Positions 1 through 64,000 of a DNA stretch of 64,000 bases are shown in pieces. The position numbers were made by a program, and so were the translations under genes. Below the pieces are notes generated by a model. It was not told the origin of the DNA. It worked only from the letters and a program-made list of their open reading frames with translations, and ran no database searches. Source of the stretch: Tardiphaga sp. P9-11 (GTDB lineage: Bacteria; Pseudomonadota; Alphaproteobacteria; Rhizobiales; Xanthobacteraceae); assembly GCF_008329525.1 (NCBI RefSeq), contig NZ_NPKQ01000001.1, positions 930,001 to 994,000 on the forward strand, written 5' to 3'. Numbering within the stretch: position 1 is the stretch's first letter; every line of letters begins with the position of its first letter.

Positions 1-1
1 G

Positions 2-94
2 CCTGCCAAGCCTGCTGATGCTGCGGCACCTGCACCTGCCACCAAGGACGCGCCGAAGCCGGCCGACAGCAAGATGGCCCCGGCCAAGAAGTAA
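2..94 (+). CDS. C-terminal tail of an Ala/Pro/Lys-rich protein (5' end outside window)
   Basis: One open frame enters from the left edge and stops at TAA 92-94. The visible 30 residues are almost only Ala, Pro, Lys and Asp and end in Ala-Lys-Lys. Such tails are common at the ends of exported or nucleic-acid-binding proteins of this group. The fold and function lie outside the window, so no family can be named. A strong terminator follows 15 bases after the stop, which supports this being the real end of a transcript. Confidence 0.6.
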   Translation, partial: PAKPADAAAPAPATKDAPKPADSKMAPAKK

Positions 95-108
95 GTTCGG
101 GAATTGAG

Positions 109-142
109 AAGCCCGCCCTCTTTCGAGAGGGCGGGCTTTTTG
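109..142 (+). terminator. Rho-independent terminator
   Basis: A perfect 10-bp stem (GCCCGCCCTC with GAGGGCGGGC, 111-120 and 127-136) with a 6-base loop is followed by a run of T. It ends the transcript of the partial gene at the left edge. Confidence 0.9.
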
Positions 143-188
143 CTGCCTGCGCGCGGTTTCAGGTCTGTGTCTCGGCGACACGCTGCCG

Positions 189-986
189 CTACGTCACGTG
201 GTAGCGCGGCGCCGGCTTCGAATGGCCAAACTTGGCGGAGAGGGCGCGGCGATCGGCCTCAAATCTGGTCCAGTCGTCGCCATCCTGCAGACCCGGAATG
301 GTGACGCGTTCGCCCTGATCGAGACCGGCCAGCGCCGCATCCACCATGTCGTTCACATGCATGACGATGGCCTGATCCATATTCTGGTGCGGGAAGCCCG
401 CGATATCCCAGAACTCCGTGGCCGTTGCACCCGGCAACACCGCCTGTACGCGGACTCCCTTGTCGGCCAGTTCATGCACCAGCGAATGGCTGAAACTGAG
501 CACATAAGCCTTGCTCGCTCCGTAGACGCCATTGAGCACCTCCGCGGCAATGCCGACGATCGAGGAGATGTTGATGATCGTGCCTGTGTTGCGCGCAACG
601 AAGCCGGGTACCGCGGCATAGGTCAGCCGTGTCAGCGCGGTGACGTTCAGCGTGATCATGTCTTCCATTTTGTCGACATCGGCATTGAGCAACGGTGCCA
701 CCGCGCCGACGCCGGCATTGTTCACCAGCATTGTGATGCTCGCATCGTCGCGCAGTACAGCTTCGATCCTGGCAAGATCGGCCTTGTCGCCGAGATCGGC
801 GGCCAGCGTGCGGATCGATCGTCCCGTCTCGCTGGTCAGCCGTTTGGCGAGTGCCGCGAGCTTGTCCTGATTGCGTGCCACCAGAATGAGATCATAGCCG
901 CGCTTGGCCAGGCGGTCCGCATAGACGGCGCCAATGCCCGTCGAAGCGCCCGTAATCAGTCCCGTACCCTGATGTGAAACAGTCAT
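189..986 (-). CDS. SDR family NAD(P)-dependent oxidoreductase
   Basis: Short-chain dehydrogenase of 265 residues, a normal length for a classical SDR. It has the N-terminal cofactor motif TGASTGIG, the NNAG motif, a catalytic Ser in NISS and the catalytic YGASK. It should oxidise or reduce a small carbonyl or alcohol compound in the cytoplasm; the substrate is unknown. The start at 986 is chosen because AGGAGA lies just upstream and the protein then begins right before the Rossmann strand; the frame stays open further upstream without homology. The divergent neighbour is a GlxA-type AraC regulator about 120 bases away, a common regulator-target arrangement. Confidence 0.9.
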   Translation of the reverse strand: MTVSHQGTGLITGASTGIGAVYADRLAKRGYDLILVARNQDKLAALAKRLTSETGRSIRTLAADLGDKADLARIEAVLRDDASITMLVNNAGVGAVAPLLNADVDKMEDMITLNVTALTRLTYAAVPGFVARNTGTIINISSIVGIAAEVLNGVYGASKAYVLSFSHSLVHELADKGVRVQAVLPGATATEFWDIAGFPHQNMDQAIVMHVNDMVDAALAGLDQGERVTIPGLQDGDDWTRFEADRRALSAKFGHSKPAPRYHVT

Positions 987-1108
987 TGTCGTTCTCCTGA
1001 ATGCTCTCGGCCGTCGCAGCCGTGTCAGGAAACCTAGTCTTGCGCGTTCGCGTCTCAAATGTCATATAAACGACGTTTTAGGACGTATTGTCCCGCGGGA
1101 GTGTGCAT

Positions 1109-2056
1109 ATGCAGCGCATCGGCCTTGTTGTTTCCCCGGGGTGCTCGCCCATCAGCCTTGCGGCGATGTCGGTCTTTGAGCTGGCCAATATGCTGACCGA
1201 TCCACCCACCTACGATCTACATGTGTTGTCGGAGCGGGGCGGTCAGGTCGGCACCTCGCTGGGCATGAGTTTGACCACCGAACCGTTCAATGCGGCTGAT
1301 GCCTATGACACGCTGATCATTGCCGGCGGTCTGACGGTCGAATCCGCGACGCCGGGCCTGATCGATTTCGTGCGACAGGCGCCCAAACATGCGCGGCGTG
1401 TTGCGTCTATCTGTATCGGCGCCTTCGTGCTCGCCGAAGCCGGCATTCTCGATCAACGGCGCGCGACCACGCACTGGTTCTATGCGCGCGACATGCAGAA
1501 GCAATTTCCGAAAGTGAAGGTGGATGAAGACCGCATCTTCGTGAATGACGGTCCGGTCTGGACCTCGGCCGGCATGACCGCGGGCATCGATCTCGCACTG
1601 GCGATGGTCGAGGCCGATCTCGGCGAGGACGTCGTACGCAACATCGCGAAAAAGATGGTCGTGTATCACCGCCGCGCCGGCGGCCAGTCGCAGTTTTCCG
1701 CGCTGCTGGAGTTGGCGCCGAAGTCGGACCGTATCCAGAAGGCGCTCGCTTTCGCGCAGGACAACCTGCAGAAGCCGCTGACGGTGAATGATCTCGCCGA
1801 TGCCGCCAGTCTCAGCCCGCGCCAGTTCAGCCGCGCCTTTCATGCCGAGACCGGGCAGTCACCTGCAAAGGCCATCGAACATCTGCGACTGGAGGCCGCG
1901 CGGTTGATGATGGAGCAGAGCCGGCATCCCATCGACACCGTCGCGCAACTGACGGGGTTTGCCGATCGTGACCGCATGCGCCGCGCGTTTCTGCGCGCTT
2001 ACGGCCAGCCGCCGCAAGTGATCCGCCGCAGTGCGAGGTTACAGATCGACGTGTGA
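1109..2056 (+). CDS. GlxA family transcriptional regulator (DJ-1/PfpI domain plus AraC HTH)
   Basis: This 315-residue protein has two parts. The first 180 residues form a DJ-1/PfpI-like (glutamine amidotransferase-like) domain with a Cys at the nucleophile elbow (SICIGAF). The last 100 residues form an AraC/XylS double helix-turn-helix (LADAASLSPRQFSRAF, then a second helix pair ending near YGQPP). Members are cytoplasmic regulators in which the DJ-1 domain probably senses a metabolite. The start at 1109 follows a GGGAG sequence; a frame-compatible TTG seven codons upstream is less likely. It lies divergent to the SDR at 189-986, the likely target gene, and converges on accA with 13 bases between stops. 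Confidence 0.88.
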   Translation: MQRIGLVVSPGCSPISLAAMSVFELANMLTDPPTYDLHVLSERGGQVGTSLGMSLTTEPFNAADAYDTLIIAGGLTVESATPGLIDFVRQAPKHARRVASICIGAFVLAEAGILDQRRATTHWFYARDMQKQFPKVKVDEDRIFVNDGPVWTSAGMTAGIDLALAMVEADLGEDVVRNIAKKMVVYHRRAGGQSQFSALLELAPKSDRIQKALAFAQDNLQKPLTVNDLADAASLSPRQFSRAFHAETGQSPAKAIEHLRLEAARLMMEQSRHPIDTVAQLTGFADRDRMRRAFLRAYGQPPQVIRRSARLQIDV

Positions 2057-2069
2057 GACGAACGTCAGA

Positions 2070-3032
2070 TCAGCCGATCTTGCGGCCGATATCCAGAAAC
2101 TTCTGCCGGCGCTGCTGGCGGATGGTGGTCGCATCCATGCCGCGCATGTCGTTGAAGGCCTGGGCAATGGCGTCGCCCGCGGTGGCGATCATGGCGGCGG
2201 GATCGCGATGGGCGCCGCCCGGCGGCTCTTTCAGGATGGAGTCGATCACGCCGAAGCGCAGCAGATCCTGCGCGGTGATCTTCATGTTGGTTGCCGCTTC
2301 CTGCGCCTTCGAGGAATCGCGCCACAGGATCGAGGACGCGGCTTCCGGCGAGATCACGCTGTAGATCGCATGTTCCAGCATCAGCACCTTGTTGGCGGTG
2401 GCAATCGCGATCGCGCCGCCCGAACCGCCTTCACCGATGATCACGGCGACATTGGCGACGCCGAGGCCGAGGCAGGCATCGGTCGAGCGCGCGATGGCTT
2501 CAGCCTGGCCGCGCTCTTCGGCGCCGATGCCGGGATAGGCACCCGCGGTATCGACCAGCGACAGCACGGGAATGCCGAAACGGTCGGCCATCTCCATCAG
2601 GCGCACCGCCTTGCGGTAGCCTTCGGGGCGGGCCATGCCGAAATTATGCTTGAGGCGGCTTTCGGTGGTGTTGCCCTTTTCCTGGCCGAGCACGCAGACG
2701 CTCTCGCCGCGGAAACGGCCGAAGCCGGCCACCAGCGCTTCGTCCTCGCCGAATTTGCGATCGCCGGCCAGCGGCGTGAATTCGGTGATCAGCGCTTCCA
2801 CGTAATTCATGCAATGCGGGCGCTGCGGATGTCGCGCGACCTGGGTCTTCTGCCACGGCGTCAGGTTCGCATACAGTTCGTGCAGCGCCGCGACGGCCTT
2901 GTCCTCGATGCGCACGATCTCCTCGCCGATGTCGCTGCCGCCGGCAGCCAGCGTGCGCAATTCATCGATCTTGGAATCCAGCTCGGCGACGGGCTTTTCA
3001 AAGTCGAGATAGCTGCGCATGGGTTCGGACAT
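2070..3032 (-). CDS. accA: Acetyl-CoA carboxylase carboxyltransferase subunit alpha
   Basis: AccA pairs with AccD to transfer the carboxyl group from carboxy-biotin on AccB to acetyl-CoA, making malonyl-CoA for fatty acid synthesis in the cytoplasm. The 320-residue product has the full family length. It starts MRSYLDFEKP-like after a short lead, then a crotonase-fold core with VDTAGAYPGIGAEERGQ and GGSGGAIAI, which form the CoA and carboxybiotin site. The gene stands alone on this strand; the neighbouring regulator converges on it. No frameshift or missing core motif is seen. Confidence 0.97.
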   Translation of the reverse strand: MSEPMRSYLDFEKPVAELDSKIDELRTLAAGGSDIGEEIVRIEDKAVAALHELYANLTPWQKTQVARHPQRPHCMNYVEALITEFTPLAGDRKFGEDEALVAGFGRFRGESVCVLGQEKGNTTESRLKHNFGMARPEGYRKAVRLMEMADRFGIPVLSLVDTAGAYPGIGAEERGQAEAIARSTDACLGLGVANVAVIIGEGGSGGAIAIATANKVLMLEHAIYSVISPEAASSILWRDSSKAQEAATNMKITAQDLLRFGVIDSILKEPPGGAHRDPAAMIATAGDAIAQAFNDMRGMDATTIRQQRRQKFLDIGRKIG

Positions 3033-3171
3033 TCACTGGATATGGGAAGGACAGACGGCGGGCGAAACTGCCGGTGCAGGCTTTTCAAGTCAATCGGGGT
3101 TGCAAGTCAAGCCGCGAGGGCGTCATTTGCTCTGAAAAATCAAAGAGATATTTCAACGTTCAAGCGCCTTT

Positions 3172-3852
3172 TTATGACGATTCCATTGCTGTGTTGCGCT
3201 TGCGGCGATGCCACCACCAGATGGCGGCGCCGGTCAGCGCGGCGGTTACGACCACGGCCTGAATCCAGTAGTGTTTGGCTTGGCCTTCGAGGCCGGCGAT
3301 GCCGCCATAGCGATCCAGGACCGATACTGCGAGCACGCCGGGCAGCACATGCGCCGGCGCCCAGAGCAGTGCTGCTGGGATGTTCACGGCATAGAATTTT
3401 GCCGGCGTAGTTCCCAGCGCGCCGGCCGTAACCGGCACGAAAGCGCGGATCGGCGGGACGAAGCGGCCGAAGAAGACGGCCAGCGTGCCGAAACGGTGGA
3501 AGAAAGCCTCGCTCTGCGCCACGACGCCCGGATAGCTCGACAGCGGCCACGCATCGAGCAGTTGCCGCTGCCGGATATGCCCGATCCAGAATGCGCCCCC
3601 GTCGCCGAGTACGGCGCCCGCCACGGCGGCCACCAGCACCGCGACCAGATCGAGGTCACCCGCCGGGATCAGAGCGCTCAGCGCGAGAATGATGGTGGTG
3701 CCGGGGATGAAGGTGCCAAGCACCGGCACCGCCTCGAGCAAGGCGGCGAGGAAGACAGTGAGGTAACCCAGCCAGCTATGCGCGGCGACAAATTGGGTCA
3801 GGGATTCAATGAAGGACGTCACGCATATCCGATCCGGCGCCAGGCGCCTCAA
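3172..3852 (-). CDS. DedA family membrane protein
   Basis: A 226-residue inner-membrane protein of the DedA/SNARE-associated family, whose members act as lipid (for example undecaprenyl phosphate) scramblases or transporters. The family signature is visible as an E...G..IPG motif (EAVPVLGTFIPGTT) near residues 40-55 and FGRFVPPIRAFVP near residues 125-140, including the conserved Arg residues. Several hydrophobic spans surround these, and a final span (AVVVTAALTGAAIWWW) precedes a basic tail. An alternative GTG start lies at 3822, ten codons in, and gives a cleaner N terminus; the ribosome site does not decide between them. Confidence 0.9.
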   Translation of the reverse strand: MRRLAPDRICVTSFIESLTQFVAAHSWLGYLTVFLAALLEAVPVLGTFIPGTTIILALSALIPAGDLDLVAVLVAAVAGAVLGDGGAFWIGHIRQRQLLDAWPLSSYPGVVAQSEAFFHRFGTLAVFFGRFVPPIRAFVPVTAGALGTTPAKFYAVNIPAALLWAPAHVLPGVLAVSVLDRYGGIAGLEGQAKHYWIQAVVVTAALTGAAIWWWHRRKRNTAMESS

Positions 3853-4123
3853 TCAATGGTCATCACAGTATAGGGATTGAAAATGGGGTCGGGACGGTCG
3901 GACCGATGAATTCGGATGCAAATTCATCGACATGGAGCATCGGCTGATTCGCAGGGCAGACTTCCAAAAATCGCTATGACAACCTATCTCAATGATAACA
4001 TTCGGGAACTTTGATGAAGAGCTGGGCTTTGTCCCGCCGCGGCTCTCTGCTACGTTCCACGAAGCACCCCATCCGCAGCCGTTTTTAGACTGGTTTCGGG
4101 ATATCCGGGACCACGGAGGATTG

Positions 4124-5131
4124 ATGACCGCCGCCTCGACCAAACTGCAAGAAAAGCCCGACGCGTTGACTGGCATACCCGACAAGATGGTGTCGGTGCG
4201 CAAGGTATTCGGCATCGATTCCGACCTCGAAGTGCCTGCGTTCTCCGAATCCGACCCGCATGTGCCGGATACCGATCCCGATTACCGGTTCGATCGCGCC
4301 ACCACGCTCGCCATTCTCGCGGGCTTCTCGCGCAACCGCCGCGTGATGGTCACCGGCTTCCACGGCACCGGCAAGTCGACCCATATCGAACAGGTCGCCG
4401 CACGTCTCAACTGGCCCTGTGTCCGCGTCAATCTCGACAGCCACATCAGCCGTATCGACCTCGTCGGCAAGGACTCCATCGTGGTCCGCGACGGCAAGCA
4501 GGTCACCGAATTCCGTGACGGCATTCTGCCCTGGGCGCTGCAGCACAATGTCGCGCTGGTGTTCGACGAATACGACGCCGGCCGCCCGGACGTGATGTTC
4601 GTCATTCAGCGCGTGCTGGAAGTCTCCGGCCGCCTGACGCTGCTCGACCAGAACAAGGTCATCAAGCCGCATCCGGCATTCCGCCTGTTTTCGACCGCCA
4701 ACACCATCGGTCTCGGCGATACGTCGGGCCTCTATCACGGCACCCAGCAGATCAACCAGGGCCAGATGGACCGCTGGTCGATCGTCACCACGCTGAACTA
4801 TCTGGCGCATGACGAGGAAGTCGAGATCGTGCTGGCGAAGGCCAAGCATTATCAGACGCCGGAAGGCCGCGACATCGTCAACAAGATGGTGCGCCTCGCC
4901 GACCTCACGCGTAACGCCTTTGCCAACGGCGACCTGTCGACGGTGATGAGCCCGCGCACGGTGATCACCTGGGCCGAGAATGCCGACATCTTCAACGATA
5001 TCGGCTTCGCTTTCCGCGTCACCTTCCTGAACAAGTGCGACGAACTCGAGCGTCCGCTGGTCGCCGAATTCTATCAGCGCTGCTTCAATGCAGAGCTGCC
5101 GGAGAGTTCGGTCAACGTGGCTATGACCTAA
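4124..5131 (+). CDS. cobS: Cobaltochelatase subunit CobS
   Basis: CobS is the AAA+ ATPase of the aerobic cobaltochelatase. With CobT it drives CobN to insert cobalt into hydrogenobyrinate a,c-diamide in cobalamin synthesis. The 335-residue product shows Walker [10 protein letters not shown], Walker [10 protein letters not shown] and the AAA+ sensor region around FRLFSTANT. The start at 4124 follows an ideal CGGAGGA site; the frame is open 44 codons further upstream without family similarity. cobT follows 96 bases downstream in the same direction. CobN is not in the window. Confidence 0.97.
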
Positions 5132-5140
5132 GACGTCTTC

Positions 5141-5166
5141 TTCCCCTCTCTCCCAAGAGAGGGGAA
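5141..5166. repeat. Intercistronic hairpin between cobS and cobT
   Basis: TTCCCCTCTC and GAGAGGGGAA (5141-5150, 5157-5166) form a perfect 10-bp stem with a 6-base loop. There is no T-run, so it is not an ordinary terminator. The CCCCTCTC/GAGAGGGG arms resemble the outer arms of the palindromes at 8247 and 15669. It may tune cobT expression relative to cobS or be a degenerate repeat copy. Confidence 0.5.
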
Positions 5167-5227
5167 TGCACCTCCGCATTCAATCGGTTGCCCCGCATGC
5201 GCGGTGACGACCCGCGCAAAGGCTGCG

Positions 5228-7129
5228 ATGAGCACGACGACGACCAATAAATTTCGCACCGGCGCCAAGGAAGCGCCGACCGAGCCGTTCAAACGTGCGG
5301 TAACGTCGTGTTTGCGCGCGATTGCCAAATCGTCCGAGCTCGAAGTGACCTTCGCGGCCGAACGGCCGGGCCTGTCGCCGGGCAAGGCCCGACTTCCCGA
5401 ACCTGCGCGAAAGATGAGCAAACGCGATGCCGCCATCGTGCGCGGCCATGCCGACTCCATCGCGCTCAAGCTCGCCTGTCACGATCCAAAAGTTCACCGC
5501 AAGCTGATGCCGGGTAATCCGCAGGCGCGTGGCGTGTTCGAAGCCGTCGAGCAGGCCCGTGTGGAAGCGCTCGGCTCGCGCCGCATGGCTGGCGTGGCGA
5601 AAAATCTTACGGCGATGCTTGACGATCATTTCCATCGCGGCAAGTTCGACGAGATCACCGACCGCGCCGATGCGCCGCTGGCCGATGCGCTGGCGATGCT
5701 GGTGCGCGAGCGACTGACGGGTCTCGCGCCGCCGGCCGCCGCGAAGAAGATGGTCGACCTCTGGCGACCGGTCCTCGAAGACAAGATCAGCGGTCGCCTC
5801 GACCAGCTCGATCAGTTCGCGGAGAACCAGGCCAAGTTCGGCGATGCCGTGCATGACCTGTTGTCGGCGCTGGAGCTTGGCGACGATCGCAATGCCGAGC
5901 CGGATGACGAGGAGAGCGAGGACGACGAGCGTCAGGGCGAAAACGATCAGGCTGGCGCCGAAGGCTCGCCGGAAAGCGACGCCGCGCAGGAAATGAGCGC
6001 CGATCAGGCGCAGCAGTCGTCCGAGGAAATGTCGGATAGCTCGATGGAGAGCGCGCAGGCCTCCGCTTCGGACACGTTCGACGAAGATGGCGAGATGGGC
6101 GACGAGGACACGCCTGGCGAAGCCACGCGTCCGAATTCGCATGGCAAGAACGAACCGCGCGGCCCTGAATATCACGCCTTCGCGCCGAAATTCGACGAAG
6201 TCATCGCCGCCGAAGATCTCTGCGATCACGATGAGCTCGAACGGCTGCGCAGCTATCTCGACAAGCAGCTCGCGCATCTGCAGGGCGTCGTCGCGCGCCT
6301 CGCCAATCGCCTGCAGCGCAAGCTGATGGCGCAGCAGAACCGCGCCTGGGACTTCGACCTCGAGGAAGGCATTCTCGATCCCGCGCGCCTGTCGCGCGTG
6401 GTGACCGACCCGCATCATCCGCTGTCCTTCATGCATGAGAAGGAAGCTACCTTCCGCGATACGGTCGTCACGCTGCTGCTGGACAATTCCGGCTCGATGC
6501 GGGGCCGCCCGATCACGGTGGCGGCGACCTGCGCCGACATTCTCGCGCGCACGCTGGAGCGCTGCGGCGTCAAGGTCGAGATTCTGGGATTCACGACGCG
6601 CGCCTGGAAGGGCGGGCAGTCGCGCGAGGCGTGGCTCGGCGCCGGCAAGCCGGCCAATCCCGGCCGCCTCAACGATCTCCGCCACATCATCTACAAGTCG
6701 GCGGATGCGCCGTGGCGCCGCGCACGCAAGAATCTCGGTCTGATGATGCGCGAGGGTCTGCTCAAGGAGAACATCGACGGCGAGGCGCTCGACTGGGCGC
6801 ATAAGCGCCTGCTCGGCCGTCCCGAGCAGCGCAAGATTCTGATGATGATCTCCGACGGCGCCCCCGTCGACGACTCCACACTGTCGGTCAACCCCGGCAA
6901 CTATCTGGAGCGCCATCTGCGCTATATCATCGAAGAGATCGAGACCCGCTCGCCGGTCGAACTGATCGCCATCGGCATCGGCCACGACGTGACGCGCTAC
7001 TATCGCCGCGCCGTGACCATCGTCGACGCCGAAGAACTCGGTGGCGCCATCACCGAGAAGCTGGCGGAGCTGTTCAGCGAAACGGCAGGGCCGGCACCGA
7101 GCCATGGTCGGCGACGCAAAAAGAACTAG
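5228..7129 (+). CDS. cobT: Cobaltochelatase subunit CobT
   Basis: CobT is the von Willebrand factor A partner of CobS in the aerobic cobalt chelatase (CobNST). The 633-residue product matches the family length. It has an N-terminal helical region (residues 1-205), a long highly acidic Glu/Asp-rich linker (about 205-290), then the C-terminal vWA domain with a MIDAS motif DNSGSM near residue 415 and a late SDGAPVD motif. The start at 5228 is the ATG that gives MSTTTTNKF; an in-frame ATG eight codons upstream lacks a better ribosome site. It lies downstream of cobS and is probably co-transcribed with it. Confidence 0.97.
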
Positions 7130-7180
7130 GCTTTACAGGATGGGTTTTGCTTTGCTCTACCCATCCCCCATGGCCATCGC

Positions 7181-8233
7181 TTGACCGCTCATCTCACCCG
7201 TCGTCACTTTCTTGCAGTTGTGGCTTCAGCAGCCACGCTGCCATCGCTCGCCCGCGCGCAACCCGTTCCGGTGCCGGCACCGCCATCGGCCCGTGCGCCG
7301 GTTTCTATCCAGATCGACGCGCGGCCAATTCCTGCTTTCGATACGCGTGACCATGCGCATACCCGCTTCGGGTCGCTGCAATATCGCAGCGGATTGGTCC
7401 TGACATCGAGATACAAGGATTTCGGCGGTATCTCCGGTCTTCGACTGGATGACAAGGGCGAGGGTTTCATTGCCATCAGCGACAAGGGCAACTGGTTTAC
7501 CGGCAAGATTGCCTATAGCGGCGATACCATGGTCGGCATCGTCGATGTCGAGGCGGCGCCGATGCTGGGTACCGATGGCAAGTCGATCGCGGCGCGCGGC
7601 TGGTACGACACCGAGTCCATCGCGGTGGATGGGCCGACGGTCTATATCGGCCTCGAACGCGTGCATCAGATCCTGAAATTCGACTTCGGCCGCGATGGCG
7701 TGCGTGCCAAAGGCGAGCCGATTCCGCAACCGCCGGGTATGCGCAAGCTGCCGAACAATGGCAGTCTCGAAGCACTGGTGATGGTGCGCAAGGACAGGTT
7801 CAAGACGTCGCCGCTGGCAGGCATGCTGCTGGCGATCTCGGAGCGCGGGCTCGACAGCGCCGGCAACATCTCGGCCTGGATTATCGGCGGCAAGGCGCCG
7901 GCGAACTTCTCGGTCCGCCGCACCAAGAATTATGACATCAGCGATGCGGCGTTGTTGCCATCCGGCGATCTGCTGCTGCTGGAACGCAAGTTCTCGCTGT
8001 TCGGCGACACCGGCGTTCGCATCCGCCGCATTCCCTTCGCATCGATCGTGCCGGACGCGGTCATCGACGGCCCCACCATCTTCGATGCCGATCTGGGTTA
8101 TGAGATCGATAATTTCGAAGGGCTCGACGTGCATGTCACGTCGGAAGGCGAGACGGTGCTGACGTTGATCTCGGACGACAATTTCTCGATGCTGCAGCGA
8201 ACCCTGCTGATGCAGTTTGTATTAGTGGAGTGA
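7181..8233 (+). CDS. Exported esterase-like activity of phytase family protein
   Basis: This 350-residue protein has a twin-arginine-like leader (TRRHFLAVVASAATLPSLARA), so export to the periplasm in folded form is likely. The mature part matches the phytase-like beta-propeller family (the esterase-like activity of phytase domain), with GGISGLRLD and repeated Asp/Gly-rich strands such as LISDDNFS near the end. The activity of bacterial members is not well established; phosphoester or ester hydrolysis is only inferred. The start is probably TTG at 7181, because the Arg-Arg leader begins there and no ATG in frame precedes it; the ribosome site is poor. In related genomes a gene of this type often sits between cobT and rpmB, as it does here at longer distance. 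Confidence 0.8.
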   Translation: MTAHLTRRHFLAVVASAATLPSLARAQPVPVPAPPSARAPVSIQIDARPIPAFDTRDHAHTRFGSLQYRSGLVLTSRYKDFGGISGLRLDDKGEGFIAISDKGNWFTGKIAYSGDTMVGIVDVEAAPMLGTDGKSIAARGWYDTESIAVDGPTVYIGLERVHQILKFDFGRDGVRAKGEPIPQPPGMRKLPNNGSLEALVMVRKDRFKTSPLAGMLLAISERGLDSAGNISAWIIGGKAPANFSVRRTKNYDISDAALLPSGDLLLLERKFSLFGDTGVRIRRIPFASIVPDAVIDGPTIFDADLGYEIDNFEGLDVHVTSEGETVLTLISDDNFSMLQRTLLMQFVLVE

Positions 8234-8246
8234 GGGGCTGTTAACA

Positions 8247-8289
8247 CTTCTCCCTTGCGCGAAGCGAAGCTTCGCTAGAGGGGAGAGGT
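8247..8289. repeat. Palindromic REP-like repeat, copy 1
   Basis: The centre is a perfect palindrome GCGAAGCTTCGC (8264-8275), flanked by outer arms CTTCTCCC and GGGGAGAGG. The same layout, with GCGAAGC and GCTTCGCTAG in the centre and CTCCCC/GGGGAGG arms, recurs at 15669-15713. It lies between two convergent genes and probably folds into a long hairpin that could also end transcription. Confidence 0.65.
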
Positions 8290-8314
8290 GAAGAAGGCGG
8301 GCTACGAAAAACGC

Positions 8315-11062
8315 CTAAGCTGCCGCCTCGGTCGCCTTGGCCTGATGCGCGATCAGCAACTCGCGTACTTCGCTCGCGGGTTTGGCGGCGCTGAACAGAT
8401 AGCCCTGCATTTCGGTGCAGCCGAGCGCGCGCAGCAACTCCTTCTGCCGGAGCGTTTCGACGCCTTCGGCCGTGGTCGTCATGTTGCGCGACGTCGCGAT
8501 ATTGACGACGGCCTGTACAATCGAGGATGAGCACTGTGCGTCAGCGATGTCGGTCACGAAACAGCGATCGATCTTGATCTTGTCGAACGGGAAGCGCTGC
8601 AGATAGCTGAGGCTGGAATAGCCGGTACCGAAATCGTCGAGCGCAATGCGCACGCCGATCTCGCGCAGCCCGTGCAGGATTTCCAGCGCAGTGTCGTCAT
8701 CGCGGATCAGCACGGCCTCGGTGATCTCGAGCTCCAGCCGCTGCGCCGGCAGGCCGGATGCGGCGAGAGCGGAGATCACCTTCAGTGCCAGTGACGCGGA
8801 GCGGAACTGAACCGGCGAGACATTGACCGCCACCCGGATGCCGCAGGGCCAGTTGGCAGCCTCGGCACAGGCGGTGTTCATCACCCATTCGCCGAGCGCA
8901 TTGATGATGCCGATATCTTCGGCGACCGGAATGAACTCGGCCGGCGAGATCATGCCGCGTTCGGGATGGCGCCAGCGCAGCAGCGCCTCGCAGCCCACGA
9001 CGGTGTCGTCGCGCAGCGTCAGCAGCGGTTGATAATAGACTTCGAACCCGCCTTTGGCGAAGCCATCGCCGGCCGCGTGACGCAGTTCAAGCTCCAGCGT
9101 GCGGCGGGCCTGCACCCGCGCATCCATTTCGGGCTCGAAGAAGCGGAAGGTGCGGCGGCCATCGGCCTTGGCGTCATACATCGCAAGGTCGGCGTTCTTG
9201 AGCAGCGTATCCAGATCGGTACCGTCGCGTGGCGCCAGCGCGATGCCGATCGACGCATCGGTCAGCAGGCTGTGACCGAGACAATCGAACGGCTGGCGGA
9301 TCGTATCATAGATGCGGCCGACGAGATCGGTGATGTCGGCATGGGTTTCGACGCCGGTCTGCACGATGGCGAATTCGTCACCGCCAAGCCGCGCCACCAC
9401 ATCGGAGCCGCGCACGCAGGCGCGCAGCCGCAGCGCAATGCCCTTGAGCAGTTCGTCGCCGACGGGATGGCCGAGCGAATCGTTGATGCCCTTGAATTCG
9501 TCGATGTCGATATAGAGCACCGCGCATTGTGCGCCGCGCGCGACCCGCGTCAATTCGCGTTCGAGTTCGTTGCGGAACAGCGTGCGGTTCGGCAGGTCGG
9601 TCAGCGCATCGTAATGCGCCAGATGCGCGATCTTCTCCTCGGCATTGCGCCGCTCGGTGATGTCTTCATGGGTCGCAACCCAGCCGCCATCGGCCACCGG
9701 CCGCGACGAGATCTGGATCGCCCGGCCGTCCGCGGTGTGCATGACATTGACGCTCGAACGCCCGACGTCGCGCATCACCTCCGCGACATAGGCGTCCACA
9801 TCTCCCGCAAACGAGCCGGTTTCTTTGCGATGCGCGATCACGTCCCGGAACGGACGGCCGGCTGTGATGACGTCGCGCGACAGCCCGTACATGTCGAGAT
9901 AGCGCTGGTTGCACACCACCACGCGCGCTTGCGCATCGAACAGCAGCAGACCTTGCGTCATGTTGTTGATGGCAGTGTCGAGACGCATTTTCTCCAGCGT
10001 CGTCTGCAACTGCGCGGCGAGGTTCTGCTGCTTGATGTGGCGGATCATCAGATAAATCAGGCCCGCCAGGATCAAGGCCGACAGCGTCGCGAGGGTCACG
10101 AGAAATTTGGTCTGGTCGCGCCAGTCGGCCAGCGTGCCGTCCACCGTCGTGGTCGCGATCAGCGCGATCGGAAAGTTCTGCAGCAGGCGGATCGAGCCAA
10201 GGCGATCGATATTGTCGATGGGGCTGACGGTGCGGATGGTCGCGGGCGCGTCGCTGAAGCGCAGGTGCTGCACGAGCGGGCCGCTATTGATGACCTTGCC
10301 GATCGACGAGGGCATCTGCGGGTAGCGCGCCAGCAAGGTGCCGTTGCGGTGGAACATCGCGATCGTCGCGTTCCCGCCGAGCGTGACAGATGCAAAGAAT
10401 TTTTCGAACTGATGGGCTTCGACGCTGCGCGTCACAATGCCGAAGAACTCGCCTTTAGGCCCTGAGATGCGACGTGCGAAAAGGGTTTTCCACCGGCCGG
10501 TGATGCGACTCAGGACGGGCTGCACGATCTCTTCGTCATTGGCGAAGCCCTGCAATTTCAGTGTCTGGAAATATTCACGGTCACTAAGGATCAGATCCGG
10601 CGCCGGCCAGGCGCCCGTCCAGCTGACCAGACGGCCGTCGGCATCGAGCACAGTGATGTCGCCGGCGAATTCGTCATCCACCTTCGACTTCAGCATCATG
10701 TGGGATTCGTAGCTCGACATGCTGCTGGCAAAGCTGTGGACCGACATCACGCCGTTGGCGAGAAGATGAGCCGTGAGGCTCTTCTGGATGCGCTGCAGAT
10801 CCTGGAATTGCTGATCGAAATGCCGGCTGAGCAGCAGTACGGTATTTTCAAGTTCGCGGTTGGAATTGTCGAGCGTGCGCTGACGGAAATTGTTCACGGT
10901 CATCGCCGTGCCGCCGGCAATGATGATGATCAACGCCGCACCGGCGAGCACGAGCCAGCGTACAGGCGCACGACGCATGGTCGATGGCCCATCGCCATGT
11001 TCGGCGGAGCGCGGCGCTGAATCGCGCACGTCGTTCGTCATTGACCTCCCCAGCAGCCGCAT
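8315..11062 (-). CDS. Membrane-bound PAS-GGDEF-EAL cyclic-di-GMP protein with dCache-type sensor
   Basis: A 915-residue bifunctional signalling protein. Order: a membrane span near residues 32-54, a periplasmic dCache-like sensor (about 60-315), a second span (about 325-350), a PAS domain (about 370-485), GGDEF (about 500-660) and EAL (about 680-905). The cyclase motif GGDEF is intact and is preceded five residues earlier by RGSD, a complete RxxD product-inhibition site. The phosphodiesterase signature EALLRW and the later DDFGTGYSS are intact. It can in principle both make and degrade c-di-GMP. An ATG seven codons in (11041) follows GGGGAGG and is a possible alternative start. A diguanylate cyclase is encoded about 100 bases upstream on the same strand. 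A close paralogue lies at 43899-46628. Confidence 0.93.
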   Translation of the reverse strand: MRLLGRSMTNDVRDSAPRSAEHGDGPSTMRRAPVRWLVLAGAALIIIIAGGTAMTVNNFRQRTLDNSNRELENTVLLLSRHFDQQFQDLQRIQKSLTAHLLANGVMSVHSFASSMSSYESHMMLKSKVDDEFAGDITVLDADGRLVSWTGAWPAPDLILSDREYFQTLKLQGFANDEEIVQPVLSRITGRWKTLFARRISGPKGEFFGIVTRSVEAHQFEKFFASVTLGGNATIAMFHRNGTLLARYPQMPSSIGKVINSGPLVQHLRFSDAPATIRTVSPIDNIDRLGSIRLLQNFPIALIATTTVDGTLADWRDQTKFLVTLATLSALILAGLIYLMIRHIKQQNLAAQLQTTLEKMRLDTAINNMTQGLLLFDAQARVVVCNQRYLDMYGLSRDVITAGRPFRDVIAHRKETGSFAGDVDAYVAEVMRDVGRSSVNVMHTADGRAIQISSRPVADGGWVATHEDITERRNAEEKIAHLAHYDALTDLPNRTLFRNELERELTRVARGAQCAVLYIDIDEFKGINDSLGHPVGDELLKGIALRLRACVRGSDVVARLGGDEFAIVQTGVETHADITDLVGRIYDTIRQPFDCLGHSLLTDASIGIALAPRDGTDLDTLLKNADLAMYDAKADGRRTFRFFEPEMDARVQARRTLELELRHAAGDGFAKGGFEVYYQPLLTLRDDTVVGCEALLRWRHPERGMISPAEFIPVAEDIGIINALGEWVMNTACAEAANWPCGIRVAVNVSPVQFRSASLALKVISALAASGLPAQRLELEITEAVLIRDDDTALEILHGLREIGVRIALDDFGTGYSSLSYLQRFPFDKIKIDRCFVTDIADAQCSSSIVQAVVNIATSRNMTTTAEGVETLRQKELLRALGCTEMQGYLFSAAKPASEVRELLIAHQAKATEAAA

Positions 11063-11165
11063 GGATCCCTACCCCTTATGCATAGGGATACCGGGCAAGG
11101 GTGGAAGACGCGTTAGCAAGTCAGGTGAATCAGGGATTAATTACAACCGTAAAAGCGGTATCTCG

Positions 11166-12656
11166 TTACGCTGCAAGGTCTTTTTGCTGCGGTGCGGCCG
11201 GCCAGGTCTGGTTGCGGCCCTGCGCCTTGGCGGTATAGAGCGCACCGTCAGCATTGCTGACCAGGTCGTTCGAGGTCGTCAGCGATGAAGGCATCAGGCA
11301 CGCTGCGCCGACGCTGATCGTTGTCGTGGTCGTGCCATCACGCTCGAGATTGGCCACATCGATGCGAATCCGTTCGCCGAGGTCGATGGCTTCGGCGAGC
11401 GACAGACCCGGCAGGATCAGCGCGAATTCCTCGCCGCCATAGCGTGCCGCGCAGTCGCTGGCACGCTTGGCATGCCGGGCGATGCTCCAGGCGATCCCGC
11501 ACAGAACGAGGTCGCCGGCCTGATGGCCGAAACTGTCGTTGAAGGCCTTGAAGTGGTCGGCGTCGATCATCAGCAGCGAGATCGGCGCGCGGGTGCGCTG
11601 GGCGCGCTGCCATTCCTTTTCCAGCACCACATCGAAATGACGTCGGTTGGCGAGGCCGGTGAGGCCGTCGGTCATGGCGAGGCGCGCCATCCTGTCTTCC
11701 ATCTCGCCGCGCTTGCCCATCTCGCGCGCCAGGATCAGCATCAGCGCGCAGGCGATCAGGCCGAGCGCACCCATGGCGCCGCCGATCTGCAGTGCATCCT
11801 TGCGCCATTGGCCGAAGATGACGTCGGTGGACCGCCCCACCATCACGATCAGCGGATGCGCGCCTTCACGCCAGACGAACAGCCGCTCGATATCGTCATT
11901 GGAGGCGCGCCCCACATAGGAGCCGGAGAAATAGGCCAGGGCCTTCTGCACGCCGCGCATTTTGCTGACGTCGCGGCCGATCACGTCCATGTCGAACGGC
12001 GCACGCATGACGATGACGCCATCCTGCCGCAGGACGGTGATGACGTCGGCGGGTTCGAGCTGCAGGCGATCGACCATCTCGTGGAAATAATTGTAGCGGA
12101 TGAAGCCGGAGACGACGCCGATGAAAGTCCCGTCGCGCGCTGCAATACGGCGGCTCAGCACGATGCCGTAACTGCCCTGATGCAGCATCGGCTTGGAGAT
12201 ATAGAGGCCGAACAGCGGATCGCGTTTGTGGACCTTGAAGAATTCGTCGTCGGCGAAATTCTGCTGCTTCGGATCCAGCGTCGACGAATCCAGGGTCACA
12301 TTGCCGGCCACATCCATCACCTGGATGGCGCCGAAATGGCGTGCGGTGGCGGCGTGGTCGAACAGGATCAACTGCCGCATCGGCCGCGAAATCTCGACCA
12401 GTTCCGGCGTGGTCATGTTGCTGGCCACATTACGCAGCGAGAGGTCGTAAAGTTCCACATTGCGGGCGACATCGGCATCGATGCTGGAGGCGAGGTTGCC
12501 GAGCGTCTGGTTCGCCAGTTTCTCGTCGCCGCGCCGCATGCTCATCAGCACGCTGCCGCAGATCGCGGTGAAGCCGACAACGACGATCGCCGCAGCGGCC
12601 AGCAGCCAGCGCGGGGAGATCCGGCGAGTCGTCTCAGATGTATTACGGGCCAGCAT
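11166..12656 (-). CDS. Membrane-bound diguanylate cyclase with dCache-type sensor
   Basis: A 496-residue protein that should make c-di-GMP from GTP. A membrane span near residues 14-38 is followed by a periplasmic dCache-like sensor, a second span near 270-295 and a C-terminal GGDEF domain. The active-site motif is GGEEF, and RASD five residues before it forms a full I-site, so product inhibition is expected. No EAL domain is present. The start at 12656 is preferred because it puts a short basic tail right before the first span; the frame stays open 17 codons further without homology. It is on the same strand as, and upstream of, the GGDEF-EAL gene at 8315-11062, so the two may share a transcript. 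Confidence 0.9.
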   Translation of the reverse strand: MLARNTSETTRRISPRWLLAAAAIVVVGFTAICGSVLMSMRRGDEKLANQTLGNLASSIDADVARNVELYDLSLRNVASNMTTPELVEISRPMRQLILFDHAATARHFGAIQVMDVAGNVTLDSSTLDPKQQNFADDEFFKVHKRDPLFGLYISKPMLHQGSYGIVLSRRIAARDGTFIGVVSGFIRYNYFHEMVDRLQLEPADVITVLRQDGVIVMRAPFDMDVIGRDVSKMRGVQKALAYFSGSYVGRASNDDIERLFVWREGAHPLIVMVGRSTDVIFGQWRKDALQIGGAMGALGLIACALMLILAREMGKRGEMEDRMARLAMTDGLTGLANRRHFDVVLEKEWQRAQRTRAPISLLMIDADHFKAFNDSFGHQAGDLVLCGIAWSIARHAKRASDCAARYGGEEFALILPGLSLAEAIDLGERIRIDVANLERDGTTTTTISVGAACLMPSSLTTSNDLVSNADGALYTAKAQGRNQTWPAAPQQKDLAA

Positions 12657-12833
12657 TGGCTTTCGTCGATCAAAAAGGACTGCGTTACAATTACCGACGC
12701 ATAGCATCAGAACCGGTAATTCTTTGACAGCTACGCGGTGATCAACAGCTTCGTTTCGCCGTTTTGCGGCGGGCGGTTAATGGGATGTGAAGAAAATTCG
12801 CAGGCTTTGGTCGGCGAACGCGCCATATGAAAT

Positions 12834-12860
12834 GCGGGCGTGCCGTGTGGACACGCCCGC
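12834..12860 (-). terminator. Possible terminator of the SDR-like gene
   Basis: GCGGGCGTG and CACGCCCGC (12834-12842, 12852-12860) pair over 9 bp with a 9-base loop, 37 bases past the stop of the minus-strand SDR-like gene. Only a short T-rich tail follows in that direction, so this is a weak call. Confidence 0.4.
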
Positions 12861-12896
12861 AATGTCGGTGGGAACCTGGAAAGCTGCTTCCCGGCG

Positions 12897-13646
12897 TCAC
12901 TGCATGGCGCCGGCCACCATGCTGTCGCGGCCGGAGCGAAACGCGTTGTCGTCGCAGGTCAGCGCCACGGCGATGTCGGCGATGCCGTCGGTTGCGTGAT
13001 TGCGCGCCGCGGGCAGGGCGATGAACTGCCGGTTGCGCACGCTGCCGTCGAGCACGTCGATGGCGGCGGGTTCCTCGGGGCCGAGCATCCCCGGCGCGAT
13101 GGTGCTGACGCGGACGTTGCGCGTGCCATAGGCGCGCGACAACCCGCGTGTCATGGCATCGATGGCGGCGTCCGCGCCGGGGTCCGGCATCGCTGCGGGC
13201 GCTGTCGGAATGCCGTCGAGCGCGGTGAGATTGATGATGCTGCCGCCGTCGATGCCGAACATCCGCACCGCCTCCTGGCACATCAGCATGGCGCCGAACA
13301 CCTTGAGCTCGCGCTGCCGGCACTGGTCGTCATCCGAGCCTGCGTCCTGCATCTCGCTGCACGCGAAGGCGCCGTTGTTGACGAGGATATCGAGCCGACC
13401 GAAGGTCGCCGCGATCTCCTCATAGAGCCGCCGGATGTCCTGCCAGCGGGCGATGTCACCCTGTACGGCGATGGCGCGGCCGCCGCGCCATACGATTTCG
13501 GCGACGACCCGCGCCGCGCCGCGGGGATCATTTGCGTGATGCACGATCACCGCCGCGCCTTCCGCGCCGAAGCGCCGTGCGATGCCCGCGCCGATGCCGT
13601 CCGCGGCGCCGGTCACGAGCGCAACTTTTCCTGCCAGTCTTGTCAT
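12897..13646 (-). CDS. SDR family protein with substituted catalytic Tyr and Lys
   Basis: A 249-residue protein with a clear short-chain dehydrogenase fold: cofactor loop TGAADGIGAGIA, the NNGAF version of NNAG, and the late VRVSTIAPGM. The usual catalytic residues are not where they should be. The Ser strand reads INLTALDG, and the YxxxK helix reads DPGADAAIDAMTRG, which by eye aligns Asp with both Tyr and Lys. The surrounding helix (AIDAMTRGLSRAYG) is otherwise canonical, so this looks like substitution rather than a frameshift. It may bind NAD(P) without ordinary dehydrogenase activity, or use other residues. ATG 13646 follows AAGGAC. The divergent AraC regulator at 14006 and its operator-like site indicate regulated expression. 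Confidence 0.82.
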   Translation of the reverse strand: MTRLAGKVALVTGAADGIGAGIARRFGAEGAAVIVHHANDPRGAARVVAEIVWRGGRAIAVQGDIARWQDIRRLYEEIAATFGRLDILVNNGAFACSEMQDAGSDDDQCRQRELKVFGAMLMCQEAVRMFGIDGGSIINLTALDGIPTAPAAMPDPGADAAIDAMTRGLSRAYGTRNVRVSTIAPGMLGPEEPAAIDVLDGSVRNRQFIALPAARNHATDGIADIAVALTCDDNAFRSGRDSMVAGAMQ

Positions 13647-14005
13647 GGCATGTCCTTGAATTGGGATGATGTCTGTCTTGATCGGTCTGTCTGACGTGTG
13701 TCGGCGTCGATCCATCCGGGCGCAATCGCGTCCCGACCGCAGTCTGGACGCGCAAGGCGGGGAGTTCGACCCGATATCCGTGCTGGTGGTGCCTTAGGCC
13801 CTGGCAGATCCGAGGCCCGCGGGCGGCTCGCCGATCTGCTCTGTGGCTGATGGTGTTATCGCAAATGCGGGCGCGCCAGCGTTAGCGCGATCCTGCATCT
13901 GTTTTGCACGATCCTGCAAAAGTGATGACGCAGCCATTTCCCCGCCACGGCACTGCACCTAGATACACCTCGGCATAAAAGGCCTGCCGCGTGAGGGGTT
14001 TGCGT
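13647..14005. promoter_or_regulatory. Divergent promoter region between SDR-like gene and AraC regulator
   Basis: This 359-base gap between two divergent genes contains no convincing reading frame. It holds an ordered set of repeats at 13888-13921, annotated separately, close to the araC-type gene. No unambiguous -35/-10 pair could be picked by eye. Confidence 0.55.
13888..13921. promoter_or_regulatory. Probable AraC-type operator: direct repeat with 21-bp spacing plus inverted repeat
   Basis: CGATCCTGCA occurs at 13888-13897 and again at 13909-13918, exactly 21 bases apart, or two helical turns. The second copy also lies in an inverted repeat, TTTTGCA (13902-13908), six bases, TGCAAAA (13915-13921). 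Known AraC-family half-sites (for example araI1/araI2) have the same 21-bp period. It sits about 85 bases before the AraC-type gene and is inferred to be its binding site, controlling both that gene and the divergent SDR-like gene. Confidence 0.6.
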
Positions 14006-14944
14006 GTGACCGAGACGATTCGTGAGATTGCCGACATCATTGCCCGTTACGCCGCCAATGGCAGCGATTACGCCGCGGGCATGAAGAGCCTGTTCCTGAA
14101 GCGTCAGGCCGAGCCGACGCAATTCGTGCATACCGCGCAATGGCCGTGCTTCGGCCTCGTGGTGCAGGGTGCCAAGCGGCTGCAACTGGGCACCGAGACC
14201 TATGACTATGCGGCCGGCGATTATGTGCTGGTGTCGCTCGACCTGCCGATGTCGTCCTGCATCGTCGAGGCTTCCGAGGCGGAGCCGCATCTCGGCATGG
14301 GCCTCGCCATCGATCCGCAGCATCTCAAGGATGTTCTCGGCCGGTTCGGCCAGGGCGGCGGTCACGGCCAGGCCCATGGTCCCGCGCATCCGCAGCTCCC
14401 GGAACGCGGCGTCGTCGTCGCCAAGGCCTCCGCCGATCTGCTCGACGCGACCTTGCGGCTGTTGCGCCTGCTCGACCGGCCGCAGGACATTCCGGTGATG
14501 GCGCCGCTACTGGAGCAGGAAGTGCTGTATCGCCTGCTCGTCGGCCCCTATGGCGCGCGTCTGCGGCAGATTGCGCTGGCCGAAAGCCCGAGCAACAAGG
14601 TCGCGAAGGCGATCTCCTGGCTGCGCAGCAATTATGCCAGCCCGTTGCGCATCGAGGATCTCGCCGACCGCGTCGGCATGAGCGAATCGTCGCTGCATCA
14701 CAATTTCAAGACCGTCACCGCGATGACGCCGATGCAATATCAGAAGCAGCTGCGCCTGCACGAGGCGCGCCGCCTGATGCTGGTGGAGCGGCTCGACGTC
14801 GGCAGCGCCGGCTACGCGGTGGGCTATCAGAGCCCGTCGCAATTCTCGCGCGAATATGCCCGGCTCTACGGCCAGCCGCCGATCCGCGACGTCGGCTCCG
14901 CGCGCGGCCCCGTGCTCGGAGGCGAGGCCCGCGTCGCGGGGTGA
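14006..14944 (+). CDS. AraC family transcriptional regulator (AraC_N type)
   Basis: A 312-residue regulator with an N-terminal cupin-like ligand domain of the AraC_N type (QFVHTAQWPCFGLVVQGAKRL region, residues 35-65) and a C-terminal AraC/XylS double HTH (LADRVGMSESSLHHNFK, then the second HTH with GYQSPSQFSREYARLYG). Members usually activate a nearby oxidoreductase or efflux gene in response to an aldehyde or other small toxic compound; the ligand here is unknown. GTG 14006 is chosen because GAGGGG lies seven bases before it; another GTG lies five codons upstream. It is divergent to the SDR-like gene at 12897-13646. Confidence 0.9.
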   Translation: MTETIREIADIIARYAANGSDYAAGMKSLFLKRQAEPTQFVHTAQWPCFGLVVQGAKRLQLGTETYDYAAGDYVLVSLDLPMSSCIVEASEAEPHLGMGLAIDPQHLKDVLGRFGQGGGHGQAHGPAHPQLPERGVVVAKASADLLDATLRLLRLLDRPQDIPVMAPLLEQEVLYRLLVGPYGARLRQIALAESPSNKVAKAISWLRSNYASPLRIEDLADRVGMSESSLHHNFKTVTAMTPMQYQKQLRLHEARRLMLVERLDVGSAGYAVGYQSPSQFSREYARLYGQPPIRDVGSARGPVLGGEARVAG

Positions 14945-15010
14945 GTCTGGTCCCTCGCATTGTCGCGTGCTAGCGCTCATGCAACAGCAACGCACACGCA
15001 AGGGGCGGGA

Positions 15011-15643
15011 ATGATCGAGGCGGTGATCTTTGATTTCGGCGGGGTGATGACTTCCTCGCCCTTCGAGGCCTTTGCGCATTACGAGCAGACCAACAATCTG
15101 CCGAAGGACATCATCCGCCGCACCAATGCCGAAAACCATTTCGAGAACGCCTGGGCGAAATTCGAGCGCGCCGAAGTCGATCTCGCCACTTTCGACGCGC
15201 TGTTCGCGGCCGAGTCCAAAGCGCTCGGCGCCGAAGTGCCGGGCCGCGATGTGGTCAAGCTCCTGAAGGGCGAGATCCGCCCCGAAATGGTCGAGGCGCT
15301 GCGCCGCATCAAGGCGGCGTTCAAGACCGGCTGCATCACCAACAACCTGCCGGCCAATGCGATGGGCTCGACCGATGGCCGCGCGCTCTATGTGGCTGAG
15401 GTGATGGTGCTGTTCGATCACGTCATCGAATCCGCCAAGATCGGCCTGCGCAAACCCGATCCGCGCATCTACACGATGATGACCGACAAGCTGTCGGTCG
15501 ATCCGAAAAATTGCGTCTATCTCGACGACCTCGGCGTCAACCTCAAACCCGCGCGCGAGCTGGGCATGACCACCATCAAGGTGACGAGTGCCGCGCAGGC
15601 GCTGGCCGAACTGGAAGCCGCGACGGGATTGAAGCTGACGTAA
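15011..15643 (+). CDS. HAD family hydrolase (subfamily IA)
   Basis: A 210-residue haloacid dehalogenase superfamily protein resembling the N-terminal phosphatase part of soluble epoxide hydrolase or ACAD10. Motif I is FDFGGVMT: the nucleophile Asp is present, but the usual second Asp (DxD) is Gly. Motif II ITNN, motif III Lys in LRKPDPRIY, and motif IV VYLDDLGVN are all present. The loss of the second Asp makes ordinary phosphatase chemistry doubtful, though it is frequent in this subgroup. ATG 15011 follows GGGGCGGGA. It stands alone downstream of the AraC gene. Confidence 0.85.
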   Translation: MIEAVIFDFGGVMTSSPFEAFAHYEQTNNLPKDIIRRTNAENHFENAWAKFERAEVDLATFDALFAAESKALGAEVPGRDVVKLLKGEIRPEMVEALRRIKAAFKTGCITNNLPANAMGSTDGRALYVAEVMVLFDHVIESAKIGLRKPDPRIYTMMTDKLSVDPKNCVYLDDLGVNLKPARELGMTTIKVTSAAQALAELEAATGLKLT

Positions 15644-15668
15644 AGCCGCACGCACCGGCGGATATGTC

Positions 15669-15713
15669 GCTCCCCCCAGGCGAAGCTGCGCTTCGCTAGG
15701 TGGGGAGGGGAGA
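15669..15713. repeat. Palindromic REP-like repeat, copy 2
   Basis: The centre GCGAAGC-TGC-GCTTCGC (15680-15696 region) is flanked by CTCCCCCC and GGTGGGGAGG arms. It matches copy 1 (8247-8289) in core, arm sequence and the CTAG right after the core. It follows the HAD gene and lies before a convergent gene. Confidence 0.65.
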
Positions 15714-15796
15714 CACCATGAGCAGTCACGCTTTGATCAAATACACAAAAGCAAACGGCGCGCTCATCGCGCGCCGCCTGCTCACATCCCACCCGA

Positions 15797-16132
15797 TCAG
15801 ATGATCGAACGATCCACGTGGCGCACCTCGCCGGTGCGCGCGTCGATATCGACCTGGATCCACTTGCCGTAGCTGTCGCGGCCCTCGATCTCCCATTCGT
15901 TGTCGTCGTAATGGGTGTTCTGCACCGTCACCACGCCGATCCCCGACGCGATCGCCAGCGCATCCTGCAGCGTCAGCGGGCCGGACGGTACCGGCATCAT
16001 GGCCGCCCGCGGGGCCGGCTGGCGGACATAGACGTCGGCGGCGAGCACAGGCGTCGCTGTGCCGATCGCGCCCGCCAGTGCCAGCGGAAGCAAGGCCTTC
16101 GAAAACACGGCCCTTTTCAAAATCTGTTGCAT
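15797..16132 (-). CDS. Exported PepSY-like domain protein
   Basis: A small 111-residue exported protein. A signal peptide covers about residues 1-33 (basic start, hydrophobic LLPLALAGAIGTATPVLA, cleavage after AxA). The mature part has the layout of a PepSY domain: a helix (LTLQDALAIASGIG) followed by strands with YDDNEWEIEGRDSYGK and VDIDARTGEV. PepSY domains are thought to modulate proteases or bind envelope components; the partner here is unknown. ATG 16132 has GAGGAGA in front. A longer upstream frame has no signal-peptide logic and is rejected. Confidence 0.8.
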   Translation of the reverse strand: MQQILKRAVFSKALLPLALAGAIGTATPVLAADVYVRQPAPRAAMMPVPSGPLTLQDALAIASGIGVVTVQNTHYDDNEWEIEGRDSYGKWIQVDIDARTGEVRHVDRSII

Positions 16133-16308
16133 CGGAATCTCCTCATCTGTCCCACGCGCCGCATGCGGCGCAGCCGGGTTAAGAACGATGCACGCTGCAC
16201 TGCGTTCCCGGAGGAAATGAGGCGATGTTGTGGGACGGAAAAGATCAGGCATCGGATTTTTCTTCACGATGCTTCGCTGGCCTGCCCGTTTATGCCTGAA
16301 ATGTGGCT

Positions 16309-17004
16309 TCACTTCTCATTGTGAGTCTCTACCAGAAACACTGCGAGCGTGGATGCGGCATTGACCACCAACCGAGCGTGGCGCGGTCCGAGACCTGTTG
16401 ATCGCGAAGGTTTACCGTGGCCTGTTCCGTAGTGATTGCGCAGTTCGGCAACGCCATTGGCGACTGTCGCTAGATTACTCAGAAGCCGCTTGATAATTTC
16501 AGATGCTTTAGCTTGGTCGGCAATGTCTGACGGCGTGAGCTGAAGGGATTTGACGGTAAGCTTCACCAATTCCGGCAGGTCAGCGCTCTTGCTGTAGACA
16601 ACACTACGTTCTGTGAGAATTGTTTTACATACCGATTCAACCAATTCCTTCGCTGTCCCGATTGCGAGGTCAGGGTCGGCATTAGTTGCCCCCTCCATTC
16701 TTGTGATCTGTCGCGTTAGATAGCCTGGGTCAGTTGCACCTATCACTTCGTTTGCTGCCTTGATCGCAGGTGCTGCCGATGTTCCCACATAGCGACCGGC
16801 GAATACCGGTTTTCCGGACAGATGTGCCTTTTCGACTAGTTGGAAACCGTCATTATCAAGGTATTGGTTGAATAGCTGCTTGAAGCGTTCAACTTCCGTC
16901 ACGTCCGACCGCACGATCGGATGTAGGGTCTCACATAAAAAGGTAAGGTAAGCGTCGTCATCGCCATTCATCAGACTGAAGCGGGGGTCATAGAAGACCC
17001 ACAT
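16309..17004 (-). CDS. Abortive infection (Abi_C) family protein, 5'-truncated
   Basis: The 231 residues match the C-terminal part of a phage-abortive-infection family. The end carries the Abi_C hallmark (ELRNHYGTGHGK, then RHARLVVNAASTLAVFLVETH), and the start has WVFYDPRFSLMNGDDDAYLTFLCE. Similarity continues in frame upstream of the first ATG as HRVNNSDWDP, up to about 17034, and stops exactly where a fragment of rpmB begins (17037). The gene has therefore lost its 5' part, and ATG 17004 has no ribosome site; it is probably a pseudogene. Base composition is less GC-rich than its neighbours. Family members are toxins or effectors that arrest infected cells; activity of this remnant is doubtful. 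Confidence 0.72.
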   Translation of the reverse strand: MWVFYDPRFSLMNGDDDAYLTFLCETLHPIVRSDVTEVERFKQLFNQYLDNDGFQLVEKAHLSGKPVFAGRYVGTSAAPAIKAANEVIGATDPGYLTRQITRMEGATNADPDLAIGTAKELVESVCKTILTERSVVYSKSADLPELVKLTVKSLQLTPSDIADQAKASEIIKRLLSNLATVANGVAELRNHYGTGHGKPSRSTGLGPRHARLVVNAASTLAVFLVETHNEK

Positions 17005-17036
17005 TGGGTCCCAGTCGCTATTATTGACCCGGTGTT

Positions 17037-17149
17037 TCGGCCTTCTTCTTTTCGATGGTGCGCTTGAGCAGCACGGCCTTCTGGGAGAGTTAGCGCTCCT
17101 TCGCCTTGATCAGGTAGGCGTCGAAGCAGCCGCGGTGATCGACCGACTC
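17037..17149 (-). pseudogene. Duplicated, decayed 3' fragment of rpmB (ribosomal protein L28)
   Basis: These 113 bases align without gaps to 18741-18853 inside the intact rpmB; I count 18 mismatches (about 84% identity). The reading gives [17 protein letters not shown], then an in-frame stop, then [19 protein letters not shown], so it is the C-terminal half of L28 interrupted by a stop. Similarity ends sharply at both sides. The copy has the same orientation as the real gene and, together with it, brackets the AT-rich gene at 17263-18627, like the displaced gene end left by an integrated element. Confidence 0.85.
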
Positions 17150-17262
17150 CCGAAGTAACCTGCACCAACTCATTCGGCGCTTGGGCGATCGTTTTGGTTG
17201 TGTAATAGAATCGCGCAACTTATAGCTAATGGATTGCCATATTTTTTTAACGAGGGAGCGCC

Positions 17263-18627
17263 ATGAATAAATTCCATTTGGCTTGTCTTGCCGTTCTTCT
17301 GCCAAGTAGCGCCCACGCAGAAAAGGTTCTTATTGATCGCGATAATAGCGCAAGTAGTGGAGTTGAGATTGTGGCGGGCGGATGGAATCGTAAGGCTCAC
17401 ACAGATAACACATACAAAGCATTCGATGATTTTAAGAAGGGCGGGCTGGGAAAGTATGACTTCTACTATTCATTGGAGATCGTGCCGCAATTCTCTCCTG
17501 ACTATAAAGACTGCAAGAGCAATCCGAATTTTCTGAGCTATGTAAAATCTTTCTTTGGTATCGCGCGCGGCTCTATCATGGTTATTCGCACGTCCATCGA
17601 TTATCGCTGGGCGACAGGATCTAGTATTTCTTTGTTGCCGGACAAGAGCGCCCTAATTCTCAGTGCTACTGGTGCAGATTCCACGAAGGCGGCAATTGGA
17701 AGCGGGTGTTACTTCGACCACACCAAGCGACCAACATTTCCGCTTGTGCAGTACCGCGGTGGCGATGCTAACAGTAGTTTTGATGACTTTCAGCTCAAGC
17801 TGAGTGTCGAAGCAGCGGCGGTCCAAGACTACAAAATTGTAAGCAATGTTACCTCGATCTTCAGTGATGTCAGTGCGGCGAGCGCCTATAATGTTGGGCT
17901 TGCTGGGTTGGCCAGTCCTGCCTTCAAGGCCTTTCAGAATATTGCTGAGAATTTTCAAAAGAACTTGAATGCTGCGGGTACGTACGCGGATCAAGTCTCG
18001 GTCATCCACACGATGCGTGCGCGTGGAAATCCCGACGACAATCGAGTTGTCATAACGATCCCAGCAATGTTTGGTGGAAATCCACAAAACGGTAGCTTGG
18101 CTATCTATATAAAACGCATGGCTTCAATCGGCTTGGCGGGTGATCCGACTCCGATCAAGCCTGACGACGTGCTAACGAGCATAGAACTCGCAAGTCGCCA
18201 GTGTCCTCCTCAAAAGATAGCTAGTTCGGGATGTGACGCTACTAACAGTTCAGTTAGAGAGGCTGTTGCTACAGCCCTAAAAGCGGTTGATGACGCGATA
18301 GTGGCTACATCGCCGGTGGCGCAAGTGTTTGACCTAACAACCGATGGCCGAAAATCGAAGGTTTATGATCTCTGCCAATCGATTCGGACGGTTGCTCGAA
18401 CAAAGCTCCAGCTAAGTACGTTGGACGAAATGCTGGTCCGGTGGGCAATTACCAAAGATAGCGGCCTTCAGGCCGAGCTTTCTGACCCATCGAAGGCTGC
18501 TACTCTGGCGGCCGCTCAAAAGCCAAAGGCAGTAACGGTCGCTGATCTTAAGAATATGTGTTGGAATACAGGTGACGATGAGACGTTGAGGGCAGTTGCT
18601 AAATCTTTGAAGCGAAGCCTTTCTTAG
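17263..18627 (+). CDS. Exported protein of unknown function on AT-rich DNA
   Basis: A 454-residue protein I do not recognise. A signal peptide covers about residues 1-19 (MNKFHLACLAVLLPSSAHA), so the product is probably periplasmic or secreted. The rest has no further clear membrane span and several Cys residues (for example around YKDCKSN, RQCPPQ, SGCDATN and DLCQSI) that could form disulfides. A GAGGGAG ribosome site precedes the ATG. Base composition and codon use are visibly more AT-rich than the surrounding chromosome, which indicates horizontal origin. The gene lies exactly between the rpmB 3' fragment and intact rpmB, so it may be the cargo of a small integrated element. No integrase is nearby. 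Confidence 0.75.
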   Translation: MNKFHLACLAVLLPSSAHAEKVLIDRDNSASSGVEIVAGGWNRKAHTDNTYKAFDDFKKGGLGKYDFYYSLEIVPQFSPDYKDCKSNPNFLSYVKSFFGIARGSIMVIRTSIDYRWATGSSISLLPDKSALILSATGADSTKAAIGSGCYFDHTKRPTFPLVQYRGGDANSSFDDFQLKLSVEAAAVQDYKIVSNVTSIFSDVSAASAYNVGLAGLASPAFKAFQNIAENFQKNLNAAGTYADQVSVIHTMRARGNPDDNRVVITIPAMFGGNPQNGSLAIYIKRMASIGLAGDPTPIKPDDVLTSIELASRQCPPQKIASSGCDATNSSVREAVATALKAVDDAIVATSPVAQVFDLTTDGRKSKVYDLCQSIRTVARTKLQLSTLDEMLVRWAITKDSGLQAELSDPSKAATLAAAQKPKAVTVADLKNMCWNTGDDETLRAVAKSLKRSLS

Positions 18628-18647
18628 AGCAATTCTTTCCTACCCCT

Positions 18648-18692
18648 CAAACACAGAACGGCCGGATCTCGCGATCCGGCCGTTCTGTGTTT
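18648..18692. terminator. Bidirectional terminator between the AT-rich gene and rpmB
   Basis: A long perfect hairpin: the arm from CAAACACAGAACGGCC onward (18648-18668) pairs with the complementary arm ending TTCTGTGTTTG, about 20 bp with a TCGC loop. It lies between convergent genes with A/T-rich ends on both sides, so it can stop transcription from either direction. Confidence 0.85.
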
Positions 18693-18718
18693 GGAAACTT
18701 AAAGTCTGATCGAAGGGC

Positions 18719-19021
18719 TCAGGCCGCGACTGTTGCGGTCTCCGCCTTCTTCTTCTCGATGGCGCGCTTGAGCAGCACGGCCTTCTGCGACAGCTCGCTC
18801 TCGCGGGCCTTGATCAGATAGGCATCGAAGCCACCGCGGTGGTCGACCGACTTCACGGCATTGGCCGACACGCGCAGACGCACGCCGCGGCCGAGTACGT
18901 CGGACAGGAAGGTCACATTGACCAGGTTCGGCAGAAACCGGCGCTTGGTCTTGATGTTCGAGTGGCTCACCTTGTGGCCCACCTGGGGGCCCTTCAGTGT
19001 CAGTTCACAGCGCCGAGACAT
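18719..19021 (-). CDS. rpmB: 50S ribosomal protein L28
   Basis: A 100-residue component of the large ribosomal subunit. It starts [21 protein letters not shown] and has the conserved [10 protein letters not shown] and [21 protein letters not shown] typical of alphaproteobacterial L28. The length is normal and the reading frame is intact, in contrast to the decayed 3' copy at 17037-17149. A good promoter lies about 85 bases upstream. The 3' end ends in [11 protein letters not shown] and is followed by a strong terminator. Confidence 0.97.
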
Positions 19022-19380
19022 GGCGAAAATCCTCTGTCATCCCCGCAGCTAAAAGGCGAAGAGCCCAAAGCCGGGCAGGGGTTCAAAATCACGTCCATTT
19101 CAGGAGTGGCGGACGTATAGGGGGCTTGGCCACGATCGTCAAGATATCTGGCCCAAGATAACAGGCCAAGATACCGGCCGGCTCAAGTCGCGGCAAACCG
19201 GCAAAGACCGCTGTCTTCGCCCGCGGTATAACCCGTCCTGCGAGCGGAAACCACATGGAATTCAACGCCGTTCCCATCATATAAACGACGTATTCGGGCT
19301 GGAAACAGGCTCTCCAGCCCAATGACGCGATGCGGCCCTGCGCCTTGAGCCGGGGATCGCCGACCAGGTGATATCAGCAA
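19022..19380. other. Divergent intergenic region between rpmB and the DUF3108 gene
   Basis: No gene is supported in these 359 bases. The rpmB side holds a sigma70-like promoter (19114-19142). The side facing the DUF3108 gene has no box I can identify with confidence. Confidence 0.6.
19107..19142 (-). promoter_or_regulatory. rpmB: Sigma70-type promoter of rpmB
   Basis: Read on the minus strand, TTGACG (19142-19137) and TATACG (19119-19114) are separated by exactly 17 bases. Transcription would start near 19107 and give a leader of about 85 nt before rpmB. Confidence 0.7.
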
Positions 19381-20391
19381 GTGAGCCTTCGCACGCCCCG
19401 CTTTGTGACCCGACCGGTGACGCCCGCGCGGACATCCACGTCTGCAAGATGGCGGTTTGCCTGGCTTTTCCAGGCGCGCCTGGGCGTGCAACTCGCCGTC
19501 GCCGCGGGCCTGATGCTGCCGGTTTTTCCGGTGAAGGCCTCGGCGCAGGCGCAAAGCCAGATCCAGGGTCAGACTCTCGGCCAGGCCCCGGCCGCCGTGC
19601 CGGTTCAGGCCCCCGCGCAGGCGGTGATGGCGGGCGGCAAGCTGGAGGCCAAATATGAAGCCAGCCTCGCCGGCATCGCGGTCGGCAAGGGCCAGTGGGC
19701 CATCGACATCACTGAAGACCAGTATTCCGCGACGGCCAGTGGCGGCACCGCAGGTCTGCTGAAAGCATTTTCCGGCGGCTCGGGCTCCGGCCAGTCCACC
19801 GGCCGCGTGGTCGCGGGCGCGCTGGTGCCGTCGACCTATAATGCCACGACGACCTCCGCGAAGAAGTCCGAGACGATCAAGATGCTGATCACGCCGGGCT
19901 ATGTGAAGGAGTTCTCCATCGAGCCGGAGCCGCCGCTCGATCCCGAGAAGATTCCGATCACCGATGCGCATCGCCGCAACGTGATCGATCCGATGACCGG
20001 CTCGCTGCTGCGCGTCGCCGGGTCAGGCGAATTGATGACGCCGGATTCCTGCCGCACCGGCACGTCGATCTTCGACGGCCGCATGCGCTACGATCTCAAG
20101 CTCGACTACAAACGCATGGAAAGCGTGAAGGCCGAGAAGGGCTATCGCGGTCCGGCGATCGTCTGCGCCGTCTATTTTACGCCGATCGCCGGCTATGTGC
20201 CTGATCGTGCCGCCCTCAAATATATTGCCGCCCAGCGCAATATCGAAGTGACCCTGGTGCCGATCGCCGGAACCCGCGTGCTGGTGCCGTATCGCATGAC
20301 GATCCCGACCCCGCTCGGCGTCGCCATGCTGGAAGCCACTGAATTCGTCACCACCCCCGCGCCGGCCAAGGCCGTGGCGAAGACGAACTGA
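19381..20391 (+). CDS. DUF3108 domain-containing exported protein
   Basis: A 336-residue protein with an N-terminal export signal (hydrophobic LAVAAGLMLPVFPVKASAQA ending near residue 58), then a Gln/Ala/Pro-rich linker and a DUF3108 domain (residues about 80-310). The family is a periplasmic or outer-envelope beta protein of unknown function. The mature sequence begins its domain around KLEAKYEASLAGIAVGKG, as usual. The start is taken as GTG 19381 because the basic stretch before the hydrophobic core lies there; no ATG in frame is available. It sits between rpmB and the helicase gene, a conserved position in related genomes. Confidence 0.82.
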   Translation: MSLRTPRFVTRPVTPARTSTSARWRFAWLFQARLGVQLAVAAGLMLPVFPVKASAQAQSQIQGQTLGQAPAAVPVQAPAQAVMAGGKLEAKYEASLAGIAVGKGQWAIDITEDQYSATASGGTAGLLKAFSGGSGSGQSTGRVVAGALVPSTYNATTTSAKKSETIKMLITPGYVKEFSIEPEPPLDPEKIPITDAHRRNVIDPMTGSLLRVAGSGELMTPDSCRTGTSIFDGRMRYDLKLDYKRMESVKAEKGYRGPAIVCAVYFTPIAGYVPDRAALKYIAAQRNIEVTLVPIAGTRVLVPYRMTIPTPLGVAMLEATEFVTTPAPAKAVAKTN

Positions 20392-20854
20392 GTTGAACTG
20401 AGAACCTGAGACGGCGACCGGGCGGACAGAGGCGCGATGGGCGCTGTGGAATCGCCGTGGAACGGCGCGTTTGTTGCCGCCGGATGGCCGCAGCTTGGCC
20501 GCAAGACCGGACCCCCCATGGAGGGCCTTTTCGCCGCTTTTCTTGCGACTTTCCTGCAGCCGGCTTGCGACTTTCTCGCGACCGGGCGCTTGACTCACAG
20601 CCGGTTCGGAGTCCGTGCGCTGTTCATAACTTGAGGGATTTGTCGGCCCTTGTTGCGCTGTCACAAACTTGATCTAGTCAGTCTCGGAGAATGTCAGCGC
20701 GAGATGTTGGGGTGATGCGGCCATGGAGATGCCGAGTCGTCGATTCGGGCCGCTTTCGTTCCGGACTCGTTCCAGACCATCCAAATACGCGGCTCTGAAG
20801 CGTCGTAAGCTGTCTCCATCTTGACAGTAGGCGACGCGGAAATATCTGAAAAAC
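20392..20854. other. Non-coding gap before the helicase gene
   Basis: In 463 bases no reading frame on either strand has a ribosome site or protein-like content. It presumably holds the promoter of the helicase operon, but no clear -35/-10 pair was identified. Confidence 0.5.
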
Positions 20855-23800
20855 ATGGCCTTTTCGTCTTCTCCGCCCACGCTGTCCAACGGCAGGGCCC
20901 CCGGCGCCGGCGTCACCGCGGTGCTCGGCCCCACCAATACCGGCAAGACCCATCTCGCCATCGAGCGCATGCTCGCGCATTCGTCAGGCATCATCGGCCT
21001 GCCCCTGCGGCTATTGGCCCGCGAGGTCTATAACAAGATCGTCGACCGCGTCGGGCCACAAGCTGTTGCGTTGATCACCGGCGAAGAGAAGATCAAGCCC
21101 GCCAAACCGCGCTATTGGGTGTCCACCGTCGAGGCGATGCCGCGAGATCTCGACGTGTCGTTTCTGGCCGTCGATGAAATCCAGATCGCCGCCGATCTGG
21201 AGCGCGGCCACGTCTTCACAGATCGCATCCTGCATCGCCGCGGCCGCGACGAAACGCTGCTGCTGGGCGCCGCCACCATGCGCCCGATCATCGAGCGTCT
21301 GCTGCCCGGCGCCAGCATCGTGACGCGGCCACGGCTGTCGCATCTGGAATTTGCCGGCGATCGCAAAATCACGCGGCAGCCGCGCAGGACAGCGATTGTC
21401 GCGTTTTCCGCCGACGAAGTTTATGCGATCGCCGAACTCATCAAGCGCCAGCACGGCGGCGCTGCGGTGGTGTTGGGCTCGCTGTCGCCGCGTACGCGCA
21501 ACGCGCAGGTCGCGATGTTCCAGAACGGTGACGTTGACTACCTGGTGGCAACAGATGCGGTCGGCATGGGCCTCAATCTCGACGTCGATCACGTCGCGTT
21601 CGCCAGTGACCGCAAATATGATGGCTATCAATTCCGCCGCCTGACGCCGTCGGAATTCGCACAGATCGCCGGCCGCGCCGGCCGCGCCACGCGCAACGGT
21701 ACCTTCGGCACCACGGGCCGCTGCGAACCGTTCGAGCCTGAATTGGTCAATCAGCTGCAGAACCACATCTTCGAGCCGGTGAAGGTGCTGCAGTGGCGCA
21801 ATTCGAAGCTGGATTTCTCGTCCATCGCCTCGCTGCAGGTGTCATTGGCCGAGGTGCCGCGCCACGAGGCGCTGACCCGCGCGCCGATCGCCGAAGACCT
21901 CCGCGTGCTCGATCATGCCGCCCGCGATCCCGATGTGCGCGATATGGCGGTCGGCAAGGCCGCAGTGGAGAAGCTGTGGGACGCCTGCCAGATTCCGGAT
22001 TACCGCCGCATCGCGCCCGCTGCACACGCAGAGCTGGTAGTCACTATCTTCAACTTCCTGATGCAGCGCGGGCGCATCCCCGATGCCTGGTTTGGCGCTC
22101 AAATCGCGCAAGCGGATCGAACAGACGGCGATATCGACACGTTATCGGGCCGAATCGCGCAAATCCGGACCTGGACATTCGTGGCAAATCGGCCGGATTG
22201 GCTGTCAGATCCTGATCATTGGCAGGGAATTTCGCGTGAATTGGAAAATAAACTGTCAGATGCCCTTCATGAGAGGCTCACAGAGCGTTTCGTTGATCGT
22301 CGTACCAGTGTATTGATGCGCCGCTTGCGGGAAAACACGATGCTGAATACTGAAATTGGTAAGACGGGCGAAGTGATCGTAGAGGGCCATGTGATTGGCC
22401 GTCTCGACGGATTTACATTTTTGCCCGATGCGGCCGAGGCTGGCTCGGATGCGAAGGCCTTGCAGGCTACGGCGCTGAAGGCGCTGGCCGGTGAGATCGA
22501 CGCCCGCGCCGAGAAACTGGCGAATGCGGCAGACGATCAGTTCGTGCTCGCCTCCGACGGCACAATGCGCTGGACCGGCGACGCAGTGGCGCGTCTGGTC
22601 GCCGCCGATGACGTGCTGCATCCCCGTCTCCGTATCATCGCCGACGATCGCCTGTCCGGCGCGCCGCGCGATAGCGTTCAGGCTCGCCTCGATCTCTGGC
22701 TGAAGACGCATATCGAGAAGCTGCTCGGGCCGCTGTTCGATCTCACCAAGGCCGAAGATATCACCGGCATCGCGCGCGGAATCGCCTTCCAGCTCACCGA
22801 AGCATTGGGCGTGCTGGAGCGGCAGAAGATCGCGACCGAGATGAAGGATCTCGATCAGCCATCGCGTGCCGTGTTGCGGAAATACGGCGTGCGTTTCGGC
22901 GCCTATCACATCTATATCCCCGGTCTGCTGAAGCCTGCGGCGCGTTCGCTGGCCTCGCTGCTGTGGGCGCAGAAGCAGGACAATGTCGACATGTCGGCGC
23001 TGTCCAATGCGCAGCATCTCGCAGGCTCCGGCCGTACGTCCTTCCCGGTCGACAAGCTGCTCGATCGCGATGCCTATCGCGTGCTCGGCTATCGCCAGTG
23101 CGGCGAGCGCGCGGTGCGCGTCGATATTCTCGAACGTCTGGCCGATCTGATCCGTCCGGCGCTGGCCTGGCGCGAAGCCTCGCCGGGCGACAAGCCTGCC
23201 GGTGCTTTCGATGGCCGCCATTTCGTGGTGACGCAGGCGATGACCTCGCTCACCGGTTCGGCCGGCGAAGACTTCGCCTCGATCCTGCGTGCCCTGGGCT
23301 ATCGCATGGAGAAGAAGGCGCCATTGCCGCCGGTACCGCCGAAGCCGGTCGCTGCGACGACGCCGATCGAGCCGAAGACTGACGACAAGGCGGAGGGCGT
23401 GGCTGCCGATGAGCCCGATGCCACGGCCGGGTTCGCTGCCTCCGACGCACCCGCTGATGAGACGGTTGTTGCTGCTGAAGCGACCGCCGAAGCGGCTGAG
23501 ACCGCCGAGATCGCTGCCGATGCAGCGCCGGCTGAAGAAATTGCCGTGGTTTCATCCGCGTCACTGCTGCCTGAAGTCGCTTTGGTCCCGGTCGTCGAGA
23601 CCGAGACGGCTGCAGTTGAAGAGCCCGCCGTCGCGGACACGCAGCCTGAAGCTGCCGCCGCCGCAGAGGTTGTCGAGGCGCCCGCCGCTGTCGTGGGCGA
23701 GGCGACTGAAGCTGCTGCTGCACCCGCCGAAGGCGCGGTCGCTGCAGAGCCCGAACTGGTCGAAGTCTGGCGCCCCGGTGGCCGTTCGGAAGAACGCCGC

Positions 23801-24319
23801 CCGCCGCGCCATGATCGCAACCGCAATCGCCACCATCGCAACACCAACGCTCCGCAGGGCGCTGCGCAGTCGGCTCCGGCCGAAGGCGCTGTGGCCGATG
23901 GCGAGAAGCGCGAGCGGGACGATCGCAACGGTAACGACCGCAACGGTAACGACCGTGGTGGCCAGGGCCGTCGCGATCGCAACAACAACGAGTTCCGTCG
24001 TCCGCGCAGCGATGCGCCGGGGGCCACTGCCTCCGCCGAAGGCGCGCCGAATCGCGACAACCGTGGCAATCGCGGTAACCGGGATAACAAGCCGGGCGAG
24101 GGTGGTCGTCCGCCGCGTGAGCGCTTCCAGGGCAAGGGCAAAGGTAATTTCAAGGGCGGCGACAAGGGCCGTGAGGGCCGGGGCAACGATCGCGGCGGTG
24201 CGACCCGTCCGTTCGCCACATCGGCCGCACCGCGCGAAAGGGACCGTCCGATCGATCCGAACTCCCCCTTCGCGAAACTCGCTGCGCTCAAGGAACAACT
24301 CAGCGGCCGCAAGGATTGA
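20855..24319 (+). CDS. Suv3-like superfamily 2 RNA helicase with long low-complexity tail
   Basis: A 1154-residue ATP-dependent helicase resembling mitochondrial Suv3. Walker A GPTNTGKT is at residues 25-32, the DExH-type box reads DEIQ near residue 108, and the helicase C domain contains VATDAVGMGLNLDVDHV and QIAGRAGRATRNGTFG. A central region to about residue 810 is conserved in alphaproteobacterial homologues. From about 820 to 985 the protein is Ala/Glu/Pro-rich. After that it is rich in Arg, Asn, Gly and Asp (DRNGNDRNGNDRGG-like repeats), typical of RNA-binding disordered tails. A role in RNA turnover is inferred. The S4 protein gene follows by 48 bases, so RNA handling is a shared theme. 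Confidence 0.9.
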   Translation: MAFSSSPPTLSNGRAPGAGVTAVLGPTNTGKTHLAIERMLAHSSGIIGLPLRLLAREVYNKIVDRVGPQAVALITGEEKIKPAKPRYWVSTVEAMPRDLDVSFLAVDEIQIAADLERGHVFTDRILHRRGRDETLLLGAATMRPIIERLLPGASIVTRPRLSHLEFAGDRKITRQPRRTAIVAFSADEVYAIAELIKRQHGGAAVVLGSLSPRTRNAQVAMFQNGDVDYLVATDAVGMGLNLDVDHVAFASDRKYDGYQFRRLTPSEFAQIAGRAGRATRNGTFGTTGRCEPFEPELVNQLQNHIFEPVKVLQWRNSKLDFSSIASLQVSLAEVPRHEALTRAPIAEDLRVLDHAARDPDVRDMAVGKAAVEKLWDACQIPDYRRIAPAAHAELVVTIFNFLMQRGRIPDAWFGAQIAQADRTDGDIDTLSGRIAQIRTWTFVANRPDWLSDPDHWQGISRELENKLSDALHERLTERFVDRRTSVLMRRLRENTMLNTEIGKTGEVIVEGHVIGRLDGFTFLPDAAEAGSDAKALQATALKALAGEIDARAEKLANAADDQFVLASDGTMRWTGDAVARLVAADDVLHPRLRIIADDRLSGAPRDSVQARLDLWLKTHIEKLLGPLFDLTKAEDITGIARGIAFQLTEALGVLERQKIATEMKDLDQPSRAVLRKYGVRFGAYHIYIPGLLKPAARSLASLLWAQKQDNVDMSALSNAQHLAGSGRTSFPVDKLLDRDAYRVLGYRQCGERAVRVDILERLADLIRPALAWREASPGDKPAGAFDGRHFVVTQAMTSLTGSAGEDFASILRALGYRMEKKAPLPPVPPKPVAATTPIEPKTDDKAEGVAADEPDATAGFAASDAPADETVVAAEATAEAAETAEIAADAAPAEEIAVVSSASLLPEVALVPVVETETAAVEEPAVADTQPEAAAAAEVVEAPAAVVGEATEAAAAPAEGAVAAEPELVEVWRPGGRSEERRPPRHDRNRNRHHRNTNAPQGAAQSAPAEGAVADGEKRERDDRNGNDRNGNDRGGQGRRDRNNNEFRRPRSDAPGATASAEGAPNRDNRGNRGNRDNKPGEGGRPPRERFQGKGKGNFKGGDKGREGRGNDRGGATRPFATSAAPRERDRPIDPNSPFAKLAALKEQLSGRKD

Positions 24320-24367
24320 TGCAGGTCACGCAGGGCGGCGCCGTGCCGTCAATTGATGTGGTGGTGA

Positions 24368-24637
24368 TTGGAACGCCAGCGTCTCGATAAATGGCTGTGG
24401 CATGCGCGGGTGGTCAAAGCTCGCACCAGTGCTGCTGCATTGGTGGAAGGCGGCAAAGTGCGCATCAATGGCGAACGCGAGAAGTCTCCGGGCCATGGTG
24501 TGAAGATCGGCGACGTACTCACGGTGGCGCTGGATCGCACCGTGCGGGTGATGAAGGTCGAAGCCTTCGCCGAGCGGCGCGGCGATGCCACGGCAGCGCG
24601 CGTGCTCTATACTGATTTGCAACACCTTCCAGAGTAA
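24368..24637 (+). CDS. S4 domain RNA-binding protein (HslR/Hsp15-like)
   Basis: An 89-residue protein that is essentially one S4 domain: QRLDKWLWHARVVKARTSAAALVEGGKVRING, followed by a short C-terminal extension. HslR-type proteins bind stalled 50S subunits that carry nascent chains and recycle them. The start is TTG 24368; an in-frame ATG at 24356 meets a stop after one codon and cannot be used. It lies directly behind the helicase gene and is probably in the same transcript. Confidence 0.88.
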   Translation: MERQRLDKWLWHARVVKARTSAAALVEGGKVRINGEREKSPGHGVKIGDVLTVALDRTVRVMKVEAFAERRGDATAARVLYTDLQHLPE

Positions 24638-24788
24638 CTATCTAGGCCATATGCCGCGTCCAACGGTGGTTTTGTGGCAGGCTTTTCCCTTGGTCGAAAT
24701 GCCCTGACCTATGCCGGCCGCATCCCTTGCGGCAGCGGGGTTGGTGCGCTACGCAAACACTGAATATCGATCGTTTCCGGAGTGCTGG

Positions 24789-25127
24789 ATGACTTACGTC
24801 GTCACCGACAATTGCATCAAATGTAAATACACCGACTGCGTCGAAGTCTGTCCCGTGGACTGCTTCTACGAGGGTGAAAACATGCTGGTCATCCATCCGG
24901 ACGAATGCATCGATTGCGGCGTGTGCGAGCCGGAATGTCCCGCTGACGCGATCAAGCCGGACACCGAAGGCGGCATGGAGAAGTGGCTGCAGGTCAATCT
25001 GGAACACGCCAAGACGTGGCCGAACATCACTCAGAAAAAAGAAGCGCCGGACGACGCCAAGGAATTCGACGGCCAGGAAGGTAAATTCGAGAAATATTTC
25101 TCGGCTGCACCCGGTACCGGCGACTAA
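24789..25127 (+). CDS. fdxA: 7Fe ferredoxin FdxA
   Basis: A 112-residue soluble electron carrier of the FdxA type with one 3Fe-4S and one 4Fe-4S cluster. The two Cys groups are visible: [17 protein letters not shown] at the start and [12 protein letters not shown] near residues 40-51. The C-terminal extension (about 50 residues, with WPNIT) is typical of this family in alphaproteobacteria. ATG 24789 gives the conserved start MTYVV; the frame is open upstream without similarity. Its place between the S4 gene and carD is conserved in related genomes. Confidence 0.96.
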
Positions 25128-25232
25128 GCGACTCGGTTCTCTTGCCGGTTTACCGGCGCCACGTGAAATTTACCCTACCCCTGATTATGACCTGTCAGCG
25201 GCCGTCGGACGGTCGCAACGGGGCATAAACCA

Positions 25233-25260
25233 TTGATTTTTGCGGGAAATGTGCTATAAT
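25233..25260 (+). promoter_or_regulatory. carD: Sigma70-type promoter of carD
   Basis: TTGATT (25233-25238) and a perfect TATAAT (25255-25260) are 16 bases apart. Transcription should start near 25267, about 20 bases before GTG 25287. The perfect -10 box is unusual in this GC-rich genome and suggests strong expression. Confidence 0.8.
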
Positions 25261-25286
25261 AGGCACAATTCAAGAAGCTGGACCGT

Positions 25287-26429
25287 GTGGTGCCGCTCGA
25301 TTTGGCCCTGCCAGGTTCCCGTTTAAACATCAAACAGGGGCGTGGCGGTTTCCACGCGCAGGCTGTGTCACAGAAAACGCGTAAAAAGAGTGTTTCCAAG
25401 GCTGCCTCTTCGAAGAAGGCTACCTCTTCGAAGGTCTTGGATCCGAAGGCTTCGAAAAAGACAACTGCGGCCAGCCGCGTTGTAAAGGGTCCTGCTGCGA
25501 AGAATTCTGTCACCAAAGGCCGTGCCCGGGCCCCTGTCAAGGACACCCGGACCGCCGCGAAGGCTGCGGCTGAAAAGTCCTCCAAAAATAAAAGAAGTGC
25601 AATGCCAAATAAGACTGCCAAACCTACCCCGAAGGCTGCTGCTTCGAAGACTACTGCTGCCAAGCCTGCTGCGCCGAAGACGGCTGCGAAGGCTCCTGCG
25701 GCCAAGGCGCCGGTTGCTGCGCCCGCTGTGAAGACTGTTGCGCCGAAGGAAGCTGCCAAGGTTGCTGCGAAGCCCGCGGCTGCCAAGCCGGCGCCCGCTG
25801 CGGCCCCGCGAGCCGAAGAGCCGAAGAAGCCGTTGACCCAGCGTCAGGGCTTCAAGACCAACGAATTCGTCGTCTATCCGGCGCATGGTGTTGGCCAGAT
25901 CCTCGCCATCGAGGAGCAGGAAATTGCAGGCGCCAGGCTCGAACTCTTCGTGATCAATTTCATGAAGGACAAGATGACCCTGCGCGTTCCTACCGCGAAG
26001 GTCATGAATGTCGGCATGCGCAAGCTGTCGGAGCCGGCGCTGGTCAAGCGCGCGCTCGAGACACTGAAGGGCCGTGCCCGCATCAAGCGCACCATGTGGT
26101 CGCGCCGTGCACAGGAATACGAAGCGAAGATCAATTCGGGCGACATCGTCGCGATTGCCGAAGTGGTCCGCGATCTGTTCCGTTCGGACTCGCAGCCCGA
26201 GCAGTCCTACAGCGAACGTCAGCTGTATGAAGCTGCACTCGATCGTCTGTCGCGCGAAATCGCTGTGGTCCAGCACGTCACCGAGACCGAAGCGGTCAAG
26301 GAGATCGAAGGCCAGCTCGCCAAGAGCCCGCGCCGCGGCGCCAAGGCTGAAGCGGGCGCCGAAGCCGGTGCTGACGATGCCGACAGCGATGGTGACGATG
26401 ATGTCGCCGCCGCAGACGAGGCTGCGTAA
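25287..26429 (+). CDS. carD: CarD family transcriptional regulator with long Lys/Ala-rich N-terminal tail
   Basis: The CarD domain lies at about residues 190-355 of this reading (RQGFKTNEFVVYPAHGVGQI at its start, then the helical part to about EGQLAKSP). CarD binds RNA polymerase beta through its Tudor-like domain and stabilises open promoter complexes. In front lies a tail of nearly 190 residues rich in Lys, Ala and Pro, resembling histone H1 tails. The start is uncertain: GTG 25287 is closest to the promoter and the whole tail has coding character; ATG 25602 (giving MPNKTAK) is the alternative and yields 275 residues. A terminator follows. Confidence 0.88.
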   Translation: MVPLDLALPGSRLNIKQGRGGFHAQAVSQKTRKKSVSKAASSKKATSSKVLDPKASKKTTAASRVVKGPAAKNSVTKGRARAPVKDTRTAAKAAAEKSSKNKRSAMPNKTAKPTPKAAASKTTAAKPAAPKTAAKAPAAKAPVAAPAVKTVAPKEAAKVAAKPAAAKPAPAAAPRAEEPKKPLTQRQGFKTNEFVVYPAHGVGQILAIEEQEIAGARLELFVINFMKDKMTLRVPTAKVMNVGMRKLSEPALVKRALETLKGRARIKRTMWSRRAQEYEAKINSGDIVAIAEVVRDLFRSDSQPEQSYSERQLYEAALDRLSREIAVVQHVTETEAVKEIEGQLAKSPRRGAKAEAGAEAGADDADSDGDDDVAAADEAA

Positions 26430-26452
26430 GCAGCCTTTCGCAGGTTGAATAC

Positions 26453-26484
26453 AAAAAGCCCGGCCGAGAGGCCGGGCTTTTTTG
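26453..26484 (+). terminator. Terminator after carD
   Basis: AGCCCGGCC and GGCCGGGCT form a 9-bp stem with a GAGA loop, with an A-run before and a T-run after. It can also act for the convergent minus-strand M48 gene. Confidence 0.92.
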
Positions 26485-26547
26485 TTTCGGTGAACGACAA
26501 GGATATCTCCGTTGCGCCGACTATGTGCAGAGAGAGGTCTGTAAGCC

Positions 26548-28047
26548 TCAATCCACCACGATCTTGACGCGGTCGCGGGCCTTCACGCTGGCATTGTTCT
26601 CAAGCCCGTTCAGAACGCGAAAACGCTCCAGCGGGCGATCGATGCCGTTCATGCGATGCGATAGCGATTCCACTGTGTCGCCGGGCTGCACGGTGATCAC
26701 CTTGATGCGCAGCGGGCGGGCGGCCTGGATTTCGGCCAGCGTCAGGCGGCGGAACGAGTTGACGGTTTCGCGGGCGTTGCGCTCGCTCTCGGTGCTCTTC
26801 TGCTTGGCGGCGAAGATAAACCGATAGACGTCGCTGCCGAAGCGTAGCGCGTAGACGCGGAATTGCCACTGGTCGCCGCGCGCGAGCGCTGAGGCTGCGG
26901 GGAAGCCGTTGATGGTGAGTTCTTCCGTGGTGGCCTTGTCGACATTCTCCATCCAGCCGGAATTGAGATAGTCGCTCAGGGTCTGCTCCGATGGCACGCG
27001 GACCACGTCGAAGCGCATGGCCTGATTGCCGCCTTCGCGCACGCCGATCACCGCTTGCGCGGTGTTGTCCAGCGTGAATGCTTCCGGCGCCTGGAATGTG
27101 AAGCCGAGCTTGGGATGCAGGAAGCGGCGGCCACGTACGAAGCCTTCGCTGGGGTCTTCGCCATAGACGATGCCGTCGATTGCCGAGAGATAGGTTTCGC
27201 GGTCGCGCTCGCCGCCATCCGGCGAGGAATATTGCCGCGCATTGGCCTGCGCATTCTGCACACGCTCTGGCGTTGCCGGATGCGACGACAGAAAGTCCTG
27301 CGCACGGGGATCGAGCGGCGTGCGGTTGGCTTTCAGTGCTGCGTTACGCTCCATCGCTGCGAGAAAACGAGATGCGCCATAGGGATCGAACTTGGCGCGG
27401 GCCGAGATGCCGACGCCAATGCCATCAGCCTCGAATTCCTGAGCGCGTGAGAAGCTCGCCATCGTCAGTTTGGATTTGGCGAGCGCGAGTGCGGTGAGGT
27501 CGGGATCGCTGCCCATATCGGTGACGACGCGAGTGACGATGGACGCCTGCCGCGCCTGCTCCTCGCGGATGGACGCGTGCTTTGCGAGTACATGCGCCAT
27601 CTCATGCGACAGTACCGACGAAATCTCGGACGTATCGCTGGCCAACGCGATCAGGCCGCGCGTGACATAGAGTTGCCCGGTCGGCAGCGCAAACGCATTC
27701 ACGGCACCCGAGTTGAGGATCGTGACCTTGTAAGCGAGGTCCGGCCGCTCGGACGCCGCGACCAGCCGATCGACGGTCTTGGTGATCAGTGCCTCCAGCC
27801 GCGGGTCGTCATAGGCGCCGCCATAGGATGCGAGGATACGCTCGTGCTCTTTCTCGGCGGCCGGCGTCTGTACCACGGCGGGTTTCGGTGGCTTGGCCGC
27901 CACCATCGGTTTCACGGAGGAGGCGGCTTCGAACCGGCTGGCGTCGCCGCAGGCCGACAAAGTGAAGACAGCGCACAGCACCACTGGCGCCGCCCAAAGG
28001 CGGCGGCTCAAGTTGGTTTGCCGTCCCACACCCGTCACGCCGTTCAC
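26548..28047 (-). CDS. M48 family metalloprotease lipoprotein with C-terminal LysM-like region
   Basis: A 499-residue Zn protease of the BepA/YfgC-like type that acts in the periplasm, where relatives remove or assemble outer-membrane proteins. A lipobox (FTLSAC) near residue 30 predicts a lipid-anchored protein. The zinc motif HEMAH and the downstream third-ligand Glu in QEFEADGIGV are present. The last 50 residues (VITVQPGDTVESLSHRM and onward) resemble a LysM peptidoglycan-binding repeat. GTG 28047 is chosen because it gives a normal lipoprotein signal and avoids overlap with the upstream gene that ends at 28112; the frame is open further upstream without such features. Confidence 0.87.
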   Translation of the reverse strand: MNGVTGVGRQTNLSRRLWAAPVVLCAVFTLSACGDASRFEAASSVKPMVAAKPPKPAVVQTPAAEKEHERILASYGGAYDDPRLEALITKTVDRLVAASERPDLAYKVTILNSGAVNAFALPTGQLYVTRGLIALASDTSEISSVLSHEMAHVLAKHASIREEQARQASIVTRVVTDMGSDPDLTALALAKSKLTMASFSRAQEFEADGIGVGISARAKFDPYGASRFLAAMERNAALKANRTPLDPRAQDFLSSHPATPERVQNAQANARQYSSPDGGERDRETYLSAIDGIVYGEDPSEGFVRGRRFLHPKLGFTFQAPEAFTLDNTAQAVIGVREGGNQAMRFDVVRVPSEQTLSDYLNSGWMENVDKATTEELTINGFPAASALARGDQWQFRVYALRFGSDVYRFIFAAKQKSTESERNARETVNSFRRLTLAEIQAARPLRIKVITVQPGDTVESLSHRMNGIDRPLERFRVLNGLENNASVKARDRVKIVVD

Positions 28048-28111
28048 TCTCTGCCCAAGCAGCCTTTCCGTCCAAATCTTGTCGTCCAAGTGATCTTGTC
28101 GTCCAAGTGGT

Positions 28112-28900
28112 CTAATTGTCCCCGACCACTTCGATCTGCCCCACCGCGAGCGCCTCAATCCGCGGTCCGCCGCGCTTCTCGACCCACCCCCGAACGCGAA
28201 TATGTCGTCTTTCAAGGGACTTAAGCGTGATTCCAGCCGTCTCGAAGGCCGTCATCATGCGCCTTGAAATAGTTACCGCAAAGTCCTGAGTCCAGCGACG
28301 CCCGAAATTGAGGTAGGTCACCGTCCCGGCCTGGCGAACCGACAGGACCCGCCCCTCGACCAGCACGAACCGCCCCACATCGGCCAAGATATCGCCGGGA
28401 CTTTCCGCGTTTTTTATGGCGTTGGTTTGAGTCCAGATTCCGCGCTTCAGCCGGCGGGCCGAGCCTTCGGCAGCGGAAAGTTCCGCCGCACAGGCTGTGT
28501 CGGAAATCGTGCCGGAGGCGAGGGCGGCGCCCTGCGCCAGAAGCTGGACCTGCAGCGACGGCTCAGCGGGATCGGCGAAGACAAAAGCCGGTTGTCGCCC
28601 GTAGCGATCCGGCATGTCGTTTTCGCCGTACAAGATGACGTCGCGACCGGCAATCAATGCGGCGAGGTCGTTCGGCTTAGATGAGCTTACAATCGACTCG
28701 ATTCCCGCCAGACGGATTTCGTTGCCGTCGCTCAAGCGCAATGTCCTGACATCGATGACATCGGCGACGCGGCCTTCTCCCTGAGCGGCGAACATGCAGC
28801 CGGCGGCAGACACGGGTTGTACGGATGTCGAAATGCCGATCACTGCCAGCAACAGCGTTGCGGCATACGGCACGTCACACTTTGCAGATGCGGCACGCAT
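28112..28900 (-). CDS. Exported thermonuclease (SNase)-like protein
   Basis: A 262-residue protein with a signal peptide (about residues 1-32, AATLLLAVIGISTSVQPVSA) and a staphylococcal-nuclease-like OB fold (VADVIDVRTLRLSDGNEIRLAGIES, DRYGRQPAFVFA). By eye, the two catalytic Arg positions are present (IRLAG and DRYGR), but the acidic Asp/Glu that belong to the D-x-P-E segment after RLxGI read ESIV, so the Glu base is missing. Nuclease activity is therefore doubtful. The C-terminal 90 residues are a separate region with VLVEGRVLSVRQAGTVTYLNFG, another OB-like stretch. ATG 28900 has AGGTGAT in front. Confidence 0.75.
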   Translation of the reverse strand: MRAASAKCDVPYAATLLLAVIGISTSVQPVSAAGCMFAAQGEGRVADVIDVRTLRLSDGNEIRLAGIESIVSSSKPNDLAALIAGRDVILYGENDMPDRYGRQPAFVFADPAEPSLQVQLLAQGAALASGTISDTACAAELSAAEGSARRLKRGIWTQTNAIKNAESPGDILADVGRFVLVEGRVLSVRQAGTVTYLNFGRRWTQDFAVTISRRMMTAFETAGITLKSLERRHIRVRGWVEKRGGPRIEALAVGQIEVVGDN

Positions 28901-29098
28901 CACATCACCTCGTGAGCTCCGATCAACCTCACGTCTATCATAGACAACAATCCATTCCGTTTTGCGGAAAACCTGTGTGTCTTTGCAGCGATTCTTGGCA
29001 GCGCCGCCGCTTGCCGCTGTTGTGTCATTGCTGCATGATCGCGATAACAACAACGAATACCGCGCAAAAAGCTGCGGCACGTTTTGAGGGAGGGACTT

Positions 29099-30304
29099 TT
29101 GAAGAAGATCATTTCAGGTCTGCTGGCGTCAGCAATGGCGTTCGCGGCCACCAGTGCCATGGCGCAGACCAAGCCGCTGAAGCTCGGCGCCATTCTCGAT
29201 ATGTCGGGCCTGTATGCCGATATTACCGGCGTCGGCAGCGAGACCGCTGCCAAGATGGCTGCAGAAGATTTCGGTGGCGAAGTGCTGGGCCGGAAGATCG
29301 AGATCATTGCCGCCGACCATCTCAACAAGGCTGATCTCTCCGCCAACATCGCGCGCGACATGCTCGACAACCAAGGTGTTGAGGCGATCATCGACGTCGC
29401 GGCATCGGCGACCGCGCTGGCTGCGAGCGAAATCGCACGCGCGCGCAACAAGATCATCATCTTCAACGGCCCGGGCTCGATCCGTCTCAGCAACGAGGCC
29501 TGCGGCCCCTACACGGTGCACTATGTGTTCGACACCTATGCGCAGGCCAATGTGACCGGCCTCGCCACCGTGAAGAACGGCCTCGACACCTGGTTCTTCC
29601 TGTCGGCCGACTATGCATTCGGTGCGGATCTCGAGAAGGACACCACGGCTGTCGTCACCAAGGCCGGTGGCAAGGTGCTCGGCTCGGTCAAGCACCCGCT
29701 GAACACATCGGACTTCTCGTCGTTCCTGCTGCAGGCGCAGAGCTCCAAGGCCAAGGTTGTCGGCCTCGCCAATGCCGGCGGCGATACGATCACCGCGATC
29801 AAGCAGGCAGCTGAATTCGGTCTTACGCGCGGTGGGGGCCAGAAGCTGTCGCCGCTGCTGGCCTTCATCTCCGACATCGACAGCGTCGGTCTCGATACCG
29901 CGCAGGGCCTGATCCTGGCGGAAGCGTTCTACTGGGATCTCAATGACGAGACCCGCGCTTTCACCAAACGCTTCCAGGAGCGCACCAAGCGCGTGCCGAC
30001 ATCGGCTCAAGCCGGCGTCTATTCATCGGTGCTGCATTATCTCAAGGCGGTGAAGGCTGCCGGCACCACGGATTCGGCGCCGGTCATGAAGCTCATGAAG
30101 GAGACACCGATCAATGACATGTTTGCCAAGAATGGCCGGATTCGCGAGGATGGCCGGATGGTGCATGACATGTATCTGTTCGAGGTGAAGAAGCCGTCGG
30201 AATCCAAGGGCCGCTGGGACGACTACAAGCTGCTCGCCACTGTCCCCGCGGAACAGGCTTTCCAGCCGCTGGAAGCCTCGCGCTGCCCGCTGGTGAAGAA
30301 GTAA
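29099..30304 (+). CDS. ABC transporter substrate-binding protein (branched-chain amino acid type)
   Basis: A 401-residue periplasmic binding protein of the LivK/type 1 PBP family. The signal peptide ends at about residue 23 (ATSAMAQ), followed by KPLKLGAILDMSGLYADITG, the usual first strand and loop. Homologues take up amino acids, aromatic acids or related compounds. The start is TTG 29099, six bases after a strong GGAGGGA. No permease or ATPase gene is nearby, so it must use a transporter encoded elsewhere or act as a sensor. It heads a same-strand series with enoyl-CoA hydratase, VOC and acyl-CoA synthetase genes, which suggests an acid that is activated to a CoA ester. Confidence 0.88.
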   Translation: MKKIISGLLASAMAFAATSAMAQTKPLKLGAILDMSGLYADITGVGSETAAKMAAEDFGGEVLGRKIEIIAADHLNKADLSANIARDMLDNQGVEAIIDVAASATALAASEIARARNKIIIFNGPGSIRLSNEACGPYTVHYVFDTYAQANVTGLATVKNGLDTWFFLSADYAFGADLEKDTTAVVTKAGGKVLGSVKHPLNTSDFSSFLLQAQSSKAKVVGLANAGGDTITAIKQAAEFGLTRGGGQKLSPLLAFISDIDSVGLDTAQGLILAEAFYWDLNDETRAFTKRFQERTKRVPTSAQAGVYSSVLHYLKAVKAAGTTDSAPVMKLMKETPINDMFAKNGRIREDGRMVHDMYLFEVKKPSESKGRWDDYKLLATVPAEQAFQPLEASRCPLVKK

Positions 30305-30359
30305 CCGTCACGGCCCAAGATCTGCCGGGCGATCAAGAACAACAAGAAGGAGCGCAATC

Positions 30360-31148
30360 ATGAGCGACATCGTCCTGCAGGACCTCGACAATGGTCTTCT
30401 GACCATCACCATGAACCGTCCGGATCGGCGCAACGCGCTCAATCCGGACATGACACAGGGCCTGGTCGCGGCAGCACGTCGCGCGCAGGAAGATCACGAC
30501 GTGCGCGCCGTACTCATCAAGGGCGCAGGCGGTACGTTCTGCGTCGGCGGCGACGTCAAGTCGATGGCGGCCGGCCGCGCGCCGCTGTCGTTTGAAGCGA
30601 AGCGAGCCAATCTGCGCCGCGGCATGGAAGTGTCGCGCATCCTGCACCAGATGCCGAAGCCGGTGGTGGCGCAACTCGATGGCGCTGCAGCAGGCGCCGG
30701 TCTCTCGATTGCACTGTCCTGCGATCTCCGCGTCGCCGCAAGCTCGGTGAAGATCACCACGGCCTTCGCCAAGGTCGGCTTCTCCGGTGATTATGGCGGC
30801 ACCTACTTTCTCACCAAGATGCTTGGCAACGCCAAGGCGCGCGAGCTTTATCTGATGTCGCCGGTGCTGAGCGCGCAGGAGGCGCTGGCGCTCGGCATGG
30901 TGACCAAGGTCGTCGATGACGCCGAGGTCGAGGCAGCGGCACGCGAACTGGCGATGTCGCTCGCGCAGGGGCCGAGCATCACCTACGGCTATATCAAGAC
31001 CAACATCAATAATGCCGAAACAATGACGCTGGAAGCCTGCTTCGACGCCGAGGCGATTCACCACACCCGCTGCAGCGATACCGACGATCACAAGGAGGCC
31101 GCCAAGGCCTTCGTCGAGAAGCGCAAGCCGGTTTTCAGAGGGCAATGA
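30360..31148 (+). CDS. Enoyl-CoA hydratase/isomerase family protein
   Basis: A 262-residue crotonase-fold enzyme, the normal length. The oxyanion-hole regions are visible at GTFCVGGDVKSM (residues 60-71) and LDGAAAGAGLSIALSCDLRV (about 103-122). It should hydrate or isomerise an acyl-CoA intermediate; the substrate cannot be told. AAGAAGGAG precedes ATG 30360. The stop overlaps the start of the next gene by 4 bases, so translation is probably coupled. Confidence 0.92.
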   Translation: MSDIVLQDLDNGLLTITMNRPDRRNALNPDMTQGLVAAARRAQEDHDVRAVLIKGAGGTFCVGGDVKSMAAGRAPLSFEAKRANLRRGMEVSRILHQMPKPVVAQLDGAAAGAGLSIALSCDLRVAASSVKITTAFAKVGFSGDYGGTYFLTKMLGNAKARELYLMSPVLSAQEALALGMVTKVVDDAEVEAAARELAMSLAQGPSITYGYIKTNINNAETMTLEACFDAEAIHHTRCSDTDDHKEAAKAFVEKRKPVFRGQ

Positions 31149-31912
31149 CCATGAGCCAGATGCGGTTGCGGCAAGTTTGTCTGGTCGCTCCGCATCTGGA
31201 GCCCGTGGTAAGCGATATTGCGGCCATTCTCGGCCTCGATATCTGCTACCGCGATCCCCGTGTTGAAAAATATGGGCTCGAAAATGCGCTGCTGCCAGTC
31301 GATGTGACGCTGCTCGAAGTGGTGGCGCCGACACAGCCGGGCACGGCGGCCGGACGGTTCATGGAGAAGAACGGCGGCCGCGGCGGCTATATGGTGATCC
31401 TGTCCTGCGAGGATCCTGACGAGCGCGGGCGCTTCGCCGCCAGCATCGGCATCCGCACCGCCAATGTGATCGATCATCCACCCTATCATGGCGTGCAGCT
31501 ACATCCGCGCGATTGCCGGGCTGCCTTTATCGAGTTCAATCACACCGACGGCAGTGACGACGATTTCGGGCCGTATCCGCCGGCCGGTCCGGACTGGCAG
31601 GAAGCGATCCGCCACGATATCACGCGCGCGCTCACCGAGGTCGAGCTGCAGAGCCCCGATCACTATGATCTCGCGCAGCACTGGAGCAACATCATCGGCA
31701 TTCCACTGACCTCGGCACGCAATGACGATCCGCAGATCGCATTCACCAATGGCTGCTTGCGCTTCGCCAAAGGCAAGGCCGAGGCGATGACCGGGCTGAC
31801 CTTTCGCGTCAACGATGTCGCGCAGGTGCTGGGCAGTGCGCGGGCGCGGGGCTGTCCCTGCGCCGGCGATGCATTTCTGCTGGCCGGGGTCACGTTTCGC
31901 GTCGTTGCATGA
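31145..31912 (+). CDS. VOC (glyoxalase-like) family protein
   Basis: A 255-residue protein with two vicinal-oxygen-chelate-like halves: the first begins LRQVCLVAPHLEPVVSDIAAILGL, the second around VELQSPDHYDLAQHWSNIIGI. VOC proteins use a metal to act on small molecules (glyoxalases, dioxygenases, epimerases such as methylmalonyl-CoA epimerase). The specific role is not visible. The 4-base overlap with the enoyl-CoA hydratase gene ties it to CoA-ester metabolism. Confidence 0.75.
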   Translation: MTMSQMRLRQVCLVAPHLEPVVSDIAAILGLDICYRDPRVEKYGLENALLPVDVTLLEVVAPTQPGTAAGRFMEKNGGRGGYMVILSCEDPDERGRFAASIGIRTANVIDHPPYHGVQLHPRDCRAAFIEFNHTDGSDDDFGPYPPAGPDWQEAIRHDITRALTEVELQSPDHYDLAQHWSNIIGIPLTSARNDDPQIAFTNGCLRFAKGKAEAMTGLTFRVNDVAQVLGSARARGCPCAGDAFLLAGVTFRVVA

Positions 31913-32020
31913 TCGCGGCAATCGCCGCACGATCCGTTCTTGTTCTGACGCGTTTCCTGCATGCGAACCGTATCCGCTTCGCTCGGAAATGCTCCGGCAA
32001 TAACAATAACGGGAAACGCC

Positions 32021-34207
32021 ATGACTGTGACATGTCCGCATCCGCTGGACTCTTTCTTCAATCCATCCAGCATCGCCATTATTGGCGCCTCCCGCGATGT
32101 CACGAAGATCCCGGGCCTGCTGCTGTCCTTCCTGCGCAAGAACCATTTTTCCGGTGCGATCTACCCGGTAAATCCGAACTATCCGGATATCGACGGGCTC
32201 ACCTGCTATCCGACCATCAACGCGGTCGGGCAGCCGATCGATCTGGCCATCGTGATCATTCCTGCGCGCGTCGTGCTCGGCGCGCTCCAGGATTGTGCGA
32301 AACTCGGCGTCAAACATGCGATCATCATCTCCTCCGGCTTCGCAGAAGAAGGCGGCGATTCCATCGCGATGCAGGACGCGATCGCGGCGCTGGCGAAACG
32401 CACGGGAATGCGGATCTCGGGGCCGAATGCGGAAGGTTATTATAACCAGATTGCCGGTATCGCCGCGACCTTCAGCCCGACCGTCGACGTCAGGCCGGAT
32501 CAGCCGCGCCTGGTCGCCACCACAAAGCGGATCGGTATCGTCGCGCAATCCGGCGGCATCGGCTTTGCGATCTATAACCGCGCCAAGGCGCTCGGTATTG
32601 CGCTCAGCACAGTCATCTCAACCGGCAACGAGTCCGATCTCGGTGCCGGCGAATTCCTTGAATACCTGGTGCAGGATACGCAGACGGATGTGATCCTGCT
32701 CTTCATTGAGGGTGTTCGCGACGTCGACAAATTTCTCTCCGCGGCACAGAAAGCCGCGGAGACGGGCAAGCCCGTCATTGTCACCAAGGTCGGCCGCTCC
32801 GGCGCCGGCGAGCGCGCAGCAGCCTCGCATACGGCCAGCATGGCGGGTTGGACGGCCGCCTATGATGCGGTGTTCGCGCGCTATGGCCTCATCGTCTCCA
32901 ACGATCTCGACGAAGCGGTGACCATCGCCGCCGTGCTGACCACGTCACCGCTGCCGAAAGGCGACCGAGTCGCTGTTGTCACCGTCTCCGGCGGCGCCGG
33001 CATCTGGGGTGCAGATGCGGTCTCGGCGCAGGGGCTGCAAGTGCCGGAATTGTCTGACGGCGTTCAGGCGACCATCCGTGGTCTGATCCCATCCTATGGA
33101 TCGCCGCGCAATCCGATCGATATCACGGCCCAGGCGGTACACAGCGGCGGGCTGCAAAAGACCATTGAATTGCTCAACAGGTCTGACGAGATCGATGCAA
33201 TCCTGGTTGTGATCTCGCTCTCCAGCGAGACGCGGATGCCGTTCAAGACGCTCGAGCTGAAGCCGGTGATATCGGCACAGAACAAGCCGGTCGTGTTCTG
33301 GTCCTACACATTGCCGTCAAATTTCGCGCGCACCGGTCTGGCCGAATCCGGCGTCGTCGTATTATCCGGCCTCACACATGTCAGCGTCGCGTTGCGGCGG
33401 CTGGTCGATCACGCGGGATTCAAGCTGGCCGAACCTGTTGCGACAGCCCCGGCTACAGCGAGTGATCTGGCTGAGCATCTGACCGCGCCGACGCTCTCCG
33501 AGTATGACAGCAAGACGCTGCTGCAGATTGCCGGTGTCGCGCTGCCAAGCGAGGTTCTGGTCACCGAAAGATCGGCGCTCGATGCCGCGATTGCCAGGAC
33601 CGGCTTTCCGCTGGTGATGAAGATCCAGTCGCGCGACATTCCGCACAAGAGCGAGGTGGGAGGCGTGCGGGTTGGCATTGCCACGAAGGACGAAGCGGCC
33701 GCAGCCTATGACGTTCTGCTTGCGAATGCGCGCCAGCATCGGCCACAGGCCACATTACAGGGCGTGCTCGTTGCGCCGATGGCCAGGAAGGGCGTCGAGA
33801 TCATCGTCGGCACACTGCTGGACAAGACTTTCGGACCAATGGTGATGGTTGGCCTCGGCGGAGTGACGGCGGAATTGTTCAGGGACGTGGTCTATCGCCC
33901 GGCCCCGGTGAGTGCCGATGAGGCTGCATCCATGCTGGGCGAGCTCAAGGCCGCGCCTCTGCTGAACGGATTTCGCGGGGCGGCGAAGGCTGACGTGTTC
34001 TCGGCAGCGGAGCTGATTGCGCAGATCTCGCAGCTTGCGGCGCGGTTCAAGGGCGAGATCGCCGAGATCGAGCTCAATCCGGTGCTGATGCATCCGGTGG
34101 GAGAGGGCGTCACGATCGTCGATGCGCTGGTGGTGAGGAAGCCCCAGCCCGGATGGAGCGTAGCGCAATTCGGGGCGGAGTTCAGCGCATACACAATCCC
34201 GGACTAG
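32021..34207 (+). CDS. Acyl-CoA synthetase, NDP-forming (acetate-CoA ligase family)
   Basis: A 728-residue single-chain enzyme with CoA-binding (SSIAIIGASRDVTKIPG, residues 13-30), succinyl-CoA-ligase-like and ATP-grasp domains (TGFPLVMKIQSRDIPHKSEVGGV near 525-550). The catalytic phospho-His is expected in the ASHTASMAG segment. The enzyme converts an organic acid, CoA and ATP to acyl-CoA or the reverse. Start 32021 is the ATG giving MTVTCPHPLDSFFNPSS; upstream codons show no similarity. It probably activates the compound handled by the neighbouring hydratase and dehydrogenases. Confidence 0.9.
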   Translation: MTVTCPHPLDSFFNPSSIAIIGASRDVTKIPGLLLSFLRKNHFSGAIYPVNPNYPDIDGLTCYPTINAVGQPIDLAIVIIPARVVLGALQDCAKLGVKHAIIISSGFAEEGGDSIAMQDAIAALAKRTGMRISGPNAEGYYNQIAGIAATFSPTVDVRPDQPRLVATTKRIGIVAQSGGIGFAIYNRAKALGIALSTVISTGNESDLGAGEFLEYLVQDTQTDVILLFIEGVRDVDKFLSAAQKAAETGKPVIVTKVGRSGAGERAAASHTASMAGWTAAYDAVFARYGLIVSNDLDEAVTIAAVLTTSPLPKGDRVAVVTVSGGAGIWGADAVSAQGLQVPELSDGVQATIRGLIPSYGSPRNPIDITAQAVHSGGLQKTIELLNRSDEIDAILVVISLSSETRMPFKTLELKPVISAQNKPVVFWSYTLPSNFARTGLAESGVVVLSGLTHVSVALRRLVDHAGFKLAEPVATAPATASDLAEHLTAPTLSEYDSKTLLQIAGVALPSEVLVTERSALDAAIARTGFPLVMKIQSRDIPHKSEVGGVRVGIATKDEAAAAYDVLLANARQHRPQATLQGVLVAPMARKGVEIIVGTLLDKTFGPMVMVGLGGVTAELFRDVVYRPAPVSADEAASMLGELKAAPLLNGFRGAAKADVFSAAELIAQISQLAARFKGEIAEIELNPVLMHPVGEGVTIVDALVVRKPQPGWSVAQFGAEFSAYTIPD

Positions 34208-34256
34208 GTTGCGTTCCAACCGGGCTAAGAAGCGGCGCTTTGCTTTGGTGTCATCA

Positions 34257-34289
34257 ATAAAATGGCCGGGATGAACCCGGCCATTTCCA
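34257..34289. terminator. Bidirectional terminator between convergent catabolic genes
   Basis: AAATGGCCGGG (34260-34270) and CCCGGCCATTT (34276-34286) form an 11-bp stem with a 5-base loop between convergent stops. A/T-rich bases flank both ends. Confidence 0.8.
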
Positions 34290-34320
34290 GGTGAGGTTTG
34301 AAAACAAACCCGACGGGGAC

Positions 34321-35127
34321 TTACCGCCCCTTGAAGTTCGCCACCCGGCGTTCGGCAGTCGCCGCAACGCCCTCCTTGAAGTCATCCGTCGCACGCAGGC
34401 GCGTCTGCTCCGCCAGTTCGTGCTCGGTCGCTTTCGCCACGCGATCGGCAAGACCGTTGCGCATGGTGGCACGGGTCGACAGCAGACCGAGCGGCGAGCA
34501 TTCGGCGATCTCTTCGGCGAGCTTGATGGCGGCGTCGCGGACTTCCGCCTGCGGCACCAGCACATTGGCCAGGCCCATCTTCAGGGCTTCCTCACCGCCG
34601 ACGCGGCGGCTGGTATAGAACATCAGCTCAGCATTGTTCTTGCCGATCAGCTCGGTCAGCGCCACCGTCAGGCCGAAGCCGGGATGGAAGCCCAGCTTGG
34701 TGAAATTGGCTGCGAAGCGCGTTTCTGGGCAGGCGACGCGGAAGTCCGCGGACACGGCAAGCCCGAGGCCGCCACCGATGGCTGCGCCCTGCACGGCAGC
34801 AATGATGGGCTTTTTGGCGCGGAAGATGCGCACGGCTTCCATGTAGAGATGGCCAATGGAGCCGAGATTATCGGCTGGGTCGCCGCTTTTGGCGGCGGCC
34901 TCGGTTTCCTTGCGGTTCGGATCGCTGAAATCGGCGCCGGCGCAGAACGCCTTGCCCTGCGCGCACAGAACCGTGGCGCGGATTTCCGGATTGGCGTCGA
35001 TTTCATCGAGCGCGTTGGCGATCTGCTGGATCAGCATGATGTCGAAGAAGTTCAGCGGCGGCTTGCGGATCTCGATGATCGCGATGTGGCCGCGGGTTTC
35101 GACGCCGATATCTTTGTAGGTGGTCAT
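34321..35127 (-). CDS. Enoyl-CoA hydratase/isomerase family protein
   Basis: A 268-residue crotonase-family enzyme distinct from the one at 30360. GKAFCAGADFSDPN (about residues 60-73) and VQGAAIGGGLGLAVSADFRVA (about 106-126) form the oxyanion hole. It should act on an enoyl-CoA or similar ester. ATG 35127 gives the family start MTTYKDIG and has AGAGAG upstream; a longer open frame into the next gene is not coding. It is the last gene of a minus-strand run whose first two genes are acyl-CoA dehydrogenases. Confidence 0.92.
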   Translation of the reverse strand: MTTYKDIGVETRGHIAIIEIRKPPLNFFDIMLIQQIANALDEIDANPEIRATVLCAQGKAFCAGADFSDPNRKETEAAAKSGDPADNLGSIGHLYMEAVRIFRAKKPIIAAVQGAAIGGGLGLAVSADFRVACPETRFAANFTKLGFHPGFGLTVALTELIGKNNAELMFYTSRRVGGEEALKMGLANVLVPQAEVRDAAIKLAEEIAECSPLGLLSTRATMRNGLADRVAKATEHELAEQTRLRATDDFKEGVAATAERRVANFKGR

Positions 35128-35152
35128 GATGGCTCTCTGTTGAATGGATGGA

Positions 35153-36313
35153 TCAGCGCAGGCCAAGTCCGCGCGCGATGATGCCGCGCAGGACTTCGGT
35201 GGTGCCGCCCTGAATGGTAAGTTTCGGCGCAGTCTTGATAGCGAAGCCCAGCATCTCATCCAGCGTGGCGTGATTGGAAGCGCTGTCGTCAACGAAAGCC
35301 GCCAGTTCGCGCACGCGATGGGGCAACTGCTGTTCCCAGATCGTGCCGATGTCCTTGACGATGGATGCTTCAACCACCGGCTCCTTGCCGGCCTGCAACA
35401 TGCCGGCCACCGACACCGACATGCGCCGCATCGTGTGCAGCTGCGCGACGAGGCGGCCGATGCCTTCGGCGCTGCGGGTGTCAGGCTTCGGGCCGACAGC
35501 CCGAACCAGCTCGGTCAGCACGTAATAGGTCTCAAGGAAACGTTCGGGGCCGGATCGCTCATAAGCTAGTTCGCTGGTGGCTTGTTTCCAGGCACTGTCG
35601 ATCTCGCCCAGCATGTGGTCGTCCGGCACGAAGTGATCGGTGAAAACCACCTCGTTGAATTCATACTGGCCGGTGATCTGCGCGATCGGATTCACCGTGA
35701 TGCCGGGCTTCTTCATGTTGACCAGGAACTGGGTCAGGCCGTGGCGGCGATTTTCCTTGGTCGACGGCGACGTCCGGAAGATAGCAATCATGTAATCGGC
35801 CATATGCGCCGAGGTCGTCCAGATCTTACTGCCGTTGATCAGCCAGCCGCCGTCGGTTTTGGTGGCCTTGGTCTTGGCAGCGAACAGATCGGAGCCCGAA
35901 TTTGGCTCGCTCATGCCGATGGAGAAGCAGACCTCGCCGCGGCAGATGCGCGGCAGGATGTCCATCTTGATGTGCTCGGGCGCGTATTTCAGCAGCACCG
36001 GGCCGCTCTGGCGGTCGGCGACGAAGAAGCGGCGCACCGGCGCATTAGCGACGCGCATTTCTTCGGTGACGACATAGCGCTCCAGGAAACTGCGTTCATG
36101 GCCGCCATACTTCTTGGGCCAGGTCATGCCGAGCCAGCCGCGCTCACCAACGCGCTTGCTGAATGCGGGATTGTCCGAGTCCTCGCGCTGGGGCTTGTGC
36201 GGATCGAAAGTGCCGGCGGCGATCTCCTCGGCGAGGAAGGCGCGCACTTCCTTGCGGAGCTGCTCGCATTCGGGCGGCAGGCGGATCGGGTCGAAACGAA
36301 GGGCTGCGGTCAT
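35153..36313 (-). CDS. Acyl-CoA dehydrogenase, larger subunit of a probable heteromeric pair
   Basis: A 386-residue FAD enzyme that introduces an alpha-beta double bond in an acyl-CoA. Signatures: CFSIGMSEPNSGSDLFAAKTKA around residues 120-140, GSKIWTTSAHMADY in the flavin domain, and the C-terminal TIQGGTTEVLRGIIARGLGL. In medium-chain enzymes the last motif carries the catalytic Glu (YEGT); here it reads QGGT, so this chain may lack the base. The adjacent 354-residue dehydrogenase starts 27 bases upstream and resembles the small partner of FadE26/27-type heterotetramers, where the partner supplies the missing residue. Confidence 0.9.
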   Translation of the reverse strand: MTAALRFDPIRLPPECEQLRKEVRAFLAEEIAAGTFDPHKPQREDSDNPAFSKRVGERGWLGMTWPKKYGGHERSFLERYVVTEEMRVANAPVRRFFVADRQSGPVLLKYAPEHIKMDILPRICRGEVCFSIGMSEPNSGSDLFAAKTKATKTDGGWLINGSKIWTTSAHMADYMIAIFRTSPSTKENRRHGLTQFLVNMKKPGITVNPIAQITGQYEFNEVVFTDHFVPDDHMLGEIDSAWKQATSELAYERSGPERFLETYYVLTELVRAVGPKPDTRSAEGIGRLVAQLHTMRRMSVSVAGMLQAGKEPVVEASIVKDIGTIWEQQLPHRVRELAAFVDDSASNHATLDEMLGFAIKTAPKLTIQGGTTEVLRGIIARGLGLR

Positions 36314-36340
36314 GTCAAAGATCTCGTTTCTTGTGTGCGA

Positions 36341-37405
36341 TCAGCGCGAAGCGACCAGGGGCCACAGCTCGTCGGCGCCGCGCGCGGCGACGAGTTTGCC
36401 GAGCTCAACCGCCCAATAGCTTTCACTGCCGAAATCGTCGCGCCATGCCAACGCGCGTAGCGTGTAGCGATGCAGGATGTGCTCCTGGGTGAAGCCGATG
36501 GCGCCAAGCACCTGATGCGCAATCGCCGCGCCCTTTTCGGCGGCTTCCGAGCAACGGATCTTCGCAGCGGCGGCTTCGAGGAAGAGTGCGTCGTCGAGCG
36601 GTGCCCCGCTGGAGAAGGCGTCAGCTGCTGAGCTGGCAGCGGCGAGCGCCGCCGAGGTCTCGCCCGCTAGCTTCGCCAGATTGTGCTGCACCGCCTGGAA
36701 CTTCGAGATCTTCTTCTCGAACGCCACGCGCTCGCCGGAATAGTTCACGCCGATGCCCAGCATCGTTTCCAATGCGCCGGCAATCTGCTGGCTGCGCACC
36801 AGTGCGCCCATCAGCAGGAGCGTGTTCTGGTCAAAGCCCGACGGTGCTGACTGAATGGCGACCGGCTTCACGGAGTCGAGATGCACCGTATCGGACGGGT
36901 CTCCCGCCAGCCCAAGGCCGGCTTCGATGCGACAGGCGCTGGCTTCTACCAGAGCGATGGAGGTGCTGCCGATGCCCGATGCGACGACGGCAATGTATTC
37001 AGCATCCTTCGCGAAGGGGACGCCGCGCGCGCGGCCTGTGATCGTGCCGTTGGCATTGAGCTTGAGACGGTCGCGCGGGCTTGCCGGTGCGACCGTCATC
37101 CTGCCTTCCGGCGATTTGATATGGGCCTGCGCGAGCAGCCAACCAGCCAACATGGTCTCGGCGAGCGGCACCGCAACGCCGGCGCGGCCAGCGGCACTGA
37201 GGACGCTGAAACCTTCGGCCATGCTGGTGCCGGAGCCGTCGCATTCTTCCGGCACCCATGACAGCGGCAGACCGGCATCAGTCAGCGCCTGCCAAAGCGG
37301 TGCTTTCCAGTTGCCGTTCTTGTCGTGATTGATGGTCTGCGCGTCAGCGAGATCAGCGAAAATACGTTCCGCAGTTTCCGCAACGATATTGTCTGTGTCC
37401 GTCAA
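36341..37405 (-). CDS. Acyl-CoA dehydrogenase, smaller subunit of a probable heteromeric pair
   Basis: A 354-residue dehydrogenase-fold protein, shorter and more divergent than the one at 35153. The N-terminal helical part (ETAERIFADLADAQTINHD) and the C-terminal segment QVLGAIGFTQEHILHRYTLRAL are typical for the small or beta member of heteromeric acyl-CoA dehydrogenases, where the TQEH stretch is a candidate for the catalytic Glu. It starts at ATG 37405 and is the first gene of the minus-strand run. Confidence 0.87.
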   Translation of the reverse strand: MTDTDNIVAETAERIFADLADAQTINHDKNGNWKAPLWQALTDAGLPLSWVPEECDGSGTSMAEGFSVLSAAGRAGVAVPLAETMLAGWLLAQAHIKSPEGRMTVAPASPRDRLKLNANGTITGRARGVPFAKDAEYIAVVASGIGSTSIALVEASACRIEAGLGLAGDPSDTVHLDSVKPVAIQSAPSGFDQNTLLLMGALVRSQQIAGALETMLGIGVNYSGERVAFEKKISKFQAVQHNLAKLAGETSAALAAASSAADAFSSGAPLDDALFLEAAAAKIRCSEAAEKGAAIAHQVLGAIGFTQEHILHRYTLRALAWRDDFGSESYWAVELGKLVAARGADELWPLVASR

Positions 37406-37667
37406 GGCGTTCCCCGTGTGCTAGCGCATCTCATTCGGCAGGAAATGCCGGGCATGGGGTGCTGCCACTTTTCTTGAAATCATGATGCGGAAAAGGCGGA
37501 GCGAAGACAAGCCGGCTGGCCGCAGAGGGACCTGCGGTGGCGACATGATATGCACCTGTTGCAGTGCAATTTAATTCCGCGAAACGAACTTGCGTCGCGT
37601 TGTATACCAGCGCGATCGCTCTATGTTAGATCGCGTCAAGATTCGATACGAAGCAGAGGAAATGCAG

Positions 37668-38459
37668 ATGGCAAGTGACGGTTTGTGCGTCGTGATTACA
37701 GGGGCGGCATCGGGGCTTGGTGCTGCGACTGCGGCCATTCTCGCCAGAGACGGCGCCCGTATCGTCATCAACTATTCGTCGAGTCAGAAGGAAGCCGAAG
37801 CCACTGCCGAGCTGTGCCGCGATGCGGGTGCAACCGAAGTCATCGTGGTTCAAGGCGACGTGTCCAAGGACGACGATTGCAAGAGCATCGTCGCGGCCGC
37901 CCAGCACTGGGGGCGGATCGATGCGCTGATCAACAATGCCGGTGTGACAAAGCACGTGCCGCATGACGATCTCGACGGTCTGTCTGCCGAGGACTTCCAG
38001 TGGATCTACGGCATCAACACGATCGGACCGTATCAGATGGTGCGCGCTGCGCGGTCGCTGCTGGAAGCCGGCGCGCGGGCATCCGGTCGATCCTCGGCAG
38101 TGGTCAATGTCTCATCGATGGCCGGTCTCACCGGCGCGGGCTCTTCGGTCGCCTATGCCGCGAGCAAGGGCGCTCTGAATTCAATCACGCTGTCGCTGGC
38201 GCGTGCATTGGCGCCGTTGATCCGTGTCAACACGGTCTGCCCGGGCTATATCGACACGCCCTGGTTCACCAAGGGACGCGGCGCGGAAGCGGCGGCCAAG
38301 GTGCGCGAGGCGGTGATTGCGAAAGTGCCGCTGCGGATCGCCTCGACGGCCCAGGATATCGCCGGGCTGATCTGCTTCCTCGCCACCTCGCCCTCCAGCA
38401 ATATGACGGGCGAACTGGTGCGGATGGATGCGGGCATGCATCTGCAGTCGACGCGCTGA
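37668..38459 (+). CDS. SDR family NAD(P)-dependent oxidoreductase
   Basis: A 263-residue classical short-chain dehydrogenase. TGAASGLG cofactor loop, NNAG, Ser in NVSSMAG, catalytic YAASK and the VNTVCPGYIDTP segment are all intact. It resembles 3-oxoacyl-ACP/CoA reductases and could supply the reductive or dehydrogenase step of the neighbouring acyl-CoA pathway, from which it is divergent. ATG 37668 is chosen because AGAGGA lies seven bases upstream; ATG 37662 is too close to it. Confidence 0.9.
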   Translation: MASDGLCVVITGAASGLGAATAAILARDGARIVINYSSSQKEAEATAELCRDAGATEVIVVQGDVSKDDDCKSIVAAAQHWGRIDALINNAGVTKHVPHDDLDGLSAEDFQWIYGINTIGPYQMVRAARSLLEAGARASGRSSAVVNVSSMAGLTGAGSSVAYAASKGALNSITLSLARALAPLIRVNTVCPGYIDTPWFTKGRGAEAAAKVREAVIAKVPLRIASTAQDIAGLICFLATSPSSNMTGELVRMDAGMHLQSTR

Positions 38460-38474
38460 CATCAAAGACTGAAC

Positions 38475-38507
38475 AAAAAAAGCCCCGGGTGATGCCCGAG
38501 GCTTTTT
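38475..38507 (+). terminator. Terminator after SDR gene
   Basis: An A-run, then GCCCCGGG-TGAT-GCCCGAGGC with one mismatch in the stem, followed by TTTTT. It lies 16 bases past the SDR stop and also faces the minus-strand GlsB-like gene. Confidence 0.85.
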
Positions 38508-38527
38508 CATTAGTGGTTGCCAGCGGA

Positions 38528-38797
38528 TCAGCGATTGCCGGGATCGGAAATCATCCGACGGGCGACTAGCCTGTTCCAGATGAACAGGACCACAAGCGCA
38601 CCGATCGTTGCCGTGATGAAGCCGGCGCCCTGGTTTGGTCCATAGTGGCCGATCTGCTGGCCGATGAAGGTTGCGAGGAATGCGCCGGCGATACCCAGGA
38701 TAGTGGTCAGAATGAAGCCGCTGGGATTGTTTGGCCCCGGTGACAGAAGGCGGGCGATAATGCCTGCGACAAAGCCCACAACGAGAATCCAGATCAT
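38528..38797 (-). CDS. GlsB/YeaQ/YmgE family stress-response membrane protein
   Basis: An 89-residue inner-membrane protein with three hydrophobic spans (WILVVGFVAGIIARLL, GFILTTILGIAGAFLATFIG, GFITATIGALVVLFIW) and the family's Pro-Gly-rich loop (SPGPNNPSGF). The family (transglycosylase-associated proteins) is linked to envelope or acid stress; its biochemistry is not known. It starts at ATG 38797 after a GGGGAT sequence. Confidence 0.9.
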   Translation of the reverse strand: MIWILVVGFVAGIIARLLSPGPNNPSGFILTTILGIAGAFLATFIGQQIGHYGPNQGAGFITATIGALVVLFIWNRLVARRMISDPGNR

Positions 38798-38824
38798 AGC
38801 AATATCCCCTCTTTCAAGTGCGCG

Positions 38825-39454
38825 TTAAACCCAGCTGGACTTAACTTCGTCCTCTGTGGGTAGTCGGCCATGCGGTGTGAACTGATTAACGGCATCGGGC
38901 AGCTCGTTGCTCAGCTCGGAGAGAAGCTGTTCACGTGACATACCGGTGCGCGACGTCAGTTGTGCGATCTGATCCGCCCCCAGCGCGGCGCCAAGATCGT
39001 TCGGCGAGATCTGCTTGTTCGGGCCGGAGCTGACCCAGGAATCCGCGGCGTCGCCATGGCCGTTCTGCTGGAACTGCTTGAGCAGGTCGCCGAGGCCACC
39101 GCTGAGCACGCTGCCGGCGGCACCGCCCGCCAACAGCCCGCCGAGCGGGCCTTTCAGAAGGTCCCCCAGGCCACCGCCGCCTGCTGCGCTGCCAGAATTC
39201 CCGCCGAGGAGGCCGCCAAGCATACCACCGAGGCCACTATCTTGGGCGCTGGCCTGCGTCGTATTCGGCGGCGGGATCTGTTGTGGGTTGCCTTGCGGCG
39301 CCGGCTGGTCGCCGGTGAAATGTTTGTAGCCCTTGTAGGCAAGCAGCGCGAGGATCGCCATTGTCATTGGCGACATGCCGCCGCTTTTGTCATTGGGATC
39401 GCTGGGGCCACGCGGCCCGTTGGCCATGCCATTCAGAATGTCGAGTAAACCCAT
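38825..39454 (-). CDS. YidB/DUF937-like Gly-rich protein
   Basis: A 209-residue protein with a short hydrophobic helix near residue 30 (MTMAILALLAYKGY), a Gly/Leu-rich central part with repeated GGLLGG and GLGDLL segments, and a C-terminal YidB-like domain (SWVSSGPNKQISPNDLGAALG, then ELLSELSNELP). The function of the family is unknown. ATG 39454 is used because AGGAG lies six bases before it; the ATG at 39460 would overlap that site. Same strand and adjacent to the GlsB-like gene (27 bases apart), so probably one stress-linked transcript. Confidence 0.85.
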   Translation of the reverse strand: MGLLDILNGMANGPRGPSDPNDKSGGMSPMTMAILALLAYKGYKHFTGDQPAPQGNPQQIPPPNTTQASAQDSGLGGMLGGLLGGNSGSAAGGGGLGDLLKGPLGGLLAGGAAGSVLSGGLGDLLKQFQQNGHGDAADSWVSSGPNKQISPNDLGAALGADQIAQLTSRTGMSREQLLSELSNELPDAVNQFTPHGRLPTEDEVKSSWV

Positions 39455-39587
39455 GATCATCTCCTGTTCTGCCAGCCCGGCGAAAGCATAGCTGCGCGGT
39501 ATGACGCCTACAAGGCGCGTCGGTTCCGCCGATAGGCAACGCTGCGGCATTTTGCTAGTAACGGGTGCTGGATGAACGGGAGATGAC

Positions 39588-40604
39588 GTGATCGGAACGC
39601 GACCCATCTGTATTGCCGGTGCCGGCAGTATCGGCTGTTTCGTGGGGGGCGCCCTGGCGGCAGCCGGTCGCGACGTCGCCATACTGGCGCGGCGGCGCAT
39701 CGTGGACAGCGTCGAGACGCACGGCTTGAGGCTGACGAGCTTCGATGGCCTCGATCAATGCCTCGCCCCCGGTCAGCTGCAGCTGTCGGATGACCCCGCA
39801 ATCATGAGTGAGGCGGAGATCGTTCTGGTCACGGTTAAAAGCGGCGATACGGCGGAGATGGCGAAGCTGATCGCGGATCATGCTGCGAAAGACGCTATCG
39901 TCGTTAGCCTGCAGAACGGCGTCGGCAATATTGGGGTCCTGCGCGCTGCTCTGCCCGGGCGCCGCATCCTCGGTGGAATGGTGCCATTTAATGTCATCGC
40001 AAAGGGCGATAGTCATGTTCATCGCGCAACGTCCGGAAACATCATAGTCGAACGCGATGGGGCCGATACCGCTTCGTTGCTATCCGTACCGCACCTTGCC
40101 GTCCTTGCTAGCGACGATATCGTCGGCGTTCAGTGGGGCAAGCTGCTGGTCAATTTGAATAACGCCCTGAATGCGCTGTCGGATATACCGCTGCGGTCGC
40201 AGCTTGCACAGCGCGCGTGGCGCTCGTTATTCGCCGATCAAATGGCGGAAGGCCTTACTGTTCTGAAAGTCGCCGGCATCAAGCCCATCTCAGCGACGCC
40301 GATCCCCGCGCGGCTTACGCCGCATTTGCTGCGGCTTCCTGACGGCCTATTCAATATGCTGCTCGGGCGGACCATGAAGATCGATGCAAATGCGCGCTCG
40401 TCCATGTGGGAGGATTTGCAGCGCCATCGCCGTACCGAGATTGATTATTTGCAGGGTGTCATCGTTGAGCTGGCGGCGAAATATCAGATCGCGGCTCCAC
40501 TCTCGCTGCGCGTGATGACACTGATCAAGCACACAGAGATGTCAGGCAGGGGGGCGCCCGCATTCACGCCGGATCAGATTCGCAGTCGGCACGGCATTGA
40601 TTGA
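39588..40604 (+). CDS. 2-dehydropantoate 2-reductase-like oxidoreductase
   Basis: A 338-residue member of the ketopantoate reductase (ApbA/PanE) family, which reduces 2-dehydropantoate with NADPH in pantothenate synthesis; many paralogues have other substrates. The N-terminal GAGSIGCFVGG cofactor motif, VKSGDT in the N-terminal domain and the lysine-containing GKLLVNLNNALNAL helix of the active site are visible. The start is GTG 39588 with GGGAG upstream. Whether it is the true PanE of this organism cannot be told from sequence alone. Confidence 0.88.
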   Translation: MIGTRPICIAGAGSIGCFVGGALAAAGRDVAILARRRIVDSVETHGLRLTSFDGLDQCLAPGQLQLSDDPAIMSEAEIVLVTVKSGDTAEMAKLIADHAAKDAIVVSLQNGVGNIGVLRAALPGRRILGGMVPFNVIAKGDSHVHRATSGNIIVERDGADTASLLSVPHLAVLASDDIVGVQWGKLLVNLNNALNALSDIPLRSQLAQRAWRSLFADQMAEGLTVLKVAGIKPISATPIPARLTPHLLRLPDGLFNMLLGRTMKIDANARSSMWEDLQRHRRTEIDYLQGVIVELAAKYQIAAPLSLRVMTLIKHTEMSGRGAPAFTPDQIRSRHGID

Positions 40605-41078
40605 GCCGAAGGGAGTATTGGACCGGGCCCCGGCGCTATCATTACGAGAATGTTACTATTCGTTTCGGCTACAATCGGCGGACTCAACTATCCGAATGCT
40701 CAAATTGCGCTTGCCGTCAATGCAATGGTACCATTATCCGTTGCATTCGCGTCAGGCCGATGATTATCCGTTAAATATCAATTGCCGATACGCGTCGGAG
40801 AATTCTCAGTAAATGAGATGCAAAGAGTCTTTTAGCCCATCATTCGCAAACAAGTAGCAATCCTCGTCGTGAATGAAGGCTGGGAGAGCACGGCCAGTTC
40901 GATACTGAGCATTATGATGTGACATCAGGGGCTATGTCATTCGCCACATCTTTAGTATAGAAGGCCGCGTGATTTGACGGTGGTTCGCGCTTCGCGCGCC
41001 GGGCCGGGCGTTTGATCCTTTCATATCATCGGCAAAGCGTGTGCCGGTCGAATTATTCAACTAACAATCGGAGTTACA
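40605..41078. other. AT-richer non-coding gap
   Basis: These 474 bases have lower GC than the surroundings and contain no reading frame with a ribosome site or protein-like content. A GGAG site near 41070 belongs to the next gene. No repeat or RNA gene was recognised. Confidence 0.5.
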
Positions 41079-41336
41079 ATGGCCAAGAAAGCAAAAAAGA
41101 AACTCGTCCGTCGCGAATACACCAAGGAAGACGTGAAGATCCTGAAGGCGCATTCGAAGGCCCAGACCCCGCTCGAGAAGATTTCCAAGGAGATGAAGCG
41201 CACCGGTGGTTCGCTGCGTCAAAAAGCCATCAAGCTCGGCATTCCGCTCGGTCATCGTCGTCGCAAGGCGAAGAAGGTTGCCACGAAGGCCGCCAAGGTG
41301 ACCAAGACCGCGAAGGCCAAGAAGGCCAAGAAGTAA
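41079..41336 (+). CDS. Small basic protein with SANT/HTH-like region and Lys/Ala-rich tail
   Basis: An 85-residue, strongly basic protein. Residues about 12-58 (REYTKEDVKILKAHSKAQTP, then KISKEMKRTGGSLRQKAIKLGI) read like a small Myb/SANT-like or GcrA-like helix-turn-helix. The last 25 residues alternate Lys, Ala and Val, like a histone H1 tail. A DNA-binding, nucleoid-type role is inferred only from this composition. GGAG precedes the ATG and a strong terminator follows, so the gene is a single-gene unit. Confidence 0.82.
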   Translation: MAKKAKKKLVRREYTKEDVKILKAHSKAQTPLEKISKEMKRTGGSLRQKAIKLGIPLGHRRRKAKKVATKAAKVTKTAKAKKAKK

Positions 41337-41355
41337 TCTTCCGTTCTGAACGGAG

Positions 41356-41393
41356 CCGGCCTGAAGCGCGTTAGACGCTTCAGGCCGTTTTCT
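41356..41393 (+). terminator. Terminator after the small basic protein gene
   Basis: CGGCCTGAAGCG and CGCTTCAGGCCG (41357-41368, 41376-41387) form a perfect 12-bp stem with a 7-base loop, followed by TTTTCTT. Confidence 0.9.
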
Positions 41394-41675
41394 TGAGGGG
41401 AGTGATCGATGTGAACGCTGCTTTTGAAGCTCTTGAAGCGAAAATCCTTCGCCGCCATCCCCGTGGCCATGGTTATATTAACATCGGTGCCATCGCACCT
41501 GCATTTGCGACCTGCTAACGGTCGCCCCGTTCGCTGGGGTATGATGCTCGGATCGTCGAGCCAATGGTGTGCGGCTGAAACGCAGGCCCCGGCCAATGCC
41601 CGCAAGCGCGTTGCCGCGACCTCCTGTGCAACGTCGTCGGTATAGTCATTGAATTTGATTCGTGAAGCGATCGTC

Positions 41676-42113
41676 ATGAGCTGCCGCCTCTTCAGGCTAT
41701 TTGCGCTGTGCGCCGCGTTGATCGCGGCGACCATAGTTGAGGTCGGAGCGGCGGATTATGCGAGCCAGATCAGTGCCTTTCGCCGGGCACACAAACTCTC
41801 GTCTGTCACGCTGGACAGCAAACTGAATGCGGTCGCGCTTGCTCAGGCGCGGGCGATGTCATCCAGCGGCAAGGTCAGTCATGAGGTAGGCGGGGTCTTC
41901 TCCGCGCGTGTGGGAAAGCTTCGCAAATCCAAAGCAGCTGAAAACATCGCGGCGGGGTTCCTGACATTTCCCAAAACGTTGAAGCAATGGGAAGAGAGCC
42001 CAGGTCATCGCGAGAACCTGCTCATGCCCGGCGCGCGCAAGGTCGGCGTCGCTTACGCGGCCAATCCCAAGTCGCCCTACAGGATGTTCTGGGCGATGGT
42101 CATCACGGATTGA
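41676..42113 (+). CDS. Exported CAP domain protein
   Basis: A 145-residue protein with a signal peptide (RLFALCAALIAATIVEVGA, ending near residue 25) and a compact bacterial CAP/SCP-like domain: ISAFRRAHKLSSV at the start, SHEVGG with the first His, ENIAAG, and WEESPGHRENLL with the second His. CAP proteins of bacteria are secreted and may bind lipids or ligands; the role is unknown. ATG 41676 is preferred over the upstream TTG (41649) because the signal peptide begins there. Confidence 0.82.
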   Translation: MSCRLFRLFALCAALIAATIVEVGAADYASQISAFRRAHKLSSVTLDSKLNAVALAQARAMSSSGKVSHEVGGVFSARVGKLRKSKAAENIAAGFLTFPKTLKQWEESPGHRENLLMPGARKVGVAYAANPKSPYRMFWAMVITD

Positions 42114-42134
42114 TACTTCACGGGTTGTTATGGT

Positions 42135-42758
42135 TCAGGTGCGCTTGGTCTTGACCGGCGCGGGAGTGCCGAATAGCGCGTCCTTGATGTCCTTCAGCCC
42201 CGATGACAATTTGGACCATCCGCAGGCAAGCGGCTCGATCGCGCAGTCCGGTTCCTTGGCGCGCACTTTGGGCCGAGGCCGAGGTAGCACGACAGGTTTC
42301 ACGTCGCTTGGGGCTTCCACAGTCTGCCGAAAGTCCGTTTCGAGCGCGGCCTGGGTTTGCACCTCGCGCTGCTTCTCAGCGAAGGCCGCGACGATGACGC
42401 TGCGGCGTTGACTGTCCAGATAGTTTTTGTACTGCTCGTCGATCGCCTTCTGCTCGGCCGTGGTTGGGTTCGGGCCAGCGATATCGAAGCTGCGGTTCTG
42501 CATGAAGTCGTGATAGGTATAGCCGCCACCGCGCTTGCGCCGTCCCGCGAACTTGCTTTCGCAATCCGACAGCGCTGTAGTTTTCACGTCTTTTGATGCT
42601 GTCGATTTTTCGACGCGCTCAGCGCAGTCCTCATAGTCCGCCGGCGCAGCAGTCCACCATTGCGCAAGAGCAGGCGAAGACATTAGCGCGAGACCGACGA
42701 GTGATGCGGCCGTCATTAGCGCAAATATGAGCGACTTGTATGCGGACGAATGAGTCAC
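42135..42758 (-). CDS. Exported protein of unknown function, Arg/Lys-rich
   Basis: A 207-residue protein that begins with a signal peptide (LIFALMTAASLVGLALMSSPALA) and continues with QWWTAAPADYEDCAERV. Two Cys pairs (EDC/SDC early, DCAIEPLAC late) could make disulfides in the periplasm. A Pro-Arg-Lys-rich linker (VVLPRPRPKVRAKEP) precedes the last Cys pair. I do not recognise the family. GTG 42758 is a tentative start; an ATG at 42797 in frame would add 13 residues before the signal peptide. Confidence 0.65.
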   Translation of the reverse strand: MTHSSAYKSLIFALMTAASLVGLALMSSPALAQWWTAAPADYEDCAERVEKSTASKDVKTTALSDCESKFAGRRKRGGGYTYHDFMQNRSFDIAGPNPTTAEQKAIDEQYKNYLDSQRRSVIVAAFAEKQREVQTQAALETDFRQTVEAPSDVKPVVLPRPRPKVRAKEPDCAIEPLACGWSKLSSGLKDIKDALFGTPAPVKTKRT

Positions 42759-43138
42759 TTGGGTTCCGATATAGGTAACAAGCCCAATTCTCGCCATTTG
42801 TGGGCCGTTTTTCAACCTCGGATGTGTTACTTCTCCCCGCTTTTGGAGCAAGTGCAGCATGACTGCATCAGTACGGTCATGTGGTAAGCAGATTAGCGCC
42901 ATTTCGCGATACAGCGTTGATATGGAAGTGTTTCTAGCCGGAGAGCTCCCACTGCTCTGATATGGCTGAAATTGATGACACCACAGTTTTGAGACGTTCT
43001 CGACAGTAGTTTCGCGTCGCGTGTCTACGATGCGCAATCACCTACACGGGACCACACGTCGTTCGCGATCGACTCGCGTCCGAGAGTGGTGGTGCCGTTT
43101 CCTTTCGCGGGGCTACGACTCTGCCGGATAACACACAC
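42759..43138. other. Non-coding gap
   Basis: These 380 bases between two minus-strand genes hold no supported gene on either strand. Part of it must be the promoter of the exported protein gene at 42135-42758. Confidence 0.45.
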
Positions 43139-43173
43139 GGAAAGGGGCGGTCCGTTTGGACCGCCCCTTTCCT
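43139..43173 (-). terminator. Terminator of the small exported protein gene
   Basis: GGAAAGGGGCGGTCC and GGACCGCCCCTTTCC pair over 15 bp with a 4-base loop. It lies 14 bases downstream of the minus-strand gene at 43187. The T-tail is short (the T's are inside the stem end), so termination could be partial. Confidence 0.7.
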
Positions 43174-43186
43174 CATGTCAGTTGTA

Positions 43187-43567
43187 TTACTGGCAGATGT
43201 GTCGTCGGCCATCTTCGCCGCGGAACCAGGTTCCGGGCTGGCAAACGAAGCCCATGCGCTGCGCGTAGGAATCGCGCGGGACGCCATTGTATCCATCATA
43301 GGAATTGTAGCTGTTCCGGAACGGAGCAATTGCGATGGCCCCGGCCGTACCCACTGCCGCACCTGCCACCCCCACCGCACCGCCAACCACGCCTGCCGCT
43401 ACGTCACCTGGCCAGAAGCCCGAATCACGATAGCCGTTATCGACTGTGCTCGCTTGATACTCCTGCGTGGCCTGCGCGCGGCGATTCATCGGATCCTTTG
43501 CCATCACCGGCGCGGCCATCAAACCAGAGGCCATGGCAACGGCAGCAAGAAGTTTCATCTTTGTCAT
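43187..43567 (-). CDS. Small exported Gly/Ala-rich protein
   Basis: A 126-residue protein with a signal peptide (MKLLAAVAMASGLMAAPVMA) and a central Gly/Ala/Val-rich hydrophobic stretch (AAGVVGGAVGVAGAAVGTAG) that could span or insert in a membrane. The C-terminal 45 residues are Tyr/Asn-rich (NSYNSYDGYNG) and end with FVCQPGTWFRGEDGRRHICQ, giving two Cys. Such proteins are frequent in this group but have no assigned function. ATG 43567 has GGAGA in front. Confidence 0.78.
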   Translation of the reverse strand: MTKMKLLAAVAMASGLMAAPVMAKDPMNRRAQATQEYQASTVDNGYRDSGFWPGDVAAGVVGGAVGVAGAAVGTAGAIAIAPFRNSYNSYDGYNGVPRDSYAQRMGFVCQPGTWFRGEDGRRHICQ

Positions 43568-43763
43568 GCGGGATTCTCCATCCTTATTGTGACAACCAGC
43601 CAACGATGGGCGCTACGAGACGTTCCGCAATAGATGTCCGGGCCTTTCAAAGGAACGTGACGTCAGCTCCAGACCCGTCCTGTATGAACCATCAACGGGT
43701 AGCGATGATCAAACGGCTCTGGTATGGAACTGTCCATGCCCGGTATTCATGACCCGGGATAGC

Positions 43764-43839
43764 GGTCCCGTAGCTCAGCCGGATAGAGCGACGGTTTCCT
43801 AAACCGTAGGTCGCATGTTCGAGTCATGCCGGGATCGCC
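43764..43839 (+). tRNA. tRNA-Arg (anticodon CCT)
   Basis: A complete cloverleaf of 76 bases with the 3' CCA encoded. The acceptor stem GGTCCCG pairs with CGGGATC (one G-U), the anticodon arm ACGGT-TTCCTAA-ACCGT carries CCT at 43798-43800, and the T-arm GCATG-TTCGAGT-CATGC is canonical. The gene reads codon AGG. tRNA-Arg(CCT) is a known preferred site for integrated elements, but no integrase is seen beside it here. Confidence 0.96.
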
Positions 43840-43898
43840 AGCTTTCTTCTCCTGTTTGTCTGAAATGGCCCTTTCGCGACGACCTCAGGTCCTCGGCG

Positions 43899-46628
43899 TC
43901 AGGCGACGGCGGCGTCGCGTTGCCGAAGCATGGCCCGGATCTCGTGCGACGGCCTGGCAGCGCTGAACAGGAAGCCCTGCATCTGGGTGCAACCCAGCAC
44001 ACGCAACGCGTCGAGTTGATCGGTCGTTTCGACGCCTTCCGCCGTGGTCATCATGTTGCGCGCGGCAGCGATGGTCACGACCGCCTGCACGATTGACGAA
44101 GATCCGTCCGGAGCCAAGATGTCCCGGATGAAACTGCGGTCAATCTTGACCTTGTCGAACGGGAAACGCTGCAGATAACTGAGCGACGAATAGCCGGTGC
44201 CGAAGTCGTCAAGCGCGATACGCACGCCGATGCCGCGAAGCTGATGGAGGATGGCAAGTGCAGCCTCGTCGTCGCGAATCAGCACTGTTTCCGTGACTTC
44301 AAGCTCTAGCCGGTGCGCTGGCAAATTCGCTGTCACAAGGGCTCGCGTGACGTTCAGTGCCAGAGTCTGCGACGTAAATTGAACTGGCGAGACATTGACG
44401 GCGAGCTTGATCGGTAAGGGCCATGAAGCGGCTTCCATGCACGCTGTCCGGAGCACCCATTCGCCGAGTTCGGTAATCAGGCCGGTTTCTTCGGCGACGG
44501 GAATAAATTCCGCCGGCGAAATCATGCCGCGAAGCGGATGCCGCCAGCGTAGCAGCGCTTCGCAGCCGCTGATCTCGTTACTGGCGATATCGATAACTGG
44601 TTGATAATGAACCTCGAGCCCGCCTTCGCTGAACGCCTTGCGCAAGTCCTGCTCCAGTGCGCGGCGTGCGCGTGCGTCCTCATCCATGGCGGGTTCGAAG
44701 AAGCGAAAGGTGCGCCGTCCGGCGGCCTTGGCGCTATACATTGCAAGGTCGGCATGTCTCAGCAATTCGTCGAGATCGGAGCCGTCATCGGGGGCTACAG
44801 CGATTCCGATGCTGGCATCGGTCGTGATCTGGTGGCCAAGGCATTCATAGGGCTGCCGGATGGCGTCGTAGAGCGGCACCACCAGATGGGTGACATCGCT
44901 GCGGCGGGCAATTCCCGTATGCACGATGGCGAATTCGTCGCCGCCAAGTCGCGCGACAAAGCCCGCATTACCGACACAGCTGCGCAGCCGCGTGGCCACG
45001 ATTTTCAGCAGTTCGTCGCCGATCGCATGACCGAGCGTGTCATTGACGCTCTTGAACTCATCGATATCGATATAGAGAATCGCAAATCGCGCGCCGTCAT
45101 GCAGCGTTGCGATTTCCGCTTCGAGGCGCTCACGGAACATCACCCGATTGGGGAGATCTGTCAGAGCATCGTAATGCGCAAGATGGGCGATGCGCTCTTC
45201 CGAACGTTTGCGATCAGTGATGTCCTCGAGCGTCGAGGCCCAACCGCCGTCCCCCGATCTCTGAACGAGGATCTGGATCGAACGACCATCCGGCGTGGTC
45301 AGTAGCGTATCGTGGACAGGGCCTTCAGCAACGCTTCGCAAGAACGACGTGCAGTATTCGTCGACATCGCCGATGAAGGTTCCGTTGTCCTTGCGATGCT
45401 GGATGAGGTCGCGGAAATAGCAGCCTGGCTTCACTATCTTGTCGGATAGTCCGAACATGTCGATGAAGCGCTGATTGCAGACGACCAGCCGGCCATAGGC
45501 ATCGAACAACAGCAGGCCCTGCGTCATATTGTTGATTGCAGTATCGAGATGTTTCGATTTTTGCGCCAGCATCCGTTCGGCCGAGCGGTGCTGGCGGTTC
45601 AGCTGCCGGACGATCAGGAACAGCGTCGCCAGGATCACCAATGCGGCAAGTGTCGCACCGATGATTTGATATTTGGTCTGCTCGCGCCAGTCATGCAGGG
45701 CCGCGGGCATGCTGGTGGTCGCGACGATCATCACGGGAGCCGCCGCGAGGCGCCTTGCAGAGCCCAATTCGTCTTCCCCGTCGATGGGGCTGATATAGTG
45801 CCCCGTCGAGGTTCCGCCCGTCGACCAGAGGTCCTTGAAGACTGAGCTGTTGCTGAGGTTCTGGCCAATAACGGTCTCGTTCTGCGGATAGCGAGCAAGC
45901 ACGGTGCCGTTGCGGTGGATCATCAAGATCTTGGCGTTTTTTTCGAGCGCGAGGGATGCGAAGAAGCTCTCGAAGTGAACCGGCTCGACGCCGCGGCTGA
46001 TGATGCCCATGAATTCGCCATGGCGTCCGATCAGCTTGCGCGAAAACACGGCGGTCCATGCACCAGTCACCCTGCTGATGACGGGTTCGGCCAATACGAT
46101 CGCGGGCCCGTTGTCGGCCTGCAGCGTCTGGAAATGCTGACGGTCGGCAATGTCGATGGCAGGCACCGGCCAGGTTTCCGACGAGTTGAGCAGCTTGCCT
46201 TCGGAATCGAACAGGTTGATGCCGCCGACATAGGGCAGGCTGCTGAGCTTGGTGCGTAGCATGCGGTGGACGTCGATCCCCGACATCAGATGCTGATAGG
46301 CGGCGCTGTTCTGGATGTTGGCCGACTTCATATAGGTGATGACGTCGTTCTGGATGCCCTGCAGGTCTCCGAACTGCTGGTCGAAGTGTCGTGCGACCAG
46401 CAGAACCGTGTTTTCCAGTTCGCGCTTCTTGCTCTCGATGGCGCGGTCTCTGAAATGGACGGTGATGTAGGCCGTGCCGATGGCGATGGCGGTAATCAGC
46501 AGGCAGCCGCACAGGATGAGGCCTTGGATCGGCCCGCCTTGAAATCGGAAACGGCGCAGCGCGGCGAAGCCAGCAAGGCCGCCAGCGTCATCAGACCGTT
46601 CCCCCGACTTTGCGTCGTTTTGCCCCAT
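43899..46628 (-). CDS. Membrane-bound PAS-GGDEF-EAL protein, paralogue of 8315-11062
   Basis: A 909-residue protein with the same domain order as the gene at 8315: a first membrane span (residues 36-56), a dCache-like periplasmic sensor (VARHFDQQFGDLQGIQNDV and onward), a second span (about 325-345), PAS, GGDEF and EAL. GGDEF is intact, as are EALLRW and DDFGTGYSS. However, the RxxD inhibition site found in the paralogue is not present; the corresponding residues read VGNA, so the cyclase should escape product inhibition. It lies beside tRNA-Arg and has no linked signalling gene. Confidence 0.92.
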   Translation of the reverse strand: MGQNDAKSGERSDDAGGLAGFAALRRFRFQGGPIQGLILCGCLLITAIAIGTAYITVHFRDRAIESKKRELENTVLLVARHFDQQFGDLQGIQNDVITYMKSANIQNSAAYQHLMSGIDVHRMLRTKLSSLPYVGGINLFDSEGKLLNSSETWPVPAIDIADRQHFQTLQADNGPAIVLAEPVISRVTGAWTAVFSRKLIGRHGEFMGIISRGVEPVHFESFFASLALEKNAKILMIHRNGTVLARYPQNETVIGQNLSNSSVFKDLWSTGGTSTGHYISPIDGEDELGSARRLAAAPVMIVATTSMPAALHDWREQTKYQIIGATLAALVILATLFLIVRQLNRQHRSAERMLAQKSKHLDTAINNMTQGLLLFDAYGRLVVCNQRFIDMFGLSDKIVKPGCYFRDLIQHRKDNGTFIGDVDEYCTSFLRSVAEGPVHDTLLTTPDGRSIQILVQRSGDGGWASTLEDITDRKRSEERIAHLAHYDALTDLPNRVMFRERLEAEIATLHDGARFAILYIDIDEFKSVNDTLGHAIGDELLKIVATRLRSCVGNAGFVARLGGDEFAIVHTGIARRSDVTHLVVPLYDAIRQPYECLGHQITTDASIGIAVAPDDGSDLDELLRHADLAMYSAKAAGRRTFRFFEPAMDEDARARRALEQDLRKAFSEGGLEVHYQPVIDIASNEISGCEALLRWRHPLRGMISPAEFIPVAEETGLITELGEWVLRTACMEAASWPLPIKLAVNVSPVQFTSQTLALNVTRALVTANLPAHRLELEVTETVLIRDDEAALAILHQLRGIGVRIALDDFGTGYSSLSYLQRFPFDKVKIDRSFIRDILAPDGSSSIVQAVVTIAAARNMMTTAEGVETTDQLDALRVLGCTQMQGFLFSAARPSHEIRAMLRQRDAAVA

Positions 46629-46733
46629 GTGTAGTTTTGTACCGTGGGACCGCCAACACGCCGTTACGAACTTGGGTGAACGATGCGTTAAGACGCTAGG
46701 TGATCGCGACGATTTCGATGTAGCTCCGGCGGC

Positions 46734-47483
46734 CTATCCCGCTGCCGAACCGTTGACGATATCGGCCTGTTCGCCGCGCTCGATCAGCGATTTGACCAGC
46801 GAGGATTTCACGCCGGAGACGTGTTCGCGCATAAGGATTTCGGCACGCCAGGGCTCGCGGGCCATAATGGCCTCGTAGATCCGGTGATGATCGTCGTGGC
46901 GGCGGCGCACGTCGCGATGCTCGAAGGCCACGATGTTGCGGCTCGATGACATCGGCACGTGGTGGCAGATCCGGATCATCTCCGCCAGCATGCGGTTACG
47001 GGCGGCGCCCAGCAGGGTGTCGTGGAAGTCGCCGTTGATGCCGCGATAGATGGTGAGATCGCCTTCCGCGAACTCACCGCGCGCGAGCAGTTTATCGCCG
47101 GCGACAAGGCTTTCCTCGATGATGGCGCGCTCCTCGGCGCTCAGTCCACGTTCGGCGGCGAAGCGTGCGGCCACACCTTCCAGCGATGCGCGAATTTCAT
47201 AAGCATCGACGATAGCGGAGAGTGGGAATTCACGGACGGTGAAGCCGCGATTGGGCGCGTAGTCGAGCAGGCCTTCACCGGCCAGTGCCTGCAGGGCGGC
47301 TCGGACGGGGGTCCGAGAGACCTCCAACGTCTTGCTGAAGCGGACCTCGTTGATCCGTTCGCCTGCGCTGACCGTGCCACCCAGAATGGCGTCGCGGATC
47401 TGGTCCGTCACCGACAGCGACCGGTTGGCGACGCGGCCGGGGCCAGCAGCTTCAGGCAGCGGCGAGAGGGATGAGTCGGGCAT
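46734..47483 (-). CDS. GntR family transcriptional regulator (FCD domain)
   Basis: A 249-residue repressor-type regulator. The N-terminal winged HTH is visible (VTDQIRDAILGGTVSAGERI, EVSRTPVRAALQALAGEGLL), and the rest is an all-helical FCD ligand domain with the expected metal-binding Asp/His residues (for example NGDFHDTLL and HDDHHRIYEAI). Members usually repress a divergent catabolic operon and are released by a pathway metabolite. The start at 47483 follows GGAG. Its divergent neighbour is the first gene of the large hydrolase/ABC operon, so it is the likely local controller. Confidence 0.92.
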   Translation of the reverse strand: MPDSSLSPLPEAAGPGRVANRSLSVTDQIRDAILGGTVSAGERINEVRFSKTLEVSRTPVRAALQALAGEGLLDYAPNRGFTVREFPLSAIVDAYEIRASLEGVAARFAAERGLSAEERAIIEESLVAGDKLLARGEFAEGDLTIYRGINGDFHDTLLGAARNRMLAEMIRICHHVPMSSSRNIVAFEHRDVRRRHDDHHRIYEAIMAREPWRAEILMREHVSGVKSSLVKSLIERGEQADIVNGSAAG

Positions 47484-47500
47484 CGGTGGTGCTCCGCAGC

Positions 47501-47641
47501 AAAGTGAATACAATTAAATCCGAGTGTGGCGGGTCTTTGCTACTCAGCATACCAAAAAACATGATTTAGCTGCATAAATATCGCGCATAAAGGCGAGGCA
47601 GTTCGCGGAAATGATGAGCATCGGAAAAAGTGTATGTAATT
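47501..47641. promoter_or_regulatory. Divergent control region with candidate GntR operators
   Basis: Similar boxes AAAGTGAATACAATT (47501-47515) and AAAGTGTATGTAATT (47627-47641) match in 12 of 15 bases. Between them is a perfect short inverted repeat ATTTA-GCTGCA-TAAAT (47564-47579). The A/T-rich spacing and the location between a GntR gene and its presumed target operon make them candidate operators; no binding is proven. Confidence 0.5.
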
Positions 47642-47710
47642 CTGATTGACTCGTGACCTGAACCCGCAATGATGCGGTCACGTTCACAAGAAGCAAGCGG
47701 TACGCGTCTC

Positions 47711-48952
47711 ATGGCGGCAGGGAAGTCGATCGGCGAAAACGCCATCGAGGAGATCACGGCGGATCGTACCCCGCACTATGAGCCGTTTGGCTGGCATCAC
47801 TGGCCGGAGCATCCCTGGCTTGCCTATCAATTCCGCCGCGGTCTCGGTGAGACCCAGGAGGGCGGCGGTAGCGTGTCCGAGGTGATGTTGGCCGGTTCGC
47901 GGATGATCCCGGGCGACCTCGAAAGCTGGCATAAAGAGTGGATGGTGATCGCGGATGCCAACTGGCAGCGCGGCCTTTCCGAAGAGAAGCTCGGCCATAT
48001 CCGCACGGCGATGAACTGCTTCCTGCGGGCCGCCGACTACTACCGCCAGGCAGAATTCCATCTCGAGCCGACCGACCCGCGGCGGCTGCCGACCTTCGAG
48101 AAGATGGAGGCCTGCTCGCACAAGTTCATTTCCTATCTCAATCCGCCCGGCGAAGTGGTCGAAATCCCTTATGAGCCGGACAAGCCGATTTGCGGCTACT
48201 TCATCCGTGCGCCATTTGCGGGCGACGAGCTGCCGGTACTGATCTGCATGGGCGGTCTCGACTCCATCAAGGACGAGATGTGGTTCATGCAGGCCCATGG
48301 CTGCCTGCAGCGCGGCATCTCGGTGCTGATGGTGGATCTGCCCGGGCAGGGCGGTACCTTGCGCCGCCACGGTCTTGCGACCCGCGCCGATACCGAAGTG
48401 CCGGTCGGCAAATGTATCGATTGGCTGGAAAAGCGCGCCGATGTCGATAGCTCCCGCATCGCGGTCTGCGGTTCCAGCATGGGCGGCTACTACGCCGCGC
48501 GCGCCGGTTGCTACGAGCATCGCCTCGCGGCGGTGATCTCGCACGGTGCCGTCTGGTCCGTCCACGACATGTGGGGTCAGAAGGGCGACGACTTCGGTCT
48601 GGCGATGCATATCCGCTGGGTGTTCGGCGCCAAGACCATGAAGGAAGCCCATGAGCTGATGAAGCCCTTTACGCTGAAGGGCCATCTCGAGCACATGACG
48701 TGTCCCTATCTGGTGCTGCATGGCGGTCACGACGTGCTCACGGTGACCGCAGCACGCTCGACCTATGACCACGCGATTGCCAATGGTGTCGATGCGACAC
48801 TGCGCGTGCTTGAGCCGGATGAGACTGGCGCCGAACATTGTCAGCACGATAATCCGACGATTGGTCAGGAAGTGCTTGCCGACTGGCTCGCCGATAAATT
48901 CAAGATCGATCAGCGCGCGCTGCTGAAGACCTCATTCAATCCGCTGGTGTGA
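47711..48952 (+). CDS. Alpha/beta hydrolase (2,6-dihydroxypseudooxynicotine hydrolase-like)
   Basis: A 413-residue alpha/beta-hydrolase with a helical N-terminal domain (about 1-150, WQRGLSEEKLGHIRTAMNCF, YYRQAEFHLEPTDPRR) and a C-terminal catalytic domain. The nucleophile elbow is CGSSMGGYYA, the acid is likely in LHGGHDVLT, and the His in EHCQHDN. The layout matches the family that includes 2,6-dihydroxypseudooxynicotine hydrolase, which cleaves a C-C bond in nicotine catabolism, and related dienelactone-type hydrolases. It is the first gene of the operon controlled by the divergent GntR gene; the next gene begins 2 bases after its stop. Confidence 0.85.
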   Translation: MAAGKSIGENAIEEITADRTPHYEPFGWHHWPEHPWLAYQFRRGLGETQEGGGSVSEVMLAGSRMIPGDLESWHKEWMVIADANWQRGLSEEKLGHIRTAMNCFLRAADYYRQAEFHLEPTDPRRLPTFEKMEACSHKFISYLNPPGEVVEIPYEPDKPICGYFIRAPFAGDELPVLICMGGLDSIKDEMWFMQAHGCLQRGISVLMVDLPGQGGTLRRHGLATRADTEVPVGKCIDWLEKRADVDSSRIAVCGSSMGGYYAARAGCYEHRLAAVISHGAVWSVHDMWGQKGDDFGLAMHIRWVFGAKTMKEAHELMKPFTLKGHLEHMTCPYLVLHGGHDVLTVTAARSTYDHAIANGVDATLRVLEPDETGAEHCQHDNPTIGQEVLADWLADKFKIDQRALLKTSFNPLV

Positions 48953-48954
48953 TC

Positions 48955-49599
48955 ATGAATCTCGGTGTCAATCCAATCAAGGCGGCCGTCGTTGCGATCG
49001 ACCTGCATCGCGGTCATCTCGACATGTCGGTGGCGACTATGCCGACGACGCCGGATGTCGCGAAACAGGTCATTGCCTCCAACAAGCGGTTGTTTGACTG
49101 GTGCCGTAGTGTCGGCATCCCCGTGATCCATCAGGTCACATCCTATCGCGACGAAGAAGAAATCCGCGCGAACCCGTTCTGGCGGACCCGCGCCGAGGAT
49201 CCAAAAGCGACGCGCAAGAATGTGATGCGGCATAACATCATGGGCGGCCCCGGCTGCACCGTGATGCCGGAGCTGCTGGACCCCAGCGATTTCATCGTCA
49301 ACACGAAGAAGCGCTACGATTGCTTCTTGGGCACCGATCTCGATTTCGTGTTGCGTTCGCACGGCGTCAATACGTTGCTCATCACCGGCGTGAACACCAA
49401 CTCCTGCGTATTGGCGACGACGACGGCTGCCAATGTGCGGGACTATTCGGTGATTGTCGTCGAGGACTGCGTCGACAGCATGGACGGGCCAGAGTTGCAT
49501 GCCGCAGGCCTCGCCTGCATCCGCACCGCCTTCGGTTTCGTGATGGATACCGATGCGGTAATGCAGCTCGATGGCCTCAAGGGCGCACGCGCCGCATGA
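48955..49599 (+). CDS. Isochorismatase-family cysteine hydrolase
   Basis: A 214-residue enzyme of the isochorismatase/nicotinamidase fold that usually hydrolyses amides or N-carbamoyl compounds. The triad is visible: Asp in VVAIDLHRGH, Lys in NTKKRYDCF, and Cys in VNTNSCVLATTTAANVRDY. Relatives include maleamate amidase, N-carbamoylsarcosine amidase and ureidoacrylate amidohydrolase. ATG 48955 is chosen over the upstream GTG 48949. It fits an amide- or ureide-degrading step of the operon. Confidence 0.88.
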   Translation: MNLGVNPIKAAVVAIDLHRGHLDMSVATMPTTPDVAKQVIASNKRLFDWCRSVGIPVIHQVTSYRDEEEIRANPFWRTRAEDPKATRKNVMRHNIMGGPGCTVMPELLDPSDFIVNTKKRYDCFLGTDLDFVLRSHGVNTLLITGVNTNSCVLATTTAANVRDYSVIVVEDCVDSMDGPELHAAGLACIRTAFGFVMDTDAVMQLDGLKGARAA

Positions 49600-49636
49600 T
49601 CTCCCACAATCCCCCACTTTCGAAGGGCATCCAGCC

Positions 49637-50521
49637 ATGACCGGTCCCATGCAGCCGCGCGAGCGTTGCGACTATTCCGCCATCGTCGATCGTCCCAAGC
49701 TGAAACTGCCGGGCAATGCCCGCATGATCGTCTGGACCATCGTCAATCTCGAGGTCTGGGATATTGCCAAGCCGATGGCGCGTCAGGTGCTGCCAGCGCC
49801 AACCGGCATTCCGCTGCTGCCCGATGTCGCCAATTGGGGCTGGCACGAATACGGCATGCGTGTCGGTGTCTGGCGCTTCTTCGATCTCTACAAAAAGCTC
49901 GGCATCAAGCCGACGCTGTCGATCAACGCGCGTGTTTGCGAGGATTATCCGCGCGTGGCCCAGCAGGCGAAGGACGCTGGCTGGGAGTTCATGGGCCATG
50001 CCTATGAGCAGGGGCCCATCCACAAGGAGGCCGACCAGAAAGCGATGATCAACCGCTCGATGGATGTGATCGAGAACTTCACCGGCAAGCGTCCGGTGGG
50101 CTGGCTCGGGCCAGGCTTGACGCAGACGCTGGAGACCCCGGAACTCCTCGCCGAAGCCGGCGTGAAGTATATCGGTGACTGGGTCTATGACGACGAGCCG
50201 ACGGTGATCCGCACCGAAAAGGGGCCGCTCACCACGCTGCCTTACACGGTGGAGATGAACGATATTCCGATGATGATGGTGCAGCATCACGAGAGCACAC
50301 AGCTCCTGAACCGCGCCAAGGACCAGTTCGATCGCCTCTATGCCGAAAGCGCCGAGCGGCCGAAGATCATGTCGATCGCGATCCATCCGTATATTTCGGG
50401 GCAGCCGTTCCGCATCAAATATCTCGAAGCGATCTATGATTATGTGAACCAATTCGAAGGCGTGGTGCATTGGAACGGTGCCCAAATCCTCGACTGGTAC
50501 AATACCCAGGTGACCAAGTGA
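49637..50521 (+). CDS. PuuE-type polysaccharide deacetylase family protein, copy 1
   Basis: A 294-residue NodB-fold hydrolase of the PuuE (allantoinase) group, not a sugar deacetylase proper. The usual TFDD metal motif is replaced by VNLEVWD, while the group's NWGWHEYGMRVGVWR (about residues 65-80) and GWLGPGLTQTLETPELL are present. Relatives open cyclic amides such as allantoin. The gene has a same-length paralogue at 51241-52125 on the other side of the FAH gene. GAAGGG precedes ATG 49637. The stop overlaps the next GTG by 4 bases. Confidence 0.88.
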   Translation: MTGPMQPRERCDYSAIVDRPKLKLPGNARMIVWTIVNLEVWDIAKPMARQVLPAPTGIPLLPDVANWGWHEYGMRVGVWRFFDLYKKLGIKPTLSINARVCEDYPRVAQQAKDAGWEFMGHAYEQGPIHKEADQKAMINRSMDVIENFTGKRPVGWLGPGLTQTLETPELLAEAGVKYIGDWVYDDEPTVIRTEKGPLTTLPYTVEMNDIPMMMVQHHESTQLLNRAKDQFDRLYAESAERPKIMSIAIHPYISGQPFRIKYLEAIYDYVNQFEGVVHWNGAQILDWYNTQVTK

Positions 50522-51225
50522 GCGTGACGTCCCAGCAGATGCTTCCTGCCATCCCCATCACCGGCGTTCCGGTTGTAGGCGGCGGCTTTTTCCCCGTCCG
50601 CCGCGTCTATTGCGTCGGCCGCAACTATCTCGACCACATCCGCGAGATGAAGGAAGCCGACGAGCGCGATCCGCCGTTCTTCTTCCAGAAGCCGCGCGAT
50701 AGCGTGGTGCCAGATGGCGCGCGCGTGCCTTATCCGGCTTTCACCGAAGACTTCCAGTTCGAGGTTGAGCTGGTGCTGGCGATCGGACGCGGCGGCCGCG
50801 ATATCGCGGTGGAGGATGCGCTCGATCATGTCTGGGGCTATGCTGTCGGCATAGACCTGACTCGCCGCGACCGCCAGCGCGATGCCCGCGACATGCGGCT
50901 GCCTTGGGAAATGGGCAAGAGCTTCGATGCGTCGGCGCCATGCGGCGAAATTGCGCCGGCACGTGATGCCCGGCATTTCAACAATTGCGCGATCACCTTG
51001 TCGGTCAACGGCGTCGAGAAGCAGCGCGGCGATATCGGCCAAATGATCTGGAGCGTGCCGGAGATCGTAGCGCAGCTGTCGAAGCAGATGAGGCTTGAGC
51101 CGGGCGATCTCATCTATACGGGCACGCCTGCCGGCGTGGGCCCCGTCGTTCCGGGCGACGTCATCGACGCGCGGATCGAAGGTCTGCCGTCGCTGGGCAT
51201 CACCATTGTCGAGGCGCAAGACTAA
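50518..51225 (+). CDS. Fumarylacetoacetate hydrolase (FAH) family protein
   Basis: A 235-residue FAH-fold enzyme that cleaves C-C bonds next to carbonyls or decarboxylates, using a divalent metal. The metal site is visible as FEVELVLAIG and GYAVGIDLTRRDRQ. RRVYCVGRNYLDHI near the start and YTGTPAGVGPV near the end are typical of the fumarylpyruvate/acylpyruvate hydrolase branch. The start is GTG 50518, overlapping the preceding stop by 4 bases. It sits between the two PuuE-type genes, so it probably acts on the ring-opened product. Confidence 0.9.
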   Translation: MSVTSQQMLPAIPITGVPVVGGGFFPVRRVYCVGRNYLDHIREMKEADERDPPFFFQKPRDSVVPDGARVPYPAFTEDFQFEVELVLAIGRGGRDIAVEDALDHVWGYAVGIDLTRRDRQRDARDMRLPWEMGKSFDASAPCGEIAPARDARHFNNCAITLSVNGVEKQRGDIGQMIWSVPEIVAQLSKQMRLEPGDLIYTGTPAGVGPVVPGDVIDARIEGLPSLGITIVEAQD

Positions 51226-51240
51226 GGATTGGGTCTGATC

Positions 51241-52125
51241 ATGTTGCCGACTGAACGCATTTCCTACTCGCCGATCGACGCTCGCCCGCCGCTGAAGCTG
51301 CCGAATGGCAAGCGCATGGCCGTGTGGATCATCGTCAATGTCGAGGAATGGGACGCCAAGCAGCCGATGCCGCGCACGGTGCTGACGCCGCCGGCCGGCG
51401 GCTCGCCGTCGCCGGATGTTCCGAACTGGGCCTGGCACGAATACGGCAATCGCGTAGGCTTCTGGCGCATGCTGAAAGTGTTCGACGACTACAAGATTCC
51501 GGCGGCGTTGGCGATCAACGGTGCGGCGTTGGCGGCCTATCCGCCTATCGTTGAGGCGGCGAAGACGCGTAACTGGGAGTTCATGGGGCACGGCTTTACC
51601 CAGCGCAACATGCAAAAGGTCGAGAACGAGCGCGAGGATATCCGCAAGACTGCGGACGTGATCGAGAAGGCCACCGGCAAGCGACCGCGAGGCTGGCTCG
51701 GGCCGGGTCTGACCGAGACCTGGGAAACGCCGGATCTGCTGAAACAGGAAGGCTATGACTACGTCGCCGACTGGGTGCTCGACGACCAGCCCGTATGGCT
51801 CAAGACCACGACGACGCCGATCGTGAATGTGCCCTATACGCAGGAGTGTAACGACGTCGCGATGATGCTGATCCAGCATCACAAGGCGTCGGAATATTAC
51901 GACCGGGCAATCGACCAGTTTGAGCAGATTTACGAAGATTCAGAACAATCGGCCCGGGTCATGGCACTGGTTGTGCATCCGTACATCATGGGCGCACCGC
52001 ATCGCCTGAAGCACTTCCGCCGGATCTTCGAGACTATCCAGAAGAAATCCGACGTAGCCTTCATGACCGGCGAACAGATTCTCGATTGGTATCTTTCGGT
52101 CGGGCCGAAGGCGCCAGAAGCATAG
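51241..52125 (+). CDS. PuuE-type polysaccharide deacetylase family protein, copy 2
   Basis: A 294-residue homologue of the gene at 49637, with the same motifs in the same places (VNVEEWD instead of TFDD, NWAWHEYGNRVGFWR, GWLGPGLTETWETPDLL) but clearly diverged in between. The equal length and local position point to an old tandem duplication with the FAH gene in between. They may form a heteromer or act on different intermediates. ATG 51241 is preferred to TTG 51229. Confidence 0.88.
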   Translation: MLPTERISYSPIDARPPLKLPNGKRMAVWIIVNVEEWDAKQPMPRTVLTPPAGGSPSPDVPNWAWHEYGNRVGFWRMLKVFDDYKIPAALAINGAALAAYPPIVEAAKTRNWEFMGHGFTQRNMQKVENEREDIRKTADVIEKATGKRPRGWLGPGLTETWETPDLLKQEGYDYVADWVLDDQPVWLKTTTTPIVNVPYTQECNDVAMMLIQHHKASEYYDRAIDQFEQIYEDSEQSARVMALVVHPYIMGAPHRLKHFRRIFETIQKKSDVAFMTGEQILDWYLSVGPKAPEA

Positions 52126-52144
52126 ATCAGGCAAGCAGCAGGGC

Positions 52145-52996
52145 ATGAGTCTCTTTCAACTCCTCAACGGCCTGACCTTCGCCGCACTGCTGTTCGTGGT
52201 GGCGAGCGGCTTCACGCTGATCTTCGGCCTGCTGCGCATCGTCAATCTCGCGCATGGCGCGCTGTATCTGTTCGGCGGCTATATCGGCTATAGCGTTGCG
52301 GTGAAGACCGGTAGCTTTGTCGTCGGCGGTATCGGCGCCATGGCGGCGATTGCGGCTATCGGCTTCGTGCTCGATCAGGGATTGCTGCGCTTCGTACGCG
52401 GCAACGAGTTGCGGCAGGTGTTGCTGACCCTTGGCGTCGCCTTTTTTCTCAATGACCTCGCGCTGGTGATCTGGGGCGGCGACAGTTTCACGGTGCCGAT
52501 CCCGGAGATGTTGCGCGGCGGCACGCGGGTGTTCGGTACCTTCTATCCGATCTACCGGCTGTTTGTGCTGGGGATGGGCATCTTCGTCTTCATCGGCCTG
52601 TGGGTGCTGCTCAATCATACAAGGCTCGGCGCGTTGATCCGCGCTGGCGTCGACGATGCCGAGATGGTCGAGGCATCCGGCGTCAATATTCGCCGCGTTT
52701 TCCTCTTCACTTTCTTGTTCGGTTCGGCGCTGGCTGGTCTCGGTGGTCTGATGGGAGGCGCGTTCCTGTCGCTCTATCCCTCGGCGGACGCGGAAATCCT
52801 CACCTTCAGTCTCGCCGTTGTCATCATCGGCGGGCGTGGCAGCCTTGTCGGTGTCGGTGTCGGTAGCCTGCTGGTCGGGCTCCTGAATACGCTCGGCCAG
52901 GTGATGTTCCCCGAGCTCGCTTATTTCGTGATCTTCGGCCCGATGGCGGTGTTGCTCGCATTCCGTCCGCTCGGCTTGTTCGGACGTGCCACATGA
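52145..52996 (+). CDS. Branched-chain amino acid-type ABC transporter permease (LivH family)
   Basis: A 283-residue inner-membrane permease with the LivH pattern: LLNGLTFAALLFVVASGFTLIFGLLRIVNLAHGAL at the N terminus, about eight spans, and the cytoplasmic coupling loop near GVDDAEMVEASGVNIRRV. It forms one half of the membrane channel with the LivM-type protein. The start follows the PuuE copy 2 gene by 19 bases; the stop overlaps the next start by 4 bases. Confidence 0.93.
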   Translation: MSLFQLLNGLTFAALLFVVASGFTLIFGLLRIVNLAHGALYLFGGYIGYSVAVKTGSFVVGGIGAMAAIAAIGFVLDQGLLRFVRGNELRQVLLTLGVAFFLNDLALVIWGGDSFTVPIPEMLRGGTRVFGTFYPIYRLFVLGMGIFVFIGLWVLLNHTRLGALIRAGVDDAEMVEASGVNIRRVFLFTFLFGSALAGLGGLMGGAFLSLYPSADAEILTFSLAVVIIGGRGSLVGVGVGSLLVGLLNTLGQVMFPELAYFVIFGPMAVLLAFRPLGLFGRAT

Positions 52997-53955
52997 CGCA
53001 GCCCGTATCCAAAAATTCAATTCTCGCCGGCATGACTGGCCGCGCGCTCGTCATCGCCGGGCTGGTGGTGATCGTCGCGGCCTGCCTTCCCATGGTGCTG
53101 TCGAGCTATCAGGTCGGCCTCGCCACCGAAGTGTTGATCTTCGGTGTCCTCGCCATGTCGATCGATATTCTCGCCGGTTTTGCCGGCCGGACTTCCCTCG
53201 GCCATGGCGCCATCTTCGGTGTCTCGACCTATGTCGTCGTCTACGCGACCGGCCAGGCCGGTCTGTCACTCTGGACGGGCTTCGCGCTCGGTGTGCTGGC
53301 AGCGACCGCGGTGGCCTCGGTATTTGCGCTGCTCGCCGTGCGCACCTCCGGGGTCTACTTCCTGCTGCTGACGCTGGCACTGGGCATGATCGTGTGGGGC
53401 GTCTGCTTGCGTTGGACGCAGGTCACCGGCGGCGAGAATGGTATGCGCGCCGATGTGCGTCCGGCGATCCTGATGAGCCACAGCGCGTTCTATTGGGCGG
53501 TGCTCACCGGCGCCGTCATTGTATCTTTTGCCATGTGGCGTTTTGTTCGTTCGCCCTTCGGTCTGACGTTACGCGGCATCCGCGACAGCGAAAGCCGCAT
53601 GCGCAGTCTCGGCTACAATGTGCCGCTGCATCTGTTCATCGGTTTCACTGTGTCCGGCATCTTCGCGGGCGTTGCTGGTGGGCTCTATGCGATGTTCAAT
53701 AATTTCGTCAGCCCTTCGACCGTCGCGCTCGCGCAATCAGTGGAGGGAGTGTTGATGATGATCGCAGGCGGTGTCGGTACGCTGTTTGGCGCTTTCGTCG
53801 GCGCAGCGGCGATCATTGTGCTGGAGAATATCGTCAGCTCCTACACTGAGCGTTGGTTGATGGTGCTTGGCATCACATTCGTTCTGATCATGATCTTTGC
53901 CCCCGAGGGTATCATAGGCAAGCTGCGCGCGATCACCTCGCGCAAGGCGCGATAA
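52993..53955 (+). CDS. Branched-chain amino acid-type ABC transporter permease (LivM family)
   Basis: A 320-residue permease with the LivM signature AMSIDILAGFAGRTSLGHGAIFGV and the later RDSESRMRSLGYNVPLHLFIGF coupling region. It should form the channel together with the LivH-type protein encoded upstream with a 4-base overlap. The last spans include MMIAGGVGTLFGAFVGAAAI. Confidence 0.93.
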   Translation: MTQPVSKNSILAGMTGRALVIAGLVVIVAACLPMVLSSYQVGLATEVLIFGVLAMSIDILAGFAGRTSLGHGAIFGVSTYVVVYATGQAGLSLWTGFALGVLAATAVASVFALLAVRTSGVYFLLLTLALGMIVWGVCLRWTQVTGGENGMRADVRPAILMSHSAFYWAVLTGAVIVSFAMWRFVRSPFGLTLRGIRDSESRMRSLGYNVPLHLFIGFTVSGIFAGVAGGLYAMFNNFVSPSTVALAQSVEGVLMMIAGGVGTLFGAFVGAAAIIVLENIVSSYTERWLMVLGITFVLIMIFAPEGIIGKLRAITSRKAR

Positions 53956-54000
53956 GTCGGTTTTACGTTTCAATCGGGTTGCTCACGAAAGGACTTTGAG

Positions 54001-55260
54001 ATGGATCGCAGGCAATTTCTCAAGAACACTACGGCAGCAGTCGCTGCCGCGGGCGTCGGCGTCGCTCCGTGGCGCTCGGCTCAGGCTCAGGCCGGCCCGA
54101 TCAAGATCGGTCTGCTGGCGCCGCTGACCGGCGTTGTCGCTTCGGGCGGCAAGGAAATGGTCGAGGGCGTGCAGTTCTATCTCGATCAGGTGAAGAACGA
54201 GATGGGCGGCCGCAAGGTCGAGCTGGTGATCGAGGACGACGCGTCGAATCCCGACACCGCTCTGCAGAAAGCGCGTCGTCTGGTCGAGCAGGGCAATTGC
54301 CACATGCTGATCGGCAACCTGCTCGCCAATACGGGCCTTGCTGTCGCCAACTACGTCAAGGGTACCGGCACGCCCTACTTCATTCCGATTATCGCGGCTG
54401 ACGATCTCACCCAGCGTGCCCGCATCAAGAACGTGATCCGCGTCGCCGGCTATTCTGCGAGCGCCTTCACCCATCCGTTCGGTGACTGGGCCCTGAAGCA
54501 GGGCTACAAGAAGATCGCTACCATCAGCCAGGATTACACCTTCGGCCATGAACAGTGTGGCGGTCTCGCCCAGGTCTTCACCGAAGGCGGCGGGCAGATT
54601 GTGCAGCAGTTCTGGCATCCGCTGAATACTGCCGACTTCAGCCCCTATCTCGGCCAGCTCGCCGACCTCAAGGTCGATGCGATTTTCGCGATGGAGACGG
54701 GCGCTGATTCTACTCGCCTGATCCAGCAATATGCGTCCTTCGGCCTGAAGGCGAAGACGCCGTTGCTGATGGCGATGAACGGCACCGACCAGTCGGTGAT
54801 TCGTACCATGGGCGACGAATGCGAAGGCATCATCGCAGCGGCGCATTTTGCCGAAGGCTCCGACGTCCCGACCACGGCGAAGTTCGAGAAGGATTACGAG
54901 GCGAAGTACGGCAAGATCCCGTCGCTTTACGGCTTCTCGATGTATTCCGGCATGATGTGGATCGACGCTGCATTGAAGAAGATGGGTGGCAAGGTCGAGG
55001 ATCGTGAGGTGTTTATCGACACGGTGCTCAAGACCGAGCTGGACAATTCGCCGCTTGGCAAGACCGTGAAGTTCGACGACTACGGCAATCCGATCTACGA
55101 CGTCTACATTCGCAAGGTTGTCAAGCGCGCCGATGGCAAATACTGGAACGTGCCGATCGAGACCTATCCGAATGTCTCGCAGTTCTGGAAATACGATCCG
55201 GCGACCTACCTGAAGCAGCCGGCTTACTCGCGAACCTTCCAGGGCATCAAGAAGGCCTGA
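54001..55260 (+). CDS. ABC transporter substrate-binding protein with Tat-type signal
   Basis: A 419-residue periplasmic binding protein of the LivK family. The leader (DRRQFLKNTTAAVAAAGVGV, cleavage near AQAQA) has the twin-arginine form, unusual for this family but common in actinobacterial and alphaproteobacterial versions. The mature protein starts GPIKIGLLAPLTGVVASGG. It delivers the substrate of the operon to the permeases encoded just upstream. A hairpin and then the ATPase genes follow, so the whole importer is encoded together. Confidence 0.93.
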   Translation: MDRRQFLKNTTAAVAAAGVGVAPWRSAQAQAGPIKIGLLAPLTGVVASGGKEMVEGVQFYLDQVKNEMGGRKVELVIEDDASNPDTALQKARRLVEQGNCHMLIGNLLANTGLAVANYVKGTGTPYFIPIIAADDLTQRARIKNVIRVAGYSASAFTHPFGDWALKQGYKKIATISQDYTFGHEQCGGLAQVFTEGGGQIVQQFWHPLNTADFSPYLGQLADLKVDAIFAMETGADSTRLIQQYASFGLKAKTPLLMAMNGTDQSVIRTMGDECEGIIAAAHFAEGSDVPTTAKFEKDYEAKYGKIPSLYGFSMYSGMMWIDAALKKMGGKVEDREVFIDTVLKTELDNSPLGKTVKFDDYGNPIYDVYIRKVVKRADGKYWNVPIETYPNVSQFWKYDPATYLKQPAYSRTFQGIKKA

Positions 55261-55277
55261 TCTCCAACGCTGACATC

Positions 55278-55300
55278 GGAGCGCGGCCATGCCGCGCTCC
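55278..55300 (+). other. Intercistronic hairpin after the substrate-binding protein gene
   Basis: GGAGCGCGGC and GCCGCGCTCC (55278-55287, 55291-55300) form a perfect 10-bp stem with a 3-base CAT loop and no T-run. At this position such hairpins usually stabilise the upstream mRNA and raise the binding protein above the ATPases. Confidence 0.6.
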
Positions 55301-55318
55301 GCCTAACAGGAAATTTTT

Positions 55319-56074
55319 GTGTCCGAACCGATCCTGACGCTGAGCGATGTAACGGTAGCTTTCGACGCCTTGAAGGCGGTCGACGGCGTCAGCCTGACCG
55401 TGCCGCGGGGCCAGCGCCGCGCCATCATCGGCCCCAATGGCGCCGGCAAGACCACGTTGTTCAATGCCATCGCCGGCGCGCATCCGCCGACATCGGGCAA
55501 GATCAGGTTCAATGGGCATGATGTGTCCAGACTGCCGCCACACCGGCGTGCGCAGCTCGGTATCTCGCGCACTTTCCAGATCACCAACCTGTTCCCCACG
55601 CTGAGCGTGCAGGACAACATGATGCTGGCGCTGCGTGGCCTGAAGCCGAAGAAGTTTTCGCTGTTCGGCTCGCCCGATCCGGACGACAACGAGGCCGTGC
55701 GCATCGCGGCAGCTCTGAACGCCGCACGGATCGCTGGGCGGGCCGAGATCATCGTCAAGGAAATGTCCTATGGCGAGCAGCGGCAGCTTGAAATTGCGAT
55801 TGCGCTGGTGACGACGCCGACCATGTTGCTGCTGGATGAGCCCGCGGCCGGCCTGTCGCCGTCGGAGCGCTCGATGATTGCCGAGGTGATCCGCTCGCTC
55901 GACCCGGCAATTACCGTGATCCTGATCGAACACGACATGGATCTGGCGCTCGGTCTGGTTGACTACGTCACCTGCATGTTTGAGGGCCGTGTGCTGGTGG
56001 AGGAGCCGCCGGAAGGCATTCGCCGCAACGCCAAGGTCCGGGAAGTCTATCTCGGGAAGCCGCGCCATGCTTGA
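55319..56074 (+). CDS. ABC transporter ATP-binding protein (LivG family)
   Basis: A 251-residue ATPase of the LivG type. Walker A is IGPNGAGKTTLF, the signature helix reads SYGEQRQLEIA, and Walker B is MLLLDEPAAGLSPSE. The C-terminal region ends with the family's EVYLG segment. It energises uptake together with the LivF-type ATPase, whose start overlaps its end by 8 bases. GTG 55319 is the start, with AGGAAAT in front. Confidence 0.94.
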   Translation: MSEPILTLSDVTVAFDALKAVDGVSLTVPRGQRRAIIGPNGAGKTTLFNAIAGAHPPTSGKIRFNGHDVSRLPPHRRAQLGISRTFQITNLFPTLSVQDNMMLALRGLKPKKFSLFGSPDPDDNEAVRIAAALNAARIAGRAEIIVKEMSYGEQRQLEIAIALVTTPTMLLLDEPAAGLSPSERSMIAEVIRSLDPAITVILIEHDMDLALGLVDYVTCMFEGRVLVEEPPEGIRRNAKVREVYLGKPRHA

Positions 56075-56771
56075 GGTCAAGGATCTGCACAGCGGTTACG
56101 GCGACGCGGTCGTGGTGCGCGGCGCGTCGCTGGAGATTCGTCCCGGCGAGATCGTGGCGTTGCTCGGCCGCAACGGGATGGGCAAGACCACCTTCATTCG
56201 CTCCATCATGGGCCTAACGCCGCCGCAGGCGCGCTCGGGCACAATCACCTGGCGTGGCGACAGTCTTGTCGGTCTGCGCCCGCACGATATTGCCAACCAC
56301 AAGATCGCGATCGTGCCGCAGGGCCGCCGTCTGTTCCCGTCACTGACCGTCACCGAGCATCTGACCATGTTGAAGAACGCGCGCGCCAAGAACGGTTGGA
56401 CGCTCGATCGTGTATTCGGCATTTTTCCACGCCTCGCCGAACGCCGCCATCACCGTGGCGGGCAGCTGTCGGGCGGTGAGCGCGGCATGCTGGCGGTCGG
56501 CCGTGCACTGATGATCGATCCGGAGCTGATCCTGATGGACGAGCCTTCGGAAGGCCTCGCGCCGGTGATGGTGCAGCATCTCGAAAGCATCATTCTCGAT
56601 CTCAAGAAGGAAGGGCTGTCGATTCTGCTGGTCGAGCAGAATCTCTACAGCGCCCTGGCCGTCGCGGACCGCGTCTACATTATGGAGACCGGACAGATCG
56701 TGCATCATGGCACGTCACAAGAACTGAGCCAGCAGACCGACGTGTTGTTCCAGCGCCTCGGCGTGCATTGA
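56067..56771 (+). CDS. ABC transporter ATP-binding protein (LivF family)
   Basis: A 234-residue ATPase of the LivF type: Walker A GRNGMGKTTFI, signature LSGGERGMLAVGRAL, Walker B LILMDEPSEGLAP. ATG 56067, giving MLEVKDLHSGYG, is the normal family start; upstream codons in frame belong to the LivG gene in another frame. Confidence 0.94.
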   Translation: MLEVKDLHSGYGDAVVVRGASLEIRPGEIVALLGRNGMGKTTFIRSIMGLTPPQARSGTITWRGDSLVGLRPHDIANHKIAIVPQGRRLFPSLTVTEHLTMLKNARAKNGWTLDRVFGIFPRLAERRHHRGGQLSGGERGMLAVGRALMIDPELILMDEPSEGLAPVMVQHLESIILDLKKEGLSILLVEQNLYSALAVADRVYIMETGQIVHHGTSQELSQQTDVLFQRLGVH

Positions 56772-56778
56772 GGTGATC

Positions 56779-56973
56779 ATGAGAGAAGATCTGTTGCGTC
56801 AATTGGCTGCAGAATTGAACAAGGCGCCCGCTGCCGCCGACCGCGCGCCGCGCGTGGCGGCATTAGTTGCGGAGAACAACACGCGCATCGCCACTGAAGC
56901 GGTGACCAACATGTCGTTCGATTCCTCGCCTTACGCCTATCAGGCCTGGCTCGCCGCCGTGGACAAAAACTGA
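56779..56973 (+). CDS. AtzG-like small subunit (DUF4089 type) of an amidase
   Basis: A 64-residue protein without catalytic residues: an N-terminal helix (REDLLRQLAAELNKAP) and a second helical part ending YAYQAWLAAVDKN. Position and size correspond to AtzG (DUF4089), the small partner that stabilises the amidase AtzE in cyanuric acid catabolism. The sequence similarity I can see is moderate, so the call rests mainly on context: it ends with a 1-base overlap (TGATG) into an amidase gene. GAGGTGAT precedes ATG 56779. Confidence 0.65.
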   Translation: MREDLLRQLAAELNKAPAAADRAPRVAALVAENNTRIATEAVTNMSFDSSPYAYQAWLAAVDKN

Positions 56974-58358
56974 TGCGGAGCGCCATTGCCGGTCTCGATC
57001 TTTGCATGCTCGCCGACGCCATCGCCACGGGCGACATCTCATCCGTCGAGGCCACGACCGTTGCATTGGAACGCCTCGATCTGATCGGCCGCAAACTCAA
57101 TGCAGTCGTGCGGCTCGATGACGAGCGCGCGCTGAAGGCGGCCCAGGCCGCGGACAAGCTGCGCGGGTCGGGTGCATCGCTGCCGCGGCTGCACGGCGTG
57201 CCGCTCGCACATAAGGACTTGTTCTATCGCAAGGGCGATCTCTCCGGCGGTGGCTCCAAGATCCGTGCGGACTTTCGCGCCGATGTCACTGCGACGGTGA
57301 TCGCCCGGCTCGATGCAGCCGGCGCTCTGGATCTCGGCCGGCTGCAACTTGCCGAATTCGCCATGAGCCCGACTGGCTACAACGAGTCGCTGGGCCACGC
57401 GCGCAATCCATGGAATCCGGATTATGTGCCGGGCGGCTCGTCGTCCGGGTCGGGCGCCGCTGTCGCTGCGCGCCTCGTCGCCGGCTCGCTCGGTACTGAC
57501 ACTGGCGGCTCGCTGCGACATCCTGGAGCGATGTGCGGATTGATCGGGTTGAAACCCACTTGGGGACTGGTGCCGACCGATGGTGTAATGCCGCTATCTG
57601 CCTCACTGGATTGCACGGGACCTCTGGCCCGTACCGCGCGGGACGTCGCGCGATTGCTCTCGGTGATCGCGGATCGCGACTATGAAGCGACGCTCGATAC
57701 GGGTGTGACCGGGATGCGCATCGCAATTCCCGGTGGGTATTACCGCGAACTCGTGCATCCGGATGTCGTGACTGCGCTGGACGAAGCCGTGAAGGCGTTG
57801 CGGTCGCTCGGCGTCACCATCGTCGAGACCTCGCCGCCGGACATGGTCTTGATCAACGCGCTGATGCAAGTCGTCATGAGCGTCGAGGCCGCGACGATCC
57901 ATCGCCGCTGGCTGATCGAGCGACCGCAGGATTATGCCGATCAGGTGCGCTCGCGCATCGAGCCCGGTTTGTTTTATCCCGCAACGCGTTATGTCGAGGC
58001 GCTGTCCCTGCGTGCGCAGATCACCCAGCAATGGATCGCATCTTGCATAGGCACGGCGGATCTCGCGTTGCTGCCGGCGATCTCGATCCCGGTACCGACC
58101 ATTGCCGCGACGACCGAAGGTGACCCAGCCGATGTCGCCCGCGTCATCGGCCAGCTCACCCATTGCACCCGCGGCGTCAACTATCTCGGTCTACCAGCTG
58201 CGTCGGTTCCGTGCGGCTTCGATGCGGCAGGTCTGCCCATCGCGTTCCAACTGGTTGGTCGCCCCTTTGCCGAAGTCGACATCCTCCGTGTCGCGCATGC
58301 CTATCAGGGCACGACAGACTGGCATCTGCGCGTGCCCGCCAGTGCCGAACTGAACTAA
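56973..58358 (+). CDS. Amidase signature family hydrolase (AtzE-like)
   Basis: A 461-residue amidase. The Ser-cisSer-Lys triad is complete: Lys in PLAHKDLFY (near residue 80), cis-Ser in PGGSSSGSGAAVAA and nucleophile Ser in GTDTGGSLRHPG. Such enzymes hydrolyse amides, carbamates or biuret-type compounds. The 64-residue AtzG-like gene directly upstream, overlapping by 1 base, supports an AtzE/AtzG-like complex. Its place at the end of an importer operon suggests hydrolysis of the imported compound or a later amide intermediate. Confidence 0.9.
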   Translation: MRSAIAGLDLCMLADAIATGDISSVEATTVALERLDLIGRKLNAVVRLDDERALKAAQAADKLRGSGASLPRLHGVPLAHKDLFYRKGDLSGGGSKIRADFRADVTATVIARLDAAGALDLGRLQLAEFAMSPTGYNESLGHARNPWNPDYVPGGSSSGSGAAVAARLVAGSLGTDTGGSLRHPGAMCGLIGLKPTWGLVPTDGVMPLSASLDCTGPLARTARDVARLLSVIADRDYEATLDTGVTGMRIAIPGGYYRELVHPDVVTALDEAVKALRSLGVTIVETSPPDMVLINALMQVVMSVEAATIHRRWLIERPQDYADQVRSRIEPGLFYPATRYVEALSLRAQITQQWIASCIGTADLALLPAISIPVPTIAATTEGDPADVARVIGQLTHCTRGVNYLGLPAASVPCGFDAAGLPIAFQLVGRPFAEVDILRVAHAYQGTTDWHLRVPASAELN

Positions 58359-58370
58359 GAAGAGATCTCC

Positions 58371-59360
58371 ATGCCCATCATCGATATGCATACCCATGCC
58401 CTCAGCAAGCGCGTCGAGCCGCTGGTGGCCGGGCATTACGATCCAATGGATAACCCCTATCGGCGTGACATGTCGCCTGCGAGCCGTGAGACCGATGCGG
58501 AGCAAGGCAAACTGCTGCCGGGCCTGATGCTCGTTCTCGCCAAGCGCCGCGAGATGATGGCGAAGATGGGCGTCGACTTCCAGGTCATCGCACCAGCGCC
58601 TGCACAGCAGAACTATTGGGCCGATGAAGATCTGCAATGTGCATTATCGCGCGTGCAGAACGAGGATATCGCCGCACTCGTGGCGCAGGACCCGGCGCAT
58701 TTCGCCGGCATGGGCACACTGCCGATGCGGTTTCCGGCGCGCGCGGCGGAAGAAGCGGCATACGCGGTTGAGCAGCTTGGTCTCCGCGGCTTCCAGATCG
58801 ACACCCGCATTGAGAATCTTGAATTGTCCCATGCGTCTTTCGATTCGCTCTACGCCCGGCTCGCCAGATTGCGGGTGCCGCTGTTCGTGCATCCGCTCGG
58901 CTTCTCCCATGGCCAGCGACTCGGCGATTTCTTCATGGTCAACAGCGTCGGCCAGCCCATCGAAGAAACCATTGCGATCTCCCACTTTATCATGGGGGGA
59001 ATTCTCGACCGGCATCCCGATCTCGATGTGGTGATTGCCCATGGCGGCGGCTTCTATCCGTTTTACGCGGCCCGTCTGGATCACGCCTGGAAGGTGCGCC
59101 CGGAAGTGCGGCGGCTGACGGCGGATGCGCCATCGACCTATCTGAAACGGCTGTGGTTCGATACCTGCGTGTTCTCGTCCGATCTGATCGACAGCCTCGT
59201 CAAAACCGTGGGCGTTGACCGCGTCATGATGGGCTCTGACTATCCGTTCGACATGGGGGACCCCGATCCGGTGGGGCTGGTCAACAAGGCTAAGCTATCG
59301 GAAACTGACCGTCAGAAAGTCCTGTTCGGCAATGCGAGCCGGCTGTTCAAGATCGGATAA
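58371..59360 (+). CDS. Amidohydrolase family protein (ACMSD-like)
   Basis: A 329-residue TIM-barrel metal enzyme of the amidohydrolase_2 family, related to aminocarboxymuconate-semialdehyde decarboxylase. The metal ligands are visible: HxH in IDMHTHA at residues 5-8, His in LFVHPLG, His in IAHGGGFYPFY and Asp in MGSDYPFDMG. ACMSD relatives decarboxylate or hydrolyse ring-cleavage products. It lies 12 bases after the amidase gene. Confidence 0.9.
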   Translation: MPIIDMHTHALSKRVEPLVAGHYDPMDNPYRRDMSPASRETDAEQGKLLPGLMLVLAKRREMMAKMGVDFQVIAPAPAQQNYWADEDLQCALSRVQNEDIAALVAQDPAHFAGMGTLPMRFPARAAEEAAYAVEQLGLRGFQIDTRIENLELSHASFDSLYARLARLRVPLFVHPLGFSHGQRLGDFFMVNSVGQPIEETIAISHFIMGGILDRHPDLDVVIAHGGGFYPFYAARLDHAWKVRPEVRRLTADAPSTYLKRLWFDTCVFSSDLIDSLVKTVGVDRVMMGSDYPFDMGDPDPVGLVNKAKLSETDRQKVLFGNASRLFKIG

Positions 59361-59408
59361 GCTCCTGCCTCGTTGTGGCAAGGTGCGGCACAAGAGGCAA
59401 GACCCGCG

Positions 59409-60047
59409 ATGACGATCCACTTTGATTTCGCCAAGCTTAGCGCGCCGGAGCGCTACAAGCTGCTTTGTGGTCTCGTTGTCCCGCGACCGATTGCGTTGAT
59501 TACAACCATTTCCGAGGCTGGTGTGGTCAATGCCGCGCCGTTTTCGTTCTTCAATGTGTTCTCGGAGAAGCCGCCGCTGGTGGTAGTTGGCCTACAGGCC
59601 AGGCCCGACCTGTCGGTCAAGGACACGACCCGCAATGTTCGCGCCAATGGGTTGTTTGTCATCAACATGGTGGATGAGGCCCTCGCCAACGATATGGTCG
59701 ATTGTTCGATCAGCTTTCCATCCGACATCGGCGAACTGGACGCCCTGCAGCTTCCAATGACGGCTGGCATTAATGTGCCGGTGCCGCATTTGGCGAAGGC
59801 ACCTGCGGCACTGGAATGCCGGAAAGTGACAATGATGAACTTTGGCGCAGAACGCGACTTACTGGTCGGAGAGGTCTTGGGCATTCAGGTTCGCGATGGT
59901 GTTGTCGACCCCGTCACCTTGCGTACGGATTATGATCATTATCTTCCGGTCGGGCGCGTCGCGGGAACCATGTATGCGCGGATGCAGGATCGTTTCGAAA
60001 TCAAGCCCGACAGTTTTGAGACTTGGCAACTCCGTAGCCCCCGTTGA
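59409..60047 (+). CDS. Flavin reductase-like FMN-binding protein
   Basis: A 212-residue flavin reductase-like split-barrel protein: PRPIALITTISEAGVVNAAPFSFFNVFSEKPP near residues 25-55 is the FMN-binding stretch, and ARPDLSVKDT(T)RN and FVINMVDE follow as usual. Members supply reduced flavin to monooxygenases or act directly as oxidoreductases; no monooxygenase is seen in the operon. GAGGCAAG precedes ATG 59409. It is the last gene of the run. Confidence 0.87.
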   Translation: MTIHFDFAKLSAPERYKLLCGLVVPRPIALITTISEAGVVNAAPFSFFNVFSEKPPLVVVGLQARPDLSVKDTTRNVRANGLFVINMVDEALANDMVDCSISFPSDIGELDALQLPMTAGINVPVPHLAKAPAALECRKVTMMNFGAERDLLVGEVLGIQVRDGVVDPVTLRTDYDHYLPVGRVAGTMYARMQDRFEIKPDSFETWQLRSPR

Positions 60048-60162
60048 GGGAGGTTTTGTCCGGGAGTGCGTTGGAATGCCGGTGGTAGTTCTCTGCGCGT
60101 TCGATTAACCGTCACAGGTGAGAAATCGCCGCTCCTGCGGTTGCATGGGATATGACTGCTGG

Positions 60163-60513
60163 ATGTATCGGAAAACCATCATTGTTATTGCGTGGACTAC
60201 ACTTGCATTGATTGCTTTTGCGACTCTGTCACCGATCGGGCTGCGGCCGCATTTTGCCGGCGTCAGCCTGGAGCGTTTCGGTGCATTTGCACTCGTGGGC
60301 CTTTTGTTCGGCCTCGCTTATCCGCGTCATCTCTGGCTTGTTCTGACGCTCGTTGGGGGAGCGGCAGTCGGACTCGAGGTGCTGCAACATTTGACGCCGG
60401 ACCGGCACGGCGAGGTGCGGGATGCGCTGGTCAAACTTGCAGGCGGCGTCACGGGTATCGGGATATCGCTCGCGCTTCATCAGACCTTAAAGCGATTTAT
60501 CACCTTAAGTTGA
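60163..60513 (+). CDS. VanZ-like membrane protein
   Basis: A 116-residue protein with three or four hydrophobic spans (TIIVIAWTTLALIAFATLSPI, FALVGLLFGLAYP, LWLVLTLVGGAAVGLEVLQHL). The QHLTPDRHGEVRDALVKLAGG stretch is typical of VanZ-like proteins, where the Arg/Asp residues follow the third span. The family function is not settled. ATG 60163 is preferred because the first span begins there; upstream in-frame starts add Cys-rich residues without similarity. Confidence 0.8.
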   Translation: MYRKTIIVIAWTTLALIAFATLSPIGLRPHFAGVSLERFGAFALVGLLFGLAYPRHLWLVLTLVGGAAVGLEVLQHLTPDRHGEVRDALVKLAGGVTGIGISLALHQTLKRFITLS

Positions 60514-60898
60514 TGGTGGTCTGAACTATCGCATTGAGGGTGCATCAGCTCTCTCTGCGAATCACGTCTGCTCAAACTTGAGAAGCGCCGTCTTGAATGT
60601 TCTGCATCTCGTGGCCTTACAAGAATCCGTATAATCACGGTAGCTCTCTACCCGCGAACCCTCATTGAGACCGCGAATGGCAGAAATCACACACGCCTCC
60701 ACGCGAAAATGCTTGGCATGTGTAAAAAGACACCGATACAACTTGAAGGAGGGTGTGTGTCGCAGTGTTCACAATTTCAACGATGCCAAGAAACGGTTCG
60801 GTCAGGTTGGTGTAGTTGGCCGATGACTTTGGTGTGATGTCTCGAAGCGGACAATTCTGTTGCGTGGAGAAGATGTCGATCTCAAAGGACAACGTATT
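60514..60898. other. Non-coding gap before the LysR gene
   Basis: No gene is supported in these 385 bases. The AAGGA near 60885 belongs to the LysR gene. No LysR-type T-N11-A box could be singled out. Confidence 0.45.
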
Positions 60899-61762
60899 AT
60901 GCATCGGCGATACCAGCATTCCAGTATCCCAACCGAAATCATGCGGTCGGTTGTCGGTATCTCCGAAGCCGGCAGCATCACCAAGGCCGCAAAGCTGCTC
61001 GGTCTGAGCCAACCTGCCATCAGCTCGCAGATCAAGCGGATTGAGCACGCGGTCGGCGGCAGTATCTTCCAGAAGTCTGCCAACGGCTCATCGACGACAG
61101 AGCTCGGAAAGCTCGTTCTGATCCAGGCCAAGAAGATTCTGGAGGCGAACGACCAGTTGCTCTTGCTGCGTGGGGCTTCGCCCGAAGATCAGACTATTCG
61201 GCTTGGTCTGGCCAACTTCTATGCGCAACGCGCAATGGAAGGGATGAGCAAGGCGGCGATGAGCAATGTCTGCATCTATTCAGATAATTCGTCCGAGATC
61301 GCAAAAAGCATGCTCGACGGCTACGTCGATATCGGCGTGTTTCTCAGCATTTCCGAGGTGCCGGTGGATGCGACCACCGATGTCGTCGCGCAACGCGACG
61401 ACGAGCTGAGTTGGGTCCGCTCCAGGGATTTTACGTTAAGTCCTGGCGCGCCCATTCCGTTGCTGACCTGGCCGGGGCACATCGTGCATAATGTCATGAT
61501 CCAGGCGCTTGAGCGCAAAGGCATGATCTATCGTATCGCATTCTCCAGCCCAGACCATCATGCACGGATCGAAGCTGCGAGGGCAGGCATCGGTTTAACC
61601 TTGCTGCCAACGGCTCTGATCCCTGCGACGCTCCTGGCTGCCAATGAGTATTATCTTCCGAAGCTGGCGATACCCAAACTCGTGCTATGCGCGCGCGAGG
61701 ATATTCGCAAGAAACACAGTATTCTAATAGAGGAACTGCACGTTAAATTCTTCGGTATATAG
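60899..61762 (+). CDS. LysR family transcriptional regulator
   Basis: A 287-residue regulator. The N-terminal winged HTH reads MRSVVGISEAGSITKAAKLL, GLSQPAISSQIKRIE, the classical LysR pattern. The rest is a periplasmic-binding-like effector domain (LGLANFYAQRAMEGMSK, GYVDIGVFLSI). The target gene is unknown. AAGGA precedes ATG 60899 by about nine bases. It shares its strand with the upstream VanZ gene and the downstream tad genes, without obvious linkage. Confidence 0.9.
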   Translation: MHRRYQHSSIPTEIMRSVVGISEAGSITKAAKLLGLSQPAISSQIKRIEHAVGGSIFQKSANGSSTTELGKLVLIQAKKILEANDQLLLLRGASPEDQTIRLGLANFYAQRAMEGMSKAAMSNVCIYSDNSSEIAKSMLDGYVDIGVFLSISEVPVDATTDVVAQRDDELSWVRSRDFTLSPGAPIPLLTWPGHIVHNVMIQALERKGMIYRIAFSSPDHHARIEAARAGIGLTLLPTALIPATLLAANEYYLPKLAIPKLVLCAREDIRKKHSILIEELHVKFFGI

Positions 61763-61914
61763 CTCCCATTGGCGCACGCATCAGAAAACGTGATGTCCTC
61801 ATCAAATCCAATGCCATCATCCAACACTATGCGGGCATTGGAGGTGATCAATCCCACCAGGTGGTAGCAGAAGTTGTATAGGTAGTTTTCACGCGGCCTT
61901 GCGAAGCTCAGCAC

Positions 61915-62349
61915 ATGTTGAGATTCGATGCCAGCATGAGAAAACTTCTGTCGTGTCGACGCGGTGTTTCCGCAGTCGAGTTCGCGATGCTGCTTCCCGT
62001 CTTTCTATCGATCGTTTTCGGCATCGTCGTCTTCGGGTCATACTTTGCGGTCGTTCATGGTGTTCAACAGCTTGCTGCCGAGGCAGCACGCTCCTCTATC
62101 GCAGGCCTGACCGAGACAGAGCGCGGTACGATCGCATCGACCTATGTCACGTCGAATGCCGCGACTTATCCGCTGATCAATGCGTCGAAGCTGAGCGTCA
62201 ATGCAGCAACGTCGTCATCGAATGCAAACGTCTTCGTGGTCACGGTCAACTACGACGCGTCGACCATGTTCATTTATTCGCTTCCTTTCGTGCCGATGCC
62301 TCCATCGCAAGTCACGCGATCTGCCGCCATTCCCTACGGAGGGTTTTGA
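61915..62349 (+). CDS. TadE-like pseudopilin
   Basis: A 144-residue protein of the TadE family of Tad/Flp pilus systems. The hallmark segment CRRGVSAVEFAMLLPVFLSIVFGIVVFGSYF (residues 14-44) contains the prepilin-peptidase-like site with conserved Glu and a long hydrophobic helix. The rest is a Ser/Thr/Ala-rich periplasmic part. It directly precedes a TadG-like gene with a 3-base gap. No other tad genes are in the window. Confidence 0.88.
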   Translation: MLRFDASMRKLLSCRRGVSAVEFAMLLPVFLSIVFGIVVFGSYFAVVHGVQQLAAEAARSSIAGLTETERGTIASTYVTSNAATYPLINASKLSVNAATSSSNANVFVVTVNYDASTMFIYSLPFVPMPPSQVTRSAAIPYGGF

Positions 62350-62352
62350 GCG

Positions 62353-64000
62353 ATGGAACGGATGCGCACGCTTCTCAAGAGGTTTCGCGCCGACCAGCGT
62401 GGAAATATTGCCATCATGTCTGCAGGCGGCATGATCCTGGCCATTTGTTGTGCTGCACTGGGGGTCGATATCGGGACCATTGCTGCCGATCGACGCAAGA
62501 CGCAGGCCGCTGCGGATCTCGCCGCGATCGTCGCCGCGAGCAACCTGAGCAATGCGACGAACGCCGCGCAGGCGGCGGTGACCAGCAATAACTATCCGGC
62601 CAGTGCCCTGGTCGGTGTTGAACTCGGAACTTACACAGCTAATTCGGCCATCGCTGCGCAAAGCCGCTTTGTTACACCAGCGACTGGAACGGCCAATGCG
62701 GCACGGGTCAGTCTTCAGACGGCGACACCGCTTTACTTCAGCCATTTCTTTACCGGCAGCAATAACTTCACCATCAAGACGACGGCGACCGCAACTACAA
62801 CCGCGATCGCGTCGTTCTCGATCGGTTCGCGGCTAGCGTCGCTAAATGGCGGCTTGTTGAACAGCGTTCTTGGATCGATGCTGGGTACCACCCTGTCGCT
62901 CTCGGTCATGGACTACAATGCGCTTCTTGGCGCGCGCATCGATGCCTTCACCTTCCTCTCGGCGCTCGCGACGCGCGTCGGTCTAACCGGCGTTACCTAT
63001 GACACGCTGCTGAAATCGAACATCAAGATCGGAGACATTCTGTCCGCGGCGTTGAGTGCGCAGCAGGCTGCCAATGGCAGCGGGACGGCGACCACCGCAC
63101 TCTCGACGATATCGCAGGCTTCGGCATCCATGACGACCAAGATAGCGCCTGGCACGCTGATCGATGCGGGCCCCTACGCGAACCTGATCGTGGGTGTAAA
63201 GCCCAAAAACGGTGTGAACGTCTCGCTCTACGACCTGCTGCAGGCGACAGCTGGAATCGCCAACGGCACCAACCAGATCGCCGCATCCGTCAGTTTGGGC
63301 CTGCCAGGCATTGCCAGTGCGGCATTGACGGCGACCATTGGCGCCCGGCCGCAGGGATCCGGCTGGATTGCCGTGGGTACGCAGGGCATCAGTGTCCATA
63401 CAGCCCAGACACGAGTGCTGCTATCCATCCAGTTGCTCGGAAGTGGCTCGGCGTCATTGGTCAATCTGCCGGTCTATGTGGAGGTCGCGTCGGGCACAGC
63501 GACGTTGAACAAGGTCAGTTGCGGCTATCCCAACGTCAACACATCGAGCGTCACACTTGGCGTCACGCCAGGCATTGTCGATGCATGGATAGGTAACGTC
63601 ACTGTAGCCGATCTCAACAATGTTACGACCAAGCCAAATCCAGGGCCGGCACCACTTGTGAACCTCCTGGGCATTCCAATTGTAACGGCAAAGGCTCATG
63701 CGGGCATGGGCAACACCACACCGGTCAGTGTCGACTTCAGCTATTCGGATATCACCTCGCAGACGAAGAAGACCGTGAACACGACAAACTTTACGTCGTC
63801 CCTGACGGGCAGTCTGCTTGGCGACCTCAACATCAGTGTTCTTGGGTTGGGTTTGGCGATCCCAGGCCTTGGGGGACTCGTCACTAGCATCATCAGCGGC
63901 GCAACCAGCTCTATCGATCAACTGCTGGCGGCAACGCTGGCAAGTCTCGGCGTCGGAATCGGACAGGCCGATGTGTGGGTATCCGGCATTCGCTGTGACG
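62353..64000 (+). CDS. TadG-like pilus assembly protein (3' end outside window)
   Basis: The frame starts at ATG 62353 and stays open for 549 codons to the window edge. The first 60 residues hold a basic start, DQRGNIAIM and a hydrophobic helix (GGMILAICCAALGVDIGTIAADRRKTQAAADLAA), the Tad-like N terminus of TadG/Flp-assembly membrane proteins. The remaining part is very rich in Thr, Ser, Ala and Asn with repeated short beta-like segments, presumably periplasmic. The stop and the C terminus are not visible. It is read as one transcript with the TadE-like gene. Confidence 0.85.
   Translation, partial: MERMRTLLKRFRADQRGNIAIMSAGGMILAICCAALGVDIGTIAADRRKTQAAADLAAIVAASNLSNATNAAQAAVTSNNYPASALVGVELGTYTANSAIAAQSRFVTPATGTANAARVSLQTATPLYFSHFFTGSNNFTIKTTATATTTAIASFSIGSRLASLNGGLLNSVLGSMLGTTLSLSVMDYNALLGARIDAFTFLSALATRVGLTGVTYDTLLKSNIKIGDILSAALSAQQAANGSGTATTALSTISQASASMTTKIAPGTLIDAGPYANLIVGVKPKNGVNVSLYDLLQATAGIANGTNQIAASVSLGLPGIASAALTATIGARPQGSGWIAVGTQGISVHTAQTRVLLSIQLLGSGSASLVNLPVYVEVASGTATLNKVSCGYPNVNTSSVTLGVTPGIVDAWIGNVTVADLNNVTTKPNPGPAPLVNLLGIPIVTAKAHAGMGNTTPVSVDFSYSDITSQTKKTVNTTNFTSSLTGSLLGDLNISVLGLGLAIPGLGGLVTSIISGATSSIDQLLAATLASLGVGIGQADVWVSGIRCD

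Follow-up and report, generated by a model that had tools for sequence, protein, structure and literature searches.

What does Tardiphaga sp. P9-11 take up and break down with an operon that joins a full Liv-type importer to two PuuE-type enzymes and a series of other hydrolases? We analysed a stretch of 64,000 nucleotides from this strain (the window), in which 14 genes lie in one run (47711-60047), all on the forward strand, opposite a divergent FCD/GntR regulator. Our reading, to which we give a probability of about 0.6, is that the operon is inducible and serves to degrade a small ring compound that contains nitrogen and is taken up from outside: a cyclic amide, imide or ureide, or a hydroxylated N-heterocycle. 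In our judgement, little has been mapped of how soil bacteria hydrolyse cyclic imides and N-heterocycles, and a conserved unit with one binding protein and one regulator offers a handle on the substrate.

Layout of the operon and gene starts

An earlier note, made from the sequence letters, had named these genes and remarked that many of them overlap by 1-8 bases. The genes lie where it had placed them, and the Pfam families agree with its names for the regulator (FCD and GntR; 46734-47483, reverse strand) and for eight enzyme genes: FrsA-like/alpha-beta hydrolase, Isochorismatase, Polysacc_deac_1 (two genes), FAA_hydrolase, Amidase, Amidohydro_2 and Flavin_Reduct. The overlaps were borne out at 5 of the 13 junctions (4, 4, 4, 8 and 1 bp), the other eight being gaps of 7-58 bp. 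Starts were corrected for the hydrolase (47711), PuuE1 (49637), FAH (50518), PuuE2 (51241) and the flavin-reductase-like gene (59409). For the hydrolase, 47711 was chosen over 47669 because 47669 would place the start codon within the -10 of a match that resembles a promoter. Catalytic motifs were present in all five enzymes checked, the expected residues being those that we assume for each family. None of 10 operon proteins passed an NCBIfam cut-off, and the borrowed names (PuuE, AtzE, biuret hydrolase, RutB) therefore give no substrate. Terminator-like matches on both strands between 46400 and 61000 numbered 13, barely above the shuffles (mean 10.2, sd 3.2).

Two conserved boxes in the divergent promoter

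The regulator more likely starts at 47483 than at the TTG at 47513, which the range in the earlier note had implied, because 47513 lies inside a conserved box. This operator-like box 1, AAGTGAATACAATT (47502-47515), is found 18 bp before the regulator ATG. Box 2, AAGTGTATGTAATT (47628-47641), stands just before the -35-like TTGACT of a promoter-like element, TTGACT-16-AATGAT (47646-47673, forward strand), which was recognized by consensus match only; such matches show no excess in the region (4, against a mean of 5.0 in shuffles). Both palindromic boxes (AAGTGTATACACTT type) are conserved across relatives and the DNA between them diverges; in the loci L055, L083 and L187 the boxes were not significant. 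The two conserved operator-like boxes are a new observation here. As palindromes at both divergent promoters of an operon with an FCD+GntR protein, they are candidate operators. The FCD/GntR protein would bind both boxes, of which one lies at its own promoter and the other directly adjoins the -35 of the operon promoter, and it would let go of them in response to the substrate or an intermediate.

Exact matches to the box pattern are by construction, because the pattern was read from these very boxes. With one mismatch allowed, the whole genome gave 4 matches against 9 for the backward control, and with two mismatches the window gave 3, a number reached by 9 of 100 shuffles. A looser exact pattern, with N at the sixth base, was run over 18 genus genomes and added one more exact site, before a second GntR operon. 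Scans of the genome and of the 18 genus genomes with the box pattern found no further members of the regulon.

The operon recurs between genera with variable gene content

The earlier note had suggested searching other genomes for the same gene order. That search was positive, and the order is not peculiar to this strain. Of 130 related loci, 28 retain PuuE1 and at least two Liv genes; they come from several families, with representatives in Tardiphaga, in Bradyrhizobium and in assemblies whose titles name Acetobacteraceae and Burkholderiales. Loci were counted by tblastn, since ORF calling missed genes in some of them (e.g. L089, L065 and L142), and L068, L069, L070, L072, L085 and L088 were left out as second copies of genomes already counted. 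PuuE1 is present in all 28 by selection, LivH and LivM in 28, PuuE2 in 25, the hydrolase in 23, FAH in 21, the isochorismatase in 20, the amidase in 18, the ACMSD-like gene in 13 and the flavin-reductase-like gene in 6; these counts are no random sample, because it was mostly PuuE1 or the hydrolase that guided the choice of loci. The core consists of the regulator, the alpha/beta hydrolase, the isochorismatase-type hydrolase, PuuE1, FAH, PuuE2 and the Liv importer. Since gene content varies, several genes are lineage-specific, and the flavin-reductase-like and ACMSD-like genes are add-ons. For this reason the "complete pathway" of the earlier note was an overstatement, while its more general proposal, a regulated operon that pairs uptake with hydrolases for C-N bonds and probably also for C-C bonds, is supported by gene content and conserved order. 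In a broad sample, PuuE1 was rare, found at E ≤ 1e-80 in 8 of 398 genomes of the phylum with its own included, and the isochorismatase was found at E ≤ 1e-60 in 1 of 385 genomes of the class, its own only.

The uneven gene presence, from 28 loci for LivH and LivM down to 6 for the flavin-reductase-like gene, would also be expected if the operon were not a single linear pathway but a modular set of hydrolases. The importer, PuuE1 and the alpha/beta hydrolase would then be the functional core, around which the genes for the isochorismatase, FAH, the amidase and the ACMSD-like and flavin-reductase-like proteins would be exchanged to suit substrates that differ but are related. Consistent with this, L074 has the regulator, hydrolase, PuuE1 and Liv genes only, and an HpcH/HpaI-aldolase cluster (Pfam on one member) joins in L047, L055, L056, L083, L187 and L190. 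However, gene order is stable within the genus, and steps absent from a locus may lie elsewhere in the genome. We consider this alternative unlikely.

Relatives were also found in other surroundings. The variant locus L191 has a PuuE-like gene (37% to PuuE2), an FmdA-type formamidase, a cupin and an NMT1 importer, together with the hydrolase (81%) and FAH (72%). Plasmid neighbourhoods of PuuE1 relatives were taken from five of 169 matching records, two of which carried no gene table. The other three have a Variovorax relative (46%) adjoining FAH, MFS and amidohydrolase genes, an Azospirillum relative (38%) adjoining amidase, CoA transferase and enoyl-CoA hydratase genes, and a Mesorhizobium relative (55%) whose PuuE gene is accompanied by genes for an asparaginase, a tartrate dehydrogenase and an SDR protein. 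A 50% relative adjoins luciferase-like monooxygenase, Mo-hydroxylase, Liv and ACMSD-like genes. The L191, Variovorax and Azospirillum surroundings and those of the 50% relative count in favour of our reading, whereas the setting of PuuE1 relatives in Mesorhizobium and in several further cases gives no indication of shared chemistry.

PuuE1 and PuuE2 are not the allantoinase of this genome

PuuE1 (49637-50521), assigned by Pfam, alignment and fold model, is a predicted ring-opening amidohydrolase of the PuuE type with a NodB fold. PuuE2 (51241-52125), assigned by Pfam and alignment, is its paralogue, about 46% identical to it. NCBIfam places both in the PuuE type below the cut-off, with 112.4 bits for PuuE1 and 133.2 bits for PuuE2 against the 424.6 bits demanded by TIGR03212 (PuuE allantoinase). 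The PuuE1 model (pLDDT 91.8) has PuuE allantoinase 3cl6 as its best match (Z 34.9, rmsd 2.0, 283 residues); as judged from the model, this near-whole-chain match gives PuuE1 a PuuE-type NodB fold.

Such a match would be expected in an operon for allantoin, one of the candidate substrates of the earlier note, or for another purine ureide, where PuuE1 and PuuE2 would be allantoinases and the isochorismatase and AtzE-like enzymes would cut ureido groups. It would also suit this reading that the best NCBIfam model of the isochorismatase-type hydrolase is biuret amidohydrolase, below cut-off, and that PuuE1 relatives of 52-56% lie near a gene for an allophanate-hydrolase C-terminal domain and in part near a hydantoin-racemase-family gene. 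However, the genome carries a separate PuuE at C16:1.102 Mb, which scores 529.5 bits, above the cut-off, and adjoins an OHCU decarboxylase gene. In the tree, a long branch with 100/100 support splits this PuuE from PuuE1 and PuuE2. Besides this PuuE, PuuE1 and PuuE2, the genome has four more PuuE-like genes, of which the tree took in three; the fourth (C30) was missed by the motif filter. Two of the three are on long branches and of unsure placement themselves. Given the PuuE elsewhere and the long branch, neither PuuE1 nor PuuE2 is the allantoinase of this genome, and we rejected the allantoin or purine reading as very improbable.

The importer and the remaining enzymes

For the five Liv genes, the names come from the translations: LivH-like (52145-52996) and LivM-like (52993-53955) permeases, a substrate-binding protein (54001-55260), and LivG-like (55319-56074) and LivF-like (56067-56771) ATPases, the permeases and ATPases being conserved. 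The binding protein alone was searched against solved chains, and 4zpj (E 1.2e-52) and 4ey3 (E 3.5e-46) matched best.

The FrsA/DHPON-hydrolase-like alpha/beta hydrolase (47711-48952; Pfam, solved chain and motifs) has Ser-Asp-His motifs, and its closest solved chain, 2jbw (2,6-dihydroxy-pseudo-oxynicotine hydrolase, E 3.5e-24), is distant. The isochorismatase-type cysteine hydrolase (48949-49599; Pfam and motifs) has Asp, Lys and Cys motifs and scores 74.3 and 66.8 bits against BiuH and RutB cut-offs of 370 and 377.95 bits. The FAH-family protein (50518-51225) matches the solved chains 6j5y (E 8.9e-71), 4maq (E 2.4e-68) and FAHD1 (E 3.8e-46), and its best NCBIfam models are below cut-off. Close similarity together with ExE/D motifs, which we take to be the hallmark of FAH acylpyruvases and fumarylpyruvate hydrolases, makes this its predicted activity.

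The AtzE/GatA-like amidase-signature enzyme (56973-58358; Pfam Amidase 309 bits) has Ser and Lys motifs and scores 260.1 bits against TIGR02715 (AtzE 1-carboxybiuret hydrolase; cut-off 425.75). The small protein encoded before it (56779-56973; 64 aa) is a candidate AtzG-like partner. It is helical in the model (pLDDT 79.4, pTM 0.38); its ORF had no Pfam match at E ≤ 10, and Foldseek gave no PDB fold match. A small ORF precedes the amidase in relatives too, and in almost every listed locus the two overlap by 1-4 bp (L039, as called, has 28 bp).

The run ends with two lineage-specific genes. The ACMSD-like amidohydrolase-2 protein (58371-59360), a predicted decarboxylase, matches ACMSD chains (best E 2e-48), contains metal-ligand motifs that we regard as an ACMSD hallmark and has no NCBIfam match. 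The flavin-reductase-like protein (59409-60047; Pfam and solved chain) is closest to 4z85, a 2-nitrobenzoate nitroreductase (E 1.9e-39). This likeness and the adjacent ACMSD-like gene would suggest an aromatic route of the 2-nitrobenzoate/3-hydroxyanthranilate type; however, there is no ring-cleavage dioxygenase among the operon Pfam matches, and the flavin-reductase-like gene is found in just 6 of the 28 loci, for which reason we rejected this route as the main reading and hold it to be very improbable.

Proposed pathway

For an inducible operon acting on an imported nitrogen-containing ring compound, the order of steps that we infer is as follows. The Liv-type ABC importer would, going by its family, take the compound in. 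PuuE1 and PuuE2 would act on C-N bonds of the ring by hydrolysis, for which they probably need no metal. Nitrogen would be freed from the open-chain amide or ureide by the isochorismatase-type hydrolase and by the AtzG/AtzE-like amidase. The FAH protein would cleave an acylpyruvate-type product, giving pyruvate; a second cut, at a C-C, ester or amide bond, would fall to the DHPON-hydrolase-like enzyme. The ACMSD-like and flavin-reductase-like proteins may lengthen the route in Tardiphaga and near relatives. More tentatively, this may be a mainly hydrolytic pathway not described before and common to alpha- and betaproteobacteria. An imported cyclic imide or lactam, or a hydroxylated N-heterocycle, would have its ring opened by the two PuuE-type enzymes, and its carbon would come out as an acylpyruvate for FAH to cut; NodB-fold hydrolases that open rings would then gain a new functional class in PuuE1 and PuuE2.

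Comparison with known systems

As the earlier note had supposed, no described pathway with this exact set was found in the open-access PMC literature searched. In the kpi locus (4-hydroxypyridine, Arthrobacter sp. IN13), as outlined in PMC7356986, an N-heterocycle is turned into an acylpyruvate that enters a proposed FAH step, and an alpha/beta hydrolase, an FAH protein and a FadR-type regulator are shared with the operon. By the same outline, a flavin monooxygenase, a ring-cleaving dioxygenase of the amidohydrolase family and a permease are particular to kpi, whereas the PuuE-type enzymes and the ABC importer are particular to the operon, among whose Pfam matches there is no FAD monooxygenase or amidohydrolase-1 protein. 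The hxn nicotinate pathway of Aspergillus nidulans resembles our proposal in that a PuuE-like enzyme is proposed to open a cyclic imide before an amide hydrolase acts (PMC9304392). It differs in being fungal with oxidative upper steps, and FAH, an isochorismatase and a Liv importer are not named in the accessible text of that paper. The cyanuric acid operon atzDGEHF likewise has a small partner gene directly before its AtzE-like amidase, in the account of PMC6219798; compared with it, our operon has one amidase gene, which scores below the AtzE cut-off, and no cyanuric acid hydrolase or DUF3225 (AtzH) among its Pfam matches. HqiA, an isochorismatase-type lactonase, was dropped as a lead because its fosmid neighbours, so far as the source describes them, are unlike the operon.

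PuuE is described as acting on allantoin, a small cyclic substrate (PMC3084791), and the role proposed for HxnM is to open the ring of 3-hydroxypiperidine-2,6-dione, after which an amidase acts; the likeness of HxnM and cyclic imide hydrolase (P. putida CIH) to PuuE1 and PuuE2 is drawn by description only, from the accessible text of PMC9304392. With the branch of Pseudomonas PuuE allantoinase and HxnM/cyclic imide hydrolase, PuuE1 has the fold and the Glu and His motifs in common, and PuuE1 and PuuE2 would share small-molecule C-N ring opening. Unlike PuuE allantoinase, they form a separate clade below its cut-off and lie as a pair on either side of FAH within a single operon, in a genome that keeps its above-cut-off PuuE elsewhere.

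The least probable account of all takes the NodB proteins for true deacetylases of polysaccharide or peptidoglycan, as Pfam Polysacc_deac_1 would have it, in an operon handling cell-wall or chitin fragments: chitin, xylan and peptidoglycan deacetylases among the matches listed for the PuuE1 model reach Z 17-21, against 34.9 for PuuE, and Gln is found four residues past the motif-2 His in 36 of 36 aligned sequences, where HP0310, with a one-residue HMMER gap there, has a His that presumably has a metal role. The results argue against reading the PuuE1/PuuE2 group as sugar deacetylases or allantoinases. In the 40 records listed, the plasmid relatives of this group are annotated, where named, as "polysaccharide deacetylase" (family protein) or "hypothetical protein".

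Composition of the operon

Within a genome of 6.16 Mb, positions 46734-60047 of the window carry a divergent FCD/GntR regulator gene and, as one + strand run, 14 further genes. The run consists, in order, of an alpha/beta hydrolase (47711-48952; "the hydrolase" below), an isochorismatase-type hydrolase, PuuE1 (49637-50521), FAH, PuuE2 (51241-52125), LivH, LivM, a binding protein, LivG, LivF, a small AtzG-like protein, an amidase, an ACMSD-like protein and a flavin-reductase-like protein. Five of its 13 gene junctions overlap, by 1-8 bp, and the remaining eight are spaced by 7-58 bp. In a Pfam search of 10 operon proteins, the regulator and eight enzymes matched the expected families and the small AtzG-like ORF gave no match. 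The gene set that the earlier note had placed here is confirmed. Translated sequence served to name the Liv genes, of which only the binding protein was compared with solved structures. None of the 10 proteins reached an NCBIfam cut-off, so none is assignable by name to a known enzyme. The closest named match of PuuE1 is in Tardiphaga robiniae (98%). Downstream of the operon lie genes for a VanZ-like small protein (60145-60513) and a LysR-like regulator (60941-61762), both named by eye; the former has homologues in 17 of 18 genus genomes, including four of the five without PuuE1.

Conservation among related loci

We compared 130 loci, left after removal of six duplicates, scoring gene presence by tblastn; they form a non-random sample, mostly gathered for holding PuuE1 or the hydrolase. 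PuuE1 orthologues (at least 58%) were present in 55 loci, 28 of which also carried at least two Liv genes. These 28 comprise 11 from the window's genus (L030-L040; six of them with named copies, titled Tardiphaga except for one Bradyrhizobium sp. NFR13) and eight from other genera of its family (L042, L055, L056, L184, L187-L190). Bradyrhizobium contributes four (L071, L073-L075), Acetobacteraceae/Rhodospirillales assemblies contribute two (L079, L081), and Hyphomicrobiales (L083), Burkholderiales (L089) and Oxalobacteraceae (L093) assemblies one each. The gene order is thus not specific to this strain. The transporter genes were the most constant (LivH 28, LivM 28, binding protein 27, LivF 27, LivG 25), followed by PuuE2 (25), the regulator (24), the hydrolase (23), FAH (21), isochorismatase (20) and the amidase (18). 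Least frequent were the ACMSD-like (13), AtzG-like (12 by tblastn) and flavin-reductase-like (6) genes; beyond that tblastn count, a small ORF 5' of the amidase is present in divergent loci too. The proposal of a complete pathway, with a cyclic amide, imide or other N-heterocycle as candidate substrate, was right in kind. Judged by these counts, it overstated the completeness, the core being smaller than the full list of genes.

The spread of the operon is patchy, and its genes are rare in wide samples. Within the genus, PuuE1 (one copy partial) and the hydrolase each occur in 13 of 18 genomes. PuuE1 was found at E<=1e-80 in 8 of 398 genomes of a phylum sample, own genome counted, and the isochorismatase at E<=1e-60 in 1 of 385 genomes of a class sample, the own genome. 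In one Bradyrhizobium locus (L073), the hydrolase is apparently reduced to a 95-aa fragment (9065-9352), no hydrolase match there covering over half its length.

PuuE1 and PuuE2

The predicted structure of PuuE1 (pLDDT 91.8) matched PuuE allantoinase best among solved structures (Z 34.9), followed by two PuuE-like entries (34.7 each), HP0310 (31.3) and 3rxz (31.0); chitin, xylan and peptidoglycan deacetylases among the matches listed scored Z 17-21. Glu39, His121, Gln125, His218 and His250 are invariant in 36 aligned sequences, six of them PuuE2 orthologues. Four residues past the motif-2 His, where the HMMER alignment has a one-residue gap, PuuE1-type proteins carry Gln, whereas HP0310 carries a His that we take to be a metal ligand. 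An excerpt of PMC3084791 describes PuuE as binding no metal, in contrast to HP0310.

We considered PuuE1 and PuuE2 as the allantoinase and rejected this identity. The own genome holds six PuuE-like genes, of which one exceeds the PuuE cut-off and adjoins an OHCU decarboxylase gene, as expected of the allantoin locus; the same model gives 112 bits for PuuE1 and 133 for PuuE2. A 40-row tree separates PuuE1, PuuE2 and their relatives from the above-cut-off gene and two other genome paralogues with a 100/100 split. On these grounds, PuuE1 and PuuE2 are unlikely to be the allantoinase. The further PuuE-like genes are G000:C16:870136-871020 (401 bits) and G000:C4:110670-111548 (388 bits), near the cut-off yet below it, and G000:C30:51433-52119 (97 bits). 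A precedent for the predicted ring opening by PuuE1 and PuuE2 is HxnM, likened to them by its published description. According to PMC9304392, HxnM shares 64.2% identity with a cyclic imide hydrolase homologue of P. putida, has a structure near HP0310, and is proposed to open 3-hydroxypiperidine-2,6-dione ahead of an amide hydrolase.

Proposed route and neighbourhoods of relatives

The nearest solved structures of the FAH protein are an FAA-hydrolase-family entry, a putative fumarylpyruvate hydrolase and acylpyruvases, and that of the hydrolase is 2,6-dihydroxy-pseudo-oxynicotine hydrolase. The binding protein is nearest to 4zpj and 4ey3, the latter presumably a binder of aromatic acids. The kpi locus, as an excerpt of PMC7356986 describes it, includes a FadR-type regulator and takes an N-heterocycle to formylpyruvate, followed by a proposed, unconfirmed FAH step; its route runs via oxygenases, which the operon lacks. 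From these structural relatives and the kpi comparison, we propose a route, its substrate and step order being inferred, in which a compound would be imported, its ring opened by the PuuE-type enzymes, its nitrogen freed by the isochorismatase-type hydrolase and the amidase, and its carbon chain cut by FAH and the hydrolase.

At L191, a PuuE-like gene (37% to PuuE2), an FmdA-type formamidase, importer genes and a cupin lie upstream of the hydrolase (81%) and FAH (72%). Distant PuuE1 relatives repeatedly keep company with further genes for cutting nitrogen and carbon bonds, on a Variovorax plasmid (46%; with FAH, PuuE, MFS and amidohydrolase) and on an Azospirillum plasmid (38%; with amidase, CoA transferase, enoyl-CoA hydratase, ABC importer, PuuE and SDR). 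Three genus genomes (L064, L066, L067) hold a second PuuE-Liv operon, built around a 50% PuuE1 relative, whose families, read from one member per cluster, include an ACMSD-like protein, a luciferase-like monooxygenase, Mo-hydroxylase subunits and dehydrogenases. An HpcH/HpaI-aldolase cluster, of an enzyme type able to give pyruvate, is present at L047, L055, L056, L083, L187 and L190. Other PuuE1 relatives adjoin an HMGL-like gene, a TPP enzyme, or asparaginase and tartrate dehydrogenase; as these contexts give no such pointer, association by itself is only suggestive of the operon's chemistry. At L192-L196, an NMT1-type importer sits between paralogous alpha/beta hydrolase pairs (62-67%), and the regulator is of cupin-HTH type; these loci represent another system that employs the same hydrolase family.

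Conserved boxes in the divergent promoter region

An alignment of the divergent intergenic region (34 rows, some being second copies of one genome) retains two operator-like boxes of type AAGTGTATACACTT, at 47502-47515 and 47628-47641 in the window, whereas the intervening DNA has diverged. Box 2 is followed 4 bp downstream by the TTGACT of a promoter-like element. Of 200 mononucleotide shuffles of this intergenic region of the window, none reached the best match and one reached the second-best. The box match was not significant at L055, L083 and L187 and marginal at L056; the TGTATACA core is nevertheless there. The pattern AAGTGWATRYAMTT, derived from the two window boxes themselves, matches exactly at only these two sites in the own genome. 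Controls speak against this uniqueness: one mismatch gives four matches, against nine for a backward control. Allowing two mismatches gives three matches in the window, equalled by 9 of 100 shuffles, and N at the sixth base adds one exact site, 5' of a second GntR gene. The main weight of the case for putative operators is conservation between genera, and their layout is what would be expected if the regulator acted locally, on its own gene and on a single operon.

That second, divergent GntR gene (region L214:3758-8761, around G000:C12:631901; about 33% identical) has a box AAGTGCATGCAATT and faces genes that, judged by eye, seem to encode an ABC importer and an enzyme of 479 aa. Two boxes of the AAGTGCATGCAATT type, about 100 bp apart, also occur in four genus genomes without PuuE1 (G006, G008, G012, G013) and in one with it (G015).
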